Notes under the pieces: model-generated
The model's database searches: none
Told to the model about the DNA's origin: nothing
What the model saw: only the letters and a program-made list of their open reading frames with translations
Origin: Leifsonia poae
Lineage (GTDB): Bacteria; Actinomycetota; Actinomycetes; Actinomycetales; Microbacteriaceae
Assembly: GCF_020009625.1 (NCBI RefSeq)
Contig: NZ_JAIHLP010000001.1
Span: 33,923 to 97,922 of the forward strand
Direction: 5' to 3'
DNA length: 64,000 nt
Program-made: the position numbers and the translations under genes
In this document: positions 1 through 64,000 of the stretch, one piece after another
Layout: the number at the start of each line of letters is the position of its first letter
Numbering within the stretch: the first letter of the stretch is position 1

Positions 1-54
1 GCGGGAGTTGGGGCCTTTTCCGGTTTGTGGAGGGCCGACCGTGAGGAAACCGCT

Positions 55-729
55 ATGGGCCGATTGATCGTGCAGATGCAGATGAGCGTCGACGGGTATG
101 TCGAGGCGAGCGATCCGACGGTGAGCTGGCAGCTCTGGGATTGGGGTGCGGACTGGCCGTGGGATCGCCCGCTTCGTGACCGGTTCAATGCCACCTTCGA
201 GAGGGCCGATGCCATCCTGCTCAGCAGGCCGATGGTGGAGGAAGGCTATCTCGCACACTGGGCGGGCATCGCAGACGCGATGGATGCACAGAGCGATTTC
301 CGATTCGCGCACCGGATCACCGAACTCGACAAGGTTGTGCTCAGCTCACGGCCGATCGTGTCGCACTGGGAACGCACCACGGTGGTGCCCGGAGGGTTTC
401 TGGCCGGAGTGGAGTCGCTGAAAGCGGATGACCGCACGTATGTGACGTTCGGCGGTGTGGGGTTCGTCTCCGCGCTGATCGACGTCGGAGCCGTCGATGA
501 ACTGGAACTCTTCATCAATCCGGCGGCGGCAGGCGGAGGGCGATCGATCTTCCCGCCGCGCGGGATCGCTCTCGAGCTGCTCGAATCGGCGGGGTTCGCC
601 AGCGGGATCGTCGTGAATCGATATCGCTCCGCAGCCGCGCGGGCGCCTCACTCGGGCAGGGGTCGTGCGGCCGCGGCGGACCGCGCCTCCGCCAACATCC
701 GGAACTCAGTAGGGGTGAGACCCGAGTAG
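55..729 (+). CDS. Dihydrofolate reductase-family (RibD C-terminal-like) protein
   Basis: The N-terminus (MGRLIVQMQMSVDGYVE) and the later segment with TFGGVGFVSALIDVG are typical of small actinobacterial RibD-C/DHFR-like reductases, presumed NADPH-dependent, cytosolic and of unknown substrate. ATG 55 is preferred over the in-frame TTG 25 because GAGGAAA lies just upstream. The fold should finish near residue 195. The last ~30 residues are low-complexity and overlap the 3' end of the convergent AraC gene by about 80 bp, so the natural stop may be earlier or a late frameshift may exist. The family assignment is good; the exact reaction is not known. Confidence 0.75.
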   Translation: MGRLIVQMQMSVDGYVEASDPTVSWQLWDWGADWPWDRPLRDRFNATFERADAILLSRPMVEEGYLAHWAGIADAMDAQSDFRFAHRITELDKVVLSSRPIVSHWERTTVVPGGFLAGVESLKADDRTYVTFGGVGFVSALIDVGAVDELELFINPAAAGGGRSIFPPRGIALELLESAGFASGIVVNRYRSAAARAPHSGRGRAAAADRASANIRNSVGVRPE

Positions 730-1646
730 GTCTTGAAGACCCGGCAGAAATGGGTCGGGTCGTGGAAACCCCAGCGACGGGCGATGGCTGAGCTGGGGCG
801 ATCGATGAGGGACGGGTCGTGGAGGTCGCGGCAGCAGCGCTCGAGACGGCGATTGCGGATCCACGCGGCGATGGTCGTCCCCTGGGCCTGGAAGAGCCCG
901 TGAAGATGGCGCGTCGAGACGTAGTGGACGGCGGCGATGCTGTCGGGGGTGAGCTCGGTGGATCCGAGGTTCATATCGATGTAGTCGAGCACGCGCTCGA
1001 AAAGCAGACGGTTCTGCCCGCGGTCGGGTAGACGCTCGCCGATCGAGGCGGACAGGGTGGTGCTGAGAAGGTCGAGGACATTGTGCGCGAGGCGTGGCCC
1101 GAAAGGATCGCGCAGCTGCTCCAGATTGCTCGCGACCTGGGCGAGGAACGGCACGACCAGGTTGCCGACGCCCTTACGGCCCGAGACGGTGACGGCGGTG
1201 AGCTGATCGATCGTGTCGGGCGGGATGTCGACGGCTTCGCGCGGGAACATGACGACGAGAGAACGGGAATCGTCCTCGAACGCGAGTGAGAAGGTGCGCT
1301 GCGTGTCGTACACGGCGAGATCGCCCGGGCGCAGCAGCGCTTGACGGTCGTCTTGGATGAGGAGACCGGTGCCGGCGAGCTGCACGTTCACTTTCAGATA
1401 ACCGCGGGAGTGGCGGTCGATGTTCTCGGGCGCGCGCACGGCGGTGTGCCGGGAGGCGGTGACCTCTGTGAACTGCACGCAATCGGCTTCGGCGGCCCGG
1501 ATGCGGCTCCAGAAGTTCTCGGGACTGAAACTCGAGACCTGCATCGGGATGAGCGAACGGGAGATCGCTTCCTGGAATGCGGCGAACCCGCGTGTGACGG
1601 TGTTCATCGCGCTCGCCGGCTCGGCCGGCGTTCTCGACGGATGCAT
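648..1646 (-). CDS. AraC-family transcriptional regulator
   Basis: The protein is about 332 aa. It has an N-terminal sensor domain of the AraC-binding-like type (an RPGDLAVYDTQR segment) and a C-terminal pair of helix-turn-helix units ending in a PTHFCRVFKTYSGLTPTEFR segment, the AraC signature. The start at 1646 was chosen because GGGAGA precedes it at good spacing; in-frame upstream starts exist but lack this. It is divergent from the peptide ABC importer, with a 209-bp spacer that holds two direct repeats typical of AraC-family operators. It therefore probably controls the importer, itself, or both. The inducer is unknown. Confidence 0.88.
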   Translation of the reverse strand: MHPSRTPAEPASAMNTVTRGFAAFQEAISRSLIPMQVSSFSPENFWSRIRAAEADCVQFTEVTASRHTAVRAPENIDRHSRGYLKVNVQLAGTGLLIQDDRQALLRPGDLAVYDTQRTFSLAFEDDSRSLVVMFPREAVDIPPDTIDQLTAVTVSGRKGVGNLVVPFLAQVASNLEQLRDPFGPRLAHNVLDLLSTTLSASIGERLPDRGQNRLLFERVLDYIDMNLGSTELTPDSIAAVHYVSTRHLHGLFQAQGTTIAAWIRNRRLERCCRDLHDPSLIDRPSSAIARRWGFHDPTHFCRVFKTYSGLTPTEFRMLAEARSAAAARPLPE

Positions 1647-1721
1647 GGCGTCTCCCGATCCTGGTGCCTCGTCGCACCGTTGACACAGGATAGCGGGGGC
1701 GAAGAGCGGACGGGCGCGGAG

Positions 1722-1757
1722 TTGACGTTCCCAGAACGCGGATTGACATCCCCGGAA
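1722..1757. promoter_or_regulatory. Paired direct repeats, probable AraC-family operator
   Basis: TTGACGTTCCCAGAA (1722-1736) and TTGACATCCCCGGAA (1743-1757) match at 12 of 15 positions and start 21 bp apart, about two helical turns. They lie in the divergent spacer between the AraC gene and the importer operon. Same-face direct half-sites are the usual binding mode of AraC-type dimers. The second repeat contains a TTGACA that could be a -35 box, but no convincing -10 follows. The regulator that binds here is inferred from position only. Confidence 0.5.
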
Positions 1758-1855
1758 ATGATGACCCGACCCGGTTGAGTGGCGACGGAGCGACGGAGCA
1801 GAGTGTCGGCACGCCACGGGTCATCCTGGGCACCCCCGAGACAAAGGAGTTCTCC

Positions 1856-3373
1856 ATGGCATCCCTGCGCTTCCGCCGCAGCCTCGCGGCCGGGCTCGTC
1901 GCCTCAGCCGTGCTGCTCGGCGCGGCCGCCTGTTCGGCTTCGGGCGGGTCGCCGTCGAAGAGCGAACTCGTGCTCGGCGTCGTCGGCAACAACAAGGATC
2001 AGATCCAGCCGTACACGGCCACCTCGTCGGCGTCGGCAGATGCTCTGCGTCAGGAGCTCTACGACGGTTTGACCGAGTACAGCGACAAAGGCGGTGTGAC
2101 GATGCGGCTTGCGGAGTCGATGACGCCGAACGCCGCTCTCGACGTGTGGACGGTGAAGCTGCGCCCCGATGTGAAACTGCACGACGGCAGCGCATTCACC
2201 GCCGCCGACGTGATCCAGAGCATCAGCTACATGCTCGATCCGAAGAACGACTATCCCGCTTCGACGCAGATCGACTTCGTCGACCCGGCACGGATCACCA
2301 AGGTCGACGACCTCACGCTCGAATTCCACCTGAAGAAGCCGGTGGGAACATTTCCCGAGGTGTGGGCGTCGCGGGACCTGCTCATGCGCGGTCTCGACGC
2401 CAAGGGGGAGGCGGTGGGCACTGGGCCGTTCGACCTCGTCTCCTTCACCGCGGGCCAGCAGGCGCAGCTCACCCGCTTCGACGACTACTGGAGCGAGAAG
2501 CCCGGCTTCAAGAACCTGCGCCTGCAGTTCTTCCAAGACCAGCAGGCCATCACCAACGCGCTGCGCGGCGGTCAGATCGATGTGGCGTACTCGGTGCCGT
2601 TCACCGATGTGGCCTCGCTGAAGACGGCGTCGCACATCAAGACGCTCGTGAGCGAGAGCGGCGCATACATGACCCTCTCGATGCGCGTCGACACCAAACC
2701 GTTCAGCGATCCGAAGGTGCAGGAGGCGCTGAAGCTGGTGGTCGATCGAAAGCAGATCATCGACAACGCGTTCGGCGGGTTCGCCTCCATCGGAGACGAC
2801 TACCTCGGCAACAACACCGACTGCCCGGCGCCGGATGTGCCCCAGCGCACGCAGGATCTGGCGAAGGCGAAGAAGCTGCTCGCCGAAGCGGGCCAGTCGA
2901 ACCTCTCGATCGAACTCGCCACCGACGGCGCCTTCCCGGGGATGATGGAGACCGCCCAGCTCTACGCGCAGCAGGCCGCTCAGGCCGGTGTCACGGTGAC
3001 GGTCAAGAAGCTGGACACGGCGACCTTCCTCAACGGCTGGGGTGACTGGCCGTTCTACATCGGCTATTCGGGGAGCCCTTACGTCGTGACGGCGTCGACG
3101 CACTTCCTGCCAGATGGTGTCGAGAACGCGAACCACTTCAACAACCCCGCGTTCACCAAGCTCGTCGGTGAGATGATGGCGACGTCCGACCACGCGACGC
3201 AGTGCGCGCTCATCACCACGATGCAGGCGATCGACTACGCCTCGGGCGGGAACATCGTCGCGGCGTACCCGCAGAGCATCGTGGCGTACCGCGACTCCGT
3301 GCACGGACTGAAGCCGGATCTCTGGGGTCGTGCCTCCACCGACTTCGCCGGCGTCACCCTCGGCTCGAAGTAG
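1856..3373 (+). CDS. Peptide-type ABC transporter substrate-binding lipoprotein (SBP family 5)
   Basis: This 505-aa protein starts at ATG 1856 behind AAAGGAG (1843-1849). A signal peptide ends in a lipobox (LLGAAAC, about residues 20-26), so it is predicted to be a lipid-anchored extracellular binding protein. The rest matches the family 5 layout: an early YDGLTEYSD segment, a VKLRPDVKLHDGSAFTAADV segment, and GTGPFDLVSF. The family delivers oligopeptides, dipeptides or nickel-type ligands to DppBC-type permeases. Two permease genes and a double ATPase follow directly, so this is a complete import operon apart from the frameshift in the first permease. The ligand cannot be read from the sequence. 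Confidence 0.92.
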   Translation: MASLRFRRSLAAGLVASAVLLGAAACSASGGSPSKSELVLGVVGNNKDQIQPYTATSSASADALRQELYDGLTEYSDKGGVTMRLAESMTPNAALDVWTVKLRPDVKLHDGSAFTAADVIQSISYMLDPKNDYPASTQIDFVDPARITKVDDLTLEFHLKKPVGTFPEVWASRDLLMRGLDAKGEAVGTGPFDLVSFTAGQQAQLTRFDDYWSEKPGFKNLRLQFFQDQQAITNALRGGQIDVAYSVPFTDVASLKTASHIKTLVSESGAYMTLSMRVDTKPFSDPKVQEALKLVVDRKQIIDNAFGGFASIGDDYLGNNTDCPAPDVPQRTQDLAKAKKLLAEAGQSNLSIELATDGAFPGMMETAQLYAQQAAQAGVTVTVKKLDTATFLNGWGDWPFYIGYSGSPYVVTASTHFLPDGVENANHFNNPAFTKLVGEMMATSDHATQCALITTMQAIDYASGGNIVAAYPQSIVAYRDSVHGLKPDLWGRASTDFAGVTLGSK

Positions 3374-3379
3374 CCCGCC

Positions 3380-4371
3380 GTGGCCGTCGATCTGCTGAGT
3401 GCCCCCGTCGCCCCGCCGCGTGTCAGCGCGCGGCAGGCGCGGTCTGTTCTCGTGAAGGGGCTTCAGGGGCTGCTCACTCTTCTGATCGTCTCGCTGCTGA
3501 TCTTCCTCGTGACGCAAGCGATGCCGGGCGATGTTGCGCACGTGGTGCTCGGCACGAGGGCGACACCGCAGTCGCTCGCCCTGCTGCGCGACCAGCTCGG
3601 TCTGGACCGTCCGATCTGGCAGCAGTATCTGAGCTGGCTCGGCGGTATTCTGCACGGCGACTGGGGGAAGTCACTGGTGAACGGGGTGCCCGTGTCCGAT
3701 CTGCTGGGGGAGCGCATCCGCAATTCGGTGACGCTGAGCGCGGTCTCGATGCTGATCATGCTGCCGGTGTCGCTGGTGGTCGGCGTTTACGCGGCTCAGC
3801 ACCGGGACGGACTGTTCGACCGGATCTTCCTGGGCGGTTCGATCGTTGTGAACGCGACACCCGAGTTCGTGATCGGAACGGTCGTCGTCGCTCTGCTGGG
3901 CACGACCGTGTTCCATCTGCTCCCCCGGTGTCGTTCATTCCGCCCGGTGACAGCCCGCTGGCGCATCCGGATGCACTCGTGCTGCCCGTGCTGACCCTCG
4001 TCGTCACCGGGGTGATGTACCTCTCCCGGCTTGTCCGCGTGGCGTTCATCGACACGATGAACAGCGAGTACGTGCAGACGGCACGACTCAAAGGTCTCTC
4101 GACGAGGCGCATTCTCTACCGGCATGCGCTGCCGAACGCGCTGGCGCCGGTGATCCCGGCGGCGAGCCTCGTGGCCGCGTACACCGTGGGTGGCGTGGTC
4201 GTGGTCGAGTACCTGTTCGCGTATCCGGGGATCGGCGCCGCACTCGTCGAGGCCGTGAACAACCGGGACATCCCCGTCATCCAGGCGATCGTGCTGCTGA
4301 TCGCCGTGACCTACTTCGTGCTCAACCTCGTCGCGGACATTTTCACCCGCGGCGCGGCGCAGAGCCGCTGA
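3380..4371 (+). pseudogene. ABC transporter permease (DppB-like), interrupted by a one-base frameshift
   Basis: The first part, from GTG 3380, encodes a DppB-like N-terminus with a membrane helix and GLDRPIWQQYLSWL. The reading then breaks at a run of five C (3922-3926). The downstream frame continues with SFIPPGDSPLAHP, the EAA-loop region (TARLKGLSTRRILYRHALPN) and the final helices to 4371. One additional C in the run restores a single protein of about 330 aa. This is either a sequencing error or a recent loss-of-function mutation. Similar homopolymer events elsewhere in the window favour error. It follows the SBP gene by 6 bp and precedes the second permease. Confidence 0.85.
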
Positions 4372-4384
4372 GAGAGAGAACGAG

Positions 4385-5272
4385 ATGAGCAACCGACCGA
4401 TCACCGAGGCGTTCGCGCTTCCTCCGCGGGCCCGGCCGCGCGCCGTCGGTCTCCGACGCTTCTGGGCGGCGCCCCGCGTGCGCTTGGGGGTGGTGCTTCT
4501 TGTGGCGACGACGCTCTTCGCGGTCTTCGGCGGCCTGCTCGCCCCCCACGATCCGACGAAGCCGGTGGGTCTGCCGTATGCGGCACCGTCCGCAGAGGCG
4601 TGGCTCGGCACCGACCAGCTCGGTCGAGACGTGCTCTCACGAGTGTTGAGCGGCGGTATCTACATCGCCTGGATGGCGCCGACCGCGGCTGTGCTCTCCG
4701 TTGCGGTCGGCGCCGCGGTCGGATTGGCCGCCGCGTATTGGGGGCGCGGCGTCGACACGGTGCTCATGCGGGCGATGGATGTGCTTCTCGCCTTTCCCGG
4801 CATTCTGCTGACGCTGCTTTTCGTGGCTGTGCTGGGGCCGACGCCGTGGCTGCTGGTATCGCTCGTCGTGGTGGCACTGATCCCTGGGGTCGCCCGTGTC
4901 ATCCGCGGGGCCGCGTTGCCGGTCATCGGCCGGGAGTACGTGCAGTGGGCCAAGGCGGTCGGGATGCCGAGCCGTACGATCCTCGCTCGCGAGCTGCTGC
5001 CGAACGTCTCGTCGCCGCTCCTCGTCGAGCTCGGGGTGCGTCTGATGTGGGCGGTGGGCATCCTCGCCTCGATGAGCTTCATCGGATACGGAATCCAGCC
5101 CCCGGCCTCGGATTGGGGCCTCATGGTCAGCGAGAACCGCGCCGGGCTCGGCATCCAACCGCTGGCCGTACTCGCGCCCATCGTCATGATCGTGATCTAC
5201 ACCGTGTCGGGCAACCTCATCGCCGAGGGCGCCGCACGGGTGATCGCACGAACGGAAGGAACGAACCGATGA
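4385..5272 (+). CDS. ABC transporter permease (DppC-like)
   Basis: This 295-aa integral membrane protein has an N-terminal helix followed by the DppC-family segment WLGTDQLGRDVLSRVLSGG. Several hydrophobic helices follow, with the EAA-type cytoplasmic loop around YVQWAKAVGMPSRTILARE, which docks on the ATPase. It ends in ATGA, overlapping the ATPase start, so the two are translationally coupled. With the upstream frameshifted permease it would form the heterodimeric channel of the importer. The family is certain; the substrate is not known. Confidence 0.92.
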   Translation: MSNRPITEAFALPPRARPRAVGLRRFWAAPRVRLGVVLLVATTLFAVFGGLLAPHDPTKPVGLPYAAPSAEAWLGTDQLGRDVLSRVLSGGIYIAWMAPTAAVLSVAVGAAVGLAAAYWGRGVDTVLMRAMDVLLAFPGILLTLLFVAVLGPTPWLLVSLVVVALIPGVARVIRGAALPVIGREYVQWAKAVGMPSRTILARELLPNVSSPLLVELGVRLMWAVGILASMSFIGYGIQPPASDWGLMVSENRAGLGIQPLAVLAPIVMIVIYTVSGNLIAEGAARVIARTEGTNR

Positions 5273-7038
5273 CCGCCGCCCTGCAGGTCTCGCATCTGAC
5301 CATCGCGCGGGAGTCCGACGGCGCACTCATCGTCGATGATCTCTCATTCACCCTGCAACCGGGGGAGGTGATGGGCGTCGTCGGTGAATCGGGGTCGGGA
5401 AAAAGTACGGTCTCCCTCGGCCTTCTCGGCTACGCGCGCCCAGGAGCCCGGATCACCGCGGGATCGGTCGCGGTTGACGGTGTCGAGCTTCTCACCCTGA
5501 CCGGCACAGCACTCCGGGATGCACGCCGTCGGCTGGTCGCCTATGTTGCCCAGGACCCGGCCACGGCCCTCAACCCGTCGCTCTCGTTGGTCACTCAGCT
5601 CACGGAGAGTCTCGACGGGCCGCGTGAGGAGAACCTCGCTCGCGTTCGGGAGGTGCTGCAGACCGTCGGGCTCCCGAGCGACGACGCGTTCCTGCGCCGC
5701 AAGCCGCGTCAACTCTCCGGCGGGCAGCAGCAGCGCATCGCCATCGCGATGGCGGTGGTCGCGCGGCCCCGGGTGATCGTGCTCGACGAACCGACGACCG
5801 GGCTCGACGTCTCCACGCAGGCCAAGGTGCTCGCCCTGGTGAAGCGGTTGTGTGTCGACTTCAGCATCGCTGCGATCTATGTCAGTCACGACCTCGCGGT
5901 CGTCGGCGATGTGGCGGACACGGTCACGGTCATGTACGGCGGTCAGGTCGTCGAGCTGGCCTCGGCGGCGGACGCGCTGACTCGGCCGCTGCATCCGTAC
6001 TCCCGCGCGTTGCTCGACGCGGTGCCGACGGCTCGGGAGCGTCAGGTGCTCCGGCCGATCCGTGGCCGGGCACCCGGGGTGGGGGAGAGCGCCGACGGCT
6101 GTGTCTTCCGTGAGCGCTGCGATTTCGCGACCGCCGCCTGCGCCAGCCGACCCGCTCTCCGCGAGGTGCGGTCCGGCGGGCTCGTGCGATGCATCCGCGC
6201 CGAGGAGATCGAGAGGCTTCCGCACCGCCGACGGATCGTCGACCGACCGGACCGGCCTGCGGTGGTCTGCCGGCCGGCGACGCTGGAGGCCGAGGGTATC
6301 GATGCCTACTACGGCGACAGGCAGGTGCTGTTCGGCGTGTCCGTGGACGTAGAACCCGGGCGCTGTTTGGCGATCGTCGGCGAATCGGGCAGCGGGAAGA
6401 CCACGCTCTCGCGCTGCCTGATCGGTCTGCACGAACAGTACACAGGGGCGTTGCGTTTCGATGGGCAGCCCCTGCCGTTGACCGCGCGCGAGCGTTCTCA
6501 TGCCGCGCGGAAACAGCTCCAATACGTCTTCCAGAACCCGTTCGGGTCGCTCAACCCGCGCAGAACCGTTGGATCGAGCCTGTCGGCCGCGCTCGGATTG
6601 TTCGAAGATCTCGGTGCGCGCGGGACGGCCGGCCGGGTCTCCGAAGCGCTCGAGCGGGTTGAGATCCCGTCGCGTCTGGCCGGGATGTATCCGGCGGAGC
6701 TCTCCGGTGGGCAGCGGCAACGCGTGGCGATCGCCCGGGCACTGGCCTGCCGGCCATCCCTGCTGATCTGCGACGAGGTGACCAGTGCTCTGGATGTGTC
6801 GGTCCAGGCGTCGGTGATCGAACTGCTGCGCTCCCTCCTGGACGACGGCCTGGCCATGATCTTCGTCACCCATGATCTCTCCGTGGTGCGCAGCATCGCC
6901 GACAACGTCGCTGTGCTGAGCGAGGGGTTCGTGGTGGAGCGCGGGGAGACGGCGGCCGTGCTCGACGAGCCGCACCATCCGTATACGCAGGCTCTGCTGG
7001 CCGACACGCTCGAGCTGCCCGAGGCTTTCGTCGGCTGA
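5269..7038 (+). CDS. Double-ATPase subunit of peptide-type ABC importer (DppD-DppF fusion type)
   Basis: This 589-aa protein has two complete ABC ATPase domains. The first has Walker A near residue 39 (GESGSGKST), signature LSGGQQQR near 150 and Walker B VIVLDEP near 170. The second has Walker A near 370, LSGGQRQR near 477 and a LLICDEVTSALD Walker B near 497. Between them lies the cysteine-containing oligopeptide-transporter C-terminal segment (CVFRERCDFATAAC). One chain thus supplies both nucleotide-binding sites. The start at 5269 overlaps the permease stop as ATGA. Long antisense frames across it are composition shadows. Confidence 0.93.
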   Translation: MTAALQVSHLTIARESDGALIVDDLSFTLQPGEVMGVVGESGSGKSTVSLGLLGYARPGARITAGSVAVDGVELLTLTGTALRDARRRLVAYVAQDPATALNPSLSLVTQLTESLDGPREENLARVREVLQTVGLPSDDAFLRRKPRQLSGGQQQRIAIAMAVVARPRVIVLDEPTTGLDVSTQAKVLALVKRLCVDFSIAAIYVSHDLAVVGDVADTVTVMYGGQVVELASAADALTRPLHPYSRALLDAVPTARERQVLRPIRGRAPGVGESADGCVFRERCDFATAACASRPALREVRSGGLVRCIRAEEIERLPHRRRIVDRPDRPAVVCRPATLEAEGIDAYYGDRQVLFGVSVDVEPGRCLAIVGESGSGKTTLSRCLIGLHEQYTGALRFDGQPLPLTARERSHAARKQLQYVFQNPFGSLNPRRTVGSSLSAALGLFEDLGARGTAGRVSEALERVEIPSRLAGMYPAELSGGQRQRVAIARALACRPSLLICDEVTSALDVSVQASVIELLRSLLDDGLAMIFVTHDLSVVRSIADNVAVLSEGFVVERGETAAVLDEPHHPYTQALLADTLELPEAFVG

Positions 7039-7060
7039 GACGGACGTCGGCTGAGACGAC

Positions 7061-7096
7061 GAAGCGGCCCCGCGACGAGTGTCGCGGGGCGGCTTC
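7061..7096. terminator. Bidirectional hairpin between convergent genes
   Basis: A 16-bp stem with one mismatch (GAAGCGGCCCCGCGAC against its partner at 7081-7096) closes a four-base GAGT loop. It sits between the importer operon and the convergent P1 hydrolase gene. There is no U-tract on either side, so it is terminator-like by shape and position only. Confidence 0.6.
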
Positions 7097-7106
7097 GTGC
7101 GCCCGG

Positions 7107-8207
7107 TCAGGCGAAGTAGGAGAGAAGGAGGTCGTGCGGCAGACCGGGGGCCGTGAATCCGTCGACCCCGACGAAGGTGGGCGAAGCGAGCATGGCGTTC
7201 AGGATGGCCTCCTCTGTGGCCTCGATGGTGGCGTAGAAGAGCGGATCGATGTGCTCGTTGGCGAGGACCTCGATCGTGCTCGTCAGCGCCGCGCCGCGCT
7301 CGAATCCGCCGGCGAGGGTGTCGTTCGTCGCACTGAAGCAGAGCACGAGGTCGCCGCTGCCGTTCTCACCGGCCCCGCCGGTGCGGCCGATGCCCAGCGC
7401 GGCCCGCTTGGCCAGGCGGGCGCACTGCGTCGGCAGGAGCGGGGCGTCGGTCGCGACGACGACGATGATCGAGCCCTCCTCTTCGCCGATCCGGTCGAGG
7501 AAACGCTCGACCGGGGGCAGGTCGCGGTCGAAGAGCTCGCCCACGCGCACGCCGCCGATCGTCAAGCGGGAGCGCGCGCCGTGGTTGGCCTGCACGAGCA
7601 CGCCGACGGTGTATCCACCCGACTCTTCGGGGACGACACGGGATGCGGTTCCGATCCCCCCTTTGAAGCCGTGGGCCATCATCCCGGTGCCACTGCCGAC
7701 GCTGCCTTCGGCGACGGGGCCGGTCGTCGCCGCCGCGATCGCCGCGTGGACGTGCTCGGGGCGCACATGGAACCCGTTGATGTCGTTCAGAACCCCGTCC
7801 CAGGTCTCGCCGACCACGGGAAGGGAGAAGAATCCGCGATCGCCGTTGCGACGTCGTGCCTCGTCCGCGACGAGTGCGTCACGCACGACGCCGACACTGT
7901 GGGTGTTGGTGAGGCCGATGTAGCTGGTGAGGGTGCCGGACTCGCGCACCCACTCCAGCCCGGTGAGCTCCCCGTTGCCGTTGAGGCGGAACGGCGCCGC
8001 GAACAGGGGATGCGACCAGGGTTCGTCCCGCGGGATGATCACCGTCACGCCGGTGCGCACCGGTCCCGCTCCGACGTCCAGCGGCCCGTCGCCCGTGATG
8101 AGCGTGGTGTGGCCTACCCTCACGCCGGCGACATCGGTGATCGCGTTGTGGATGCCGCTCGGAAGGGAGCCGACCGGGATGCCGAGATCGCGGGCGCGGG
8201 CGGTCAT
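7107..8207 (-). CDS. P1-family peptidase / DmpA-like aminopeptidase (Ntn-hydrolase fold)
   Basis: This 366-aa protein carries the family features NDINGFHVRPEHVHAA, GSGTGMMAHGFKGGIG (about residues 171-186) and GSIIVVVATDAPLLP. In DmpA-type enzymes the precursor cleaves itself before a serine that becomes the N-terminal nucleophile. Gly245-Ser246 fits that position. The family removes N-terminal amino acids, including D- or beta-residues, from peptides and amides. The start at 8207 forms an ATGA overlap with the upstream SnoaL-like gene, so the two are co-transcribed. A role with the neighbouring peptide importer is possible, but the operons converge. Confidence 0.9.
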   Translation of the reverse strand: MTARARDLGIPVGSLPSGIHNAITDVAGVRVGHTTLITGDGPLDVGAGPVRTGVTVIIPRDEPWSHPLFAAPFRLNGNGELTGLEWVRESGTLTSYIGLTNTHSVGVVRDALVADEARRRNGDRGFFSLPVVGETWDGVLNDINGFHVRPEHVHAAIAAATTGPVAEGSVGSGTGMMAHGFKGGIGTASRVVPEESGGYTVGVLVQANHGARSRLTIGGVRVGELFDRDLPPVERFLDRIGEEEGSIIVVVATDAPLLPTQCARLAKRAALGIGRTGGAGENGSGDLVLCFSATNDTLAGGFERGAALTSTIEVLANEHIDPLFYATIEATEEAILNAMLASPTFVGVDGFTAPGLPHDLLLSYFA

Positions 8208-8593
8208 GCGCCGGCCGCTTCGGCGGCGAGCTGCGAGTCGGCGATCTGTTCGAAGCCGATGATCCGTCCGTCGGCGAGCGTCCAGAGGTGCACTGTGCGC
8301 GTGTCCAGGCAACGGCGCGTGCCGCGGTGCGTGGCCGTGTACCGGCCGATGGCGACGACAGCGTCGTCTTGCACGACGAGACGGTCGACCGAGACCGCGA
8401 ACCCGTCCCATTCGGCGGCGGTCGGCCCGAACACGCCGTCGATCACGGCCTCCGGCCCGATGTAGGTTCCCGCGGTCGGGAAGCCGGCGCATTCGGTCCA
8501 CACGATGTCGTGTGCGAAGTCGGCGACCATGCCGGGCAGGTCGCCTCGCCGTGAGGCGTCGTAGTGGGCTCGGACGATGTCGGCATTGCTCAT
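8204..8593 (-). CDS. SnoaL-like / NTF2-fold protein
   Basis: This 129-aa protein has the compact cone fold signature: an N-terminal helix (IVRAHYDASRRGDLPGMVADFA), a DIVWTE strand and a late HLWTLADGRIIGFEQ strand. NTF2-like proteins bind small hydrophobic ligands or act as isomerases or cyclases; none can be assigned here. GAGGGGA precedes ATG 8593. It is the first gene of a two-gene operon with the P1 peptidase. Confidence 0.75.
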   Translation of the reverse strand: MSNADIVRAHYDASRRGDLPGMVADFAHDIVWTECAGFPTAGTYIGPEAVIDGVFGPTAAEWDGFAVSVDRLVVQDDAVVAIGRYTATHRGTRRCLDTRTVHLWTLADGRIIGFEQIADSQLAAEAAGA

Positions 8594-8769
8594 GGGTGTC
8601 CCCTCTCGTTTCGTCTGCCAGTCTCTCCGCCCGCGCGAGCGCCGCTCAACCGGCCCGAATGCAAGCGTGCGGCCGGATCCAATGCCGCTTCGGGCATCGT
8701 CAACCCCGGCCCGCCGTGCCGCCTCTAGCCTGGCCGTGACCGGCCCTGACCAGGATGGAGACGCCGACC

Positions 8770-9717
8770 ATGGACATCACCCGCGCGCACAACGACAGGA
8801 TGCGCGATCTCGACCCGCTGATCGGGCCGCTCGCGCCCCTCGATCCGACCGCCGCCGGCTATCGGGTGGCCAGGGTCGGCGCGGCGGGCGCCGAAGCGAT
8901 CGCGCGGCTGGAGGCCGTCGAGGCGGATTCGCTGGACGCCGTCTGGGGTGCGCTCCGTCGTCACTCGCTCGACCTGCGGTCGGCCGGTGAGGACGGTGAG
9001 CGCACTGTCGCCGTCGAGCGCGTGCTCGACGCATGGTTGGCCGAGATCACCGATGCCGAGCGGCGCGGCGATCGGGACAGTTCCGCGCGCGTGGCGGTGC
9101 CGTCGCGAGATATCGCGCTGGTCAACGCGCTGTATGGTCGCGGTTTCGGGCCGACCGGCATCCGGGCGCTGAGGCCTCGCCCGCGTTCGCACCAGGGCGC
9201 GGCCCCCGGCCTCCCGCGAACGCTTCAGGGCGGCGTCGTCCGCACGGCGACGGTGGACGACGCCGAGGTGCTCGGCCGGCTCGATGAGAAGCTTCTCGCC
9301 TTGGACGCACATTTCGCCGGGGTCACCGTGCGGCCGAAGGCCGCCTCGATGTTCGCCGATGCCTATCGCGATCGTCTTCGGCGGGCGCCGGACACCACCT
9401 GGGTGCTCGAACGAGGCGGAACGATCACCGGGTTCATCCATGTCATGCCCGACGAAGCATCGCCGGAGCCGGATTCGCCGCCCCTCGCGCTCGTCGGCGG
9501 ACAGTACCTCGTGGTCATGTACCTCGACGAGAGCGAGCGGGGCGCCGGAATGGGTGCTGAGTTCGTCGGAATCGCGCACGACATCCTGGATGCGACCGCC
9601 TCGCCGTACACCCTGCTCAGCTACGCCGTGGCGAATCCGCGCTCCGGGCCGTTCTGGTCGCGTTCGGGCTACCGACCGGTGATCACCGAATGGCAGCGGC
9701 GCCCGGCCGTGCTGTGA
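8770..9717 (+). CDS. GNAT-family N-acetyltransferase
   Basis: The protein is about 315 aa. The C-terminal half carries the GNAT core, with a VVMYLDESERGAGMG segment (the acyl-CoA loop) and a NPRSGPFWSRSGYRPV ending. The N-terminal half is less conserved and may be a degenerate second GNAT unit. ATG 8770 is chosen over ATG 8755 because GGAG at 8757-8760 is then correctly spaced. The gene stands alone between the minus-strand pair and the cupin gene. The substrate is unknown. Confidence 0.85.
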   Translation: MDITRAHNDRMRDLDPLIGPLAPLDPTAAGYRVARVGAAGAEAIARLEAVEADSLDAVWGALRRHSLDLRSAGEDGERTVAVERVLDAWLAEITDAERRGDRDSSARVAVPSRDIALVNALYGRGFGPTGIRALRPRPRSHQGAAPGLPRTLQGGVVRTATVDDAEVLGRLDEKLLALDAHFAGVTVRPKAASMFADAYRDRLRRAPDTTWVLERGGTITGFIHVMPDEASPEPDSPPLALVGGQYLVVMYLDESERGAGMGAEFVGIAHDILDATASPYTLLSYAVANPRSGPFWSRSGYRPVITEWQRRPAVL

Positions 9718-9840
9718 TCGCCGCGCATTGACGCTCGCCGCACGGCGCCTTGACACGCCCGGAACACTCGCTGCCGACTCCTGGAGCGGCGCTCGGCGGC
9801 TCGCTTAGCGTCGAGGCAGCCAATCGATAGAGGAGGAATA

Positions 9841-10287
9841 GTGAGTCACATCGACGAACTGCTCAACAACACCCTGCCGCTGCTCGACGTGGAGTGGACG
9901 GACGAGGGTGAGGCCGCAGGCCTGGAGGAACCCGCCAACCTGGGCGAGGGCTTCGAACTCGTGGGCCGGCTGACGCAGAAGGACAGCCGCATCCACATGA
10001 CCTACATCTGGGTCACCGAGCTCGACGAGGAGACCCACTGGGTCAATGAGCACGTGCACGACTACGACGAGGTGCTGATCTGGACGGGGAGCGACCCGGA
10101 GAATCCGCGGGATCTCGGTGCCGAGATCTACATGGAGATCGACGGTGAGCGGCGCACCATCACCGAGTCCGGGTCGATCTACATTCCGGCCGGCACCAAG
10201 CATTGTCCGCTCGGGTTCATCCGTGTCACGCGCCCGTTCACCTTCAGCGCGCTCTCGTTGGCACCGGAGTACAAGTCGACGCGATGA
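9841..10287 (+). CDS. Cupin-fold protein
   Basis: This 148-aa protein starts at GTG 9841 behind AGAGGAGGA. It has the two cupin motifs: NEHVHDYDEVLIW with two histidines and an acidic residue, and IYIPAGTKHCPLG with a third histidine. These would bind a metal in a beta-barrel. It is followed by a terminator-like hairpin and then by a flavin monooxygenase gene on the same strand, so a role in the same aromatic-compound pathway is plausible but inferred from adjacency. Confidence 0.75.
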   Translation: MSHIDELLNNTLPLLDVEWTDEGEAAGLEEPANLGEGFELVGRLTQKDSRIHMTYIWVTELDEETHWVNEHVHDYDEVLIWTGSDPENPRDLGAEIYMEIDGERRTITESGSIYIPAGTKHCPLGFIRVTRPFTFSALSLAPEYKSTR

Positions 10288-10308
10288 CGAAGGTCGGACG
10301 GGGTTCCA

Positions 10309-10345
10309 CCGAGGGGCCGGGTGCGGATCGCATCCGGCCCCTCGG
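10309..10345 (+). terminator. Terminator-like hairpin after the cupin gene
   Basis: A 16-bp stem with one G-U pair (CCGAGGGGCCGGGTGC with its partner at 10330-10345) closes a five-base loop, 21 bp past the cupin stop. No U-tract follows. It separates the cupin from the monooxygenase promoter region. Confidence 0.55.
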
Positions 10346-10384
10346 CGTTGCGGTATGGTGGCTGTGCGATATAAGAATCGTGTG

Positions 10385-10397
10385 TTCGAATAGCGAA
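10385..10397. promoter_or_regulatory. Small inverted repeat upstream of the monooxygenase gene
   Basis: TTCG-AATAG-CGAA lies 45 bp upstream of the GTG start, within an AT-rich patch that stands out from the surrounding GC-rich DNA. It may be part of an operator or promoter for the monooxygenase. No regulator gene lies next to it, and the half-sites are short. Confidence 0.3.
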
Positions 10398-10442
10398 TAT
10401 GACTCGCTGGTGTGAGTCCCCACGACGAAGTGAGGAGAGTCC

Positions 10443-12344
10443 GTGCAGTTCCACCACCACGGCTATGTTTCCGGTGATCCGCGCATCCAGGCGGCGGCCG
10501 GTGTCGGCATCGATCGTCCCGATGAACTCCCGGATGCGGTCGACGTGCTCATCGTCGGCAGCGGACCGGCCGGCATGATCACCGCCGCGCAGCTCTCGCA
10601 GTTCCCCGGCATCACGACGCGCATCGTGGAGCGGCGCGGCGGCCGGCTCGCGATCGGCCAGGCGGACGGCATCCAGGCCCGCAGTGTGGAGACGTTCGAC
10701 GCGTTCGGATTCGCCGAGCGGATCACGGCCGAGGCCTATCGAATCACGGAGATGGCCTTCTGGAAACCGGATCCTGCAGACCCAACGCGGATCGTGCGAT
10801 CGGCGCGCGCCGTCGATGATCCGGCAGGGATCAGCGAGTTCCCGCACCTCATCGTCAACCAGGCCAGAGTGCTCGACTACTTCGCCGAGGTGATGGCGAC
10901 CTCGCCGACCCGGATGACCCCCGACTACGGATTGGAGTTCGTCCGCCTCGAGATCGCCGAGACGGGGGCGTACCCGGTGACGGTCACCCTTGAGCACACG
11001 GTGGGAGACCGGGCGGGCGAGAGACGTATCGTGCGCGCGAGGTACGTCGTCGGAGCGGACGGGGCGCGCAGCAGAGTGCGCGAGTCGATCGGGTGCCACC
11101 TCGCCGGAGACCAGGCCAACCACGCCTGGGGCGTCATGGATGTGCTCGCGGTCACCGATTTCCCGGATATCCGCACGAAGTGCTCGATCCAGTCCGAGAC
11201 AGGGAACATCCTGCTCATTCCCCGCGAGGGCGGACACCTTTTCCGAATGTATGTCGATCTCGGTGAGGTGGCGGCCGACGACAACGGCGCGGTGCGCGCC
11301 ACCACAATCGAGCAGATCATCGCACAGGCGAACGGGATACTGCATCCGTACCGCCTCGATGTGCGGAGCGTGGCATGGCACAGCGTCTACGAGGTCGGCC
11401 ATCGCCTGACCGACCGGTTCGACGACGTGCCGACCGGGGCGATCGGGTCCCGGGCGCCGCGTGTGTTCATCACCGGCGACTCATGCCACACACACAGCGC
11501 CAAAGCCGGACAGGGGATGAACGTCTCGATGCAGGACGGCTTCAACCTCGGGTGGAAGCTCGCGCACGTGCTCGAGGGCCGCAGCCCGGAGAGTCTGCTC
11601 GCAACATACTCCGCCGAGCGGCAGGTGGTGGCCAAGAACCTCATCGACTTCGACAAAGAGTGGTCGACCCTGATGGCGACGAAACCCGAAGACCTCGCCG
11701 ACCCGTCAGAACTGGAGGACTTCTACGTCAGGACGGCGGAGTTCCCGGCCGGGTTCATGACCGAGTACGCGCCGTCACTGCTGATAGGGCAACCCGAGCA
11801 TCAGAGCCTGGCAACGGGGTACCCGCTCGGCAAGCGGTTCAAGTCGGCGATCGTCGAACGCGTCTGCGACACGAACCCCGTGCACCTGGGCCACCAGGCG
11901 AAGGCAGACGGCCGCTGGCGCCTCTATGTCTTCGCCGACGCCGCGAAGGCGGGGGAGCCCTCGGCGCTCGCCGGGTTCGCGGAGTGGCTCGCCCACTCGC
12001 CCGAGTCCCCGGTCGTGGCGTGTACGCCACCGGACGGCGATGAGGACGCGTGGTTCGACATCACGGTGATCTACCAGCAGGACCATACCGGCGTCGACCT
12101 CGGTGCGGTGCCCGCTGTGTTCAAGCCGCGGGTCGGCCCGTTCGGCTTGATCGACCTGCAGAAGGTGTTCGCGGCCGAACGCGGCGACGACATCTTCGAT
12201 CAGCGCGGGGTCGACCGCGGTGGTGCCGTCGTGGTCGTGCGGCCGGACCAGTATGTGGCGAACATCCTCCCGCTGACCGCGACGGACGATCTCGCCGCGT
12301 TCTTCCGACCGATTCTGTTCTCCCGACAGCCCGACCGCGTCTGA
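10443..12344 (+). CDS. FAD-dependent aromatic hydroxylase (phenol 2-monooxygenase type)
   Basis: This 633-aa protein starts at GTG 10443 behind GAGGAGAG. It has the three flavoprotein hydroxylase motifs: a dinucleotide fold VLIVGSGPAGM near residue 36, the DG motif YVVGADGARSRVRESIG near 202, and the GD motif FITGDSCHTHSAKAGQGMN near 342. The C-terminal ~200 residues match the thioredoxin-like dimerisation domain of phenol hydroxylase. Such enzymes add one oxygen atom to a phenolic ring using NADPH and O2. The exact substrate is unknown; resorcinol- or 3-hydroxybenzoate-type compounds are also possible. Confidence 0.9.
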   Translation: MQFHHHGYVSGDPRIQAAAGVGIDRPDELPDAVDVLIVGSGPAGMITAAQLSQFPGITTRIVERRGGRLAIGQADGIQARSVETFDAFGFAERITAEAYRITEMAFWKPDPADPTRIVRSARAVDDPAGISEFPHLIVNQARVLDYFAEVMATSPTRMTPDYGLEFVRLEIAETGAYPVTVTLEHTVGDRAGERRIVRARYVVGADGARSRVRESIGCHLAGDQANHAWGVMDVLAVTDFPDIRTKCSIQSETGNILLIPREGGHLFRMYVDLGEVAADDNGAVRATTIEQIIAQANGILHPYRLDVRSVAWHSVYEVGHRLTDRFDDVPTGAIGSRAPRVFITGDSCHTHSAKAGQGMNVSMQDGFNLGWKLAHVLEGRSPESLLATYSAERQVVAKNLIDFDKEWSTLMATKPEDLADPSELEDFYVRTAEFPAGFMTEYAPSLLIGQPEHQSLATGYPLGKRFKSAIVERVCDTNPVHLGHQAKADGRWRLYVFADAAKAGEPSALAGFAEWLAHSPESPVVACTPPDGDEDAWFDITVIYQQDHTGVDLGAVPAVFKPRVGPFGLIDLQKVFAAERGDDIFDQRGVDRGGAVVVVRPDQYVANILPLTATDDLAAFFRPILFSRQPDRV

Positions 12345-12448
12345 GACCGACACGGTGGAAGCGAGGGGCGGGATGACTGTGCGATCGCCGTGACGACGAC
12401 GTAGCGCCCGTGAACGCATCCGGTCTGAGCCGCCCGTAGGCTGTCCCT

Positions 12449-12745
12449 GTGTCCGACTCATCCTCCTCGCCGCGCCGCATCGAGATCACCCTCCATCGGC
12501 CCCGGATCGGCTGGTACCCGAAGCCGACCGTCGTGTACAACGGGCACGGGCATCCCGCCCAGTGGGGAACCGGCACCTGGCAGATCGCCCTCGACGGCCC
12601 GACGTCGGTCGGCGTCTTCCTGTTCAATCGGTTGTGGAAGTTCGGTGCGGCCGAAACCATTGTCACCGCTGACGGCCCGACGAGACTCGTCTACCGTGCA
12701 CCCGTGCTGCCCTTCCTGCCCGGGCGGCTGACAGCGGAGGCGTAG
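12449..12745 (+). CDS. Conserved hypothetical protein
   Basis: The protein is 98 aa from GTG 12449. It has RIEITLHRPRIGWYPKPTVVYNG near the start, with a WGTGTWQIALDG segment and a KFGAAETIV segment. It has no signal peptide or membrane helix, and I cannot assign a family. Codon use is like that of the neighbouring genes, and a real start context is only weakly visible, so the start is uncertain. Confidence 0.6.
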   Translation: MSDSSSSPRRIEITLHRPRIGWYPKPTVVYNGHGHPAQWGTGTWQIALDGPTSVGVFLFNRLWKFGAAETIVTADGPTRLVYRAPVLPFLPGRLTAEA

Positions 12746-12851
12746 GTCCGATCCCACGCCCGGTGACGGTCGGTCCTACGACGGATGCGACATCGCTGCG
12801 CCCGCCGTATCGTCGAGGGGTGTCCACGCGGTGGACGGGAGAGGTTCGACG

Positions 12852-13286
12852 ATGGACGGTCGGTCGAGAAGGATGCGATTCGCCGCCGTCGGTGCGCTCA
12901 TCCTGGCCGTCGGACTGCTGGTCCACCGCTTCGTCGGCGGCGACCTCGGCGGCTTCCTGGGGGATGCGCTGTATGCGGCTCTCATCTACGTGCTCGTGGC
13001 ATTCATCGCACCCCGGGTGCGGATCGTCGTGCCGGTGGCCGTAGCGCTGGCGTTCTGCTGGTCGATCGAGGTCTTCCAGCTGACACCGGTGCCGGCCGAG
13101 CTCTCCCAGACGATCCCCGGCGCCTCCCTCGTTCTTGGGTCGACGTTCCAATGGTTCGACCTCGTGGCGTACGCGATCGGGGTCGGGCTCGCCGCACTGC
13201 TGGATGCGCGTCCCCGCTCGGTCGCCGCCCGGCAGGCTCGAGGTGGTGCGTCGGAAGGTGAGCGCCTTCCGGGACGCTCCGGCTAA
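12852..13286 (+). CDS. DUF2809-like membrane protein
   Basis: The protein is about 144 aa with four predicted membrane helices: RFAAVGALILAVGLLV, ALYAALIYVLVAFIA, IVVPVAVALAFCWSIEVFQ and the helix after FQWFDLVAYAIGVGLAA. The pattern SIEVFQL followed by a late DLVAYAIG helix matches DUF2809 proteins. ATG 12852 is used because GGGAGAGG lies upstream. The tail is basic and cytoplasmic. It converges with the quinone oxidoreductase gene, sharing four bases. Function is unknown. Confidence 0.7.
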   Translation: MDGRSRRMRFAAVGALILAVGLLVHRFVGGDLGGFLGDALYAALIYVLVAFIAPRVRIVVPVAVALAFCWSIEVFQLTPVPAELSQTIPGASLVLGSTFQWFDLVAYAIGVGLAALLDARPRSVAARQARGGASEGERLPGRSG

Positions 13287-14263
13287 CCCGCCTGCAGCAG
13301 GATCTTGCCCCGATGGACCGACGACTCCATGCGCCGGTGGGCCTGAGGGGCATCCTCCAGCGGGAACACGGAGTCGATGACCGGGCGCACCCGGCCGGCA
13401 TCGAGCAGGGGCCACACGTGTTCGCGAACGGACGCGATGACGGCCACGCGTTCTGCGAGCGGTCGGGCGCGCAGTGTCGTTCCCCAGATGCGGGCGCGCT
13501 TGCGCATCAGCGTTCCCACGTCGATGCTGCTGGGGGTGTTGCTGCGCGCGGCGATCGACATGATGCGCCCGCCGACCGCCAGCGCTTCGAGGTCGCGGGC
13601 GATGTAGTCGCCGCCCACGATGTCGAGGACGACGTCGACGCCGACCCCGCGCGTGGCATCAGCGATGACATCGACGAAGTCCTGTTCGCGGTAGTCGATA
13701 GCGACCTCGGCGCCGAGTGCGCGACAGAACGCGACCTTCTCGGCGGTGCCGGCGGTGGCGAACACGCGTGCGCCCATCGCGGCGCCCAGCTGCACGGCCA
13801 TCGAACCGATCCCGCTGGAGCCGCCGTGCACGAGCAGGCTCTCGCCGGGTCGCAGGCCGGCGTTGTGGAAGACGTTGGACCAGACGGTCGCCGTCACCTC
13901 AGGCAGCCCGGCCGCCTCGACGAGGTCGACTCCGGCCGGCACGGGCAGCACCAGGCCCGCATCCACTGTGGCGAGCTCAGCGTAGCCGCCGCCCGGAAGG
14001 AGTGCGCAGACCCGGTCGCCGACCGCCCATTCCGTCACGGATGCGCCCAGCCCGACGACCTCGCCCGACACCTCGAGCCCGGGCCAGTCCGGTGCGCCCG
14101 CCGGTGCGGGGTAGAAGCCGCGGCGCTGCGCGAGATCGGCGCCGTTCAGTCCGGCCGCGGCGACCCGGATGAGGATCTCCCGATCGCTCGGAACCGGGTC
14201 GTCCATTTCGGTCAGAGCGAGAACGTCGGGACCTCCGGGGGCGGTGATGACGACCGCGCGCAT
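13283..14263 (-). CDS. NAD(P)H-quinone oxidoreductase (zinc-free MDR family)
   Basis: This 326-aa protein has the zeta-crystallin/PIG3 type layout: MRAVVITAPGGPDVL at the N-terminus, GLNGADLAQRRGFYPAP, and the NADPH-binding GGSSGIGSMAVQLG around residue 146. The structural zinc cysteines of alcohol dehydrogenases are absent. It probably reduces quinones with NADPH in the cytosol. It overlaps the ABC permease stop by ATGA, placing it last in the three-gene minus-strand operon with the ABC exporter. Confidence 0.9.
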   Translation of the reverse strand: MRAVVITAPGGPDVLALTEMDDPVPSDREILIRVAAAGLNGADLAQRRGFYPAPAGAPDWPGLEVSGEVVGLGASVTEWAVGDRVCALLPGGGYAELATVDAGLVLPVPAGVDLVEAAGLPEVTATVWSNVFHNAGLRPGESLLVHGGSSGIGSMAVQLGAAMGARVFATAGTAEKVAFCRALGAEVAIDYREQDFVDVIADATRGVGVDVVLDIVGGDYIARDLEALAVGGRIMSIAARSNTPSSIDVGTLMRKRARIWGTTLRARPLAERVAVIASVREHVWPLLDAGRVRPVIDSVFPLEDAPQAHRRMESSVHRGKILLQAG

Positions 14264-15510
14264 CAGCGCCCGCCCGACCGTTCGGCGGCGGGTGCTCGGC
14301 GGCCGAGCACATCCCGGATCTTCACCTTGTTCGTGTACTCGATCGACCCGTAGCGGAACAGCCGCACAGCCACCCGGAGCACGATCGCCGAGAGCACGAA
14401 GAGCTCGACGATGATGATGATCGCCTGCCACAACGGCAACGTTCCGAACGCGTTGCGCAGCAGGGCGGTCACAGGCGCCGAGTAGGGGAAGAACGAGAAC
14501 ACTTGCACGATCGTGGCGTTCGGGTCGCTGATGATGAGAGCGATCGTGTAGAAGGGGATGAAGATCAGCACCATCAGCGCGCCGAAGATCGGGCCCGCAT
14601 CCTTGGCTGTCGGCATCACCGCACCGAGGGCGACGAGCGTTCCGGTGAACAGCGAGAACCCTCCGAGCAGGATGAGCGCGCCCACGATCATCTGCTGCGG
14701 GTCGAACACGAACGCCGACAGGTCGAGGTCGGGGATGTTCAGCTGGGAGCGGAAGAACAGGTAGGCGAGCACCGTGGGGATCGCGAACACCAACATCTGC
14801 ACGATCCCGATCATGAACAGCGAGATCACCTTGCCGAGAATGAGACTCGTCGGGTTGATCGTGGTGAGGATCATCTCGGTGACGCGGTTCTCCTTCTCTT
14901 CGAGGGTGGAGTTCAGCATCTGGTTGCCGAGCAGCAGGATCACGATGTAAAAGATCACCAGGAAGAGCAGGGCGGGGATGACGGCGTTGAAGCCGCCTGC
15001 GACCTCCCCGTTTTTGAATGTGGTTGTGTCGGAAGAGACGGTGCCCTGCAGGATCGCGGAGTACTGGGGGGAGTCGATCCGACTTTCGACGCTCGTCGTG
15101 AGGATCGCTTCGGCGACCGAGGAGTATCGGCCGTTCTGGAAGACGCCGCTGTCGGCGCCGTAGACCTTGATCGGCTGTTTCGCCGGGTCGGCCGGGTAGG
15201 CGAAGAAGGCGTCGACCGTGCCGGTTTTCACTGCGGCGACGCCGGCGACGTCCCCCTCGGCCTTCGTGCCGCCGAGCTTGTCGACGACGGCGGGGTCGAC
15301 CAGGCCGGAGGCATCGGTGTACTCGAACGAGAAGTGGGCGTCCTTCTGCGCGGCGGCACTCTTATCGGTCGAGCTGTTGGAGGCGAAGACGAGGAGGAAC
15401 ACGATGATCAGGATGACCGGCACGAACAGGGTGGCCACCCAGAACCGCCCCTTGGTGATCGTGCGGACGAACTCGAACGTGATGACGGTTCCGAGGTTGT
15501 GCTGGGCCAT
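14263..15510 (-). CDS. ABC-2 type transporter permease (NatB-like)
   Basis: This 415-aa protein has one N-terminal helix (RFWVATLFVPVILIIVFLLVF). A ~150-aa extracellular domain follows, then about five C-terminal helices beginning with ALLFLVIFYIVILLLGNQ, with EEKENRVTEMILTTINP in the first cytoplasmic loop. This is the YhaP/NatB topology. It pairs with the adjacent ATPase to form an exporter, of sodium ions or drugs in characterised relatives. Substrate is not deducible. Confidence 0.9.
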   Translation of the reverse strand: MAQHNLGTVITFEFVRTITKGRFWVATLFVPVILIIVFLLVFASNSSTDKSAAAQKDAHFSFEYTDASGLVDPAVVDKLGGTKAEGDVAGVAAVKTGTVDAFFAYPADPAKQPIKVYGADSGVFQNGRYSSVAEAILTTSVESRIDSPQYSAILQGTVSSDTTTFKNGEVAGGFNAVIPALLFLVIFYIVILLLGNQMLNSTLEEKENRVTEMILTTINPTSLILGKVISLFMIGIVQMLVFAIPTVLAYLFFRSQLNIPDLDLSAFVFDPQQMIVGALILLGGFSLFTGTLVALGAVMPTAKDAGPIFGALMVLIFIPFYTIALIISDPNATIVQVFSFFPYSAPVTALLRNAFGTLPLWQAIIIIVELFVLSAIVLRVAVRLFRYGSIEYTNKVKIRDVLGRRAPAAERSGGR

Positions 15511-16406
15511 CAGCCGAGCTCCCTGTTCTCGGCTCCGTAGACTTCGACGAAGATGTCGTCGAGCGATTTGCGGGTCGGGGCGAAGCGCGCCACGTTCAAG
15601 CCGCCGTCGACGAGCGCCCGCAGGATGCCACTGACATCGGCGTCGTTCGCGACCTCGAGCTGGGCGTGGCCGCGCTCATCCGACAGCAGCGTGTAGTCGG
15701 GGGAGGTGGGGATCGTGCCGGTGTGGTCGACGTGGATGACGGTGCCACCGAACTGCTCCTGCACCTCGGCGACGGTGCCGTAGGCGCGCGATGTTCCGTC
15801 TTTGAGCAGAATCACGCGATCGCAGAGTCGTTCGACTTCCTCCATCTGGTGGGTGACCATCATCACCGTCGATCCCGCCTTCTTCTGGTCGTCGATGATG
15901 TCCATGAGCAGGCGGCGGTTGACCGGGTCGAAGCCTTTCGTGGGCTCGTCGAGGATGAGGAGCTCGGGGTCGTTCATGATCGTCACGCCGAGCTGCACTT
16001 TCTGCTGCTGACCGCCCGAGAGCTTGTCGAGGCGCACCTTCTCTTTCTCGCCGATGCCGACCCGCTCCAGGTATTCACGGGACCACCGACGCGCGTGTTC
16101 TTTGCCGAGCCCCTTCAATTTGCCGAAGTAGACCATCACGTCGATCACGGACTCTTTCTTGTAGAGCCCGCGCTCCTCGGGCAGGTACCCGAGTCGCTCG
16201 CCGGTCTCCGGGCTGAACGTCCGGCCGTCGATGAGGAGGGTGCCGCCGGTCGGCTGGTAGATGCCGAGGAGGGCGCGGATCGTCGTTGTCTTGCCAGACC
16301 CGTTGCTTCCGAGGAAGCCGAACGTCTCGCCCCGGTTGATGTCGAAGGAGAGGTCGCGGATGACGGTGGTGCGGCCGAAGTCCATGCGGAAGTTCGCGAT
16401 GTGCAC
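15510..16406 (-). CDS. ABC transporter ATPase (NatA-like)
   Basis: This 298-aa single ABC domain has Walker A GSNGSGKTT near residue 34, signature LSGGQQQK, Walker B LLILDEPTKGFDP and a switch histidine in MMVTHQMEEVE. A ~80-aa C-terminal domain follows, as in NatA/YhaQ proteins. The only start in the open frame is GTG 16406, which has no ribosome site. A six-G run (16409-16414 on the plus strand) lies just upstream. One extra base there would join the frame to GTG 16432, behind a GGGGA motif. The true N-terminus is therefore uncertain. Confidence 0.88.
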   Translation of the reverse strand: MHIANFRMDFGRTTVIRDLSFDINRGETFGFLGSNGSGKTTTIRALLGIYQPTGGTLLIDGRTFSPETGERLGYLPEERGLYKKESVIDVMVYFGKLKGLGKEHARRWSREYLERVGIGEKEKVRLDKLSGGQQQKVQLGVTIMNDPELLILDEPTKGFDPVNRRLLMDIIDDQKKAGSTVMMVTHQMEEVERLCDRVILLKDGTSRAYGTVAEVQEQFGGTVIHVDHTGTIPTSPDYTLLSDERGHAQLEVANDADVSGILRALVDGGLNVARFAPTRKSLDDIFVEVYGAENRELG

Positions 16407-16471
16407 GAGGGGGGTGCGGTTGCGGTGCTCACCGTCCCCAACCTAGTGATAGACGTCGTGGCCGGGAAGCC

Positions 16472-16520
16472 TTGACACGGTGAAGAGTTCGATCTACTGT
16501 ATTCAACAGAAACGTTGATA
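16472..16520 (+). promoter_or_regulatory. Promoter and ArsR-type operator of the ArsR/SRPBCC operon
   Basis: TTGACA (16472-16477) is separated by 17 bp from TACTGT (16495-16500), a good housekeeping-type promoter. Overlapping its end is the imperfect palindrome TATTCAAC-(6 nt)-GTTGATA (16500-16520). This is the usual form of ArsR/SmtB operators and is placed to block transcription initiation. AAGGAG for the ArsR gene follows immediately. Autorepression is inferred from this layout. Confidence 0.75.
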
Positions 16521-16536
16521 AAGGAGTTAATTGAGT

Positions 16537-16923
16537 ATGCAGCAGGATGCGGCGGCTGAAGATCGGCTCGACCGGGCGTTCCAGGCGTTGGGCGACCGGG
16601 TGCGACGGGCCATCGTCGCCCGCCTCAGTCGGGGGCCGGCGACGGTCAACGAGCTGGCGGAGCCGTTCGCCATCACGACGCAGGCGATCTCTCGGCACAT
16701 CCACGTGCTGGAGCACGCCGGGCTCGTGACCCGCAGCCGCGACGCGCAGCGGCGGCCTGTGCACCTGAACCCCGGGGCGCTCGAAGAGCTCACCGCGTGG
16801 ATCGACGGCTACCGCCTCGTGCGCGAACAGCAGTTCCGCACGCTGGACGCCGTTCTCGCCGAGCCCGGCCCCGCTCGGGGCCGGGCCGGTGGGGGCGGAG
16901 GAACCCATAACAAGGAGAAATGA
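16537..16923 (+). CDS. ArsR-family winged-helix repressor
   Basis: The protein is about 128 aa. Residues ~10-100 form a winged helix with FQALGDRVRRAIVARLSRGP, a recognition helix in ITTQAISRHIHVLEHAGLV and a wing with RDAQRRPVHL. It lacks the cysteine metal sites of arsenic or cadmium sensors. It resembles the ArsR members that pair with SRPBCC/AHSA1 proteins. ATG 16537 is used, with TTG 16531 the alternative behind the same AAGGAG. The gene directly precedes an SRPBCC gene and has its own palindromic operator. Confidence 0.9.
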   Translation: MQQDAAAEDRLDRAFQALGDRVRRAIVARLSRGPATVNELAEPFAITTQAISRHIHVLEHAGLVTRSRDAQRRPVHLNPGALEELTAWIDGYRLVREQQFRTLDAVLAEPGPARGRAGGGGGTHNKEK

Positions 16924-16925
16924 TC

Positions 16926-17402
16926 ATGAGCAATCCCGTCACCATCACCGCCCCGGAAGGGCTGCCGTTCGTCGACGTCGTGCGCGAGTTCGACGCTCCC
17001 GTCGAGAAGGTGTTCGAGGCCCACCGCAACCCCGACCTCGTCGCGCGCTGGCTCGGTCCCCGAGGGTACGCCATGGTCATCGAGGAGTATTCCTTCCGTA
17101 CCGGGGGTCGCTATCGCTATGTGCACCGCGACACCGACGGTGCGGAGTACGCCTTCCACGGCGTCTTCCATGTGGTCCGCGACAACGAATTCGCGATCCA
17201 GACCTTCGAGTTCGAAGGCTTTCCGGATGTCGTGAGCATCGAATCCTTGAGCTTCGAACCGCTGGAGGGTGGACGCAGCCGTCTGCGCGTGCATGCCGTC
17301 TACCCGAGCCTCGAGGCGCGGGACGGGATCGTCGCGTCCGGGCAGGCGAAAGGGTTGACCGAGGGCTACGAACGACTCGACGACGTCGTGACCGCGCGCT
17401 GA
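16926..17402 (+). CDS. SRPBCC / AHSA1-domain protein
   Basis: This 158-aa protein has the START-like helix-grip fold pattern: VVREFDAPVEKVFEAHRNPDLVARW, a mid strand pair (GGRYRYVHRD), and a terminal amphipathic helix. These domains bind hydrophobic ligands. Pairing with an ArsR repressor is a recurrent bacterial arrangement, and the function is usually unknown. ATG 16926 lies 8 bp after AAGGAG and fits better than ATG 16920, which would be too close. Confidence 0.88.
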   Translation: MSNPVTITAPEGLPFVDVVREFDAPVEKVFEAHRNPDLVARWLGPRGYAMVIEEYSFRTGGRYRYVHRDTDGAEYAFHGVFHVVRDNEFAIQTFEFEGFPDVVSIESLSFEPLEGGRSRLRVHAVYPSLEARDGIVASGQAKGLTEGYERLDDVVTAR

Positions 17403-17428
17403 AGCGGCGGCGGCCGGCGACGGGGCGA

Positions 17429-18001
17429 TCAGGAGTTCTGTTCGCCCCGCGGCTGTGCCGAACCCTTCAGGCTGCCGGTGGTCTGGCCGTCGAGGTAGAC
17501 GACGCAGATCGCCGAATGAATCTGGTCCCAGGTCTCCTCGACCGGGGGATAGGAGCTCCACCCCGCCTCCGCCGCCTCGGGCGCGATGCCGACGTAGGCT
17601 GCGAAAGCGTCATGGCAGCTCGTATCTGCGGAATTCTCGACGGCCGTGTCGCCCGGGTAGGAGCCGCTTCCCACGGAGGGGATGGCGTAGATTTCGCTGT
17701 CGTGCGGAACGGAGCAGTCCACCACCGGGAAGCCCGGACCGGTGTACGAGTCGTCGAGATCGTCGATGCACTCGCCGACGACGAGATCGGGAAAGTCGGT
17801 GGGTGTTCCCCCCGAGTCCGGGGCTGCATCCGTACCGCCAGAGGGATCGGCCGGCGCTGTCGCGCTCGGCGGAGCCTTGCGCAAGAACCGGTCGCGGATG
17901 ACATCCCCGAACGGAACGCAGGCTGTAAGGCTGACGGTCATCAGGGCGGCCACAACCGCGGCGAGCATCGCACTGCGGTGCGGACGACGGGTCGGTCTCA
18001 T
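17429..18001 (-). CDS. Secreted lipoprotein, septum-formation-like domain
   Basis: This 190-aa protein begins with a basic N-terminus and a hydrophobic stretch ending in a lipobox (VSLTAC, about residues 23-28), so it is a predicted membrane-anchored extracellular lipoprotein. A short Pro/Ser/Gly linker follows. The globular part (DLVVGECIDDLDD, VVDCSVPHDSEIYA, paired cysteines) resembles the actinobacterial septum-formation domain. The tail around SLKGS is polar. GAGGAG precedes ATG 18001. The proposed link to division is family-based only. Confidence 0.75.
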   Translation of the reverse strand: MRPTRRPHRSAMLAAVVAALMTVSLTACVPFGDVIRDRFLRKAPPSATAPADPSGGTDAAPDSGGTPTDFPDLVVGECIDDLDDSYTGPGFPVVDCSVPHDSEIYAIPSVGSGSYPGDTAVENSADTSCHDAFAAYVGIAPEAAEAGWSSYPPVEETWDQIHSAICVVYLDGQTTGSLKGSAQPRGEQNS

Positions 18002-18022
18002 CGGTCTCCTCGGGTCTTGCGC

Positions 18023-18823
18023 CTACGCTAGTGCCTCCAAAAGCGCTTCGTGCAGCAATCCATTGCTCGCGAGGGAGGAACCATTGCCCGGACCCGCCTG
18101 GCCCGTCACCGACGTGAACCGGCCTCCTGCCTCCTCGACGATCGGGATGAGCGCCGCGAGGTCGTAACTCTTCACACCGAATTCGCCGACGGCGTCGACG
18201 AGTCCTTCGGCGAGCAGCATGTACGACCACATGTCGCCGTATGCGCGGTCCCGCCACACCTGTCGGGTGAGGGCGACCAGCCGATCGAGGTAGCCTGCCT
18301 CATCCCACTGGGCGATGCTCTGGAAGCTGATCGATGCGTCCGCCAGCTCTGTGACCCCTGAGACGGACAACCGTCGCGGCTCGCCACCGTTCTCGGAGGT
18401 CCAGGCGCCCGAACCAGACGCCGCCCACCAGCGCCGGCCGAGGGCGGGAGAGCTGACGACGCCCACCACGGGCACTCCGTCGACAGCCAGAGCTATGAGC
18501 GTTCCCCACACCGGAACGCCGCGAAGATAGTTCGCCGTGCCATCGATCGGGTCGATGATCCACTGCCGTGTCGCATCCCCCTCTGTGCCGAACTCTTCAC
18601 CGAGGATGCCGTCGGCCGGCCGTTCAGCGGCGAGGGTCTCGCGGATGGCGCGCTCCACTGCCAGATCAGCTTCGGTGACGTGGGTGCGGTCCTGTTTGGT
18701 GTCGACTCGCAGCCCGATGCTGCGGAACTTGTCGGCGGAGATGCGGTCGGCCGCATCCGCGAGGCGGAGGGCGAGGGCGAGGTCGTCGGAGAGAGGGGCG
18801 GTGCTGGCGAGGTTCGAAGTCAC
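18023..18823 (-). CDS. Inositol monophosphatase-family phosphatase (possibly histidinol-phosphatase)
   Basis: This 266-aa protein has the Mg-dependent phosphatase motifs GEEFG (residues 75-79), WIIDPIDGTANY (88-99) and a later SYDLAALIPIVEEAGG, in which the aspartate completes the metal site. The family hydrolyses inositol phosphate, histidinol phosphate or related sugars. Actinobacterial HisN enzymes of this size are common, so histidine synthesis is a fair guess, but no his gene is nearby. It lies next to the tRNA gene used by the prophage. Confidence 0.88.
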   Translation of the reverse strand: MTSNLASTAPLSDDLALALRLADAADRISADKFRSIGLRVDTKQDRTHVTEADLAVERAIRETLAAERPADGILGEEFGTEGDATRQWIIDPIDGTANYLRGVPVWGTLIALAVDGVPVVGVVSSPALGRRWWAASGSGAWTSENGGEPRRLSVSGVTELADASISFQSIAQWDEAGYLDRLVALTRQVWRDRAYGDMWSYMLLAEGLVDAVGEFGVKSYDLAALIPIVEEAGGRFTSVTGQAGPGNGSSLASNGLLHEALLEALA

Positions 18824-18965
18824 GCGAAGAGCCTACCGACCGGGCGTGTCTTCCCGGTGCGGAATCGGCACCCGTCTCGTGACCCGCCGTCGCGGGGTGC
18901 TCGATTGGCGGGAGGCGCGAATCAGATGCTAGTGTTGAGCCTCGGTTCGGGTAACGAATCGAAAC

Positions 18966-19038
18966 GCACCTCTAGCTCAATCGGCAGAGCAACTGACTCT
19001 TAATCAGTGGGTTCCGGGTTCAAGTCCCGGGGGGTGCA
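18966..19038 (+). tRNA. tRNA-Lys (anticodon CTT)
   Basis: This is a 73-nt cloverleaf. The acceptor stem pairs GCACCTC with GGGGTGC with discriminator A. The D-arm contains AGCTCAATCGGCAGAGC. The anticodon stem ACTGA/TCAGT encloses loop CTCTTAA with anticodon CTT, and the T-arm has GGTTCAAGTCC. CCA is not encoded. Its 3' half is the prophage attachment core, so the gene stays intact after integration because the phage supplies an identical 3' end. Confidence 0.96.
19005..19038 (+). other. Left attachment core (attL) in tRNA-Lys
   Basis: From CAGTGGG at 19005 to the tRNA end, 34 bases are identical to 59140-59173. Upstream of 19005 the two loci differ: here host tRNA, there phage DNA. This marks the left limit of the shared core. 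The right limit cannot be set because the phage left end follows the core at both places. Confidence 0.9.
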
Positions 19039-19045
19039 CAATCAA

Positions 19046-19077
19046 GGCCCGGAATCTAGCGGATTCCGGGCCTTTTT
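19046..19077 (+). terminator. Rho-independent terminator after tRNA-Lys
   Basis: GGCCCGGAATC and GATTCCGGGCC form a near-perfect 11-bp stem around a short loop, followed by TTTTT. It would end the tRNA transcript. It belongs to the phage-derived side of the junction and recurs at 59181-59212. Confidence 0.85.
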
Positions 19078-19107
19078 CGTTGGCTACCGAGTCGAGGCGA
19101 ATCGCGA

Positions 19108-19131
19108 ATCCAGTATTTACCCATTACTTTG
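19108..19131. repeat. Probable integrase arm-type site, left arm
   Basis: ATCCAGTATTTAC-(4 nt)-TACTTTG matches, in the same orientation, the site at 59002-59025 on the other side of the core. It overlaps the integrase stop codon. Matching sites on both arms of attP are typical of tyrosine integrase arm binding. Confidence 0.6.
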
Positions 19132-20253
19132 AAACATCGTCTCAATGACTTCTGCGAAGTCTGAGACCTGTTCAGCCCGCTCCAAGTAGTACGTCGTCGT
19201 GATCTCTTCGGACTCGTGCCCCAGCTGCGATTGAGCCGCCTTAATGCCCAGGGTCTGGTCCAGATGGGTGGCAATTGCCTTGCGGAAATCCCGGGGAGTC
19301 TTGCCGACGTACGGGGACCCTTTCAGAGCCTCGCGCCAATGCCGACGTGTATTCGCCGGCCATCGGTACGTCCCAGTGCTTGACGGGAAGACCATCTCAA
19401 AGTGAGCGTTGATACGACGCTCGGTGAGCATCTGAACTGCTGTTGCCGGGAGCATCAGTCCGCGCTGTCCAGCCTCCGATTTGGGGTGATCTTGGCGGAA
19501 GAGCTTGCCGGTATCCGGGTCGGTGGAGAGCGTGCCGCAGATTCGCAACAGCCCTCGATCCAGGGCAACATCTTGCTCCCATCGTGGCGCCAAGCCTTCG
19601 CCGGTCCTCGCTCCGGTGGACATGATGAGCATCGATATCTCAGACAGTTCCGATGTGTGGGTTTCGTCGTACGCCGCGAAAAGCTCTCGCATCCGGTGGA
19701 TGTGATTGATGGCGATGACCTTGACAACATTCTTGACCGCCGGCACGGGCATCGTCTCTGTCACGGGGTTCTTGCCGATCGCTCCTTGCCTCACGGCCAG
19801 GGCAAACATCTGAAGCATGACCGTCCGCGCGGTCCGGGCGATTGCCGGCGTAGCGAGCATGGACTTGATGAATCGATCAACCCGAGGCACTGATGCCTCG
19901 TTCAGCCGCAAGCTTCCGATTCCCGGCTTGATTCTCGACTGAATCGAGTTCCTGTACGTGTTGAATGTCCCTGCGACGGTCTTCTTGAGTCGCAGTTCTT
20001 CAAGCCACTTATCAGCGAGCTCGCTAACCGACGAAGTGGGGGAGAGGAGGTCAGCGTCGGTCCCCTCCGCGAGCTTAGATTTGAGCGCCTTGATGAGGTT
20101 CTGCTCCGCATTCGCTTCGGTTCTTCCGTTGCGCTGCATCTGTCGACGCCTCCCGCTTGCGTCGCGGAAATACGCGTATGCGATCGGTTGGCCGTCGATC
20201 GTGGTTCGCCGAATCGATCCCCACGTCTCGAGTACCAGTGGTGGTCTAGCCAT
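19117..20253 (-). CDS. int: Tyrosine-family phage integrase
   Basis: The protein is 378 aa from ATG 20253, chosen for the AGAGGA upstream. It has an N-terminal arm-binding region (AYAYFRDASGRRRQ), a SAM-like core-binding domain (about 75-165) and a catalytic domain. The catalytic set reads Arg216 (STGARTGEG), Lys258, Arg324, His346 (QLGHE) and nucleophile Tyr355. The box II histidine is replaced by arginine (TPRDFRK, residue 321). It cuts and joins DNA at the tRNA-Lys core. It lies directly beside that core, with its C-terminus towards it. Confidence 0.95.
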   Translation of the reverse strand: MARPPLVLETWGSIRRTTIDGQPIAYAYFRDASGRRRQMQRNGRTEANAEQNLIKALKSKLAEGTDADLLSPTSSVSELADKWLEELRLKKTVAGTFNTYRNSIQSRIKPGIGSLRLNEASVPRVDRFIKSMLATPAIARTARTVMLQMFALAVRQGAIGKNPVTETMPVPAVKNVVKVIAINHIHRMRELFAAYDETHTSELSEISMLIMSTGARTGEGLAPRWEQDVALDRGLLRICGTLSTDPDTGKLFRQDHPKSEAGQRGLMLPATAVQMLTERRINAHFEMVFPSSTGTYRWPANTRRHWREALKGSPYVGKTPRDFRKAIATHLDQTLGIKAAQSQLGHESEEITTTYYLERAEQVSDFAEVIETMFQSNG

Positions 20254-20264
20254 ACCGAATCCTC

Positions 20265-20708
20265 TCAGGAGAGCGCTCGCGCGAGCGTGTTCGTAAATCG
20301 TCCAAGTGGGCGCGTGCTGTACGTGCGGGCGCCGAGCCGTTGCAGGCAATGCGTCCGGTAGTGGTCGAGCAAGTCGATGGTGATGCCGAGCTCGTCGGCG
20401 ATGTAGAACCGGTCAGTGCTGACCTGTTCGAGGGCGGCGTACTCGGCCGGGTCGATCAAGAGCTCCGCAGCGAACGTATCGGCCTGGCGTTCGGCGGTGA
20501 GCGAGTCGCAGGTGTGGCCGTGGTGGGCGTGCCCGAGTTCGTGGGCGATCGTGCAGCGGCGCTCGTCGGGGGTGAGCGACAGGTCGAAGTAGATGCGCCC
20601 CTCGCTGGGGGAGTAGTACCCCAGGCCGCCATCGTCGAGATGGACTCCGTGCACCCTGACCCCCATCTCCGCCGCCCTCCGGAGCAAAACCTTCACCGCA
20701 TCCTCCAT
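20265..20708 (-). CDS. ImmA/IrrE-like metallopeptidase
   Basis: This 147-aa protein has the zinc protease motif HELGH (residues 56-60) followed by ERQADTFAAELLID, which supplies the further metal ligand. Members next to phage repressors cleave or otherwise inactivate the repressor, as ImmA does for ImmR. Its ATG is one base from the repressor stop, so the two are co-transcribed, and the integrase follows 11 bp downstream. This is the intact copy; the copy at 60400 has two frameshifts. Confidence 0.9.
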   Translation of the reverse strand: MEDAVKVLLRRAAEMGVRVHGVHLDDGGLGYYSPSEGRIYFDLSLTPDERRCTIAHELGHAHHGHTCDSLTAERQADTFAAELLIDPAEYAALEQVSTDRFYIADELGITIDLLDHYRTHCLQRLGARTYSTRPLGRFTNTLARALS

Positions 20709-21212
20709 CTACTCCGCGTGAGGCTGGTCGGCCTTCTTTCGCCCTTTCTTCGCCACCAGGTCGACGTCCTTTTTGGTCACGTCCTCGTGTGTCACATCCC
20801 AATCCTCACCGATGAGATCGTCATCCGTGAGAGAACTCTCAGTATCGGGGGAGGGTGCGACATCCAGGATCGGCGTGAGCTTTGGAACCGCCCTTCCAGA
20901 GGCGGGTGGAATCATGGGAAGGCGGTCATCTTCGGGGTAGGTTGACCCGTCGCGTTCGCCTAGTTCGACAGCGAGGCGGCTATATGCGGTTTCGACTATC
21001 ACCTGCGGATCAATGTCGATTACTTCGCACGCCTCACAGACGACGGAAAGCGGAATCTCGGTCTTCCCGTTGAGCCACCGGTTGAAAGCGGCGGGAGAGC
21101 GATTGATCGCTTCGGCTACGGCCGAGGCTGTAAAGCCCATGGCTGTGATCTTCCCCTTCAACTCGAGCCCCACAAATCGCGTGAAAATCTCGGCCCTCTG
21201 TCGGATGTTCAT
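20709..21212 (-). CDS. HTH-domain phage repressor (immunity repressor candidate)
   Basis: The protein is 167 aa. Residues ~18-70 form a helix-turn-helix of XRE type (TASAVAEAINRSPAAFNRWLN). The rest is a proline- and acid-rich linker with a C-terminal basic patch (KKDVDLVAKKGRKK). There is no LexA-type protease domain. It is divergent from a Cro-like gene over a 96-bp spacer with inverted repeats, and it is followed by an ImmA-like protease gene. It is therefore the probable lysogeny repressor, inactivated by that protease. Confidence 0.82.
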   Translation of the reverse strand: MNIRQRAEIFTRFVGLELKGKITAMGFTASAVAEAINRSPAAFNRWLNGKTEIPLSVVCEACEVIDIDPQVIVETAYSRLAVELGERDGSTYPEDDRLPMIPPASGRAVPKLTPILDVAPSPDTESSLTDDDLIGEDWDVTHEDVTKKDVDLVAKKGRKKADQPHAE

Positions 21213-21308
21213 ATCGACACACTATCACTCATTTTGGACAATTCAAGTGTTCAAAGCGATAAACGATTGAACTTGACACTTGCCGCGATGAGTAATTAGA
21301 TTGCTCAT
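21213..21308. promoter_or_regulatory. Immunity switch: divergent promoters and operators
   Basis: A rightward promoter has TTGACA (21273-21278), a 17-bp spacer and TTAGAT (21296-21301), just ahead of the Cro-like ATG. Nested inverted repeats lie upstream of and overlapping it: CAAGTGT pairs with ACACTTG and GTTCAA pairs with TTGAAC. A weaker leftward promoter (TTGAAT, 16-bp spacer, TAGTGT on the minus strand) would give a nearly leaderless repressor message. The region is strikingly AT-rich. Confidence 0.65.
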
Positions 21309-21530
21309 ATGAACAATCCGGTCATCGAGTGGAGCGCCAGGGCAGTGCGAGACGCAATTGCCGATGCGGGGCGTTCCAAGCGTTCCGTCTCTGATGAGAC
21401 GGGCATTCCATATCCGACCCTCAACCGCAAATTGGCTGCGAAGTCCGAGTTCAGCTTCACGGAACTACTGATGCTCGCCGATGCGCTCGGCGTGGCCCCA
21501 AAACAGTTCACGCCACCCGTATTCGCCTAG
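21309..21530 (+). CDS. Cro-like small HTH protein
   Basis: This 73-aa protein is a single helix-turn-helix with RSKRSVSDETGIPYPTLNRK as the recognition region and MLADALGVAPKQFT in the last helix. It is the first rightward gene of the immunity region, under the strong promoter ending at 21301. By position it should counteract the repressor and control early gene expression. Confidence 0.8.
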   Translation: MNNPVIEWSARAVRDAIADAGRSKRSVSDETGIPYPTLNRKLAAKSEFSFTELLMLADALGVAPKQFTPPVFA

Positions 21531-21595
21531 CCGCTGAGCGCGCGGACGCCCATCAGGGGCGCTATTTGTCGCGCCTAGAAAAGAGAGGAACAGCA

Positions 21596-22336
21596 ATGAC
21601 AGCCGGCACCAGTCTCGTCGCCATGAACGACGGTGAGCTAACCACCACCTCGCAGATCATCGCGGACGGGACGGGCATAGAGCACGCCTCCGTGCTCCGC
21701 ACGATCGACGGCAACCGAGCCGATTTCGAGGATTTCGGCCCACTCCGATTTGAAATCCGAGAGGGTGCGCGTCTTCCACAAGGCGGTTTCGCGAAGGGGA
21801 CGCGGATAGCGCTACTATCCGAGTCCCAGGCGACGCTTCTTATGACGTTCATGCGGAACATTGGCCCCGTAAAGGCCTTCAAGAAGGCGCTGGTGAAGGC
21901 ATTCTATGAGCTCGCACGCCACGGGATGGCGCTTCCGCAGACGCGGGCCGAAGCACTCCGCGAACTGGCTTCCCAGATCGAAGCCAACGAGGCCCTCGAA
22001 GCCAAGGCAGCGCTTGACGCACCGAAGGTGCTATTCGCAGATGCGGTCGCAACGTCCAAGACCACAGTCCTTGTCGGCGAGTTGGCGAAAGTGCTTCGCG
22101 GCAACGGCATCGAACTCGGTCAGAACCGACTGTTCGAACGGCTCCGCGAGGACGGATACCTGATCCGTCGAGCAGGCTCCGACTGGAACATGCCGACGCA
22201 GCGTGCGATGGAACTCGGCCTGTTCGAGATCAAGGAGACCGCTGTAACCCACTCCGATGGTCACGTGACCGTGAACAAGACCCCGAAGGTCACGGGCAAG
22301 GGGCAGGCGTACTTCGTGAACAGGTACTCCGCATGA
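21596..22336 (+). CDS. Rha-family regulator with KilAC domain (antirepressor type)
   Basis: The protein is 246 aa from ATG 21596 behind AGAGAGGAA. The N-terminal ~105 residues match the Rha regulatory domain (TTTSQIIADGTGIEHASVLR, then FKKALVKAFYELAR). The C-terminal part is a KilAC DNA-binding domain (GELAKVLRGNGIELGQNRLF, WNMPTQRAMELGLFEI). Such proteins act as phage regulators or antirepressors. It overlaps the next gene by ATGA. A second KilAC protein lies at 23015. Confidence 0.88.
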   Translation: MTAGTSLVAMNDGELTTTSQIIADGTGIEHASVLRTIDGNRADFEDFGPLRFEIREGARLPQGGFAKGTRIALLSESQATLLMTFMRNIGPVKAFKKALVKAFYELARHGMALPQTRAEALRELASQIEANEALEAKAALDAPKVLFADAVATSKTTVLVGELAKVLRGNGIELGQNRLFERLREDGYLIRRAGSDWNMPTQRAMELGLFEIKETAVTHSDGHVTVNKTPKVTGKGQAYFVNRYSA

Positions 22337-22536
22337 GCGGGGGAGTGGTTTGGATGACCGAGTTTGAGGCATCCGAGCACTGCAATATCCCCGTCAACAC
22401 CTTGCGTGCGTGGCGGCAAAAGGAAGCCAAGGAGGCGGGATCGAGCCCGCTGCGCTTCCACCGAATTGGCCGGCTCGTCCGGTACGTCCAGTCCGAGCTG
22501 GACCACGACATGGCGCACGGACGTCGTGCGGCTTAG
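22333..22536 (+). CDS. Excisionase-like MerR/HTH_17 protein
   Basis: This 67-aa protein is a winged-helix of the excisionase type: MTEFEASEHCNIPVNTLRAW followed by RFHRIGRLVRYVQSELD. This is the usual layout of small DNA-bending directionality factors. It overlaps the Rha gene by ATGA. By family and size it may be the recombination directionality factor, but it could also be an early regulator. Confidence 0.72.
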   Translation: MSGGVVWMTEFEASEHCNIPVNTLRAWRQKEAKEAGSSPLRFHRIGRLVRYVQSELDHDMAHGRRAA

Positions 22537-22551
22537 GCGAACAAAAGGAAA

Positions 22552-22573
22552 CGCCTCGGGGGCAACCGAGGCG
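22552..22573 (+). other. Short hairpin between early genes
   Basis: CGCCTCGG and CCGAGGCG form an 8-bp perfect stem around a six-base loop, in the 59-bp gap after the excisionase-like gene. No U-tract follows. It could be a processing or attenuation element. Confidence 0.4.
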
Positions 22574-22595
22574 AATCAAGAGAAAGGCACCAGTA

Positions 22596-23018
22596 ATGCC
22601 CGAAGCAATTGTACCCAAGACGTCGGGAGGTCGGCCGAGCACCTTCGCCGACCTCGACGACTACACCGTTGCGCCGCACGAATTCATCAAGGCTGACTCG
22701 CAGTTCCTCATGCGTGACATCGCGGTGGGCCACGCATTCCTCGCGCTTCTCGAAGCACTTCGCGCGTCGGCGGAGTTCGACCTCACCGAGGACGGCGAAA
22801 TCAAAGCGACCGTCGCGCTCGCGGAGGAAGAGAAGACGGCCAGGCTCCGTTCGGCCCAGTCTTCGTGGGATGTGTCCAAAGCCTGGTATGAGGAGGCGGA
22901 GGAGAAAGTCATCGAATCGTGGAAGCGCTATTCGGTCAACGCGTGGGCTAGGCGCGAGGGTCGCGAGCCCATCGATTGGGAACAGCACGACGCGCAGCAC
23001 GAGCGGGTGTCCGCATGA
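22596..23018 (+). CDS. Phage hypothetical protein
   Basis: The protein is 140 aa from ATG 22596 behind AGAAAGG. It is largely helical, with a GGRPSTFADLDDYTV start, a FLALLEALRASAEFDLTED helix, and a charged C-terminal helix (WYEEAEEKVIESWKRYSVNAW). No family is recognised. It overlaps the BRO gene by ATGA, so it is part of the early operon. Confidence 0.7.
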   Translation: MPEAIVPKTSGGRPSTFADLDDYTVAPHEFIKADSQFLMRDIAVGHAFLALLEALRASAEFDLTEDGEIKATVALAEEEKTARLRSAQSSWDVSKAWYEEAEEKVIESWKRYSVNAWARREGREPIDWEQHDAQHERVSA

Positions 23019-23800
23019 GCGCCGACATTGTCCCGTTCGCGTTCGAGGGGGTGGAAGTACGCACCCTCACCATCAACGGTGAGACATGGTTCGTACTTGC
23101 TGACCTGTGCAACTACCTCGGGATCTCGAATCCGTCCAACGTCGCGGCGAGGCTCGACCCGACCACAACGGATACCCTCCGCCTGACAGAGGGTAATCGC
23201 GGCAACCCGAACGTGACCATCGTCAACGAGTCGGGCATGTACGAAGCGGTCATCAGATCGGACAAGCCGGAAGCGGTCAGATTCCGCCATTGGCTCACAG
23301 GCACGGTTCTTCCCGAGATCAGGAGAACTGGATCGTACGGTCACCCGGCCGACGATCTCGCGCTCCCCACCGACTACCTGTCCGCGCTGAAAGCGTTGGT
23401 GCAGCGTGAAGAGCAGAACGTCGAACTCGCGCAGCAGAACGCCGAGCTCACGCCGCGTGCGATCGCGTGGGATGCGATCGCTTCGGCTGAGGGTGACTAC
23501 TCGGTCGGTGAGGCGGCGAAGATGCTCGCCCACGCAGGCATCTCGAACATGGGTCCGCAGCGGTTGTTTTCCCGGCTGGCGGACATTGGTTGGACTTTCC
23601 GTGCTGGCGCGGCATGGCAGGCGAAAGCAGACCGGGTGGAGAAGGGGTTCCTCTCGATCAAGCCGCAGTTCCACTACCACCCGGGCACCGGAGCGCGCGT
23701 AGTTGACCCGCCTCAGGTGCGGGTGACGCTCAAGGGTGTCGAGCAACTGCGGCGGCGGCTCGGTGGCGGCAACGGCGCCATTCAGGTGGTGCCGTCGTGA
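23015..23800 (+). CDS. BRO-N / KilAC phage antirepressor
   Basis: The protein is 261 aa. Residues 1-105 form a Bro-N domain (VEVRTLTINGETWFVLADLCNYLG, NESGMYEAVIRSDKPEAVRFRHWL). Residues ~130-235 form a KilAC domain (YSVGEAAKMLAHAGISNMGPQRLF). The two-domain form is the classic phage antirepressor that opposes the lysogeny repressor. It is the second KilAC protein in this operon, after the Rha/KilAC gene. A frameshifted second copy lies at 63148. Confidence 0.92.
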   Translation: MSADIVPFAFEGVEVRTLTINGETWFVLADLCNYLGISNPSNVAARLDPTTTDTLRLTEGNRGNPNVTIVNESGMYEAVIRSDKPEAVRFRHWLTGTVLPEIRRTGSYGHPADDLALPTDYLSALKALVQREEQNVELAQQNAELTPRAIAWDAIASAEGDYSVGEAAKMLAHAGISNMGPQRLFSRLADIGWTFRAGAAWQAKADRVEKGFLSIKPQFHYHPGTGARVVDPPQVRVTLKGVEQLRRRLGGGNGAIQVVPS

Positions 23801-23907
23801 GCCGTCATGCCGCGGTGGTGCTGCCCCTCAACCACCGGAAGTCGTTCATCATCCCGATCCCGGCCGAACCGGTGGAGGATCCCGAGGTTCTGGAGGTGAC
23901 GTGCTGA
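23797..23907 (+). CDS. Small phage ORF, 36 aa
   Basis: It starts at GTG 23797, overlapping the BRO stop as GTGA, and ends one base into the next ATG (TGATG). The product contains SRHAAVVLPLNHRKSFIIPI and an acidic tail. Tight overlap at both ends supports translation. Function is unknown. A partial copy is at the window end. Confidence 0.5.
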   Translation: MSRHAAVVLPLNHRKSFIIPIPAEPVEDPEVLEVTC

Positions 23908-24092
23908 TGCACCCGGACACGTTCGATTACGAGTCGCATATGGACTGGGCGGAACGTGTGCCCGATCCGGTGCGACGTGAGCCGAAACGTCCGAATGGTG
24001 CAGCAGTCGCCGCGACGATCGTCGTCCTCGTGATCGGTGCCGTCGCCGCCTCATGGCTTGTCCTTGCGGTTGCGGGGGTGACGTTCCGATGA
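23907..24092 (+). CDS. Small phage membrane protein, one helix
   Basis: This 61-aa protein has an acidic and basic N-terminal half (MDWAERVPDPVRREPKRP) and one C-terminal hydrophobic helix (AATIVVLVIGAVAASWLVLA), so it is a predicted inner-membrane protein with its N-terminus inside. It overlaps the genes on both sides. Function is unknown. Confidence 0.6.
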   Translation: MHPDTFDYESHMDWAERVPDPVRREPKRPNGAAVAATIVVLVIGAVAASWLVLAVAGVTFR

Positions 24093-24280
24093 AACCGGTT
24101 CGCGTGTTCTTCATCGTCTGCCTCATCGCCGCGATCTTCGTCGGCTACTCCGCCGGTACCGCACACAACGACGACCTTCTCCGCCTTGCTGCGGTCCTCT
24201 CCATCATCTTCTTCGCTGGCGCCTGTCTCGCATGGGACATCGACCAGCCCACCAACCCGAAAGGCAACACCCATGAGTGA
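24089..24280 (+). CDS. Small phage membrane protein, two helices
   Basis: This 63-aa protein has two hydrophobic stretches (VRVFFIVCLIAAIFVGY and LRLAAVLSIIFFAGACLAW) joined by a short polar loop, with a polar C-terminus. ATG 24089 overlaps the previous stop, and the gene overlaps the repeat-protein gene by eight bases. Together with the preceding gene it forms a membrane-protein pair of unknown role. Confidence 0.6.
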   Translation: MKPVRVFFIVCLIAAIFVGYSAGTAHNDDLLRLAAVLSIIFFAGACLAWDIDQPTNPKGNTHE

Positions 24281-25247
24281 ACTCCACGCGTTCAAAGGCT
24301 TCAACGAGGACCTGACATGCCGGGGCTTCCAATACGTCGAAGGTGAGACGTACGAACAGGATGCGCCCGCCCGTCTCTGCAGCACAGGTTTCCACGCTGT
24401 GACCAGCCCTCTCGACGTGTTCTCCTACTACCCGCCAGCGGGTTCGGTGTATCACGCCGTGACGTTGGATGATGTCGACGGCAAGCGCGAGGACGATTCG
24501 AAGGTTGCTGGACGTCGCATCAAGGTCGGTGCACGCCTTTCCATCCCAGCATTGGTGAAGGCTCACATCGACTTCGTGTGGGAGAACGTCAAGAAGGATG
24601 ACGTTCCGGCGGCGTCCAACACCGGCTACCGGTCGGCGGCGTCCAACACCGGCGACTACTCGGCGGCGTCCAACACCGGCTACCGGTCGGCGGCGTCCAA
24701 CACCGGCAACTACTCGGCGGCGTCCAACACCGGCAACTACTCGGCGGCGTCCAACACCGGCGACCGGTCGGCGGCGTCCAACACCGGCGACCGGTCGGCG
24801 GCGTCCAACACCGGCGACTACTCGGCGGCGTCCAACACCGGCTACCGGTCGGCGGCGTCCAACACCGGCGACCGGTCGGCGGCGTCCAACACCGGCGACT
24901 ACTCGGCGGCGTCCAACACCGGCTACCGGTCGGCGGCGTCCAACACCGGCAACTACTCGGCGGCGTCCAACACCGGCAACTACTCGGCGGCGTCCAACAC
25001 CGGCTACCAGTCGGCGGCGTCCAACACCGGCTACCAGTCGGCGGCGTCGGTCGAAGGTGCCGAGTCTGTCGCGATCGTCACCGGCAAAGACTCCAAAGCC
25101 TCCGGGGCGCTCGGCTGCTGGCTGGTCCTCACAGAGCGTGACGACGACTACCGCATCGTCTCCGTCCAGTCGGTGAAGGTCGACGGCAAGAAGGTCAAGG
25201 CGGGCGTGTTCTACACCCTCCGCGACGGGAAGGTCGTGACCGCATGA
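24273..25247 (+). CDS. DUF7666-like protein with 16 nonapeptide repeats
   Basis: The protein is 324 aa. The N-terminal ~110 residues (FKGFNEDLTCRGFQY, LCSTGFHAVTSPLDVFSYYPP) resemble the DUF7666 domain of phage proteins. Residues ~113-256 are 16 perfect copies of AASNTG-x-x-S, in which xx is YR, DY, NY, DR or YQ. Two degenerate units and a short globular end follow. The periodicity and small residues suggest a beta-solenoid. The nucleotide repeat is 27 bp and nearly invariant, so copy number could change by slippage. No enzyme function can be assigned. Confidence 0.8.
   Translation: MSELHAFKGFNEDLTCRGFQYVEGETYEQDAPARLCSTGFHAVTSPLDVFSYYPPAGSVYHAVTLDDVDGKREDDSKVAGRRIKVGARLSIPALVKAHIDFVWENVKKDDVPAASNTGYRSAASNTGDYSAASNTGYRSAASNTGNYSAASNTGNYSAASNTGDRSAASNTGDRSAASNTGDYSAASNTGYRSAASNTGDRSAASNTGDYSAASNTGYRSAASNTGNYSAASNTGNYSAASNTGYQSAASNTGYQSAASVEGAESVAIVTGKDSKASGALGCWLVLTERDDDYRIVSVQSVKVDGKKVKAGVFYTLRDGKVVTA
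24609..25040 (+). repeat. 16 tandem copies of a 27-bp coding repeat
   Basis: Each unit is GCGGCGTCCAACACCGGC followed by two variable codons and TCG. Only the two variable codons change, with Y, D or N first and R, Y or Q second. The array lies entirely inside one gene and keeps its frame. There are no spacers, so this is not a CRISPR. Confidence 0.95.
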
Positions 25248-25423
25248 GCGACCCGATGCCCACTGTCAGAGACATCCTCTACCCGGACTTCTCCGGAAAC
25301 GTCACCCCGATCAGACCCCCGGCACCGTCGACCCCGACGCTCGTGCAGTTCACCGCCCCCGACCCACTCGAGGGAAACCCCTACGACCTGATCGAGGGCG
25401 AAGACTACGAGGTCGACCTGTGA
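25244..25423 (+). CDS. Small phage hypothetical protein
   Basis: The protein is 59 aa, acidic and proline-rich, with a VRDILYPDFSGNV start and an EGEDYEVDL end. It overlaps the repeat-protein gene by ATGA and the next gene by GTGA. No recognised domain; probably structural or regulatory in the early operon. Confidence 0.6.
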   Translation: MSDPMPTVRDILYPDFSGNVTPIRPPAPSTPTLVQFTAPDPLEGNPYDLIEGEDYEVDL

Positions 25424-26250
25424 CCGCCACACTTGCCGGGATCATCCCGGACCTTCCCGACGATGAGTATCACCGTCGCCCTGAGCTCAGCAGCACCGGC
25501 GTCCGGAAGATCCTCGAAGCGCCAGCGATCTACCGGCACTACATGGACACCACGCAGCCGGGAAAGAGGGCGTTCGATGTTGGCCATGTTGCTCACGCGA
25601 AAGTCCTCGGAGTCGGAACCGGTGTGATCGAGTACCCGCCCGAGCACCTGACGCCAAGCGGCAACGTGTCCACCAAGAAGGCGACCGAAGAGTGGGCTGC
25701 CGCGCAGCGCGCCCTGGGCTTCGCACCTGTCAGCCCTGACGACGTTGGCAAGGTCGACGCCATGGCGGAAGCCGTGCTTGCTCATCCTGACGCTCGGTCG
25801 GTTCTTGAGACTGTCGCCGGCCGCGAGGTGAGCTTGTTCGCCACCATCGACGGCGTACCAATGCGTGCCCGGTTCGACATCTACGACGGGATCAACGGCG
25901 GCGACCTGAAAACAGCCCGAGATGCGTCCCCGAGGGGGTTCAACGCTGCGGTCGGACGGCTCGGCTACCACATCCAGGACCGCTGGTATGCGGAGGCGCA
26001 CACGGCGATCACTGGCACCGAGCTTGAGTCGTTCAAGTTCATCGTCGTGGAAACGGCGGCCCCTCACCTGGTGGGTGTGTATGACCTCGACTTCATGTGG
26101 GAAGACCTCGCCAAAGAACGAACCAAGCGAGCGCGCGAACTGTACGCGCGCTGCACCGAAACGAACACATGGCCCGGCTATCAGAGCGCAACGCTGACAC
26201 CGCCGACCTGGGCCCTGTACGAGAACGAGGAAGAGGAGATCCAGGTCTGA
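25420..26250 (+). CDS. RecE-like PD-(D/E)XK exonuclease (DUF3799-type)
   Basis: This 276-aa protein has an N-terminal substrate-binding part (DEYHRRPELSSTGVRKILEAP) and a PD-(D/E)XK nuclease core: RARFDIYDGINGGDLKTA carries the metal-binding Asp and the D-x-K motif, and LGYHIQDRWYAEA has the following glutamine. This family includes RecE-type 5'-3' exonucleases used in phage recombination. The next gene would be the natural position for an annealing partner. Start is GTG in a GTGA overlap. Confidence 0.85.
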   Translation: MTATLAGIIPDLPDDEYHRRPELSSTGVRKILEAPAIYRHYMDTTQPGKRAFDVGHVAHAKVLGVGTGVIEYPPEHLTPSGNVSTKKATEEWAAAQRALGFAPVSPDDVGKVDAMAEAVLAHPDARSVLETVAGREVSLFATIDGVPMRARFDIYDGINGGDLKTARDASPRGFNAAVGRLGYHIQDRWYAEAHTAITGTELESFKFIVVETAAPHLVGVYDLDFMWEDLAKERTKRARELYARCTETNTWPGYQSATLTPPTWALYENEEEEIQV

Positions 26251-26840
26251 TGAATATCGCATCGACAACAGAACCAAAATCGGACCAGCAGAACTACGAC
26301 GACTACATCGACGGCCCCAAAACAGTCACCGTCAGCCAGGTCAAGGCCGGGTCTGCTGAGCAGCCTGTGGAGGTTCACCTGGTCGAGTTCCCCGGGCGGC
26401 CCTTCAAGCCCTCCAAGTCCATGAGACGCGTCCTCGTCACCTGCTGGGGCAGCGACTCGTCCGCCTACGCCGGCCGCAAGTTGACCCTATTCGGCGACCC
26501 GGGTGTGACGTTCGGCGGGCAGGCTGTCGGTGGCATCAGGATCAGCGCCCTGTCGCACCTCGAAAACCCGGTCACAGTGTCTCTCACCGTCACCCGGGGG
26601 AAACGGGCACCGTTCGTCGTGCAGCCCATCGAAACACCCAGACCGAAGGACACGTCCGGGCGGGACTGGTTGACCGAGCTCGCAGACACCAACGGCGACC
26701 GCGGCCTGATCGAAGCGCTTGGACATGCAGCCAGCGAAGCCAACGCGCTACCCACCGTCCTCACGATCATCCGTCAGGCATACCAGGACGCGAAGGCCGG
26801 GGCTGTCACGGTCACACAGACAGACGGTGACGACGCATGA
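26250..26840 (+). CDS. Phage hypothetical protein, possible recombination partner
   Basis: The protein is 196 aa. A beta-rich N-terminal domain includes PKTVTVSQVKAG, VLVTCWGSDSSAYAGRKLTLFG and GGIRISALSHLENP. A C-terminal helical tail follows. The pattern of strands and position after a RecE-like nuclease suggests a DNA-binding partner, but I do not recognise a known annealing family. It shares one base with the upstream stop and four with the helicase start. Confidence 0.6.
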   Translation: MNIASTTEPKSDQQNYDDYIDGPKTVTVSQVKAGSAEQPVEVHLVEFPGRPFKPSKSMRRVLVTCWGSDSSAYAGRKLTLFGDPGVTFGGQAVGGIRISALSHLENPVTVSLTVTRGKRAPFVVQPIETPRPKDTSGRDWLTELADTNGDRGLIEALGHAASEANALPTVLTIIRQAYQDAKAGAVTVTQTDGDDA

Positions 26841-28219
26841 GCGCGTCATCGTACACCGAGTTCCTTGCGCGCAAGGCTCAGTTGGTGAACGCCGGTGGGT
26901 TCGAGCCCGTGGTGATGCCCGACCATCTGTTCGACTATCAGCGGTCCCTGGTCGAGTGGGCGGTGCGCATCGGGCGCGGAGGCATCTTCGCTGACTGCGG
27001 CCTCGGGAAGACACCCATGGAGCTCGCCTGGGCGCAGAACGTATTCGAGCACACCGGTAAGCCTGTGCTGCTGGTGACACCTCTGGCAGTGGGATTCCAA
27101 ATCGTTACCGAAGCGGAGAAGTTCGGCCACGACGCCGCCCTGTCCCGTGAAGGCAAGGTGACGGCGCCGATCACCGTGACGAACTACGAGCAGCTGAACA
27201 AGTTCGACTGGTCCCGGTTCGGTGGCGTCGTCTGCGACGAGTCCTCAGCGATCAAGTCATTCGACGGCGCACGCCGAGCAGAGGTCACGGAGTTCATGCG
27301 GCGGGTGCAATACCGGCTTCTCGGCACGGCGACAGCGGCGCCGAATGACTACATCGAGCTGGGCACCTCCTCGGAAGCGCTCGGTGATCTCGGGTACATG
27401 GACATGTTGACCCGGTTCTTTGTGAACGACAACCGCACTAGTACGAGCCGTGCCAAATTCGCGGCCGCGAGCCGTGAGGTGGGGTGGCGGCTGAAGGGGC
27501 ATGCCTCGGGACCGTTCTGGCAGTGGGTCGCGACCTGGGCTCGAGCTATTCGCCGGCCTTCGGACTTCGGCTTCTCGGACGCCGGCCACATACTCCCCGA
27601 ACTCATCGAGCGCGTGTCTGTCGTTGAGGCTCGGGAAGCTCGCCCGGACACTCTCTTTGATATGCCGGCCGTGGGGCTGCAGGAAGAACGCGAAGAGAAC
27701 CGGCGCACGCTCGTGGAGCGCTGCGAAGCGGCGGCCTCCGCCGTGGCGGACGCCGAGCACGCCGTGTCCTGGTGCCATCTGAACGACGAATCTGCCCTAC
27801 TCACCCGCCTGATCGATGGAGCGGTGGAAGTGTCCGGCTCAGATTCCCCCGATGCGAAGGAAGAGAAGCTCGCCGCGTTTACCCGCGGAGAGATTCGCGT
27901 GCTCGTCACCAAGCCCTCGATCGGTGCCTGGGGACTCAACTGGCAGCACTGCAACCGGATGACCTACTTCCCCTCCCACTCGTACGAGCAGATGTACCAG
28001 GCCGTCCGGAGGGTGTGGAGGTTCGGCCAGAAGCTGCCCGTGACTGTCGATCTGATCACCACCGAAGGCGGCCTCAACGTCTTGGCGAACCTGCAGCGGA
28101 AGGCTGCCCAGGCCGACGAAATGTTCAGCGAGCTGGTCACCCATATGAACGCTGCGCGCGCCGTCGACCGGCACGTGTACGACAAAGAACTGGAGGTGCC
28201 GGCATGGCTGGCGTCCTGA
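26837..28219 (+). CDS. SNF2/SF2-type DNA helicase
   Basis: This 460-aa protein has the SF2 motifs in order: FDYQRSLVEWAV (Q-like), Walker A FADCGLGKT (residues 51-59), LLVTPLAVGFQ (Ia), CDESSAIK (DExx box, 133-140), LLGTATAAP (III) and YQAVRRVWRFGQ near 387 (motif VI with arginine fingers). It is compact and typical of phage SNF2-like helicases. It overlaps the methyltransferase gene by 16 bp, so both are made together. Roles in replication, recombination or restriction resistance are possible. Confidence 0.9.
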   Translation: MSASSYTEFLARKAQLVNAGGFEPVVMPDHLFDYQRSLVEWAVRIGRGGIFADCGLGKTPMELAWAQNVFEHTGKPVLLVTPLAVGFQIVTEAEKFGHDAALSREGKVTAPITVTNYEQLNKFDWSRFGGVVCDESSAIKSFDGARRAEVTEFMRRVQYRLLGTATAAPNDYIELGTSSEALGDLGYMDMLTRFFVNDNRTSTSRAKFAAASREVGWRLKGHASGPFWQWVATWARAIRRPSDFGFSDAGHILPELIERVSVVEAREARPDTLFDMPAVGLQEEREENRRTLVERCEAAASAVADAEHAVSWCHLNDESALLTRLIDGAVEVSGSDSPDAKEEKLAAFTRGEIRVLVTKPSIGAWGLNWQHCNRMTYFPSHSYEQMYQAVRRVWRFGQKLPVTVDLITTEGGLNVLANLQRKAAQADEMFSELVTHMNAARAVDRHVYDKELEVPAWLAS

Positions 28220-29214
28220 ATCAGCAGATCACCGACCGGTGGGCGATCTACAACGCCGACTCGATGGATGTCATGGCAGCCATGCCAGACGAGTCCATTC
28301 ACGCATCGATCTACTCGCCCCCATTCGCTGGCCTGTACATCTACTCGTCCAACGACCGCGACGTTTCGAACGCTCGCAGCTACGACGAGTTCGCAGAGCA
28401 CTACGGGCTCTTCATCGATGAGCTCTACCGGATCACCAAGCCGGGCCGCCTCACAGCCGTGCATGCCGCACCGGTCCCGTCCGGCAACAGCGGCAAGGAC
28501 TCATACCGAGACTTCCCTGGCGACGTGATCCGTTGGCACCAGGCGCGCGGCTGGGAGTGGGTATCGCGACACGTGATCTGGAAGGAACCCCTTGCGGTTC
28601 GTAACCGAACCATGGCGAAGAACCTCGCGCACAAGACCATCGTCACGGATGCCGCATATGGCGGCGTCGCGTCCGCCGATGAACTGCTCGTGTTCCGCAA
28701 GCCCGGAGAATCGGTCGAGCCGATCACCCACCCCGTGGGTCTCACCTCGAACTACGCAGGCTCAGAACGGATGCCCGCCGAATTGTTGAGATTCAGAGGG
28801 TGGGACGGCGACCAGAAACTCAATCGGTACTCACACTGGATCTGGCGCCGCTACGCATCGTCGGTTTGGGACGACGTTCGCATCGACCGCGTACTTCCCT
28901 TCCGCGATGCGAAAGACGAAGACGACGAGAAGCACGTTCACCCGCTGCAACTCGATGTCATCGAACGGTTCATCGACCTCCGCACCAAGCCCGGCGAGAC
29001 AGTGTTCACCCCGTTCATGGGCGTTGGCTCGGAAGTATTCGCCGCTGTTCAAATGGACCGCTATGGGATCGGCTCCGAACTCAAGCCGTCGTATTTCGAG
29101 CAGGCTCTGCGCAACATGGCTGCGGTCGACTCCGAGAATGTCGACGACGAAGCACTCGACTTCGACTCCATCTCCTCAGATCCAGCAGACGCGGACTGGG
29201 ACGGTGCGGCGTGA
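28204..29214 (+). CDS. DNA adenine-N6/cytosine-N4 methyltransferase (beta-type)
   Basis: The protein is 336 aa from ATG 28204 inside the end of the helicase gene. Catalytic motif IV reads SPPF (38-41). The AdoMet motif FMGVGSEVFAA comes late (near 271), giving the circularly permuted order of beta-type enzymes. The target-recognition region lies between. It probably protects phage DNA from restriction or marks replication. Which base is modified and the target site cannot be read from the sequence. Confidence 0.9.
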   Translation: MAGVLNQQITDRWAIYNADSMDVMAAMPDESIHASIYSPPFAGLYIYSSNDRDVSNARSYDEFAEHYGLFIDELYRITKPGRLTAVHAAPVPSGNSGKDSYRDFPGDVIRWHQARGWEWVSRHVIWKEPLAVRNRTMAKNLAHKTIVTDAAYGGVASADELLVFRKPGESVEPITHPVGLTSNYAGSERMPAELLRFRGWDGDQKLNRYSHWIWRRYASSVWDDVRIDRVLPFRDAKDEDDEKHVHPLQLDVIERFIDLRTKPGETVFTPFMGVGSEVFAAVQMDRYGIGSELKPSYFEQALRNMAAVDSENVDDEALDFDSISSDPADADWDGAA

Positions 29215-29564
29215 CCCGGCAGGAGCACGCCGCCGCAGCGCGTCTCGCCCGCCAACCTCGGCCCGGTTCGGCTGCGGAGTATCGCGCGAGGTTCAACGGG
29301 AACGCTGCGTTCACGTACCCGTCTGAAGTGTTGGCGTTCGAGGCTGCTGTAGGACCGGAGAACCCTCTGAAGGAACAGCTGATCAGGACCACGTTCAACG
29401 TGGATGCCACCCGCTACTTCCAACGTCTGTCGTTCCTGATCACTGAGGACTTGGAGAACTCGTTGAAGATCGACCCGGTTCTGGTGCATCGTCTCGTGGA
29501 TCGTGCGCAGAGGAAAGCCTCCGCCCGTGTTGCACGCGGCACCTCGGAGTGGGGTGAGTTCTGA
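29211..29564 (+). CDS. DUF3263-like HTH protein
   Basis: This 117-aa protein matches the DUF3263 pattern in its second half: VLAFEAAVGPENPLKEQLIRT, then FNVDATRYFQRLSFLI and DPVLVHRLVDRAQRK. This is a small helical DNA-binding type fold found in actinobacteria and their phages. GTG 29211 overlaps the methyltransferase stop. Function is unknown. Confidence 0.72.
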   Translation: MTRQEHAAAARLARQPRPGSAAEYRARFNGNAAFTYPSEVLAFEAAVGPENPLKEQLIRTTFNVDATRYFQRLSFLITEDLENSLKIDPVLVHRLVDRAQRKASARVARGTSEWGEF

Positions 29565-29825
29565 TGGGTCGCACGTACAAGGACGGCCGGATGAGTCCGG
29601 CGGAGGTTCTCGAGGAGGTGCGTTGGTTCCTCGATGGCGGCATCAACCCGCGCATGATCACAACCCAGTTGGGGCGTACCGCTGAGGCGATCAGTACTGC
29701 TGCACACCGTGCGGGAGATCGTGGACGCGTTCAAGCCGTATGTGACCGAGGAACGGTGGGAGCGGGAACAAGCCCACGGCACCCGCCCACACCGACGCCC
29801 ACTCAAAGCGGCGAGCGCAGCATGA
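29564..29825 (+). pseudogene. Small HTH-like phage gene with a one-base frameshift
   Basis: From ATG 29564 the frame encodes MSPAEVLEEVRWFLDGGINP and QLGRTAEAISTAAHRAG, a helix-turn-helix-like segment. At about 29713-29715 (GGG) the coding pattern moves to the next frame, which reads EIVDAFKPYVTEERWERE and ends at 29825 in an ATGA overlap with the next gene. Removing one G restores an 86-aa protein. Left as it is, the frame would read straight into the next gene and fuse to it. Error or mutation. Confidence 0.65.
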
Positions 29826-30022
29826 GCGCCGCCAAGCGCTACAGGGTTCGTTCCTACGCGGATGATGTGGCTGAGACCACGGTGGATCTCGACGAGGCCC
29901 AGCTTGCCGCCGTCATGGGAGTTCTCAACGGGCTCGGCAATCAGGGCAGCTACACGGCGAGCTTCACCGTGTACGAGGTCGACTCACAGGGCAACGAGAT
30001 CGCGGGAGTGATGCCGCTGTGA
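29822..30022 (+). CDS. Small phage hypothetical protein
   Basis: The protein is 66 aa from ATG 29822, with RYRVRSYADDVAETTVDLDE, a helix AQLAAVMGVLNGLG and a strand SYTASFTVYEVDSQGN: a compact alpha/beta fold. It overlaps both neighbours (ATGA and GTGA). No known family. Confidence 0.65.
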   Translation: MSAAKRYRVRSYADDVAETTVDLDEAQLAAVMGVLNGLGNQGSYTASFTVYEVDSQGNEIAGVMPL

Positions 30023-31830
30023 ACGCGCTACTCACGAAATCAGTCGGCTACAAGCACCCGGACATCGCATGGAACGGCCTCACCGTAACAGACCTATTCT
30101 GCGGCGCTGGCGGATCATCCTCCGGCCTGGTAGCCGCAGGCTATCGCGTCGTGATCGCCGCGAACCACTGGGCGCGCGCGATCGAGTCGCACCAGCTCAA
30201 CCACCCGGAGACCGATCACAGCTCGGCGGACATCTCGCAGGTGAACCCGGCCTACTTCCCGCGCACGGACGTCCTGTGGGCGTCGCCGGAGTGCACGAAC
30301 CATTCGGTCGCGAAGGGCGTCAAACGGCAACGAGCCGAGAACGCCGCCCTCTTCGACCTCGACGGTACCCGACCGCTCTCCGACGACGCCGCAAACCGGT
30401 CCCGCGCGACCATGTGGGACGTGCCCCGGTTCGCCGAGCACCACCAGTACCGGGCGATCATCATCGAGAACGTCGTCGACGCCTACCGGTGGGTTCAATT
30501 CCCCGCCTGGCTGCTGGCAATGGAGCTCCTCGGCTACAAGCACGAGATCGTCTGGCTGAACTCGATGCACGCGCAGGGCGGCGGGCTGCCGGCCCCACAG
30601 TCGCGTGACCGGATGTACATCGTCTTCTGGCGCAAGGACCTCGCGACGGCGAAGAACCCGCGCCCCCGCCTCGAACGGTGGACGCGCCCGCACGCGGTCT
30701 GCGCCGAACACGGCGAGATCCGCGCGGTGCAGGCGTTCAAGAAGGCCGAGCCGTGGGGCCGCTACCGCGCCCAGTACGTCTACCGCTGCCCGAAGTGCGC
30801 CCTCGTTGTGGAGCCTGCGTGGCTGCCGGCGGCGTCCGCGATCGACTGGTCCATCCGCGGTGAACGGATCGGCGACCGGAAGAAGCCGCTGGCGGAGAAG
30901 ACGCGCCTGCGGATCGAGAAGGGCATCGAGCGGTACTGGAAGCCGCTCGTCGTCGCGGCAGCCGGGAACACGTACGACTCGGCGTCGGGCAAGGGCGGCA
31001 GCTACATCCGCGCCTACCCCGCCGACGAGACGATGCCGACCCAATCGACCACTGTGCAGCACGGCGTCGCGGTCCCTCCGCTCGTCGTCAACAACGTGTC
31101 AGGTGCCGACAACTCGCGGTCGACCACCGTCGGCGAAGTTCTGCCCGCGCTGGTCGCCGGCGGCACGCACGCCTCGCTGCTGATCCCAGTGGAAGGCCGC
31201 GAGGGCAAGGCTGCGGCGTCGGTGATGGACCCTATGCGGACGCAGTCGACGCGCGCCGAGACCGCCCTCATGGTCCCCGCCGGCGGCACCTGGCGCACGG
31301 ATGCGACGCCCGTCTCAGCCGTCATGGCCACGCGCACGACAACGGAGACTGATGCCCTCGTGATCCCGCTGCGCAACCACGGCGTCGCGAAGAGCGCCGC
31401 CCACCCGATCGACACCGTCGCGGCGAACGGCAACCACCACGCACTCGTGATGCGCAACAACCAGGGCGGCGCCGAGATGAGCACGCCCGTCGCCGAACCG
31501 CTGCGGACGCTGACCACAGGCGGCCACCAGTCACTCCTTGTGCCCTACTACGGGACGGGAACGGCGAGCACAACGAGTGAGCCCGTCGGCACGTTGACGA
31601 CAACCGACCGCTTCGGGTTCGCCGAGGGTATCTCGCTCGACGTCGATGACGTCGAGTTCCGGATGCTCGAGCCCGACGAGATCAAGCGCGGCATGGCGTT
31701 CCCGGACGACTACGTGCTCCTCGGGACGAAGCGTGAGCAGGTCAAACAGTCCGGCAACGCGGTGACGCCGCCGGCTGCCCGAGACCTGGGGCGCGCGGTC
31801 GCGGAATACCTTCTGGAGGTGGCGGCGTGA
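30019..31830 (+). CDS. DNA cytosine-5 methyltransferase
   Basis: The protein is 603 aa. Motif I is DLFCGAGGSSSG (25-36), the catalytic cysteine lies in SPECTNHS (Cys92, a PEC variant of the PCQ loop), then IIENVVDA (ENV, 150-152), QSRDRMYIV (motif VIII) and QSGNAVTPP (motif X, near 578). A CxxH and CxxC pair (about 234-260) may bind zinc. A long region of repeated P-x-x-T segments forms the target-recognition part. It is the second methyltransferase of the prophage, of a different class from the first. It would protect phage DNA from host restriction. Confidence 0.92.
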   Translation: MNALLTKSVGYKHPDIAWNGLTVTDLFCGAGGSSSGLVAAGYRVVIAANHWARAIESHQLNHPETDHSSADISQVNPAYFPRTDVLWASPECTNHSVAKGVKRQRAENAALFDLDGTRPLSDDAANRSRATMWDVPRFAEHHQYRAIIIENVVDAYRWVQFPAWLLAMELLGYKHEIVWLNSMHAQGGGLPAPQSRDRMYIVFWRKDLATAKNPRPRLERWTRPHAVCAEHGEIRAVQAFKKAEPWGRYRAQYVYRCPKCALVVEPAWLPAASAIDWSIRGERIGDRKKPLAEKTRLRIEKGIERYWKPLVVAAAGNTYDSASGKGGSYIRAYPADETMPTQSTTVQHGVAVPPLVVNNVSGADNSRSTTVGEVLPALVAGGTHASLLIPVEGREGKAAASVMDPMRTQSTRAETALMVPAGGTWRTDATPVSAVMATRTTTETDALVIPLRNHGVAKSAAHPIDTVAANGNHHALVMRNNQGGAEMSTPVAEPLRTLTTGGHQSLLVPYYGTGTASTTSEPVGTLTTTDRFGFAEGISLDVDDVEFRMLEPDEIKRGMAFPDDYVLLGTKREQVKQSGNAVTPPAARDLGRAVAEYLLEVAA

Positions 31831-31835
31831 CTCAG

Positions 31836-32033
31836 TCAGCGACCCGTGATCGAGTGGTCGGTGTCGAAGTACAGGTGGATGTCGGCGTCCTCTTCGGGAG
31901 TCGCATCAAGAACATGCTCATATCGGTCGTTGAGCCACACGTAGGCGGAGCCATTCCCTCGATCGCTGCCTCGGGGCCGACGCGCGGCCCTGAGCAGTTC
32001 ACCGTTGGCCGGGTTGATCTTCGTAGTTGCCAT
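31836..32033 (-). CDS. Small minus-strand phage gene in the early region
   Basis: The protein is 65 aa with ATTKINPANGELLRAARR, AYVWLNDRYEHVLDA and an acidic tail. It reads against the surrounding operon and converges with the cytosine methyltransferase gene with 5 bp between the stops. Its residue composition looks more protein-like than the opposing frame. Morons expressed from the prophage often have this arrangement. Function is unknown. Confidence 0.55.
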   Translation of the reverse strand: MATTKINPANGELLRAARRPRGSDRGNGSAYVWLNDRYEHVLDATPEEDADIHLYFDTDHSITGR

Positions 32034-32080
32034 GCTCTCAGCCTGCCACCGTTTCCACCCTCAATCTCAGGAGCGGTCGC

Positions 32081-32506
32081 GTGATCCGGCCAAAATACGA
32101 GTCCCCGAGACCGTCCAAGGCCGCGGAGGCCGACGCGTACGAGATCGCCACGCTGCGCGACATGGGGGTGTGTCAACGGTGCCGGCGCGACTGCGGCCCG
32201 TTCAACCGCGACCATCGGCAGAACCGCCGCCCGGGCAACACGCGTGCGTCGAACCTGCAAGGTCTCGGCGGGTCGGGGACGACCGGGTGTCACGGATGGA
32301 AGACGTCTCACCCGAAGGACGCGATCGAGCAGGGGTGGGCATGCCCGTCATGGGCTGACCCCGCCGAATGGCCAGCACGCCGGTACCTGCCGACGTCTTG
32401 GGGTTCCCTCCGTCTCGGGTGGGTGCTGTACGGGGACGACGGCAGCATCACCGAGATAAGCGAGGCCGAAGCGCGTCGGCGGATGGGGCTGGAGGACAGC
32501 GACTGA
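32081..32506 (+). CDS. HNH-like endonuclease-type protein
   Basis: The protein is 141 aa from GTG 32081 with AGGAG at 32069-32073. It has a zinc/HNH-like layout: CQRCRRDCGP, then NRDHRQNRRPG, ASNLQGLGG and CHGW. This is the reduced HNH pattern of phage endonucleases with catalytic histidine in the DHR segment. It is the first of two HNH-type genes. Possible roles are DNA nicking in replication or packaging. Confidence 0.75.
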   Translation: MIRPKYESPRPSKAAEADAYEIATLRDMGVCQRCRRDCGPFNRDHRQNRRPGNTRASNLQGLGGSGTTGCHGWKTSHPKDAIEQGWACPSWADPAEWPARRYLPTSWGSLRLGWVLYGDDGSITEISEAEARRRMGLEDSD

Positions 32507-32856
32507 TGGCGGGCCTGAACTGGGCGCGTCTCGACGCGAACTTCTCCTCGAATCACAAAACACTCGCCCTTTTGGGCACGAAAGGAGGCGATCATGCCGC
32601 ACTTGTCTACGTTTTCAGCCTCGGATATTGCGCCTTCAACGGCACCGACGGATTCATCCCGAAAGCAGCCCCGGGAACCTTCCACGGGACCGCGAAAGAC
32701 GCCACCCTGCTCGTCGAGGTCGGGCTGTGGAAACCGATCGATGGGGGCTGGGATGTCAATGACTGGGCGGAGTACCAGCCCACGACGGAGGAATCCCGAG
32801 CCCGAAGTGACCGCGCCAGGAAGGCAGCCGCGAAGAGGTGGGGCACCGATGGATAG
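32506..32856 (+). CDS. Phage replication-type winged-helix protein
   Basis: This 116-aa protein has WARLDANFSSNHKTLALLG, then LVYVFSLGYCAFNGTDGFIP, LVEVGLWKPIDGGWDVNDWAEYQ and a basic helix ARSDRARKAAAKRW. This matches the N-terminal domain of actinophage replisome-organiser-like proteins. Such proteins usually continue with a variable Asn/Ala-rich tail. A tail of that kind is present in the next frame (see 32850), so a one-base frameshift near the GGGG at 32838-32841 is suspected. Confidence 0.75.
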   Translation: MAGLNWARLDANFSSNHKTLALLGTKGGDHAALVYVFSLGYCAFNGTDGFIPKAAPGTFHGTAKDATLLVEVGLWKPIDGGWDVNDWAEYQPTTEESRARSDRARKAAAKRWGTDG

Positions 32857-33037
32857 CACTGCTCAAAGCAATGCGTCCGGCATTGCGCCGAGCATGCGGA
32901 ATGCCATGCACGCAACGCAACGCAACGCGACTAACGCAACGCGGTCAAGCCAACCACAGAGAATCCTCGCCTTTCAAACCGTGCGAGTGGCCTTGTGGAT
33001 AACTCAAATCTCGCGTCCGAAAGCGGTGACCTCATGA
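32850..33037 (+). CDS. Asn/Ala/Thr-rich ORF, probable detached tail of the preceding protein
   Basis: The product is 62 aa with AQSNASGIAPSMRNAMHATQ and ends in an ATGA overlap with the next gene. Low-complexity Asn- and Ala-rich tails like this normally follow the replication-type domain encoded just upstream. Deleting one G in the run before 32842 would join the two. It may also be a separate small gene. Confidence 0.45.
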
Positions 33038-33345
33038 CCGAGTTCGACGTCGAAGTACGCACAAGGATCCCCGCCGCCCGATTCAAAACACTGGTCGCGA
33101 TCGCTGCGAGACACAACACCACTGTCGGCGCCCTCGTTGCCGAGATCACCCGACGTGCCGTCACCGGGGATGCGGTCGCACCGAAACGTAAAGGCCGCCC
33201 GTCGAAGTACACGCGACATCTCGGGGAACGCATCCTCGACGCCCGCCGCTTCGGACGCCCGTACACGGCGATCGGTGTGGAAGAGCACTTGTCCGTCGAA
33301 ACGGTCAAACGGTACGCCCAACGTGCCGCCGAGGAGGGGCTGTGA
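33034..33345 (+). CDS. Small DNA-binding-type phage protein
   Basis: This 103-aa protein has an N-terminal ribbon/helix-like part (FDVEVRTRIPAARFKTLVAIA). Its C-terminal part resembles a helix-turn-helix (RHLGERILDARRFGRPYTAIG, EHLSVETVKRYAQRA). The second half resembles resolvase-type HTH. It is likely to be a regulator or replication accessory. It is joined to its neighbours by ATGA and GTGA overlaps. Confidence 0.65.
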   Translation: MTEFDVEVRTRIPAARFKTLVAIAARHNTTVGALVAEITRRAVTGDAVAPKRKGRPSKYTRHLGERILDARRFGRPYTAIGVEEHLSVETVKRYAQRAAEEGL

Positions 33346-33554
33346 ACGCGGCAACGCTCCACGAGTCCGACGTCGATATGGCCCGGTTCCTCTCCGACGC
33401 CACCCACGACGCAGCCGCGTGCCCGTGGCTGTTCAAACCCCTCACCCTCCCGACGGACGAACTCGACCGCCGCACGTACGACCACGAGACAGAACGGCAG
33501 CGCAGATTCCTCCGCGGCCAACACCACCACCAGAAGGAGAACACCCAACCATGA
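33342..33554 (+). CDS. Small phage hypothetical protein
   Basis: This 70-aa protein starts at GTG 33342 in a GTGA overlap. It contains ESDVDMARFLSDATHDAAAC and a charged C-terminus with a histidine cluster ([13 protein letters not shown]). No family is recognised. ATGA overlap with the next gene supports translation in series. Confidence 0.55.
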   Translation: MNAATLHESDVDMARFLSDATHDAAACPWLFKPLTLPTDELDRRTYDHETERQRRFLRGQHHHQKENTQP

Positions 33555-34000
33555 CCACCACACTGACCAGGCTCGCGTACACCGGGACGCTTGAGATCGT
33601 CGAGTGCGCCAACTGCCACATGCATTTCGGCGTCTTGCCGCGCTTCCAGAAGGACCGCCGTGACGATCACAAGATGTTCTACTGCCCCAGCGGACACAGC
33701 AACTACTACTCCGGGAAATCCGAAGCCGAGAAGCTCAGCGATCAGCTCGCTGTTGAGAAGCGCCGACGCGGCTACTCGGAAACAGCCCTGCAGGCGCAGC
33801 GCGATCAGACTCGTGCGACTGAGCGTTCCCTGGCCGCGTACAAGGGTCATCTGACCCGTGCCCGGAACAAGATCGCCGCCGGCAATTGCCCCGTCCCCGA
33901 CTGCGGACAACATTTCTCGAACGTGCGTGAGCACATGAAGCACAAGCACGCCGACTGGCACCTCATCGACCCGGAGACCGGGAAGGCGGCGGAACTGTGA
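33551..34000 (+). CDS. Zinc-finger phage protein
   Basis: This 149-aa protein has an N-terminal Cys/His site ([10 protein letters not shown] and FYCPSGH), a central coiled-coil-like helix ([20 protein letters not shown]), and a C-terminal C2H2-type finger ([22 protein letters not shown]). It probably binds nucleic acid. A 13-codon mini-ORF (34000-34041) bridges to the SSB gene through overlapping start and stop codons. Confidence 0.72.
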
Positions 34001-34040
34001 TGCACGACCAGGAGAACACCCGAGACAAGGAGAGCATCTG

Positions 34041-34511
34041 ATGGCCGGCGAGACCGTGATCACCGTGGTGGGCAACCTCACCAGCGACCCGGAGCTGCGT
34101 TACACGCAGTCGGGGACGGCGGTGGCGAACTTCATCATTGCATCGACATCGCGCGTGTTCGACAAACAGGCGGGCGAGACAAAGGACGGAGACGCCCTCT
34201 TCCTCCGGGCGAGCGTGTGGCGTGAGTTCGCTGAACATGTCGCTGGCAGCCTGACCAAAGGCACCCGCGTCATCGCTCAGGGACGGTTGAAGCAGCGGTC
34301 GTACGAGACGGAGACGGGCGACAAGCGCACGTCGATGGAACTCGAGATCGATTCGATCGGTCCTGACCTGCGATGGGCGACAGCGACCGTCACCCGGGCG
34401 ACATCCTCCCGAACCGCTGGCGGACCCGTGGGCGCGCCAGTGGAGGAACCGTGGGCATCGGCCGCCTCGGACGCTCAAACGCCTGTCTACGACGACGACA
34501 CGCCGTTTTGA
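34041..34511 (+). CDS. ssb: Single-stranded DNA-binding protein
   Basis: The protein is 156 aa. The OB-fold occupies residues 1-112 ([56 protein letters not shown]). A flexible linker and an acidic tip DDDTPF follow; the tip recruits partner proteins. ATG 34041 follows a purine-rich ACAAGGAGAG. It coats single-stranded DNA during phage replication and recombination with the RecE-like nuclease upstream. Confidence 0.93.
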
Positions 34512-34666
34512 ACCGTTCACGATTCACCCCACGCACCGAATGGGCGCCAGCAGCATCGCCCCGCGAGCCGAAAGAGCACCGCTGCGGACTGTGCTGGACC
34601 CAATACGGGAAGTCGGCAATCCCGTGCCCGAATGAACCCAAGAAGACCACGAAGGAGAAGCCATGA
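34508..34666 (+). CDS. Small Cys-pair phage protein
   Basis: This 52-aa protein starts at TTG 34508, overlapping the SSB stop. It is basic, with [18 protein letters not shown], in which three cysteines could bind zinc. It overlaps the next gene by ATGA. Function is unknown. Confidence 0.55.
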
Positions 34667-35145
34667 GCACCACAACGAGGGACTTCCACATCGGAACGAT
34701 CCTGACGATCACAAGCGGGAAGCTCATCTCGCCCATCGGCACGGTATACGAAATCTGCGACTGGATGACTGGCGAGTCCACCATGACGCACCAGCTGCCG
34801 CGTGTCTCACGAGAGATCGAAGGCACACTGCGCGGACAGCACCCCGACCTCGCCGCCGAGGCGGTCATCGAGTGGCGCATCCGGTTCTCTCGTTTTCACA
34901 TCGAAGCCCACCGGGAAGGCCTGGCGCGCTCGCTCGAAATTCTGATCCGGGATAAGCAAGCCGAAGCGCTCGAAGAGGCGGCGCGCGGCATGGATGACTT
35001 CGATGACTATGCCGCCCTCGCGCCCTGGACGATGGCGGATCGATTCGCTGCGGTCGCGAACAGCGGAGCTTGGTCTGATTGGCTCCGGGCTCGCGCAGCC
35101 GAGTACCGGGATGGCGGCAACACCGAGCCGAAGGGCGGTCAGTGA
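34663..35145 (+). CDS. DUF7736-like phage protein
   Basis: This 160-aa protein has the N-terminal pattern FHIGTILTITSGKLISPIGTV with EICDWMTGESTMTHQLPRVS, seen in actinophage DUF7736 proteins. A C-terminal helical region follows with IEWRIRFSRFHIEAHREG. The two halves may be separate domains. It overlaps its neighbours at both ends. Function is unknown. Confidence 0.65.
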   Translation: MSTTTRDFHIGTILTITSGKLISPIGTVYEICDWMTGESTMTHQLPRVSREIEGTLRGQHPDLAAEAVIEWRIRFSRFHIEAHREGLARSLEILIRDKQAEALEEAARGMDDFDDYAALAPWTMADRFAAVANSGAWSDWLRARAAEYRDGGNTEPKGGQ

Positions 35146-35438
35146 TGGGTAAGCACATCCCAGTTGTCGAAGAGGGTTGGACGGTCGAGTGCGTCGAGGG
35201 CGAGTGCGAGCACGAGACTCCCGACGAGTGCCTAATCGGTGTGGTGGCGTGCTCAGGGTGCCTCGAAACCGTCGAGCTCGACCCGAGCGACGACACCTAC
35301 GCGATCCCGGAATGGCCGTGCGTCCATTCCACTCACTACCCCGAACCGATGATGCGTGACCTGAAAGCGCAGCTACTGCGCGAGTGGGCCGAGGGTCGCC
35401 CCACAACCCCAGACCACCTGAACAGGAGCGAACAATGA
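35145..35438 (+). CDS. Small acidic Cys-containing phage protein
   Basis: The protein is 97 aa. It has CVEGECEHETPDECLIG and CSGCLE, suggesting a metal-binding knuckle, and ends in DHLNRSEQ. This C-terminal segment and the following ribosome site are repeated almost identically at the end of the next gene. Confidence 0.6.
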   Translation: MGKHIPVVEEGWTVECVEGECEHETPDECLIGVVACSGCLETVELDPSDDTYAIPEWPCVHSTHYPEPMMRDLKAQLLREWAEGRPTTPDHLNRSEQ

Positions 35439-35632
35439 GCCATACTCGCTGGCTGGTGAAGATCGATAGATCGGGTGAGCGCATCATCGCCATCCGCGAT
35501 TCGGAGGACGCCTGCCGGACGCTGGCGTCCTCACTGAACGAGAAGTATCAGACCGACGAGTACTACGCCGAACAGTGGGACACCGGCCGCGGAAGCTGGA
35601 CCACAGGCCACCAGAACAGGAGCGAACGATGA
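35435..35632 (+). CDS. Small phage hypothetical protein
   Basis: This 65-aa alpha/beta protein has TRWLVKIDRSGERIIAIRD and a short helix, ending in GHQNRSER. Its start is in the cassette AACAGGAGCGAACAATG, which provides the ribosome site inside the previous gene. No known family. Confidence 0.6.
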   Translation: MSHTRWLVKIDRSGERIIAIRDSEDACRTLASSLNEKYQTDEYYAEQWDTGRGSWTTGHQNRSER

Positions 35633-35835
35633 GCGTGAAAGTCACGACCGAGCAGGAAGCCGCTGGCCTGCCCCTCGGGGCGGTCGTCCGCGACGGGATG
35701 GGCGACATCTTCCAAAAGGTCAGCGATACAGGGTTCGAGATGACCGGCGTTGGGGGGCGTTGGGGGCCGTCATGGATCGCGTACCCGGCGGTCGTGCTCT
35801 GGCCGGTCAACACCGAAGAGAGCGACCATGACTGA
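35629..35835 (+). CDS. Small phage hypothetical protein
   Basis: This 68-aa beta-rich protein contains LPLGAVVRDGMGDIFQKV and a WGPSWIAYPAVVLWPV strand pair. Its start lies in AACAGGAGCGAACGATG, nearly identical to the preceding cassette. Function is unknown. Confidence 0.6.
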   Translation: MSVKVTTEQEAAGLPLGAVVRDGMGDIFQKVSDTGFEMTGVGGRWGPSWIAYPAVVLWPVNTEESDHD

Positions 35836-36016
35836 CCCTGAAACCGAGCGTCGCCCTGAGTGGTGGGAGTACGCAGACGCCCGCAACACCCCGATCAACC
35901 CCGACTGTCGTGACGGGAAACATGACGCCTGCAACGACGACGCCTGGGACGCCGTCCGTGACGCAGCCACTGACTGCACATGCACTTGCCACCCGCCGAA
36001 GGAGACCACCGAATGA
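35828..36016 (+). CDS. Small Cys/His-rich phage protein
   Basis: The protein is 62 aa, acidic at the front (TERRPEWWEYADARN). A C-terminal cluster of Cys and His (DCRDGKHDACND, DCTCTCH) likely holds a zinc ion. It overlaps both neighbours. Function is unknown. Confidence 0.6.
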   Translation: MTDPETERRPEWWEYADARNTPINPDCRDGKHDACNDDAWDAVRDAATDCTCTCHPPKETTE

Positions 36017-36342
36017 CCATCCGCCAGTTCTTCGACGCGCTTGCCTCCGTGATCGAGCTCCGCGCGGCCGAAGCCAGCAAGGGCGTGCTTCTCGTTGAGG
36101 CGATTGCCGCAGACGAATTCGAGACCCAGTTGCGAACCCTCACAGCGAACGCCGACGAGCGTGCGGCACTACGCCGCATGGCGATCCAGCTAGCTCAGCT
36201 TGGAATACGAGAAGAGCAAATCGAGCCGATGGCGCGCGACTGGTACACCCAGCCCGCGCGACGCGAGTACGAGCTCGAAGCCCTCCGCCACACAATCAAC
36301 ACCCGTATCGACGTAATGCAGGGAAAGGGAACAACCGCATGA
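36013..36342 (+). CDS. Helical phage hypothetical protein
   Basis: This 109-aa protein is almost entirely helical (FFDALASVIELRAAEASKGV, then RMAIQLAQLGIREEQIE). It overlaps the next gene by ATGA. No recognised domain; it belongs to the train of small genes between SSB and the late region. Confidence 0.6.
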   Translation: MTIRQFFDALASVIELRAAEASKGVLLVEAIAADEFETQLRTLTANADERAALRRMAIQLAQLGIREEQIEPMARDWYTQPARREYELEALRHTINTRIDVMQGKGTTA

Positions 36343-36998
36343 AGGAACAGACCGACCCGCTCCTCGACGCCATCGAAGCACTCACCAAACCGATCCGGGT
36401 GAAGGTGCCCCAAATCGACGACGCCGGCCAGCACATCAAAACGTGGACAATCACCCACGACTCGCTCCTCGATCAGTTCCGTGCCGCAGTGATCCCCTCA
36501 ACAAACACCGCCGCCGGATCATCGGCGCTCGCATCAACCAGAAACATGCTCGACTCCACTGCCCTGTACGAGTACAGCAAGATCGCGTCAGCGACAGGTG
36601 ACTGGTGCCGCCTCGTGGGACGAACAGCAACACGCGACGCGAAGGAGAACCTCACCCACTGGTACCCGGCCTTCCAAGCGGAGTACCCCGAACCGGATGT
36701 GACCAAGTGGTACCTGACCGAGCTTCGCCAGTGGGCCAACCTCATCCGCGAACACCTCGACCCGCCCCGGCGCCGCAGTATCACCTACCCGTGCCCCGTC
36801 TGCGGCAAGACATCATGGATCGGTGCCGACGGCGACGGCGGAACATGGCCCCTCGAATTGCAATACAGGGTCGACGACTCCAACGAACCAGTCATCGAAC
36901 GGGTCATCTGCCGCGCCTGCGAACCACACACCATCTGGCCGACACGTGACGCCGCCCGCGAGCTCCTCGAAGAGCTCACGGAAAGACACGCCGGATAA
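36339..36998 (+). CDS. DUF7341-like phage protein with zinc ribbon
   Basis: This 219-aa protein has an N-terminal helical domain (LLDAIEALTKPIRVKVP, LLDQFRAAVIPSTN) and a C-terminal zinc-ribbon-like pair: YPCPVCGKTSW and ICRACEP. The layout fits the DUF7341 proteins encoded just ahead of the late genes in many actinophages. It is the last gene of the early/middle train. A sigma-like or anti-terminator function cannot be shown. Confidence 0.65.
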   Translation: MKEQTDPLLDAIEALTKPIRVKVPQIDDAGQHIKTWTITHDSLLDQFRAAVIPSTNTAAGSSALASTRNMLDSTALYEYSKIASATGDWCRLVGRTATRDAKENLTHWYPAFQAEYPEPDVTKWYLTELRQWANLIREHLDPPRRRSITYPCPVCGKTSWIGADGDGGTWPLELQYRVDDSNEPVIERVICRACEPHTIWPTRDAARELLEELTERHAG

Positions 36999-37013
36999 CC
37001 ACAGACCGAACGG

Positions 37014-37122
37014 CACAGATGTGTTAATCTGTGAGTGCCTTCCAGAAGTCCGTCAAAAACCGGACGGGAAGCCACACAACTTCGAGAAGCCCCGACCGGA
37101 ACACCCGGCACGGGGCTTCTCG
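37014..37122 (+). ncRNA. Candidate structured RNA: three consecutive stem-loops
   Basis: The 145-bp gap between early and late genes holds three stems in a row. The first is CACAGAT-gtgtta-ATCTGTG (37014-37033). The second is a two-part stem, CTTCC and GTCCG pairing with CGGAC and GGAAG (37039-37071). The third is a 12-bp perfect stem CGAGAAGCCCCG/CGGGGCTTCTCG (37083-37122) with a 16-nt loop. No U-tract follows any of them. It could be a leader, an attenuator or a small RNA. The stems are seen in the sequence; the RNA is inferred. Confidence 0.45.
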
Positions 37123-37143
37123 CACGAACGGGGGCACGCAACC

Positions 37144-37341
37144 ATGCCACTCCCCATCGACCCCCAACTCGAAGCCGCCATCCTCGACCTCGCCGGCATC
37201 GACCCCGCCACCATCGACCCCGGCACCGTGGACATAGCCCTCATCAACCCCGCCGGACCAACCACCGTCCGCGCCACCCTCGTACTCTCCATCGACACCG
37301 ACGAACTCAGACAGCGCATCACCGCAGCACTGGCACCGTAA
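37144..37341 (+). CDS. Small phage protein ahead of HNH
   Basis: This 65-aa protein has IDPQLEAAILDLAGIDPATI and a strand TTVRATLVLSIDTDELRQRI. The start ATG 37144 has only a weak ribosome site, but the hairpin just upstream may shape its translation. It is the first late gene. No known family. Confidence 0.6.
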   Translation: MPLPIDPQLEAAILDLAGIDPATIDPGTVDIALINPAGPTTVRATLVLSIDTDELRQRITAALAP

Positions 37342-37350
37342 GCGCCGAGC

Positions 37351-37623
37351 ATGAGTAGCACGCCACGCAACACCGCCCAACGAGACCGGGACCGGGCCCG
37401 CATCAAAGCAACACGAGCGAACTGTCACATCTGCGGCAAGAAGATCGACTACACACTCCCGCACCTGGACCCCAACGCCTTCGTCGTGGACCACATCATC
37501 CCCCTCGCCAAGGGCGGAGCAGACACACTAGCCAACAAAGCCGCAGCACATCGCGAGTGCAACAGCAAGAAGCGCGCACGAATCGTCGCACCAATCATTC
37601 GTCGCAGTGGTTCATTGACCTGA
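37351..37623 (+). CDS. HNH endonuclease adjacent to terminase
   Basis: This 90-aa protein has a full HNH motif: CHICGKKIDYTLP, NAFVVDHIIPLAKGGADT, AHRECNSKK. HNH proteins in this position are needed together with the large terminase for cos cleavage in HK97-type phages. Start is ATG 37351, with the terminase genes 113 bp downstream. Confidence 0.88.
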   Translation: MSSTPRNTAQRDRDRARIKATRANCHICGKKIDYTLPHLDPNAFVVDHIIPLAKGGADTLANKAAAHRECNSKKRARIVAPIIRRSGSLT

Positions 37624-37645
37624 CAGCCGGTCCCATCAAACCCCA

Positions 37646-37715
37646 GGGGGAGGCCCCCCGGGCCGCCTTCAGCCGTACCTCCGGGGCTAGGCAGAATCTC
37701 CCCCTGACATTTTTT
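37646..37715 (+). other. GC-rich structured region before small terminase; terminator or cos candidate
   Basis: GGGGGAG (37646-37652) and CTCCCCC (37698-37704) enclose a nested AGGCCCC/GGGGCT stem, followed by TGACATTTTTT. The T-run after a strong stem looks like a terminator. Its position between HNH and small terminase is also where cos sites lie in related phages. The sequence alone does not decide between them. Confidence 0.4.
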
Positions 37716-37736
37716 CCACACGAGGCGGTGCCTGCG

Positions 37737-38039
37737 ATGACTTCTCGCACCGGTGCGCTGAGGGCGGTTGAGCCCGGTGAGACGCCTGCTGTCAAGCCTC
37801 CGGTGACGATCGAGGAAGCTGCTGAGCGGGATGACGACTTGGGCCAGCTGCGCCTGACGCGGCGCGCGATCGCTCGGAAGCTCGACGACGTGAACTGTCC
37901 TGCTCGGGACATGGCCGCATTGTCGAAGCGGTTGATGGAGATCGGCAAGGAGATCGCGTCTATCGAGGCTCGTGCCGCGCAGGAGGATGACCAGCATGCC
38001 GAAGTCGAAGACGGCGTCTTCGACGCCTCGGCTGTCTGA
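37737..38039 (+). CDS. Small terminase subunit-like protein
   Basis: This 100-aa helical protein has VKPPVTIEEAAERDDDLGQL and a long helix RLMEIGKEIASIEARAAQ. Such short, charged proteins precede the large terminase in many actinophages and recognise the packaging site. Its identity rests mainly on position. It overlaps the large subunit gene by 44 bp. Confidence 0.65.
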   Translation: MTSRTGALRAVEPGETPAVKPPVTIEEAAERDDDLGQLRLTRRAIARKLDDVNCPARDMAALSKRLMEIGKEIASIEARAAQEDDQHAEVEDGVFDASAV

Positions 38040-39477
38040 GTACGCGAGGACCTTCGCCTTTCCGGACGGGATCAAGAAGACGGTCTGGCCGCGTGTTGAG
38101 GCGAAAGGCAAGGAGCTCGGTCTCGGATTCGACTGGTGGCAAGCGCAGTTGGGCACCGTGTGTCTCGGATACGGCGCCGACGGCCTGTACGTGGCCACGG
38201 TCGGCGGTATCGGTCTCTCGATCCCTCGACAGGTCGGCAAGACCTACTTCGTTCTGGCGCTGATCTTCCTGCTGTGCATCATCTTCCCCGGCTACCAGGT
38301 GGTGTGGACTTCGCATCACTTGCGGACGACGAACAAGACGCTGATGACGGCTCGCGGGATGGCACGCCGCAAGAAGATCGATCCGCACGTCGCCGCTGTC
38401 CGCACCTCGCACGGCGAAGGTCAGGTCGAGTTCAAGAACGGCTCGATGATCATGTTCGGAGCCCGCTCGCAGGGCTTCGGCCGCGGGTTCGACAAGATCG
38501 ACGCGGAAGTGTTCGACGAGTCGCAGATCCTCGACACGAGCGCGCTTGAGGACATGGTCGCAGCAGCCGCGCAGTCACAGCACGAGCATGGTGCGCTTCT
38601 GTTCTTCATGGGGACGCCGCCGCGTCCGAAGGATCCGTCTGAGGCGTTCGAGCAGCGCCGCCAGAAGGCTCTGGAGGGCAAGGCGAAGAACGCGATCTGG
38701 TTGGAGATTGGCGCGGATCCGAAGTCCGATCCTGACGACGAGTCGCAGTATCCGCTGATGAATCCGTCGTACCCGAAGCGGACGCCGCCGGCGTCGCTGC
38801 AGCGGTTGCGGGAGAACCTCGCAGATGAGGACTCGTGGAACCGTGAGGGCCGTGGGATTTGGGATGCGGCCGATGGCAACCGCGTCATCGACGAGGATGC
38901 GTGGAACCGTGTAGCTGACGCGTCGTCGATGGCGATTGAGCGTCTCACGTTGGCGATCGATGTGGCGCCGAATCGCTCGGTCGCGTCGGTGAGCTTCGCT
39001 GGCAAACGGGCGGACGGGCGTTGGCACGTCGAGCTCGACCAGCAGCGCACGGGTACCGCCTGGGTGATCCCGTGGATCAGGGAGCGGGCGGAGAAGAACC
39101 ACCTGCATTCGGTCGTTGCCGACGAGATGTCGGGACTGGTTGAAGAGAAGAACGGCCGTCACTACCTGACGGGGACGCGCATTCACGTGACTCTCGCTGC
39201 CGCTGAAGGCCGGGACATGGCGATCGCGTGTGGAAAGTTCTTCGACGGTGTCATGGACGGCTCCCTGAAGCACACGAACCAGCCGCAGGTGAACGTCGCC
39301 CTTTCAGTTGCTCGGAAGCGTCCACTGGCGGGTGCGTGGGCGTGGAACCGGAAAGACCCCGATTCAGATATCACCCCGATCGTGGCGGAAACGCTCGCGT
39401 TCTGGGGTGCACAGAGCGAGAACGTGAAGCGGCCCGGAGCGGGTCGATCGAGATCGAGGACGGCGGTGGTGATGTGA
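37996..39477 (+). CDS. Terminase large subunit
   Basis: The protein is 493 aa from ATG 37996 behind AGGAGG. The ATPase half has Walker A SIPRQVGKT (75-83) and Walker B AEVFDESQ (170-177). The nuclease half begins with LAIDVAPN near residue 320 and has DEMSGLVEEKN. It packages DNA into the prohead. The last ~15 residues (ENVKRPGAGRSRSR) are in a different frame from an alternative GSIEIEDGGGD end; either could be native. It overlaps the portal start as GTGA. Confidence 0.93.
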   Translation: MPKSKTASSTPRLSEYARTFAFPDGIKKTVWPRVEAKGKELGLGFDWWQAQLGTVCLGYGADGLYVATVGGIGLSIPRQVGKTYFVLALIFLLCIIFPGYQVVWTSHHLRTTNKTLMTARGMARRKKIDPHVAAVRTSHGEGQVEFKNGSMIMFGARSQGFGRGFDKIDAEVFDESQILDTSALEDMVAAAAQSQHEHGALLFFMGTPPRPKDPSEAFEQRRQKALEGKAKNAIWLEIGADPKSDPDDESQYPLMNPSYPKRTPPASLQRLRENLADEDSWNREGRGIWDAADGNRVIDEDAWNRVADASSMAIERLTLAIDVAPNRSVASVSFAGKRADGRWHVELDQQRTGTAWVIPWIRERAEKNHLHSVVADEMSGLVEEKNGRHYLTGTRIHVTLAAAEGRDMAIACGKFFDGVMDGSLKHTNQPQVNVALSVARKRPLAGAWAWNRKDPDSDITPIVAETLAFWGAQSENVKRPGAGRSRSRTAVVM

Positions 39478-40871
39478 TCGACACTGCCCTGAATCTCAGC
39501 GACCTCTCGGGCGACGAGAACATCATCCTGAACCTTCTTATCGAGCAGTTGAACCAACGGTCCCGCCGTAACGGTCTCCGTTCGGCGCACTACGACGGGA
39601 AGCGGGCAGTCAAGCAGGTCGGCTCGGTCATCCCGCCGCAGTACGAGAACCTGGCGCTCGCGCTGGGGTGGGCGGCCAAGGGTGTCGACGGGCTCGCACG
39701 CCGATGCAACATCGACCGGATGGTGTGGACCGGCGGCGACCTCGATTCGCTGGGCATGCCCGAGCTTGAGGACTCGAACTTCCTGTTCTCCGAGCTCGCT
39801 CAGGGCCGCACGGATTCGCTCATTCACGGCGTCTCGTACCTGATCACGACGCGCGGGAACACGGCCGATGACGAGCCGGCGTCGCTCGTGCATTCGAAGA
39901 CCGCACTGGACGCGACCGGAGAGTGGAACACCCGCCGCCGCGCTCTCGACAACCTGCTTTCAATCACGAGCAGGGAAGACAACCAGATCACCGGATTCGT
40001 GTTGTACCTGGACAACCTCACGATCAGCGCTGACAAGATCGACGGCAAGTGGGCGGTGGAGCGTTCATCGCACACCTTCCATGTGCCGGTTGATCCGCTC
40101 GTGTACCGGCCGCGGACGTCGAAGCGAATGGGACGCTCCCGCATCACCCGCCCGGTGATGTCGCATGTCAACAGTGCACTGCGTGCCCTGATGCGCCTGG
40201 AAGCGCACATGGACATCTATGCCATTCCGAAGTTCATCCTTCTTGGCGCCGACGAGTCGATCTTCAAGAACGCTGACGGCTCGATGAAGACCTCCTGGCA
40301 GGTGGTCATGGGGCGTGCGTTCGGGATCCCGGACGACGACGAGGCAGCGCAGCCGCGGGCGGATGTGAAGCAGTTCTCCGCCGAATCACCGGAACCGCAC
40401 ATCGCGGATCTCAACGTGCTCGCGAAACTGATGGCGCGTGAAACGGACCTGCCGGACACGGACTTCGCCTTGTCGGACATGGCGAACCCCACGTCGGATG
40501 CCTCGTACACGGCGTCACGCGAGAACCTGATCGCTGAGGCGGAAGGGTCGATGGACGACTGGTCTGTTGCGACCCGCCGCACGGTGACCCGTGCGCTGGC
40601 GATGCAGAACGGGCTGTCAGCGGTTCCGAAGGAGTGGCGTTCGATCGCGCCGAAATGGCGGTCACCGATCTACCTCTCCAGAGCGGCTGCAGCAGATGCT
40701 GGTTCTAAGCAGCTCAGTGTCGTTCCATGGCTTGCGGAGACGGAGGTCGGCCTCGAGCTACTCGGTCTCGACGAGCAACAGATCCAGCGGGCTCTCGCGG
40801 AGAAGAAGCGCATGGCAGGGCGCGCGGTCCTCGCCGCGTTGAAGCCACAGGCCAATGCCGTCGTCGTCTGA
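39474..40871 (+). CDS. Portal protein (SPP1 gp6-type)
   Basis: The protein is 465 aa from GTG 39474. It has LLIEQLNQRSRRNGLRSAHY at the N-terminus, then NLALALGWAAKGVDGLARRC, and a central FVLYLDNLTI core, consistent with the Phage_prot_Gp6 family. It forms the dodecameric ring at the capsid vertex through which DNA moves. It lies between the large terminase and the MuF-like gene, as expected. Confidence 0.9.
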   Translation: MIDTALNLSDLSGDENIILNLLIEQLNQRSRRNGLRSAHYDGKRAVKQVGSVIPPQYENLALALGWAAKGVDGLARRCNIDRMVWTGGDLDSLGMPELEDSNFLFSELAQGRTDSLIHGVSYLITTRGNTADDEPASLVHSKTALDATGEWNTRRRALDNLLSITSREDNQITGFVLYLDNLTISADKIDGKWAVERSSHTFHVPVDPLVYRPRTSKRMGRSRITRPVMSHVNSALRALMRLEAHMDIYAIPKFILLGADESIFKNADGSMKTSWQVVMGRAFGIPDDDEAAQPRADVKQFSAESPEPHIADLNVLAKLMARETDLPDTDFALSDMANPTSDASYTASRENLIAEAEGSMDDWSVATRRTVTRALAMQNGLSAVPKEWRSIAPKWRSPIYLSRAAAADAGSKQLSVVPWLAETEVGLELLGLDEQQIQRALAEKKRMAGRAVLAALKPQANAVVV

Positions 40872-41514
40872 GACGCGGGCGGCGCTGCAACTGGTCACGG
40901 GTGAGGCGGTCACGACTGGCGTCGACCTGCTGCAACGACTGCAGGGCACACCGGAGGTGCAGCGTCTCGCTCTGCTCGATTCTGTGCCCGGTCTGATCGG
41001 CTACTACGCCGACGGGTCGGCCGCACTCGCCGCGGACTACTACGACGAGACACGCGCCCTCGCCGGCGTTCGAGTGCCGTACACGTCGGAGCTCGTGATC
41101 GCTGACCGCACGGTGAAGATCCGTCGCGCGATCGCATGGTCTGCTGAACCGCTCTTCACCGGCGACGGCGACGCAGGTGGCCGGCTCGCAGAAGTGATCC
41201 AGATCGAAACGGCTCGACCGTTCCGGGACACGATCACCACGAATCGTCAACGCGACCCAGAAGCGGTCGGCTGGCGTCGCGTCACCTCCGGTGGGTGCAA
41301 GTTCTGCCGGATGCTCGCCGACAAGGGCGCCGTGTACCGGGAGGGAACGGCGAGGTTCGCAGCCCACCCGCACTGCCACTGCACCGCCGAGCCAGTGTTC
41401 GGGCCGAATGACACCGGCGAATCGGTGTCCGCGATGCAGTACCTCGGCAGCAAGAGGCGTCGCACGCCGGAGCAGCAGGCGACCCTCCGCGACTACCTCG
41501 ACACCTACTACTGA
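40855..41514 (+). CDS. MuF-like minor capsid protein
   Basis: The protein is 219 aa. The C-terminal part has CKFCRMLADKGAVYREGTAR followed by HPHCHCTAEPVF, the cysteine/histidine pattern of MuF-type (VG15-like) head proteins. It overlaps the portal gene by 17 bp. It probably joins the portal during head assembly. The cysteine cluster may bind zinc or be remnants of a MuF toxin-like fold. Confidence 0.82.
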   Translation: MPSSSETRAALQLVTGEAVTTGVDLLQRLQGTPEVQRLALLDSVPGLIGYYADGSAALAADYYDETRALAGVRVPYTSELVIADRTVKIRRAIAWSAEPLFTGDGDAGGRLAEVIQIETARPFRDTITTNRQRDPEAVGWRRVTSGGCKFCRMLADKGAVYREGTARFAAHPHCHCTAEPVFGPNDTGESVSAMQYLGSKRRRTPEQQATLRDYLDTYY

Positions 41515-41599
41515 GACTTCCCCACCACGGGGTGAGAACGCTACGGCCGCGTTTCAAGGCCGGTCTGATGTCCGACGGGACAGAAACGGAGATACCGAT

Positions 41600-42079
41600 A
41601 TGACTGACGCCACCGATACCACCAACGTGGACGCTGACACCGCCGCGAAGGGTGATGACGAGCAGAAGCCAGAGCAGAAGTTCACTCAGGCCGACATCGA
41701 CAAGGCCGTCAAGGACCGCCTCGCCCGTGAGAAGGCGAAGTACGCGGACTACGACGACCTCAAGACGAAGGCCGAAGGCGCGAAGACGGTCGAGCAGAAG
41801 CTCGCCGAGCTCGAGAAGAAGACCGCCGACGCGGAAGCCCGGGCGCTGCGCTCGGACATCGCAGCGCGGTTCCAGATCAGCGCCGAAGACCGTGACCTGT
41901 TCCTCACCGGTACCGACGAGGACACGCTGACCGCTCAGGCAACCCGCCTGACCGAGCGCGAAGCAGACCGGAAGAACAAAGGCAACGTCGCCCGCAAAGA
42001 GGGCGACACCAAGCAGACCGGCAAAGCCAACGGCGACATGCGCGACTTCGCGCGACAGCTGTTCGGCAACGCCGACTAA
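41600..42079 (+). CDS. Capsid scaffolding protein
   Basis: The protein is 159 aa, highly charged and helical, with a long coiled-coil-like segment (AEGAKTVEQKLAELEKKTAD) and a Lys/Asp-rich tail. The size, charge and position directly before the major capsid gene fit an HK97-type scaffold. No protease motif is seen. The 85-bp gap before it contains no other gene. Confidence 0.82.
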   Translation: MTDATDTTNVDADTAAKGDDEQKPEQKFTQADIDKAVKDRLAREKAKYADYDDLKTKAEGAKTVEQKLAELEKKTADAEARALRSDIAARFQISAEDRDLFLTGTDEDTLTAQATRLTEREADRKNKGNVARKEGDTKQTGKANGDMRDFARQLFGNAD

Positions 42080-42094
42080 CCGAAAGGGGCAGCT

Positions 42095-42997
42095 ATGCCT
42101 GCACTGAACACGGGAAGCCTGAACCTTCCCGACCACATCCTGGACCCGTGGCTGCAGAAGGTGCAGTTCGGTTCAACCGTCGCCTCGCTCTCGGGTGCGA
42201 TCCCGATGAAGTTCGGCACCGGACACGCGATGACGTTCGACATCGGCGAGGCCGAGTACGTCGGAGAGGGGGCGAACAAGGGGCCCTCCACCGTCACGCC
42301 GACGACCGTAACGGCGAAGCCATACAAGTTCCACAAGACCGTGCGCATGACGCAGGAGGTCAAGTGGGCCGACGAGGACTACCAGCTGCAGGCGATCGAT
42401 CAGATCCTGTCCAAGATTCGGCCGTCTCTGTCGCGCGCGATCGACTACGGGGTCTTCCACGGCATCAACCCGACCGGCGGCGCGCCCGTTGCGGCAATGA
42501 CCGCCTACCTGTCGCAGACCACGCAGCAGGTCGAGGTCGTCGGGACCGACAAGCCGTATGTTGCACTCGATGCGGCTGACACGGCCGTCCTGGCCGCGAG
42601 CTACATCCCTGGCGATGTCGCACTCGACCCCGCGTGGGCGTCGAAGTTCTCCAGCGCCCGGGCGACCCAGACCGAGCAGAAGCTCTACCCGAACTTCAAG
42701 CTGTCGACGGAGGTCTCCGAGCTCGAGAACCACCGGGCGTCGGTGTCGAAGACTGTTGCAGCGCTCGGGGTTGCGGCGACAGCGACGAAGGTCCTCGGTT
42801 TCGTCGGGGACTTCTCGACCGTCGGCTGGGGCATCCAGCGCGAGATCGGCCTCGAGCTGATCGAGTATGGCGACCCGGACGGGCAGGGCGACCTCAAGCG
42901 GAACAACCAGATCGCGTTCCGCGCCGAGATCGTCTACGGCTGGGGCATCGCCGACCTGAACGCGATCGCCGCCGTCGTCGACAAGGTCGCCGGCTGA
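42095..42997 (+). CDS. Major capsid protein (HK97-type)
   Basis: The protein is 300 aa. It has DIGEAEYVGEGANKGPSTVT, then KFHKTVRMTQEVKWADED (the E-loop/P-domain region) and WGIQREIGLELIEYGDPDGQ towards the end, with NQIAFRAEIVYGWGI, the usual C-terminal strand pattern of HK97-fold capsids. It is cytosolic before assembly. It is placed between scaffold and connector genes. Confidence 0.9.
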   Translation: MPALNTGSLNLPDHILDPWLQKVQFGSTVASLSGAIPMKFGTGHAMTFDIGEAEYVGEGANKGPSTVTPTTVTAKPYKFHKTVRMTQEVKWADEDYQLQAIDQILSKIRPSLSRAIDYGVFHGINPTGGAPVAAMTAYLSQTTQQVEVVGTDKPYVALDAADTAVLAASYIPGDVALDPAWASKFSSARATQTEQKLYPNFKLSTEVSELENHRASVSKTVAALGVAATATKVLGFVGDFSTVGWGIQREIGLELIEYGDPDGQGDLKRNNQIAFRAEIVYGWGIADLNAIAAVVDKVAG

Positions 42998-43299
42998 TGC
43001 CCCGGCTCCGCAACGCGGGGACCGGCGCAGTGATGTCCGTCTCCGACGAGATCGCTGAGCGCCTCGGTCCGGAATGGGTTGACGCCGACAAGGCGGAGAC
43101 GCCGCGGTCCGATACGCCGGATGCGTCGTGGAAGGTGTCGGAGCTCAAGGCGTACGCCGACGAGCACGGCATCGACCTCGGCAAGGCGAAGTCGAAGCCC
43201 GAGATCCTCGCCGCCGTCGCCGGTCACACCGGAGACGACGACACCACCGACGGTGACGACGACTCGGACGACCAGTCCGACGACGACACCAACGAGTAA
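42997..43299 (+). CDS. Small capsid-proximal protein with SAP/HeH-like motif
   Basis: The protein is 100 aa. WKVSELKAYADEHGIDLGKA with KSKPEILAAVAG resembles the HeH/SAP helix-extended-helix fold. The tail is a run of Asp and Thr. It shares one base with the capsid gene stop (TGATG). Perhaps a capsid decoration or connector protein; the family name is not certain. Confidence 0.65.
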   Translation: MPRLRNAGTGAVMSVSDEIAERLGPEWVDADKAETPRSDTPDASWKVSELKAYADEHGIDLGKAKSKPEILAAVAGHTGDDDTTDGDDDSDDQSDDDTNE

Positions 43300-43316
43300 C
43301 GGAAACGGGGGCGGTC

Positions 43317-43793
43317 ATGGCCGTAACACCAGACATGCTCGCGGTTGCCCTAGGGCAGGCCGCCCCCGTACCCGGCTCGGTCACCGAGCAGCAGTGGCAG
43401 ATGTGGATTGATGACGCGCTCATGCTCATCGACACCCGGCAGGCGCAGCTGAACGCGGCCGGGCCGATCGATGAAGCGAAACTCGACTACGTCGTCCGTG
43501 AAGCCGTCGTCGCACACATCAAACGTCCCGAAGACGCCACCCAGGTCACTGTCTCGATCGATGACGCGTCGTCGTCGAAGACATACAAGTCCGGCAAAGG
43601 TCGCGTCAACATCATCGACGAGTGGTGGACGCTTCTGGGGCTCACCGACCCGAAGGGCGCGTTCTCGCTCGACATGGCGGGCACCGCGAGTCGGCACCTT
43701 CCCTGGTGCTCGCTCTCCCTCGGCGCCCTGTACTGCTCCTGCGGTGTCGATATTGCCGGCCGCCCCATCTTCGAGGGCGGCGACGACCTGTGA
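43317..43793 (+). CDS. Head-tail connector protein (gp15/adaptor-like)
   Basis: This 158-aa protein has a helical N-terminal part (EQQWQMWIDDALMLIDTRQA, LDYVVREAVVAHIKRP) characteristic of head-tail adaptor proteins. A beta-rich C-terminal part with paired Cys (WCSLSLGALYCSCG) follows. It probably forms the ring below the portal. It overlaps the next gene by GTGA. Confidence 0.75.
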   Translation: MAVTPDMLAVALGQAAPVPGSVTEQQWQMWIDDALMLIDTRQAQLNAAGPIDEAKLDYVVREAVVAHIKRPEDATQVTVSIDDASSSKTYKSGKGRVNIIDEWWTLLGLTDPKGAFSLDMAGTASRHLPWCSLSLGALYCSCGVDIAGRPIFEGGDDL

Positions 43794-44197
43794 ACCTCGG
43801 GGCTGACGTCGCCGCGTACCTTCCCGGGTTTCGTGAGGCCGCGGAATCACTCATGGTCGACACCGCCGAGGTGTACGGCCTGGCAGTGAAGACGTGGAAC
43901 GAAGACACCGCCTCCTATGACCTCGTTGCCCCGCTCGTGCACACCGGGCTGTGCCGAATAAGAGTCGCCGACACTCTCGTCCAAGAGATCGAGGCGCAGT
44001 CTCAACCGCTCATCGTCGGACGACTCACCGTCTCCTTCCCCGTCGCCGCCGAGACGGTGTTCCCCGAGAACTTCACTATCAAGATCACCGCATCCCCGTT
44101 CGACCAGACCAACGTCGGCCGAACCTTCCGCATCCAGGGCCCGCACGCGCAGACGCTCGCGACGGCGCACCGATACCCGGTCGAGGAGACGACATGA
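43790..44197 (+). CDS. DUF6093-like head-closure protein
   Basis: This 135-aa beta-rich protein has YGLAVKTWNEDTASYDLVAP, GRLTVSFPVAAETV and a final RTFRIQGPHAQTLATAHR strand set. This matches DUF6093 proteins encoded in head-tail joining clusters and proposed as stoppers. The start is GTG 43790. Confidence 0.72.
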   Translation: MNLGADVAAYLPGFREAAESLMVDTAEVYGLAVKTWNEDTASYDLVAPLVHTGLCRIRVADTLVQEIEAQSQPLIVGRLTVSFPVAAETVFPENFTIKITASPFDQTNVGRTFRIQGPHAQTLATAHRYPVEETT

Positions 44198-44607
44198 GCG
44201 ACTCGATGAACTTCGACTTCTCCGAGCTCAATACACTCGCCGCAGACCTTGGCGATGTCGCCGACGACGCCGGCAAGAACATCGTCCAGGCGGTCACTGG
44301 CAGTGCCCGACAGACGCAGAAGGAATGGCGTCGAAACGTTGGCAGCTCGAAACACTTCCCCAGGCTCGCCGGCGCGGTCACCTACGACGTTGAGAGCAAC
44401 GCAGCCGTCACCGGGTCAAGCGTCAGCGCCGAAATTGGCTACGACCGATCGCGACCGCAAGGCCCGCTCGGCCATATTGCCGAGTACGGCGACCTCGGAA
44501 GTGCTCCCAGGAGTGACGGCCAGCACGCGCTTGAGGCCACACAGGAGGACTTCGTGCGCGGCTTGATCAAGGCCACAGCGGACGCGGAGAAACGGAACAA
44601 CCTGTGA
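44194..44607 (+). CDS. HK97 gp10-like tail-completion protein
   Basis: This 137-aa protein has FSELNTLAADLGDVADDAGK with an adjoining conserved helix, then an EIGYDRSRPQGPLGHIAEYG segment, the hallmark of gp10-type tail-completion proteins. It overlaps both neighbours (ATGA and GTGA). Confidence 0.78.
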   Translation: MSDSMNFDFSELNTLAADLGDVADDAGKNIVQAVTGSARQTQKEWRRNVGSSKHFPRLAGAVTYDVESNAAVTGSSVSAEIGYDRSRPQGPLGHIAEYGDLGSAPRSDGQHALEATQEDFVRGLIKATADAEKRNNL

Positions 44608-45014
44608 TCCGGGCGCACGTAAACGCGATCCTCGCCCGGCTCCGCGAGGACACCGTCCTCCAGGGGTTCACGTTCGAGGGTGTGGTGCTCCCTGATGTGC
44701 AGGAGAACCGGCCGCAACGGTATTGCACGATCTTCACGAACTCCGGCTACCGGACCGTGGAACGACTTTCCGGCCCCTCCGCGACAGCCACCTTCACGTA
44801 CACGATCCACTCGGTGGGGACTGATCCGCAGCAGGCGCAGGCGGTCGCTGAGCGTGTGTTCGCGCAACTCCTCGACTACACACCCACCGTGGTCGGCCGA
44901 CAGTGCGGCCGGCTCCGCCATGCCGCCTCACAGCCCGTCCAGGTCGACACGGACGTGAAGCCACCCCTGTACTACTGCGTCGACCAATTCGACCTCACCA
45001 GCGACCCCATCTGA
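44604..45014 (+). CDS. Tail terminator-like protein
   Basis: This 136-aa protein has an N-terminal helix (HVNAILARLREDTVLQ), a central sheet (ATFTYTIHSVGTDPQQAQAV) and a C-terminal DVKPPLYYCVDQFDLTSDP. This order, together with its place just before the major tail gene, is that of tail terminators. The 86-bp gap after it has small hairpins (45036-45081) but no clear terminator. Confidence 0.72.
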   Translation: MIRAHVNAILARLREDTVLQGFTFEGVVLPDVQENRPQRYCTIFTNSGYRTVERLSGPSATATFTYTIHSVGTDPQQAQAVAERVFAQLLDYTPTVVGRQCGRLRHAASQPVQVDTDVKPPLYYCVDQFDLTSDPI

Positions 45015-45100
45015 GCCGGTCGCATCACCCACTCCCTTCGGTCTCTCCGGAGGGCTAACAGAAGACCCCGATTGCCGGGGAGAAGACAAGGAGAACAACT

Positions 45101-45613
45101 ATGGCTGATGTAGCCGAGTCCATTGTTCCGCCCCCGGCCGCGGACCAGACGGACAACCTGACCATCTGGTGGGTGCCATCCATCGCCGATGTCCTCGCCC
45201 CCAAGGTGACCGAGATCGGCGGGACCGGAGCATTCCGGGTCACGTACTCGTTCACCAACGACGGATGGTCGATCGCCGGGTCCCAGACGAAGACGAAGGA
45301 CGAACGCCTCACCCTGAAGCAGCCGCTCGAGTCCCTCGGCGCTACCGATGTGGCGCTGAACACACTCAAGTACGTGGAGTCGTCCCAGGCCGGCTCCGCG
45401 AACGTCGTCCTCCTCGAAGGCACCGCCGGGTTCTTCGTCGAACGGCGTGGCATCCCAAACAAGACCCTCGCCGCCGCGGCGCAGAAGGTGCGGGTCATCC
45501 CCGCGATCCTCGGCGCGCAGCTCCCCGGCCCGACCGACGGCACCGGGAAGTTCACGATCGTGCAGGAGACCGCACTCACCGGCCTTCTCGGGCTCCCGGT
45601 CGCGCTCGTCTGA
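45101..45613 (+). CDS. Major tail (tube) protein
   Basis: This 170-aa beta-rich protein includes LTIWWVPSIADVLAPKVTEI and YSFTNDGWSIAGSQTKTKDE, with a late segment KVRVIPAILGAQLPGPTDG. Its strong ribosome site (AAGGAG) suits a high-copy structural protein. The location before the chaperone pair and tape measure supports the call. Confidence 0.85.
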   Translation: MADVAESIVPPPAADQTDNLTIWWVPSIADVLAPKVTEIGGTGAFRVTYSFTNDGWSIAGSQTKTKDERLTLKQPLESLGATDVALNTLKYVESSQAGSANVVLLEGTAGFFVERRGIPNKTLAAAAQKVRVIPAILGAQLPGPTDGTGKFTIVQETALTGLLGLPVALV

Positions 45614-45697
45614 CTCAAACCCCTGGCGGGGTGTCTCACCGGTCGCCCCGCCAGGTTCTGCCCCTTGCCGGTGAAGTAACCGGTGAAAGGAAACCCC

Positions 45698-46273
45698 GTG
45701 CCCACAATCGATGAGATCCTCGCAGCCCGTGCAGCGTCGAAGCCGAAACCTGTTCAGGTGACGGTCCTGCTCGACGCCGACCAGTCGGAGAAGATCGAAG
45801 GACTCGAAGCGGAACTTCGTTCCCTCGCCGCATCCACCGACAAACGGCTGTCGAAAGCGGACGGTTCCGCCGAGCTCGAAGCACAGCTCGAAGAGATCAA
45901 ATCGGCACCAGCGGATGCGCTGGTCACGTTCGCGTTCGAGAAACTCCCCGGCGACATGTGGACCGACCTCACCTCACGGAACCCGGCCCGCCCTGACGCG
46001 CTGATCGACCTGAACTACGGGTACAACCTCGACGCGGTCGTGCAGGAAGCCGCGAAAGCCGCTCGTGGTGGGCACCACTTCGCCTGGCAGGTCGACGGCG
46101 ACACGAACATCGTCCTGACCGACGAGCAGTGGGATGCGATCTTCGAGTCACTCTACGGGCATGACATGTCGGCGGTCCGGGACGCCGTGTGGAACGTCAA
46201 CGAGTGGCAGCCGTCGCAGCGCCTCGCCGCCGCAAAAAAAGCACGGGCCGGGATCGACACCGGCTCGAACTAG
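45698..46273 (+). CDS. Tail assembly chaperone G
   Basis: This 191-aa protein starts at GTG 45698 behind AAAGGAAA. It has an N-terminal TIDEILAARAASKPKPVQVT and a helical region (LEAQLEEIKSAPADALVTFA). Near its end lies GCA AAA AAA GCA, an A-heptamer that fits a -1 slippery site. The frame-0 product ends at 46273. The fraction of ribosomes that slip would make a longer G-T fusion. This arrangement is nearly universal in long-tailed phages. Confidence 0.88.
   Translation: MPTIDEILAARAASKPKPVQVTVLLDADQSEKIEGLEAELRSLAASTDKRLSKADGSAELEAQLEEIKSAPADALVTFAFEKLPGDMWTDLTSRNPARPDALIDLNYGYNLDAVVQEAAKAARGGHHFAWQVDGDTNIVLTDEQWDAIFESLYGHDMSAVRDAVWNVNEWQPSQRLAAAKKARAGIDTGSN
46234..46240 (+). promoter_or_regulatory. 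Programmed -1 ribosomal frameshift site
   Basis: Seven A residues are read as A-AAA-AAA in frame (codons AAA at 46235-46237 and 46238-46240). Slipping back one base leads to codon AGC at 46240 and continues for about 135 codons to 46647. Position near the 3' end of the G gene, just before the tape measure, matches lambda-type G/GT. Confidence 0.85.
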
Positions 46274-46647
46274 CCCTCGCGTTCGGGATATCCCCACGCC
46301 GACTCACCGGGTGGGAACCCGCGGAGATCATCGACTACGAGTACGACGACGCCGGCCGGGTCTCACGGGCCATCGTCACCCGCGAGCCTGAGTTCACTGA
46401 CGACGATGTCACGGATCTCGTCGGGGCTCGGACGCTCGAGCGTGAGACCGGACGCTACGGCGAATCGCTCCCGGAGGCATTCTCAGATGAGGCGGCGCCC
46501 GAGTACTACGGACGCGGAGCGATTCGCTACCTGCCGAAGTACCGCGTCAACCAGGCGGAAGCCGCGGTCGAACGGCTCCGCAAAGAGCACAAAGACGACC
46601 TACCAGACGGTGCAAGCTTCTACATCGAGCGCGTCACGTACGACTGA
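46240..46647 (+). CDS. Tail assembly chaperone T, expressed as G-T fusion
   Basis: This is the -1 frame extension, about 135 aa after the slippery site, with LALAFGISPRRLTGWEPAEI and a C-terminal EAAVERLRKEHKDDL. It lacks a credible start of its own. The fusion would have about 316 aa. It binds the tape measure during tail assembly together with G. The open frame and position make this a standard T partner. Confidence 0.82.
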   Translation, partial: STGRDRHRLELALAFGISPRRLTGWEPAEIIDYEYDDAGRVSRAIVTREPEFTDDDVTDLVGARTLERETGRYGESLPEAFSDEAAPEYYGRGAIRYLPKYRVNQAEAAVERLRKEHKDDLPDGASFYIERVTYD

Positions 46648-46651
46648 GCGC

Positions 46652-46879
46652 TTAGCGGAATCGAACCCGTGTGAGCGCCAAGACGCCGCCGATGAGAGCA
46701 ACGACGACTGTGGCACCCAGGAGCGCCCAAGTCAGCGCACCCGCGCCTGCGGAAACGGCCGCAACGACGGTGGCGACAAGTAGCACCCCAGCGACGATGA
46801 GCGCATTTGCCCATGCGGGGCGCGTGGACCGAGCCGCCTTGTAGATCGAGGCATCGCGCGGTTCCGGCTCATCTGTCAT
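46652..46879 (-). CDS. Small minus-strand membrane protein (moron candidate)
   Basis: The protein is 75 aa. It has a polar N-terminal part (TDEPEPRDASIYKAARSTRP) and two helices (LIVAGVLLVATVVAAVSAGA and LLGATVVVALIGGVLALT). It lies in a 276-bp gap in the tail operon and is opposed to it. The chaperone-tape measure pair is usually contiguous, so an inserted membrane gene suggests a moron, perhaps for superinfection exclusion. The ribosome site is weak. Confidence 0.5.
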   Translation of the reverse strand: MTDEPEPRDASIYKAARSTRPAWANALIVAGVLLVATVVAAVSAGAGALTWALLGATVVVALIGGVLALTRVRFR

Positions 46880-46923
46880 GACTCGCACTCTACAACTCCA
46901 CACCGACTTGACGGGAGGTTCTC

Positions 46924-49740
46924 GTGACCGATCGCACCGTCAAGGTCAGCCTCGTTGCTCAGGTTACCGGCTACATCCAGGGCATGGAGAAGGCCGCCAA
47001 GGCCACCCGGGAAACGGGTACTGAGGCCGAGAAGCTGGCGCAGAAGAAGGAAGCGCTCCAGCAGATCGGCACCGCGGCATTGGCAATGGGTACCGTTGCT
47101 GCTGCTGGCGTGGCGCTCGCAATCAAGAAGTTCGCTGACTTCGATGCCCAGATGTCGCAGGTGCAAACCCTGTCACACGCGACCGCTGGCGAAATGGACC
47201 AGCTGCGCGACTCCGCATTGAACATGGGTCAGGCGATTGGGTTCTCCGCGAACCAGGTGGCTGACGCGGAGACTGAGCTTGTCAAGGCCGGTGTATCAGT
47301 CAAGGACATCATCGGCGGCGGTCTCACTGGTGCCCTCAACCTCGCGGCGGCCGGTCAAATCAACGTCGCGCAGGCAACCGAGATCGCCGCAGTCGCTCTC
47401 ACCCAGTTCGGCCTCAAAGGCAAGGACGTCCCTCACGTCGCCGACCTCCTCGCGGCTGGCGCCGACAAAGCACTCGGCGGCGTCGACCAGCTCGGACAGG
47501 CGCTCAACCAGGGCGGTCTAGTCGCTTCTCAGTTCGGCCTCTCGATCGACGACACCGTCGGCACCCTGTCGGCGTTCGCGAACGCTGGCCTTCTAGGTTC
47601 GGACGCGGGCACCAGCTTCAAGCAGATGCTCCTCTCGCTCGCCTCACCGTCGCAAAAAGCGGCGGAGACGATGAAGCAATACAACATCCAGGCATACGAC
47701 GCACAGGGCAACTTCGTCGGCATCACCAACCTTGCCGGCCAGCTTCAGACGAATCTGAGTGGGGTCTCCCAGGCGCAGCGTGACTCGGCTCTCTCGATCA
47801 TCTTCGGTTCCGACGCCATCCGCACGGCGAACGTGCTCTACAAGGAGGGCTCGAAGGGCATCCGTGGCTGGATTGACAGCGTCAACGACACTGGATTCGC
47901 CGCCGAACAGGCAAACGGCAAGATGGACAACCTCAATGGAGATCTGTCCAAGCTCGGCGCCGCATTTGACACTGCACTGATCAAAACTGGATCAGGGGCC
48001 AACGGAATCCTCCGCGACATCGTTCAGAACCTGACCTCTGCAGCCGCGGCGGTTGGCGAGCTCCCTGAGCCGGTTCTCGCGACTGGACTCGCGCTAACCG
48101 GCCTGGTCGCCGTGATCGGCCTTGTTGGCGGAGGGGCGCTGGTTGCGGTTCCAAAGATCGTGCAGTTCAAAATTGCTCTGGAGACGTTGACCGAGACTGG
48201 ACCAAAGGCGGCCGCCGGCGTCTCCGCCGCAGGCTCAGCCGTTCGCGCGCTGCCATATGTGGCCGTTTTGCTGTGGCTTGCGCAGCTGTCCACTGGGTTC
48301 ATTACAACCGCGCGCCAGGCACTCGGTCTTGAGCAATCGGTGAGCTCGATGACAAAGACCCTCACGGAATCGACGAAGCTCAGCAAGAAGACGATCGACC
48401 AACAGCTCAATGCAACCATCGTGGGCTTCAAGAGCGACATAAACGGCCTCTCTCAGCTCACCGACAGTGGCTGGCTAGCTGGGGCGATCAAGTCGTCGGA
48501 GGATTTCATCGGGTCCCTCGAGGACTGGATGCCCGTCCTCAAAGCTGTCGGTGCCGGCACTGGCGATACTTCACGCAAAGTCAGCGACTTGGACAAGTCA
48601 TTGGCAGCGATGGTCAAAGCCGGCAATGGCGACAAAGCCGCAGAGGCGTTCGAGTACCTCAAGACGAAAACGGACGGCTCCAAAGAGGCTCTCCGCAATC
48701 TGAAGAACCTGTTCCCGGAATATGCGGCAGCGCAGAAGACTGCCGCGAAGGCGACCGACGATAGCTCTGGGAGCACGGACGACGCGACCCAGGCGTATCT
48801 GGACGCGGCGGGCGGCGTCAGTGACCTCACGAGTCAACTCGCCGATTTGATCACTGAAATCAACAAAGCCAACGGCGTAGGACAGGACGCCGTCTCCGCG
48901 AACGCCGCCTATCAGGGTGCGGTCGCCAAGGTTGACGACACCATCAAGAAGGCGAAGAAGGGTGCCGAGGGGTACTCGCTTTCACTTGACGGCAACACGC
49001 AGGCTGGCGCCGACAACCTCGCGATGTTGTCTGATATGGCAGAAAAGTCGCAAGCGTCCGCGAAGGCGACGTTCGACGCGGACAACAACTCGCAGGCCTA
49101 CGTAGCCAATCTCCAGGCCGGCCGGCAGGCGTTGATCGACCGGATCACTGACATGGGTGCAACTGCCGCGCAGGCGAGCGCCATCGCGGATCAGGTCTAT
49201 AGGATCCCGACGCAGCGAGAAGTCGACATCATCGCTAAGACCGCCGAGGCAGCTGCACTAGTGCAGCACTTCAAGGACATGCTCGATACGATCCCGGGTT
49301 CCCGGATGGTTTCGATTGGTGTCCAGGTGCCGGCATCGTCCAACCCGATCATCAATGCGCTCAAGGGCACGGGGAAAGCCACCGGTGGCGCAATCACCGG
49401 TCCGGGTGGGCCTCGGGATGACACGGCCGGTATCTACGCGCTGTCGAACGGTGAGCACGTCTTAACCGCATCCGACGTAGACGCGATGGGTGGTCAGCGC
49501 GGTGTGTACCAGTTCCGATCGCGCCTGCACGGCTACGCGGACGGCGGGGCAGTGCCACGCACGTACGTTCCCGCATCGTCGTATGCCGGCGGTTCCACGA
49601 ACGTCTCGGTGTCACCACAGCTTTCGTTGCAGGGCGCTCGGATCGTTCTCGATGTCGGGGGTCAGCAGATCGAGGGTGTGATCCGCAATCAGATCGTCGC
49701 GAACGAGCAGAAGCAGGCTCGCAGAACACGGATGGGGTGA
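46924..49740 (+). CDS. Tape measure protein
   Basis: The protein is 938 aa from GTG 46924 behind GGAGG. The N-terminal part has the PhageMin_Tail pattern (FADFDAQMSQVQTLSHATAG, LGMDQLRDSALNMGQAIGFS-like order). Hydrophobic segments lie near the middle (TGLALTGLVAVIGLVGGGAL). A C-terminal SNPIINALKGTGKATGGAIT, with GPGGPRDDTAGIYALSNGEH, is typical of the tail tip-proximal end. Its length sets the tail length; tape measures of ~940 aa correspond to long flexible tails. Confidence 0.93.
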   Translation: MTDRTVKVSLVAQVTGYIQGMEKAAKATRETGTEAEKLAQKKEALQQIGTAALAMGTVAAAGVALAIKKFADFDAQMSQVQTLSHATAGEMDQLRDSALNMGQAIGFSANQVADAETELVKAGVSVKDIIGGGLTGALNLAAAGQINVAQATEIAAVALTQFGLKGKDVPHVADLLAAGADKALGGVDQLGQALNQGGLVASQFGLSIDDTVGTLSAFANAGLLGSDAGTSFKQMLLSLASPSQKAAETMKQYNIQAYDAQGNFVGITNLAGQLQTNLSGVSQAQRDSALSIIFGSDAIRTANVLYKEGSKGIRGWIDSVNDTGFAAEQANGKMDNLNGDLSKLGAAFDTALIKTGSGANGILRDIVQNLTSAAAAVGELPEPVLATGLALTGLVAVIGLVGGGALVAVPKIVQFKIALETLTETGPKAAAGVSAAGSAVRALPYVAVLLWLAQLSTGFITTARQALGLEQSVSSMTKTLTESTKLSKKTIDQQLNATIVGFKSDINGLSQLTDSGWLAGAIKSSEDFIGSLEDWMPVLKAVGAGTGDTSRKVSDLDKSLAAMVKAGNGDKAAEAFEYLKTKTDGSKEALRNLKNLFPEYAAAQKTAAKATDDSSGSTDDATQAYLDAAGGVSDLTSQLADLITEINKANGVGQDAVSANAAYQGAVAKVDDTIKKAKKGAEGYSLSLDGNTQAGADNLAMLSDMAEKSQASAKATFDADNNSQAYVANLQAGRQALIDRITDMGATAAQASAIADQVYRIPTQREVDIIAKTAEAAALVQHFKDMLDTIPGSRMVSIGVQVPASSNPIINALKGTGKATGGAITGPGGPRDDTAGIYALSNGEHVLTASDVDAMGGQRGVYQFRSRLHGYADGGAVPRTYVPASSYAGGSTNVSVSPQLSLQGARIVLDVGGQQIEGVIRNQIVANEQKQARRTRMG

Positions 49741-49743
49741 CTG

Positions 49744-50577
49744 ATGGCTTATGCGCCGACTCTGATTGTGTCGACGGATGCGGCGCCGTGTCCGCGCGCT
49801 GAGGTGTTGTTCACGTCGTTCGCGGCCGGTACCTCATCTGTGGATGTGTACCGTCTTGCTGCTGATCGTGAGTACCTTGTGCGTGGCGCGGTGAAGGCTG
49901 CTGTTGCCGGTGCGTTGTCGCGGATCGATTTCGAGATCCCGTTCGGTGTGCCGGTGCAGTACCGGGCGGAGATGTTCGACGCTGCGGGCCTGTCGCTCGG
50001 GTTCACGGACACTGCGACGGTCACGGTCGATGTGAGGGACACGTGGGTTCATAACCCGCTTGACCCGCAGGGGGCGACGACGGTTGCGTTCCGCGGCAAT
50101 GCGGCACGGTCGCTTGTTCGCCCGATTGAGGGTGACCGGGTGTGGCCGATTGGTCGAACTGTCGCGGTCATCGTGGCCGGGCAGCGGCGTGGAATCCAGG
50201 ATGCTGTTCTCGACGTGATCGTTGACAGTGTCAACCAGGCCGACCGGTTGCAGGCAATGTTCGGCAGTTACGGCACCCGCACCACACCGGTGCTCTGTTA
50301 CCGGATTGGTTCCACCGACCGGGTGCGTCTCCCTCGCCCGTTCTTTGCGGGCATTCTCAGCCTGGACGAGCAGGACCAGACGTACGTGTTGGGTGGGGAG
50401 AAGATCGCGTTCGGGATCACCGGTGACGAAGTGTCCCCGCCGACGCCGGCGCTGGTGGTGCCTCTGCTGACCCGTGCGGACCTGAATGCGGCGTTCCCGA
50501 CGAGGGCGGCGTTGAATGCGTTCTTCCTGACCCGTCTCGAGGCGAACCGGGCGTACCAGTTCGCGGGGACTTCCTGA
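49744..50577 (+). CDS. Distal tail / minor tail protein
   Basis: This 277-aa beta-rich protein has an N-terminal VDVYRLAADREYLVRGAVKA domain and a central RSLVRPIEGDRVWPIGRTVA, followed by RGIQDAVLDVIVDSVNQADR. This matches the first minor tail proteins after tape measure in actinophages (Dit-like). It abuts the next gene by one base. Confidence 0.72.
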   Translation: MAYAPTLIVSTDAAPCPRAEVLFTSFAAGTSSVDVYRLAADREYLVRGAVKAAVAGALSRIDFEIPFGVPVQYRAEMFDAAGLSLGFTDTATVTVDVRDTWVHNPLDPQGATTVAFRGNAARSLVRPIEGDRVWPIGRTVAVIVAGQRRGIQDAVLDVIVDSVNQADRLQAMFGSYGTRTTPVLCYRIGSTDRVRLPRPFFAGILSLDEQDQTYVLGGEKIAFGITGDEVSPPTPALVVPLLTRADLNAAFPTRAALNAFFLTRLEANRAYQFAGTS

Positions 50578-51689
50578 TGCGGGCACATACGACGGTTCTC
50601 GACAAGGTTCTGACGGGGTCGCACAACCGGCGGTTGATCGTTGATGTGTTTCACGGGTCCGACCGGGTGATGCGTGGGCTTGAGCTGACCGAGTGGGAGC
50701 TCGAAGGCGATCTGACTCGGGATGTGAAGTTCTCCGGGTCGGCGACGATCGCGTACCAGTCGGTGTCGGGTGAGTCGTTGGTGCCGGTGGAGACCGAAGG
50801 TGTGTTGTCGCCGTTCAAGGCGCGTCTGTTGTTGACGATGGAGATCACCGCTGGCAGTTTCACTGAGCTGATCACATTGGGGTGGGCGCGGGTCATCACC
50901 GTCCAGTCTGGTGTCGACTTTGTGGCCGATACCCGGTTCGGTCGGTTCGTTGTTGCGTCGGTGGTGCAGATCGTGTTCCTCGGTCTTGAGGAGAATGTGC
51001 GCCGGCGTGGGTTTCGTTCCCCGGAGCAGCCGCCGTCGCTGGTCTCCACGTATGCGGAGCTGCGGCGCATCACCGGGATGACGGTCGTCGCGACCGTTCC
51101 GGACAAGGCGATCCCGGCAGCGATCGTGTACGAGACGGCGCAGGGCGGCCGGCTGAACGGTGTGCAGGATCTGTGGGGGAACCTCGACTGCATCGGGGTG
51201 ATCAACCAGTTCGGTGCGTGGGTGGGTGTCCCGAAAAGCCCCGGGTCTTCGGTTGGTGCGTTGACGATCGGCGCGGAGGGGACCGTTGTCGATATCGGGT
51301 ATGAGGTCGACACGGACACTGTCTACAACTGCGTCGTCGGCACGTTCGAGGACGCCGACCGGAACCCGATCTATTCGGTTGCGGAGGAGACGGTCGGCCC
51401 GCTTGCAACGTCTGGGTATTACGAGGAGAACACCCGCTACTACTCGTCGCCGTTGGTGACGACGCAGGCCGGCGCGGACTCTGCGGTCAGGGCGATCCTC
51501 ACTCAGTCGATCGGCGGGCAAACGTACGAGGTCCCCATTTCGTGCATTGCGAACCCGGTGATCGAGTCCGGTGATGTGCTGCGTGTCCACGGGCACACGC
51601 GCCCGCTCAAGGGTCGGATGATCCGCTGGCGGATGACGCAGGCGGCGCTGATGGACGTGACCTTGGAAGTGCAGAGGAGCCTCACGTGA
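50577..51689 (+). CDS. Minor tail protein (DUF5047-type)
   Basis: This 370-aa protein begins HTTVLDKVLTGSHNRRLIVD and continues RGLELTEWELEGDLTRDVKF with FSGSATIAYQS. Later segments are a TEDL-like PVIESGDVLRVHGHTRPLKG and a terminal TLEVQRSL strand. This order fits the second baseplate-type protein. It overlaps the next gene by GTGA. Confidence 0.72.
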   Translation: MRAHTTVLDKVLTGSHNRRLIVDVFHGSDRVMRGLELTEWELEGDLTRDVKFSGSATIAYQSVSGESLVPVETEGVLSPFKARLLLTMEITAGSFTELITLGWARVITVQSGVDFVADTRFGRFVVASVVQIVFLGLEENVRRRGFRSPEQPPSLVSTYAELRRITGMTVVATVPDKAIPAAIVYETAQGGRLNGVQDLWGNLDCIGVINQFGAWVGVPKSPGSSVGALTIGAEGTVVDIGYEVDTDTVYNCVVGTFEDADRNPIYSVAEETVGPLATSGYYEENTRYYSSPLVTTQAGADSAVRAILTQSIGGQTYEVPISCIANPVIESGDVLRVHGHTRPLKGRMIRWRMTQAALMDVTLEVQRSLT

Positions 51690-52546
51690 GAACCGCGACC
51701 GACATCCTCGCCGACCGGGTCAAAGACCTCCCCGACGTGGACAGGCGCACCGCGATCTTCGCCCGCATGGACGGCAACCTCGCCGTCGTGAACACCGGCC
51801 CCACGACGATCAGCATCCCCTGTGTCGGGTTCTACCCGCCGATCCCTGGCATGGCCGTCCAGCTGGAACGCACCGCCGGACAATGGAAAGTGACCGGCCC
51901 TGCTGTGGCGCAACCAGCTATTGGGACGATCTCCGCCACCGGCACCCCGCAGGCGACTGTCACGATCGGCGGGAAGCAGTTCCAGCTGTACTACCGGTCC
52001 GGGTACACGCCCTCGATCGGTGACCAGGTCGAGGTGAACTGGGCAACCGGTGTCATCCAGGGTAAGATCACCGGGTCGAACACCGGCACCGACCCGGGCA
52101 CCAACCCCGGCGGCGGCGCAACCCCACTGCCCACGTCCCCGATCCTTGCCTCCGACTCCGGCCAGTTCCGGTCGAGGTGGCAGGGCAACGACCCGCGCGC
52201 CTCCGACAGTGTGTCAGGGGCGTGGGTCTACAACGGCCGCGTCGCCGCAGCACTCACCGGCGCCACGGTCACGAAGAGCGAAATTTACCTCCCGCTGCGC
52301 GCCCAACTCGGCGTGTGCAACATCGGCGTCCACACCTCCGCGACCCTCCCCAGCGGATGGGTCGGTATGAGTCTCTCCACCCCGCTCAACCCGCGCGGCG
52401 GGTGGGTGACCCTCCCGCTGTCGTTCGCCGCGACACTCGCTGCCGGCGGTGGGATCTCGGTTGCGTCCGGCAACGGCGACAACCAATGGGCGGGTACCCA
52501 GTCCGACCCTCTCTCTGGCGCGCTGCGCTTCCAAGGAACCCGATAG
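51686..52546 (+). CDS. Minor tail protein
   Basis: This 286-aa protein has an N-terminal OB-like segment (IFARMDGNLAVVNTGPTTIS, GMAVQLERTAGQWKVTGP), a flexible Gly/Pro/Thr linker (SNTGTDPGTNPGGGATPLP), and a C-terminal domain that resembles a carbohydrate-binding jelly roll. This suggests a receptor-binding part joined to a baseplate part, but I do not recognise a family. Confidence 0.65.
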   Translation: MRTATDILADRVKDLPDVDRRTAIFARMDGNLAVVNTGPTTISIPCVGFYPPIPGMAVQLERTAGQWKVTGPAVAQPAIGTISATGTPQATVTIGGKQFQLYYRSGYTPSIGDQVEVNWATGVIQGKITGSNTGTDPGTNPGGGATPLPTSPILASDSGQFRSRWQGNDPRASDSVSGAWVYNGRVAAALTGATVTKSEIYLPLRAQLGVCNIGVHTSATLPSGWVGMSLSTPLNPRGGWVTLPLSFAATLAAGGGISVASGNGDNQWAGTQSDPLSGALRFQGTR

Positions 52547-52554
52547 GAGCCCCG

Positions 52555-53133
52555 ATGTCCGCAGACAGATACGGCACGAAAGGTCAACCGCAGTTCGATG
52601 CCGTTGGTGCACCAGCGATCGACGTCGACCCCTCATCTGTCGCGGACTACGCGGCGACTGTCGGGAACCACATCGTCGGAACCACCGCGCAACGCAACGC
52701 GAACGTCGTGCCCGGCCCCTCCGGGAAAGCCGTGTGGGACGGCCTATATTGGTCCGACACCACAGACGGGTGCACGTACAAGAGGATCGCTGGTGCGTGG
52801 GTGCTCCAGCTGAAGGACACCGGGTGGTTGCCGTTGACCCTCGTCTCGTCGTGGGTCGATTACGGATCGTCCGCGTACGGGCCGCCCCGATACCGGGTTA
52901 TGAATGGTCAGACCCATGTGTCGATCATGATGAAGTCGGGAACGATCGCGTCGTCCACGCTCTTCACCACCCTGCCTGCCGGGCTACCGGGCACAACAGT
53001 CCTCAAGTGGGGTATTGGCTCCGGTGGTGTCCTCGTCGGCATCTCGGTCACACCTGACGGCAGGATGACCTTCGTCACCACTGCCAACGGAACGTACACA
53101 AACGTGTGCATCAGCTTCCCGGCTGATCAGTAG
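52555..53133 (+). CDS. Tail tip / receptor-binding-type protein
   Basis: The protein is 192 aa. The N-terminal part (DPSSVADYAATVGNHIVGTT and DGLYWSDTTDGCTYKRIA) is common in short tail fibre or tip proteins. The beta-rich C-terminal half has an alternating Thr/Val/Gly pattern. GGAG precedes ATG 52555. Function is inferred from position. Confidence 0.65.
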   Translation: MSADRYGTKGQPQFDAVGAPAIDVDPSSVADYAATVGNHIVGTTAQRNANVVPGPSGKAVWDGLYWSDTTDGCTYKRIAGAWVLQLKDTGWLPLTLVSSWVDYGSSAYGPPRYRVMNGQTHVSIMMKSGTIASSTLFTTLPAGLPGTTVLKWGIGSGGVLVGISVTPDGRMTFVTTANGTYTNVCISFPADQ

Positions 53134-53169
53134 GCAGACGCTTAGCCTCTGCCCGTTCGAACACTCTCC

Positions 53170-53192
53170 GGCCCTGCAAGTGCGGGGCCTTT
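53170..53192 (+). terminator. Terminator-like hairpin before the lysis gene
   Basis: GGCCCTGC pairs with GCGGGGCC (one G-U pair) around an AAGT loop and is followed by TTT. It lies in the 82-bp gap between the tail-tip gene and the lysin gene. Confidence 0.6.
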
Positions 53193-53215
53193 CGCATGTG
53201 AGGAAGCGCGAGCCG

Positions 53216-53980
53216 ATGCCCGAGTACATTTACCCCACCTACGCGCACACTGCGTCCGATCAGGACGGCACATGGCAGGGCCACAAGGACCGCACACCGC
53301 CGAGCGTGAATCCGGGCATGGACTACGCCTGCGCGTACGGGTCGGTTGTCGTCGCCGCGAAAGCTGGGGTGATCCGCGTCGCCGATTCGACGATGGGCGG
53401 CAGCGGCGGACGGCTGGTGTACATCACCCATCCCGATGGCGACGAAACCCAGTACCTGCACCTGTCCCGGATCGACGTGACCGCAGGCCAGACGGTGACC
53501 CAGGGGCAGCAGATTGCCCTGTCGGGTGCGTCCGGGTTCGGCTCAGACCGCTATTACGGCCCGCACTGCCACGTGTCCCTGTATCTGCACGGGGTGAACG
53601 TCGATTTTCAGAAGTACGTCAACATCACCGACTCTCACGGTGGGGGCGGATCGAACAAGGAGGACGAATTGTCTGCAGCAGAAGTGGCGGAGATCAAAGC
53701 GCACGTCACCGCCGAAACCAACCGGCTTGCCGAGTATGTGCGGCGGGAGTCCCGGATGCGCCTGTACAAGAACAGCGCCACCGGCCAGTTCATGGCTGCG
53801 TCGATCCTGTCGGGCCGGTACGAGATCCTTTCCGGTCAGTCGGAGGTCGACTCGCTCGTGAAGAACGGGTATCTGGAGATCGCGAACGGTGACGCCGCGA
53901 CCCCGCAGATCGTCGACGACCTGCGCTGGCGCAACATCATCGCCAAGTGCCCGGTGAACATCAAAGCCATCGCCGGCTGA
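53216..53980 (+). CDS. M23-like peptidase, candidate endolysin
   Basis: This 254-aa protein has the LytM/M23 beta fold: GMDYACAYGSVVVAAKAGVI (35-52), YLHLSRIDVTAGQTVTQGQQ, and YGPHCHVSLYL with His117 and His119. The usual first zinc ligand is histidine in HxxxD. Here the motif reads NPGMD, with Asn32 and Asp36. The C-terminal domain is helical then beta-rich and may bind the wall. DUF2746 and holin genes follow, so this is the natural lysis gene. Activity depends on whether Asn32 can bind zinc. Confidence 0.78.
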   Translation: MPEYIYPTYAHTASDQDGTWQGHKDRTPPSVNPGMDYACAYGSVVVAAKAGVIRVADSTMGGSGGRLVYITHPDGDETQYLHLSRIDVTAGQTVTQGQQIALSGASGFGSDRYYGPHCHVSLYLHGVNVDFQKYVNITDSHGGGGSNKEDELSAAEVAEIKAHVTAETNRLAEYVRRESRMRLYKNSATGQFMAASILSGRYEILSGQSEVDSLVKNGYLEIANGDAATPQIVDDLRWRNIIAKCPVNIKAIAG

Positions 53981-54011
53981 TCCCTCTCTCAACCCTGAGA
54001 GGGGGTCCTAG

Positions 54012-54476
54012 ATGAATCTGCCCGGATGGTTCATCGACTGGGCGGGGGATGTCACTCTCGCTCAGGTCGTGATCTGGATTGCGATCATCGTTTTCCTGAT
54101 CTGGATTCTGCGGAAGTCGTGGCCCGGTCTCCGAGCCGCGATCAAACTCACCGACATCTTGTCTGCGCTCCCGGCGTTCATGGAGCAGACGAAGAACACG
54201 CTCAGCGAGCAGGACCAGAAGATCGCCGAGATCCACCACGAGACCCACAACAACAACGGGTCGTCGATCAAGGACTCCACCGACCGTATCGAGCTCGGTG
54301 TGAGGGGACTGTTCGACCGGGTCGGGATTCTCGAGGAGACGACACGTTCCCTGATCACCAGCGACGCCGAACTGCGCAAAGACACTGCCAACCTTCGCCG
54401 TGAATTCGACGACACCCACCCGCGGTCTGCAATCGAGCACCTCCGTGACAACCCCACCCAGCAAGGAGAATCATGA
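54012..54476 (+). CDS. DUF2746-type membrane-anchored protein
   Basis: The protein is 154 aa. It has one N-terminal helix (LAQVVIWIAIIVFLIWILRK), followed by a coiled-coil-like region and a polar tail, the layout of DUF2746 proteins encoded in actinophage lysis cassettes. It overlaps the holin gene by ATGA. It may act as a second holin or spanin-like anchor. Confidence 0.75.
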   Translation: MNLPGWFIDWAGDVTLAQVVIWIAIIVFLIWILRKSWPGLRAAIKLTDILSALPAFMEQTKNTLSEQDQKIAEIHHETHNNNGSSIKDSTDRIELGVRGLFDRVGILEETTRSLITSDAELRKDTANLRREFDDTHPRSAIEHLRDNPTQQGES

Positions 54477-54886
54477 GTAAACACACCGCCGTCTCCGGCG
54501 CCATCTGGTTCCCGAACCAGCGCGTCATCCGCACCGTCCTGTCCGGCATCATCGCCGCGATCCCGACTCTCGTCGTCATTGCGGGTGTCCTCGCCGACCA
54601 GTGGCCGGTGCAGTGGCTCCTCGCCACCGTCGCCGCTCTCGTCGCGATCCAGGGTGTCCTCACCCGGGTCATGGCGATCCCGGGCGTGAACGCGTGGCTG
54701 ACTGGGCTCGGTGCCGGGTCCGCACCTCGCGAGGCGGCACTGAATGTTGACGGTTCGTACGTGGTCACCACTGTTCCCCAGTCGGTCACGGACGCGGTCC
54801 TCGCTGCGCATGCGGACAAGACGCCGGAGCAGAAGTCCGCGGACGAACAGTTCGCGGCTGGGCGGCTGGCTTCCGGTAACGCGTAA
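54473..54886 (+). CDS. Holin candidate
   Basis: The protein is 137 aa with two hydrophobic helices (IIAAIPTLVVIAGVLADQW and LLATVAALVAIQGVLTRV) and a long polar C-terminus. It lies between lysin/DUF2746 and tail-fibre genes. Two-helix holins of this length are frequent in actinophages. It would form the membrane hole that releases the lysin. Confidence 0.75.
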   Translation: MSKHTAVSGAIWFPNQRVIRTVLSGIIAAIPTLVVIAGVLADQWPVQWLLATVAALVAIQGVLTRVMAIPGVNAWLTGLGAGSAPREAALNVDGSYVVTTVPQSVTDAVLAAHADKTPEQKSADEQFAAGRLASGNA

Positions 54887-54916
54887 TCCACCCAGCGACT
54901 TGAACGAGGAGGACTC

Positions 54917-55801
54917 ATGCCCCAGGTGACCATCGGCGCCGACGATCTCGCCCAGGCCGGCCTCACCCCGGCCGAGGGTGATCGGTTCATGTTCCGGTTC
55001 GCGCAGGTCGCTGTCGGCGAGACGCGTGTGACCTCGACCGACACATGGACGGTCACCCTCGACGAGGCGGGTAACGCCAGCACGAGTGTTCCGCAGACGC
55101 CTCCCGGCAACGCGGTCGTGGTGTCGTCGTCTCTGCGCGGGTTCCGCACGACCTACGTGGCCGGGTACCCGAACACGGACACCACTCTCACCGAGCTCCT
55201 CACCGACTTCACCGTCAACCCGAGCACGCTCGCACCGACTCCGGCCACGGATGCGTGGTGGGTGGCTCTACGGACTCTGCAAGCGCAGGTCGACGCTATC
55301 GAGGGCGGCGGGCCGGGTGGGCCGGGCGATAAGGGTCCTACCGGTGACAAGGGCCCGGATGGGGACCGCGGCCCGCAAGGTTTCCCCGGGGACAAAGGTC
55401 CAGTCGGCGACCAGGGACCGATCGGAACGAAGGGTGCCACCGGCGATCTCGGTACCAAGGGTGCCACGGGCGATGCTGGCCCGGTCGGAGACAAAGGTCC
55501 GATCGGTGGTCGGGGCCCGGTTGGTGATGCCGGTACGAAGGGTGCAACGGGCGACAAGGGTCCGGCCGGGGACAAGGGGCCCACGGGTGATCAGGGGCCG
55601 ACTGGCGCGGCCGGCACCATCACCGCGGCGGCGATCACCGACTCCACCGTGATCGGGCGCACGCTCATCACGGCGTCGACCGCGGCGGCCGTGAAGGCGG
55701 CGGCCGGGCTGGGGAGCGTGACCAACATCGCTGTGACTCTTCTCGGCCCGTCTGATCCGGTGCCAGGTGGTACGCCTCCGGGCCTGATCGCGCGAGGGTA
55801 G
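54917..55801 (+). CDS. Collagen-like phage structural protein
   Basis: This 294-aa protein has a beta-type N-terminal head (residues 1-130, TIGADDLAQAGLTPAEGDRF) and then about 35 Gly-X-Y triplets (131-235), rich in GDK, GPT and GAT. A short C-terminal domain has STAAAVKAAAGLGSVTNIAV. Such proteins form triple-helical fibres. It is likely to be a tail or capsid fibre, although a fibre encoded after holin genes is unusual. The repeat-rich DNA could expand or shrink. Confidence 0.8.
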   Translation: MPQVTIGADDLAQAGLTPAEGDRFMFRFAQVAVGETRVTSTDTWTVTLDEAGNASTSVPQTPPGNAVVVSSSLRGFRTTYVAGYPNTDTTLTELLTDFTVNPSTLAPTPATDAWWVALRTLQAQVDAIEGGGPGGPGDKGPTGDKGPDGDRGPQGFPGDKGPVGDQGPIGTKGATGDLGTKGATGDAGPVGDKGPIGGRGPVGDAGTKGATGDKGPAGDKGPTGDQGPTGAAGTITAAAITDSTVIGRTLITASTAAAVKAAAGLGSVTNIAVTLLGPSDPVPGGTPPGLIARG

Positions 55802-55803
55802 AC

Positions 55804-57360
55804 ATGAGCATCCGTCCCGCAATCGTCACCATTGGTGCGACGGCGGCAGCGACCAGCGCGAACAACATCGTGCTGGCGCGGCCCTCCGGTATCCAGGTCG
55901 GCGATCTCCTCATGGTGGAGGCGTCGAACTCGAACCAGCCGCCGTCCGACTGGACCATCCCGTCCGGGTGGACACGCGAGGGCACCCCGTTCGTGGTCAA
56001 CGACGCCGACCAGCGCGGCACCGGCCTGTTCATCCTCAAGGTCGACACCGCCGGTGTGCTCGCCGCGCTGCCAGCGTCGTGGACGTTCACCTTCCCCGGA
56101 ACAGCTCGCATCCTCGGCGGCATCCAGGTCGTGCGGTACGTCGACCTTGCCGCGCCCATCGGCGGGTTCCCGGCGAAGTCCACCACCTCCGGCCTGGCCC
56201 GGGTCATGCCGTCGTTCACGGTCGCCCGCAACAACTCGTTGCTGGTGCTCGCGGCAACGAATCAGGTCACCTCCCCGAACCCGGCGACGGCGACCGTCAC
56301 CGACGGCACGGTCACGAGCGTTCTCGACCTTGCCACCCCGGGCGACACGACCGTTACCCGCACCGCGTTGAAGGTGTGGACGAAGCCCGTCGACGCCGGC
56401 GCATCCGGCAGCCAGACCGTCACCTGGACAGGTGCAGCCACCGGCGCCGCGGTCATGGGGTTCGCCCTCAACCCGCTGCCCGACCCCGGGTTCGCCTGGT
56501 CGATCTGGGACGGTACCACCGAACGCCCAGCGACCGTCACCATCTGGGACGGCGCGACCGAGAAGCCCGTCACCGGGGTCGGCTACGTTCCGAGAAACCA
56601 GACCGTCTCCCAAATGCTCGCAAGCTCCTCGTGGATCAGATGGGCGCACCGGTTCGGGTCCCGCAACTGGGTTGAGTTCTCCGCCCGCGCTGCCCGCGAG
56701 GCCGCCGTGTACTGGCAGGTCGACGCGCTCGAAGTGAGCGTCCACGTGTCCGCGTCACCCGACGGCGGCACCACGCCAGGCACGTTCTGGTGCTCCCACG
56801 ACGCCTACCTGGACCGCATGGTCCTCGGTGTCCCGGGCGGCACCACCCTCCCAATCGTGTCCCTCACCGACACGCAGATCCGTACCTACACGCAGACCGC
56901 CGCATTCACGGATGTGCCCGGCCAACCGTCGGAGCCGTTGCTCACCCTCGACGAGGTCGACGCCCTCTACCCGGGCGTCATCCTCGTGATCGAGGACAAA
57001 ACCTACGCGAATCAGGTGCGGTTGCGCGCATGGATCGACGCGCACGGTGGGGCTGCCCGCATCATCTGGAAACAGTCCGGGGCGGGCACACGCTCGCCCA
57101 GCTCAACCGGGCTCATCGCCTGGGGGTACTTCTTCGACACTGACATGGCGAGCTTCACGGCCAAGCAGGCGCAGTGGGACTACGTCGGCCTCGATTACCA
57201 GTCATCCGACGCGACAATCACGGCAGGCGTTACGGCCGCCGGCGCTTCGCGGTGCATCCACCACATCATCCCGAACACCGCCCAACGCGACAGGATGCTC
57301 GGCCTGGGCGCGCGCGGCCTCATGGTCGCGAACGTCCGGGACTGCGTCCCGCGCCCCTAG
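55804..57360 (+). CDS. Minor tail protein with glycerophosphodiester phosphodiesterase domain
   Basis: The protein is 518 aa. The N-terminal ~230 residues are beta-rich with two IWDG-x-T-E repeats (near 236-258), typical of fibre shafts. From about 278 a GDPD-type TIM barrel appears: WAHRFGSRNWVEFSARA, ALEVSVHVSASPDG, CSHDAYLDRM and VILVIEDKTY. GDPD domains in tail proteins can degrade teichoic-acid polymers on Gram-positive walls. The first HR-G-x pattern here is HRFGS; an acidic residue elsewhere should complete the site. Confidence 0.82.
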   Translation: MSIRPAIVTIGATAAATSANNIVLARPSGIQVGDLLMVEASNSNQPPSDWTIPSGWTREGTPFVVNDADQRGTGLFILKVDTAGVLAALPASWTFTFPGTARILGGIQVVRYVDLAAPIGGFPAKSTTSGLARVMPSFTVARNNSLLVLAATNQVTSPNPATATVTDGTVTSVLDLATPGDTTVTRTALKVWTKPVDAGASGSQTVTWTGAATGAAVMGFALNPLPDPGFAWSIWDGTTERPATVTIWDGATEKPVTGVGYVPRNQTVSQMLASSSWIRWAHRFGSRNWVEFSARAAREAAVYWQVDALEVSVHVSASPDGGTTPGTFWCSHDAYLDRMVLGVPGGTTLPIVSLTDTQIRTYTQTAAFTDVPGQPSEPLLTLDEVDALYPGVILVIEDKTYANQVRLRAWIDAHGGAARIIWKQSGAGTRSPSSTGLIAWGYFFDTDMASFTAKQAQWDYVGLDYQSSDATITAGVTAAGASRCIHHIIPNTAQRDRMLGLGARGLMVANVRDCVPRP

Positions 57361-57542
57361 TCGACGAGGATCGCGTTGATGATGAACCCGGCAGGGATTC
57401 GTCGTCTCGCTTCGGCGATGCCCGCGACGTAGTCAGCACATTCGACCACGATCTCGTCACCGAGCTCGACCGGGTCTGAACCCTGTCTCTGCACCCGCAA
57501 CCTGACCTTCACACCGCCAACGATACGGTGAGCTACCGTCAT
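57357..57542 (-). CDS. Small phage protein at right end
   Basis: The protein is 61 aa with HRIVGGVKVRLRVQRQGSDP and CADYVAGIAEARRRIPAG. It converges with the fibre gene by a 4-bp overlap. It reads leftward, as do all genes to its right in the phage. Function is unknown. Confidence 0.6.
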   Translation of the reverse strand: MTVAHRIVGGVKVRLRVQRQGSDPVELGDEIVVECADYVAGIAEARRRIPAGFIINAILVD

Positions 57543-57624
57543 TGCCTGCCAAAGAGAAACCCCCAGGGTGGGTAAGTCCCCGGGGGTCAGTTCTCATTGC
57601 GGATGAGGTTGGGATGTTCGGTTC

Positions 57625-58122
57625 TTAGACGGCTGCCTTTCTCGGGCGTCCACCACTGGTGTTGCGGGTTTCAAGCCAACGCTCCACAGCATGCCGTCCC
57701 ATCAACGGGCCCTGAGCGGTCTCAATGACCGGACTCGGGAATCCGTTGATGGAAGCGAACTGCCGTGCACGCTGACGAGAGACACCAGCCATATCTGCAA
57801 TCTCCGCATAGCCGACAACCTCCGGAAACAGAGGCCGTTCGAGTTCTGCGTCGACTGCTGCTTCGGAAAGTACTTCCAGCCTGGTCACGTTGATCGAACC
57901 GAGTGTCGATTCGGCCGTGGTCGTGACGAGACGGGATGCTTCCGTGGCTGCGTCGAGAGGCGTCGCGGCCTCTACCGAGAGGACGACAGTTCCTCCGGTG
58001 AGGTCGTGCTCAACACTCATCGCCGCCCCGTGGTTGGTCAGCGCGTCAATGGTGTCGAAGGCCGCATCTTCCGTGAACGTAGTTGCGCTCACGAACGACA
58101 CACTGGCCTGCCAACTAGTCAT
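57625..58122 (-). CDS. HTH protein, possible HicB-type antitoxin
   Basis: The protein is 165 aa from ATG 58122 behind AGAGGA. The N-terminal ~90 residues are alpha/beta (WQASVSFVSATTFTEDAAFD, LTGGTVVLSVEAATPLDAAT). The C-terminal part is a helix-turn-helix (YAEIADMAGVSRQRARQFAS, then MGRHAVERWLETRN). It follows a HicA-like frame on the same strand. Antitoxins with a degenerate N-terminal domain and DNA-binding C-terminal domain fit this pattern, but the N-domain does not clearly match HicB. An independent DNA-binding role is possible. Confidence 0.6.
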   Translation of the reverse strand: MTSWQASVSFVSATTFTEDAAFDTIDALTNHGAAMSVEHDLTGGTVVLSVEAATPLDAATEASRLVTTTAESTLGSINVTRLEVLSEAAVDAELERPLFPEVVGYAEIADMAGVSRQRARQFASINGFPSPVIETAQGPLMGRHAVERWLETRNTSGGRPRKAAV

Positions 58123-58180
58123 TGCTTTGTCCTCTCTGATGGGTGAAGTTGAGGGGTACTCCCAAAGGGATGTTGTGTTA

Positions 58181-58224
58181 GGTTGAGGGGAAAGCCGCCC
58201 TGTCAAGTGACTTTCCCCCCAACC
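58181..58224 (-). other. 14-bp hairpin between HicA-like frame and HTH gene
   Basis: GGTTGAGGGGAAAG pairs with CTTTCCCCCCAACC, one mismatch, loop of 16. It overlaps the right inverted repeat. GTTGAGGGG recurs at 58148-58156. The loop contains TTGACA on the minus strand, so the region may be a promoter with operator or an attenuator for the HTH gene. Confidence 0.45.
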
Positions 58225-58232
58225 TCATCCGC

Positions 58233-58427
58233 TTACTGGTTGTATCCGCGCTGTCTCAGCAGCGAGAGGGTATTTGCATACCATCTGTGGTCGGACGGTG
58301 TTCCATGAATCAGAACGGCCGTCAGGGTTTTGTTCGGTGGATAACACATCCATCCCTTTTTGGTGGGGACGATCCGCCAACCCTGTTCTTCCAGCGATTC
58401 GATAAGCGGTTTGATTCGCTTGTCGAT
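58233..58427 (-). CDS. HicA-like mRNA interferase-type ORF without canonical start
   Basis: The open frame (about 64 aa) reads IDKRIKPLIESLEEQGWRIV, then KKGWMCYPPNK and IHGTPSDHRWYANTLSLLRQ. This is the family pattern of HicA-like toxins with a dsRBD-like fold and a conserved His in HGTPSDH. AGGAGG lies on the minus strand upstream, but no ATG, GTG or TTG follows in frame. ATC at 58427 is the only codon at a suitable distance. Either a rare start, a start lost to mutation or a sequence error is possible. Confidence 0.55.
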   Translation of the reverse strand: MDKRIKPLIESLEEQGWRIVPTKKGWMCYPPNKTLTAVLIHGTPSDHRWYANTLSLLRQRGYNQ

Positions 58428-58451
58428 CGGGGGTACCTCCTCTCTATTTAG

Positions 58452-58491
58452 TTGTCGATGACAATACTATCATAAAACTTGTCAATGACAA
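58452..58491. promoter_or_regulatory. Two TTGTC-N3-GACAA palindromes
   Basis: TTGTCGATGACAA (58452-58464) and TTGTCAATGACAA (58479-58491) are near-identical palindromes with centres 27 bp apart. They sit directly upstream of the minus-strand HicA-like/HTH genes in an AT-rich patch. They look like a double operator, perhaps for autoregulation of that module. The binding protein is unknown. Confidence 0.55.
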
Positions 58492-58492
58492 G

Positions 58493-58538
58493 AGCCCTGG
58501 CCTTGCCGCTCTTCGGAGTAGCAGGGCCGGGGCTTTTT
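58493..58538. terminator. Bidirectional terminator-like hairpin
   Basis: AGCCCTGGCC pairs with GGCCGGGGCT (one G-U pair) and is followed on the plus strand by TTTTT. On the minus strand it lies 8 bp after the stop of the gene at 58546, so it probably ends that gene's message. Confidence 0.65.
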
Positions 58539-58545
58539 CGTGGTT

Positions 58546-58890
58546 CTACGCCCTCTTCTGGGCCCGGTAGAAGCGCAGCAGCTCGGCTGGCGCAGGTTCC
58601 GGTGTCGTGTCCTGTCGGCCCGTGCCAGCGATATGCCGCTGCCAATCCGCGAGGGCGATACTGAAGTCACGCGCAGCGGACGCAGCATCATCGAGGGTGC
58701 GCCAATACCCGATGAGTACCCGGTCCTCGGATCGCGGCGCGGCGGTCACGACTCGGAACCATTCCTCGCGGGTCTTCCCGTCACCGACGACGAGACGGCG
58801 GATGATCGCATACGGTTGCAGACCACCGACCGCTGTCATCGCCCACTCAACCGGGGTGGCTTCGCTGGACGGTCTCCACTCTGCGGGCAC
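58546..58890 (-). CDS. Right-end phage hypothetical protein
   Basis: The protein is 114 aa from GTG 58890, chosen because AGAGGA precedes it; an in-frame GTG at 58926 lacks this. It has PAEWRPSSEATPVEWAMTAV, then YAIIRRLVVGDGKTREEWFR and a helical C-terminus (FSIALADWQRHIAG). The pattern is familiar from integrated actinophages, but I cannot name a function. Confidence 0.65.
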   Translation of the reverse strand: MPAEWRPSSEATPVEWAMTAVGGLQPYAIIRRLVVGDGKTREEWFRVVTAAPRSEDRVLIGYWRTLDDAASAARDFSIALADWQRHIAGTGRQDTTPEPAPAELLRFYRAQKRA

Positions 58891-59139
58891 GACGGATACT
58901 CCTCTCCAAGGGGTGGGGAGCAGCACCGGCCCGCTGCGGGGACGAGTCTACGACGGGACGCCGACAGCGACATGCCTGTCACCAAGCGTGGATTCATCAC
59001 GATCCAGTATTTACTCGGTACTTTGGGTCACAAATCCTCACCAGTAGTCACCAATTGGGAGAGTGGTGGGGGAGTTCATCCCCGGTAATTCACTACTAGA
59101 CATGAATCGATGCCACTCCGCGTTAGCGCGGCTCTGGAA
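58891..59139. other. Phage right-end intergenic region (P arm of attP)
   Basis: With the core, terminator and integrase 3' flank this makes a non-coding stretch to 59251. No gene is seen. It holds the arm-type repeat at 59002-59025, a related CCAGTAGTCAC at 59041-59051, and a small perfect hairpin CCGCG-TTAG-CGCGG (59118-59131) directly before the core. Confidence 0.6.
59002..59025. repeat. Probable integrase arm-type site, right arm
   Basis: ATCCAGTATTTAC-(4 nt)-TACTTTG is in the same orientation and spacing as at 19108-19131. It lies 115 bp before the core, whereas the other copy lies about 70 bp past it. A weaker match (CCAGTAGTCAC) is 35 bp further on. Confidence 0.6.
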
Positions 59140-59173
59140 CAGTGGGTTCCGGGTTCAAGTCCCGGGGGGTGCA
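59140..59173 (+). other. Attachment core in attP configuration
   Basis: The 34-base core (3' part of tRNA-Lys) is preceded by the phage right end and followed by the phage left end, terminator and integrase. A chromosomal attR would be followed by host DNA. Therefore this is an attP junction, as found in circular phage DNA or between tandem prophages. Confidence 0.9.
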
Positions 59174-59180
59174 CAATCAA

Positions 59181-59212
59181 GGCCCGGAATCTAGCGGATT
59201 CCGGGCCTTTTT
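59181..59212 (+). terminator. Second copy of the tRNA-side terminator
   Basis: Identical to 19046-19077: a near-perfect 11-bp stem with TTTTT after it. Here it follows the attP core and not a complete tRNA gene. It would end any rightward transcript crossing the junction. Confidence 0.8.
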
Positions 59213-59242
59213 CGTTGGCTACCGAGTCGAGGCGAATCGCGA

Positions 59243-59266
59243 ATCCAGTATTTACCCATTACTTTG
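59243..59266. repeat. Second copy of the left-arm integrase site
   Basis: Identical to the site at 19108-19131, overlapping the stop codon of the second integrase gene. Together with 59002-59025 and the core it gives a complete attP with matching sites on both arms. Confidence 0.6.
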
Positions 59267-60388
59267 AAACATCGTCTCAATGACTTCTGCGAAGTCTGAG
59301 ACCTGTTCAGCCCGCTCCAAGTAGTACGTCGTCGTGATCTCTTCGGACTCGTGCCCCAGCTGCGATTGAGCCGCCTTAATGCCCAGGGTCTGGTCCAGAT
59401 GGGTGGCAATTGCCTTGCGGAAATCCCGGGGAGTCTTGCCGACGTACGGGGACCCTTTCAGAGCCTCGCGCCAATGCCGACGTGTATTCGCCGGCCATCG
59501 GTACGTCCCAGTGCTTGACGGGAAGACCATCTCAAAGTGAGCGTTGATACGACGCTCGGTGAGCATCTGAACTGCTGTTGCCGGGAGCATCAGTCCGCGC
59601 TGTCCAGCCTCCGATTTGGGGTGATCTTGGCGGAAGAGCTTGCCGGTATCCGGGTCGGTGGAGAGCGTGCCGCAGATTCGCAACAGCCCTCGATCCAGGG
59701 CAACATCTTGCTCCCATCGTGGCGCCAAGCCTTCGCCGGTCCTCGCTCCGGTGGACATGATGAGCATCGATATCTCAGACAGTTCCGATGTGTGGGTTTC
59801 GTCGTACGCCGCGAAAAGCTCTCGCATCCGGTGGATGTGATTGATGGCGATGACCTTGACAACATTCTTGACCGCCGGCACGGGCATCGTCTCTGTCACG
59901 GGGTTCTTGCCGATCGCTCCTTGCCTCACGGCCAGGGCAAACATCTGAAGCATGACCGTCCGCGCGGTCCGGGCGATTGCCGGCGTAGCGAGCATGGACT
60001 TGATGAATCGATCAACCCGAGGCACTGATGCCTCGTTCAGCCGCAAGCTTCCGATTCCCGGCTTGATTCTCGACTGAATCGAGTTCCTGTACGTGTTGAA
60101 TGTCCCTGCGACGGTCTTCTTGAGTCGCAGTTCTTCAAGCCACTTATCAGCGAGCTCGCTAACCGACGAAGTGGGGGAGAGGAGGTCAGCGTCGGTCCCC
60201 TCCGCGAGCTTAGATTTGAGCGCCTTGATGAGGTTCTGCTCCGCATTCGCTTCGGTTCTTCCGTTGCGCTGCATCTGTCGACGCCTCCCGCTTGCGTCGC
60301 GGAAATACGCGTATGCGATCGGTTGGCCGTCGATCGTGGTTCGCCGAATCGATCCCCACGTCTCGAGTACCAGTGGTGGTCTAGCCAT
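59252..60388 (-). CDS. int: Tyrosine-family phage integrase, second copy
   Basis: It is identical in translation to the integrase at 19117-20253, with the same 378-aa frame, start and catalytic residues, including the box II Arg in place of His. If the tandem arrangement is real, the cell has two integrase genes. If it is an assembly overlap, this is the same gene. Confidence 0.93.
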   Translation of the reverse strand: MARPPLVLETWGSIRRTTIDGQPIAYAYFRDASGRRRQMQRNGRTEANAEQNLIKALKSKLAEGTDADLLSPTSSVSELADKWLEELRLKKTVAGTFNTYRNSIQSRIKPGIGSLRLNEASVPRVDRFIKSMLATPAIARTARTVMLQMFALAVRQGAIGKNPVTETMPVPAVKNVVKVIAINHIHRMRELFAAYDETHTSELSEISMLIMSTGARTGEGLAPRWEQDVALDRGLLRICGTLSTDPDTGKLFRQDHPKSEAGQRGLMLPATAVQMLTERRINAHFEMVFPSSTGTYRWPANTRRHWREALKGSPYVGKTPRDFRKAIATHLDQTLGIKAAQSQLGHESEEITTTYYLERAEQVSDFAEVIETMFQSNG

Positions 60389-60399
60389 ACCGAATCCTC

Positions 60400-60841
60400 T
60401 CAGGAGAGCGCTCGCGCGAGCGTGTTCGTAAATCGTCCAAGTGGGCGCGTGCTGTACGTGCGGGCGCCGAGCCGTTGCAGGCAATGCGTCCGGTAGTGGT
60501 CGAGCAAGTCGATGGTGATGCCGAGCTCGTCGGCGATGTAGAACCGGTCAGTGCTGACCTGTTCGAGGGCGGCGTACTCGGCCGGGTCGATCAAGAGCTC
60601 CGCAGCGAACGTATCGGCCTGGCGTTCGGCGGTGAGCGAGTCGCAGGTGTGGCCGTGGTGGGCGTGCCGAGTTCGTGGGCGATCGTGCAGCGGCGCTCGT
60701 CGGGGGTGAGCGACAGGTCGAAGTAGATGCGCCCCTCGCTGGGGAGTAGTACCCCAGGCCGCCATCGTCGAGATGGACTCCGTGCACCCTGACCCCCATC
60801 TCCGCCGCCCTCCGGAGCAAAACCTTCACCGCATCCTCCAT
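60400..60841 (-). pseudogene. ImmA/IrrE-like metallopeptidase, second copy with two frameshifts
   Basis: It corresponds to 20265-20708. A missing base in the C run at 60667-60668 and another in the G run at 60741-60744 break the frame upstream of and within the HELGH region. The N-terminal part (VHGVHLDDGGLGYY) and the C-terminal part (TAERQADTFAAELL) are otherwise intact in separate frames. The first copy is undamaged, so sequence error is the likelier reason. Confidence 0.88.
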
Positions 60842-61345
60842 CTACTCCGCGTGAGGCTGGTCGGCCTTCTTTCGCCCTTTCTTCGCCACCAGGTCGACGT
60901 CCTTTTTGGTCACGTCCTCGTGTGTCACATCCCAATCCTCACCGATGAGATCGTCATCCGTGAGAGAACTCTCAGTATCGGGGGAGGGTGCGACATCCAG
61001 GATCGGCGTGAGCTTTGGAACCGCCCTTCCAGAGGCGGGTGGAATCATGGGAAGGCGGTCATCTTCGGGGTAGGTTGACCCGTCGCGTTCGCCTAGTTCG
61101 ACAGCGAGGCGGCTATATGCGGTTTCGACTATCACCTGCGGATCAATGTCGATTACTTCGCACGCCTCACAGACGACGGAAAGCGGAATCTCGGTCTTCC
61201 CGTTGAGCCACCGGTTGAAAGCGGCGGGAGAGCGATTGATCGCTTCGGCTACGGCCGAGGCTGTAAAGCCCATGGCTGTGATCTTCCCCTTCAACTCGAG
61301 CCCCACAAATCGCGTGAAAATCTCGGCCCTCTGTCGGATGTTCAT
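60842..61345 (-). CDS. HTH-domain phage repressor, second copy
   Basis: Same 167-aa sequence as at 20709-21212, with the HTH in residues ~18-70. The divergent operator region and Cro-like gene also repeat next to it. Confidence 0.82.
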   Translation of the reverse strand: MNIRQRAEIFTRFVGLELKGKITAMGFTASAVAEAINRSPAAFNRWLNGKTEIPLSVVCEACEVIDIDPQVIVETAYSRLAVELGERDGSTYPEDDRLPMIPPASGRAVPKLTPILDVAPSPDTESSLTDDDLIGEDWDVTHEDVTKKDVDLVAKKGRKKADQPHAE

Positions 61346-61441
61346 ATCGACACACTATCACTCATTTTGGACAATTCAAGTGTTCAAAGCGATAAACGAT
61401 TGAACTTGACACTTGCCGCGATGAGTAATTAGATTGCTCAT
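61346..61441. promoter_or_regulatory. Immunity switch region, second copy
   Basis: Same 96-bp spacer as 21213-21308: TTGACA with a 17-bp spacer and TTAGAT ahead of the Cro-like gene, plus the nested inverted repeats CAAGTGT/ACACTTG and GTTCAA/TTGAAC. Confidence 0.62.
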
Positions 61442-61663
61442 ATGAACAATCCGGTCATCGAGTGGAGCGCCAGGGCAGTGCGAGACGCAATTGCCGATGC
61501 GGGGCGTTCCAAGCGTTCCGTCTCTGATGAGACGGGCATTCCATATCCGACCCTCAACCGCAAATTGGCTGCGAAGTCCGAGTTCAGCTTCACGGAACTA
61601 CTGATGCTCGCCGATGCGCTCGGCGTGGCCCCAAAACAGTTCACGCCACCCGTATTCGCCTAG
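61442..61663 (+). CDS. Cro-like small HTH protein, second copy
   Basis: Identical to the 73-aa protein at 21309-21530, with the same recognition helix and the same upstream promoter. Confidence 0.8.
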   Translation: MNNPVIEWSARAVRDAIADAGRSKRSVSDETGIPYPTLNRKLAAKSEFSFTELLMLADALGVAPKQFTPPVFA

Positions 61664-61728
61664 CCGCTGAGCGCGCGGACGCCCATCAGGGGCGCTATTT
61701 GTCGCGCCTAGAAAAGAGAGGAACAGCA

Positions 61729-62469
61729 ATGACAGCCGGCACCAGTCTCGTCGCCATGAACGACGGTGAGCTAACCACCACCTCGCAGATCATCGCGGAC
61801 GGGACGGGCATAGAGCACGCCTCCGTGCTCCGCACGATCGACGGCAACCGAGCCGATTTCGAGGATTTCGGCCCACTCCGATTTGAAATCCGAGAGGGTG
61901 CGCGTCTTCCACAAGGCGGTTTCGCGAAGGGGACGCGGATAGCGCTACTATCCGAGTCCCAGGCGACGCTTCTTATGACGTTCATGCGGAACATTGGCCC
62001 CGTAAAGGCCTTCAAGAAGGCGCTGGTGAAGGCATTCTATGAGCTCGCACGCCACGGGATGGCGCTTCCGCAGACGCGGGCCGAAGCACTCCGCGAACTG
62101 GCTTCCCAGATCGAAGCCAACGAGGCCCTCGAAGCCAAGGCAGCGCTTGACGCACCGAAGGTGCTATTCGCAGATGCGGTCGCAACGTCCAAGACCACAG
62201 TCCTTGTCGGCGAGTTGGCGAAAGTGCTTCGCGGCAACGGCATCGAACTCGGTCAGAACCGACTGTTCGAACGGCTCCGCGAGGACGGATACCTGATCCG
62301 TCGAGCAGGCTCCGACTGGAACATGCCGACGCAGCGTGCGATGGAACTCGGCCTGTTCGAGATCAAGGAGACCGCTGTAACCCACTCCGATGGTCACGTG
62401 ACCGTGAACAAGACCCCGAAGGTCACGGGCAAGGGGCAGGCGTACTTCGTGAACAGGTACTCCGCATGA
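61729..62469 (+). CDS. Rha/KilAC regulator, second copy
   Basis: Identical to the 246-aa protein at 21596-22336: Rha domain followed by KilAC. ATG 61729 has the same AGAGAGGAA ribosome site and the gene ends in the same ATGA overlap. Confidence 0.87.
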   Translation: MTAGTSLVAMNDGELTTTSQIIADGTGIEHASVLRTIDGNRADFEDFGPLRFEIREGARLPQGGFAKGTRIALLSESQATLLMTFMRNIGPVKAFKKALVKAFYELARHGMALPQTRAEALRELASQIEANEALEAKAALDAPKVLFADAVATSKTTVLVGELAKVLRGNGIELGQNRLFERLREDGYLIRRAGSDWNMPTQRAMELGLFEIKETAVTHSDGHVTVNKTPKVTGKGQAYFVNRYSA

Positions 62470-62669
62470 GCGGGGGAGTGGTTTGGATGACCGAGTTTGA
62501 GGCATCCGAGCACTGCAATATCCCCGTCAACACCTTGCGTGCGTGGCGGCAAAAGGAAGCCAAGGAGGCGGGATCGAGCCCGCTGCGCTTCCACCGAATT
62601 GGCCGGCTCGTCCGGTACGTCCAGTCCGAGCTGGACCACGACATGGCGCACGGACGTCGTGCGGCTTAG
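62466..62669 (+). CDS. Excisionase-like protein, second copy
   Basis: Identical to the 67-aa winged-helix protein at 22333-22536. The short hairpin that follows the first copy also recurs here, at 62685-62706. Confidence 0.72.
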   Translation: MSGGVVWMTEFEASEHCNIPVNTLRAWRQKEAKEAGSSPLRFHRIGRLVRYVQSELDHDMAHGRRAA

Positions 62670-62728
62670 GCGAACAAAAGGAAACGCCTCGGGGGCAACC
62701 GAGGCGAATCAAGAGAAAGGCACCAGTA

Positions 62729-63151
62729 ATGCCCGAAGCAATTGTACCCAAGACGTCGGGAGGTCGGCCGAGCACCTTCGCCGACCTCGACGACTACACC
62801 GTTGCGCCGCACGAATTCATCAAGGCTGACTCGCAGTTCCTCATGCGTGACATCGCGGTGGGCCACGCATTCCTCGCGCTTCTCGAAGCACTTCGCGCGT
62901 CGGCGGAGTTCGACCTCACCGAGGACGGCGAAATCAAAGCGACCGTCGCGCTCGCGGAGGAAGAGAAGACGGCCAGGCTCCGTTCGGCCCAGTCTTCGTG
63001 GGATGTGTCCAAAGCCTGGTATGAGGAGGCGGAGGAGAAAGTCATCGAATCGTGGAAGCGCTATTCGGTCAACGCGTGGGCTAGGCGCGAGGGTCGCGAG
63101 CCCATCGATTGGGAACAGCACGACGCGCAGCACGAGCGGGTGTCCGCATGA
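62729..63151 (+). CDS. Phage hypothetical protein, second copy
   Basis: Identical to the 140-aa helical protein at 22596-23018, including the ATGA overlap with the BRO gene. Confidence 0.7.
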   Translation: MPEAIVPKTSGGRPSTFADLDDYTVAPHEFIKADSQFLMRDIAVGHAFLALLEALRASAEFDLTEDGEIKATVALAEEEKTARLRSAQSSWDVSKAWYEEAEEKVIESWKRYSVNAWARREGREPIDWEQHDAQHERVSA

Positions 63152-63932
63152 GCGCCGACATTGTCCCGTTCGCGTTCGAGGGGGTGGAAGTACGCACCCT
63201 CACCATCAACGGTGAGACATGGTTCGTACTTGCTGACCTGTGCAACTACCTCGGGATCTCGAATCCGTCCAACGTCGCGGCGAGGCTCGACCCGACCACA
63301 ACGGATACCCTCCGCCTGACAGAGGGTAATCGCGGCAACCCGAACGTGACCATCGTCAACGAGTCGGGCATGTACGAAGCGGTCATCAGATCGGACAAGC
63401 CGGAAGCGGTCAGATTCCGCCATTGGCTCACAGGCACGGTTCTTCCCGAGATCAGGAGAACTGGATCGTACGGTCACCCGGCCGACGATCTCGCGCTCCC
63501 CACCGACTACCTGTCCGCGCTGAAAGCGTTGGTGCAGCGTGAAGAGCAGAACGTCGAACTCGCGCAGCAGAACGCCGAGCTCACGCCGCGTGCGATCGCG
63601 TGGGATGCGATCGCTTCGGCTGAGGGTGACTACTCGGTCGGTGAGGCGGCGAAGATGCTCGCCCACGCAGGCATCTCGAACATGGGTCCGCAGCGGTTGT
63701 TTTCCCGGCTGGCGGACATTGGTTGGACTTTCCGTGCTGGCGCGGCATGGCAGGCGAAAGCAGACCGGGTGGAGAAGGGGTTCCTCTCGATCAAGCCGCA
63801 GTTCCACTACCACCGGGCACCGGAGCGCGCGTAGTTGACCCGCCTCAGGTGCGGGTGACGCTCAAGGGTGTCGAGCAACTGCGGCGGCGGCTCGGTGGCG
63901 GCAACGGCGCCATTCAGGTGGTGCCGTCGTGA
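63148..63932 (+). pseudogene. BRO-N/KilAC antirepressor, second copy with late frameshift
   Basis: It matches 23015-23800 until a CCC run is shortened to CC at 63813-63814. After that the frame ends early at 63834 (with HYHRAPERA), while the original C-terminal frame remains open from there to 63932. Bro-N and almost all of KilAC are unaffected. The loss is of the same type as the other copy differences. Confidence 0.88.
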
Positions 63933-64000
63933 GCCGTCATGCCGCGGTGGTGCTGCCCCTCAACCACCGGAAGTCGTTCATCATCCCGATCCCGCCGCCG
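63929..64000 (+). CDS. Small phage ORF, second copy, cut by window end
   Basis: GTG 63929 begins the same small product as at 23797 (SRHAAVVLPLNHRKSFIIPI). The last few bases differ from the first copy, then the window stops. Partial. Confidence 0.45.
   Translation, partial: MSRHAAVVLPLNHRKSFIIPIPPP

Follow-up and report, generated by a model that had tools for sequence, protein, structure and literature searches.

The window, by which we mean the whole stretch of 64,000 nucleotides analysed here, comprises bases 33,923-97,922 of contig C1, itself 97,922 bp long. Within it, a comparison of the window against itself reveals direct repeats 40,135 bp apart (19005 matching 59140) that bound a phage unit. 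The left-hand repeat is a 35-bp attL core at 19005-19039, which ARAGORN and the self-match together identify as the 3' end of a tRNA-Lys gene. A 23-base piece of this core, allowing up to two mismatches, occurs twice in the window, compared with a mean of 0.00 in 100 shuffles. The principal features of the site and of the phage are as follows.

18966..19039, forward strand: tRNA-Lys (CTT), called by ARAGORN
19005..59139, forward strand: single full prophage unit of 40,135 bp, delimited by the repeat spacing, the att cores and the phage genes
19117..20349, reverse strand: tyrosine integrase of 410 aa (PHROG 1, E 9.1e-42; PF00589, PF22022 and PF14659 above cut-off)
20265..20708, reverse strand: ImmA-like metalloprotease (Peptidase_M78), intact in copy 1 (PHROG/Pfam profiles and frame comparison)
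20709..21212, reverse strand: HTH repressor-like protein (weak matches to PHROG repressor families; HTH_31 just under the Pfam cut-off)
22333..22536, forward strand: possible excisionase, HTH_17-like, 67 aa (tentative, below the Pfam cut-off)
22976..23800, forward strand: antirepressor (Bro-N + ANT), intact in copy 1 (PHROG/Pfam profiles and frame comparison)
37972..39477, forward strand: terminase large subunit (PHROG 9, E 2.5e-45; no Pfam hit at 0.001)
39228..40871, forward strand: portal protein (PHROG 104, E 2e-100)

The integrase is intact across its 410 aa, with all three Pfam integrase domains above cut-off, and the single unit also encodes a Cro-like protein, two ANT-domain antirepressors, an exonuclease, a helicase, a head protease, a major head protein, a tape measure and tail genes. 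The prophage appears to be a temperate tailed phage that was probably active in the sequenced culture. A 27-nt tandem repeat occupies 24472-25193, where a 236-nt reference matches 19 times in shifted registers spaced 27 nt apart. It gives the DUF7666 phage protein encoded at 24186-25247 a repeat of nine residues within its C-terminal part.

At the right-hand end of the unit, the phage is followed by itself. A first-pass annotation had reported that the phage left end is read again after the attachment core at a distance of 40,135 bp, and the repeat comparison reproduces this exactly, as well as its statement that the integrase and repressor genes recur after the core. These repeated features, together with the phage stretch that is repeated elsewhere in the assembly, are listed here.

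46939..59174, forward strand: phage stretch repeated by C2:1-12236, on the attR side (99.78% over 12,248 columns)
59140..59174, forward strand: attP-type core of 35 bp, flanked by the right arm of the phage on the left and by its left arm on the right
59140..63997, forward strand: partial second copy of the phage left end (99.918%), running to the contig end
59252..60484, reverse strand: integrase, second copy, letter-identical
60842..61345, reverse strand: repressor-like gene, second copy, letter-identical

An attP junction with both phage arms is therefore present at 59140-59174, its core being the same as that at attL. The alignment of 59140-63997 with 19005-23866 spans 4,862 columns without a substitution and contains four single-base deletions in the second copy, because of which the spacing between the copies drifts from 40,135 to 40,131; all four of these indels lie beside an identical base. 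The integrase and repressor-like genes agree letter for letter between the copies. The frames of the ImmA-like protein and the antirepressor are uninterrupted in copy 1 but disrupted in the C1 tail. Only 4.86 kb of a second unit falls within the window, because the window end (64000) is also the end of C1.

The other side of the prophage is found at the start of contig C2 (3,979,341 bases), which begins within the phage and continues past the att core into DNA other than the phage left end, giving attR at C2:12203-12236. The attL junction in C1 and the attR junction in C2 are thus both joined to non-phage DNA, and all three junctions (attL, attP-type and attR) occur in the assembly, and the two contigs share the right end of the phage over 12.2 kb. 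The earlier claim that no host DNA follows the core consequently holds within C1 but fails for the assembly, in which attR leads out of the phage. C1 and C2 jointly account for one 40,135-bp prophage. A CCA following the discriminator base of tRNA-Lys is encoded behind the attR core (C2:12203-12245), as it is in three of five relatives, and at attL (window 18966-19068) other phage bases stand in its place, so that the attL tRNA-Lys would depend on CCA addition.

We searched the whole phage against the complete assembly in four pieces to see what else of it was present. The second hits were the phage left 4.8 kb in the C1 tail and the right 12.2 kb in the C2 head; beyond these there were matches of 327 bp at 79%, 57 bp at 95%, 41 bp at 86% and one of 26 bp. 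The 57-bp match (C2:1096564-1096620, against the phage near window 58500) may be a terminator common to both places or a relic of a phage. In this piecewise search of the whole assembly, no second long copy of the phage between 23866 and 46939 (about 23 kb) was found. The assembly therefore holds one complete phage unit only, and a second could lay claim to the 4.86 kb in C1 and the 12.2 kb in C2.

The differences between the repeated stretches are of a distinctive kind. Compared with C1, the C2 head has 24 indel columns and three substitutions; 26 of these 27 differences lie in its first 4.3 kb, the remaining one lies in the att core, and 19 of the 24 indels sit beside an identical base. Indels outnumber substitutions by eight to one or more in every comparison made (C1 tail, C2 head, C4 and C5). 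Contig ends rich in indels are the usual look of lightly covered ends in long-read assemblies, and the differences between the copies look like raw-read errors; we infer that a long-read technology lies behind the assembly. The end of C1 is thus a repeat of sequence read earlier, errors of a sequencing type cluster near contig ends, and a pattern of the same kind is seen in C4 and C5. Contig C4 (39,825 bp; 1-39825) ends with a second reading of its initial 10.5 kb, which differs by 18 indel columns and two substitutions, and is a circle of about 29.3 kb that was walked past its closing point and left untrimmed. The first 20 kb of C4 matched three plasmid records, over 1-3%. Contig C5 (12,787 bp; 1-12787) is a poor duplicate of part of C4, its longest match having 176 indel columns and 18 substitutions, and the end repeat of C4 and the redundant C5 inflate the genome size. 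The one difference in the attR core, which otherwise equals that of attL and attP, is a G run one base shorter (C2:12231 against window 59169), coming after 7.9 kb without a difference. It may reflect a consensus error, drift of an unused piece of tRNA or a difference between host and phage, and it does not separate a circle from a tandem.

In a culture of a lysogen, excision between attL and attR gives attP circles and attB chromosomes, or phage DNA replicates after induction. We consider it likely that the locus represents one prophage in tRNA-Lys, accompanied by phage DNA with an attP junction (an excised circle or replicating phage) into which a long-read assembler walked. In such a case, a single 40,135-bp prophage would be resident in the tRNA-Lys gene of the actinobacterium, and part of the phage DNA in the culture would have carried the attP junction, whether as excised circle or as replicating phage. 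The assembler would then have met a fork at the phage right end, with attR leading to the host and attP leading back into the phage. C1 would have started in host DNA, crossed attL and the prophage and, by its choice of reads, passed onto the attP branch and the phage left end, stopping about 4.9 kb past attP at the point where the next reads had presumably already been used, while the reads of the attR branch would have become the start of C2. C1 does end 4.86 kb past attP and C2 does start 12.2 kb before attR, and both ends could plausibly be covered by a long read. Against a circle stands the observation that the circle of about 29 kb has its own contig and the phage circle has none: there is no separate circular phage contig, C3-C5 being without a phage match. 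The earlier argument that a single integrated prophage cannot give this arrangement is sound for one DNA molecule, but not where prophage excision also takes place in the culture. Two of the three causes then proposed, the excised circle and the assembler's walk, together fit everything seen, and the third, tandem integration, is not required.

That third cause would place two 40-kb units, identical to each other, at the tRNA-Lys site, with an attP-like internal junction and two immunity regions, collapsed by the assembler so that C1 and C2 were both left ending inside the collapsed pair. We regard this as unlikely, yet as a reading to be kept in view, since a tandem pair gives the same fork and the assembly alone cannot separate the two. 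The attP-type junction, found here alongside attL and attR, could equally derive from a tandem dimer, and a dimer sequenced with reads shorter than 40 kb would be expected to leave the same pattern of contigs. Prophages in tandem are also known, for example in Mycobacterium abscessus T36, although the study describing them calls the state unusual (PMC9934374). What speaks against a tandem here is that some 23 kb of the proposed second unit has no second copy anywhere in the assembly, and that it would be odd for an active copy to have its ImmA-like and antirepressor frames broken, as they are in the tail. Because the differences are nearly all indels near contig ends, they likewise give no indication that a second copy was inherited independently. 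The first-pass annotation had itself named, as marks against tandem integration, a contig that simply ends and reads joining attR to the host at equal depth; as far as the assembly shows, C1 ends at window position 64000 and an attR-host junction is present in C2. A recent identical duplicate that the assembler collapsed would escape all of these points, but nothing in the data requires a tandem prophage.

That the assembler simply misjoined sequences at the 35-bp core, and that the sample contained no attP molecule, is very improbable: the core does occur at attL, attP and, bar one base, attR, and the junction lies near a contig end, but joins in long-read assemblies rest on kilobases of overlap and not on 35 bp, the junction is exactly the product of excision by an integrase, and the tail retains 4.86 kb of matching phage DNA. 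Least credible is a tandem lysogen whose second copy truly carries damaged ImmA-like and antirepressor genes, leaving the cell with two repressor genes and one working induction switch.

Another way to view the site is through the host DNA on either side of it. The attR-side flank in C2 was matched over more than 1 kb in 11 of 39 other genomes. In five of these (G002, G007, G015, G021 and G023), a tRNA-Lys lies 1.3-7.7 kb from the flank on the same strand; a sixth, G014, has a 27-bp piece of the core 7.7 kb upstream of the C2-type flank; and for the remaining five the tRNA match falls on a different contig or far off, with the best eight candidates per genome scored. Of the five relatives with a neighbouring tRNA-Lys, two have the window's left flank in collinear order and three have it inverted. 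A strict empty site, with the tRNA joined directly to the C2 flank, was found in none of these five, 1.3-7.7 kb intervening in each case. Because six of the 11 relatives have the flank without a matched full tRNA-Lys nearby and none of the five has a strict empty site, the comparison gives partial support to the proposal that both flanks belong to one integration site. The DNA between the tRNA-Lys and the conserved flank differs among the five relatives, and the stretch behind the tRNA-Lys is probably an insertion hot spot. The 35-bp core is a common tRNA-Lys sequence, found in 91 stretches of named genomes (80 of them given as loci). When such loci were compared with the two flanks, the best 40 rows all involved the left flank and none the right; the left flank resembles Microbacteriaceae loci, which suggests no more than that family for the host, and the comparison is neutral on a tandem.

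The preferred reading, one prophage together with attP-junction phage DNA, has close precedents. Phages of Propionibacterium freudenreichii JS7, JS22 and JS23, sequenced by PacBio, are described as both integrated and circular (PMC5644110). Like the present case, these are actinobacterial temperate phages, of 38-43 kb, seen as integrated form and circle in the long reads of one culture, and in JS7 and JS22 the phage adjoins a tRNA gene; unlike the present case, in which the circle would be fused to the end of a lysogen contig, the circle there is a sequence of its own (PMC5644110). The program Prophage Tracer takes signals of excision from attP and attB split reads, and so shares the principle that an attP junction marks an active, excising prophage, although here the junction lies in a contig and not in reads and gives no rate (PMC8682789). 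The tandem prophages prophiT36-2a and prophiT36-2b of M. abscessus T36 are similar in that an att core links phage units at a single site, but according to their description they are two different phages at attB-2 (PMC9934374), whereas here there is one phage, and a second unit is represented by no more than 4.86 kb where the contig ends. The C1 tail looks ordinary and adds nothing beyond the cited precedents. The probable activity of the prophage in the sequenced culture is a modestly useful finding, and the case carries a warning to check an assembly for attR before a partial prophage repeat at a contig end is called tandem lysogeny. Were the tandem real, one more case would be added to a state that is known but uncommon.

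Relatives of the phage itself are distant. The integrase had no relatives in collections of viral contigs and genome contigs, and was matched in 26 of 40 relatives' genomes, its own included; as the other matches reached at most 46% identity, no close relative phage was found. The portal protein was matched in three of 28 genomes of the genus, its own included, and since the other two are only distant (24-26% identity), no sister prophage is available for comparing integration states; none of the 27 other genomes of the genus matched a 240-bp piece of the right arm. Against 50,697 phage records, blastn with 58000-64000 matched 255, with no match covering more than 80% of the query, and the 20 listed were short antirepressor matches or without annotation. 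Using megablast, one of two phage parts matched 74 records, the 20 listed sharing a methylase stretch of about 3% of the query, and the other matched 32 Brevibacterium records, the 20 listed matching the 35-bp core only. In Brevibacterium phage AGM1 (NC_054989), the same 35-bp tRNA-Lys core lies inside gp33, annotated as a repressor (retrieved stretch 2001-2035). No ssrA-like tail was obvious by eye in gp33, which adjoins a 65-aa gene annotated as an integrase, most of which is apparently gone. This placing of the core within the repressor gene resembles the integration-dependent immunity described for mycobacteriophage BPs (PMC4557955).
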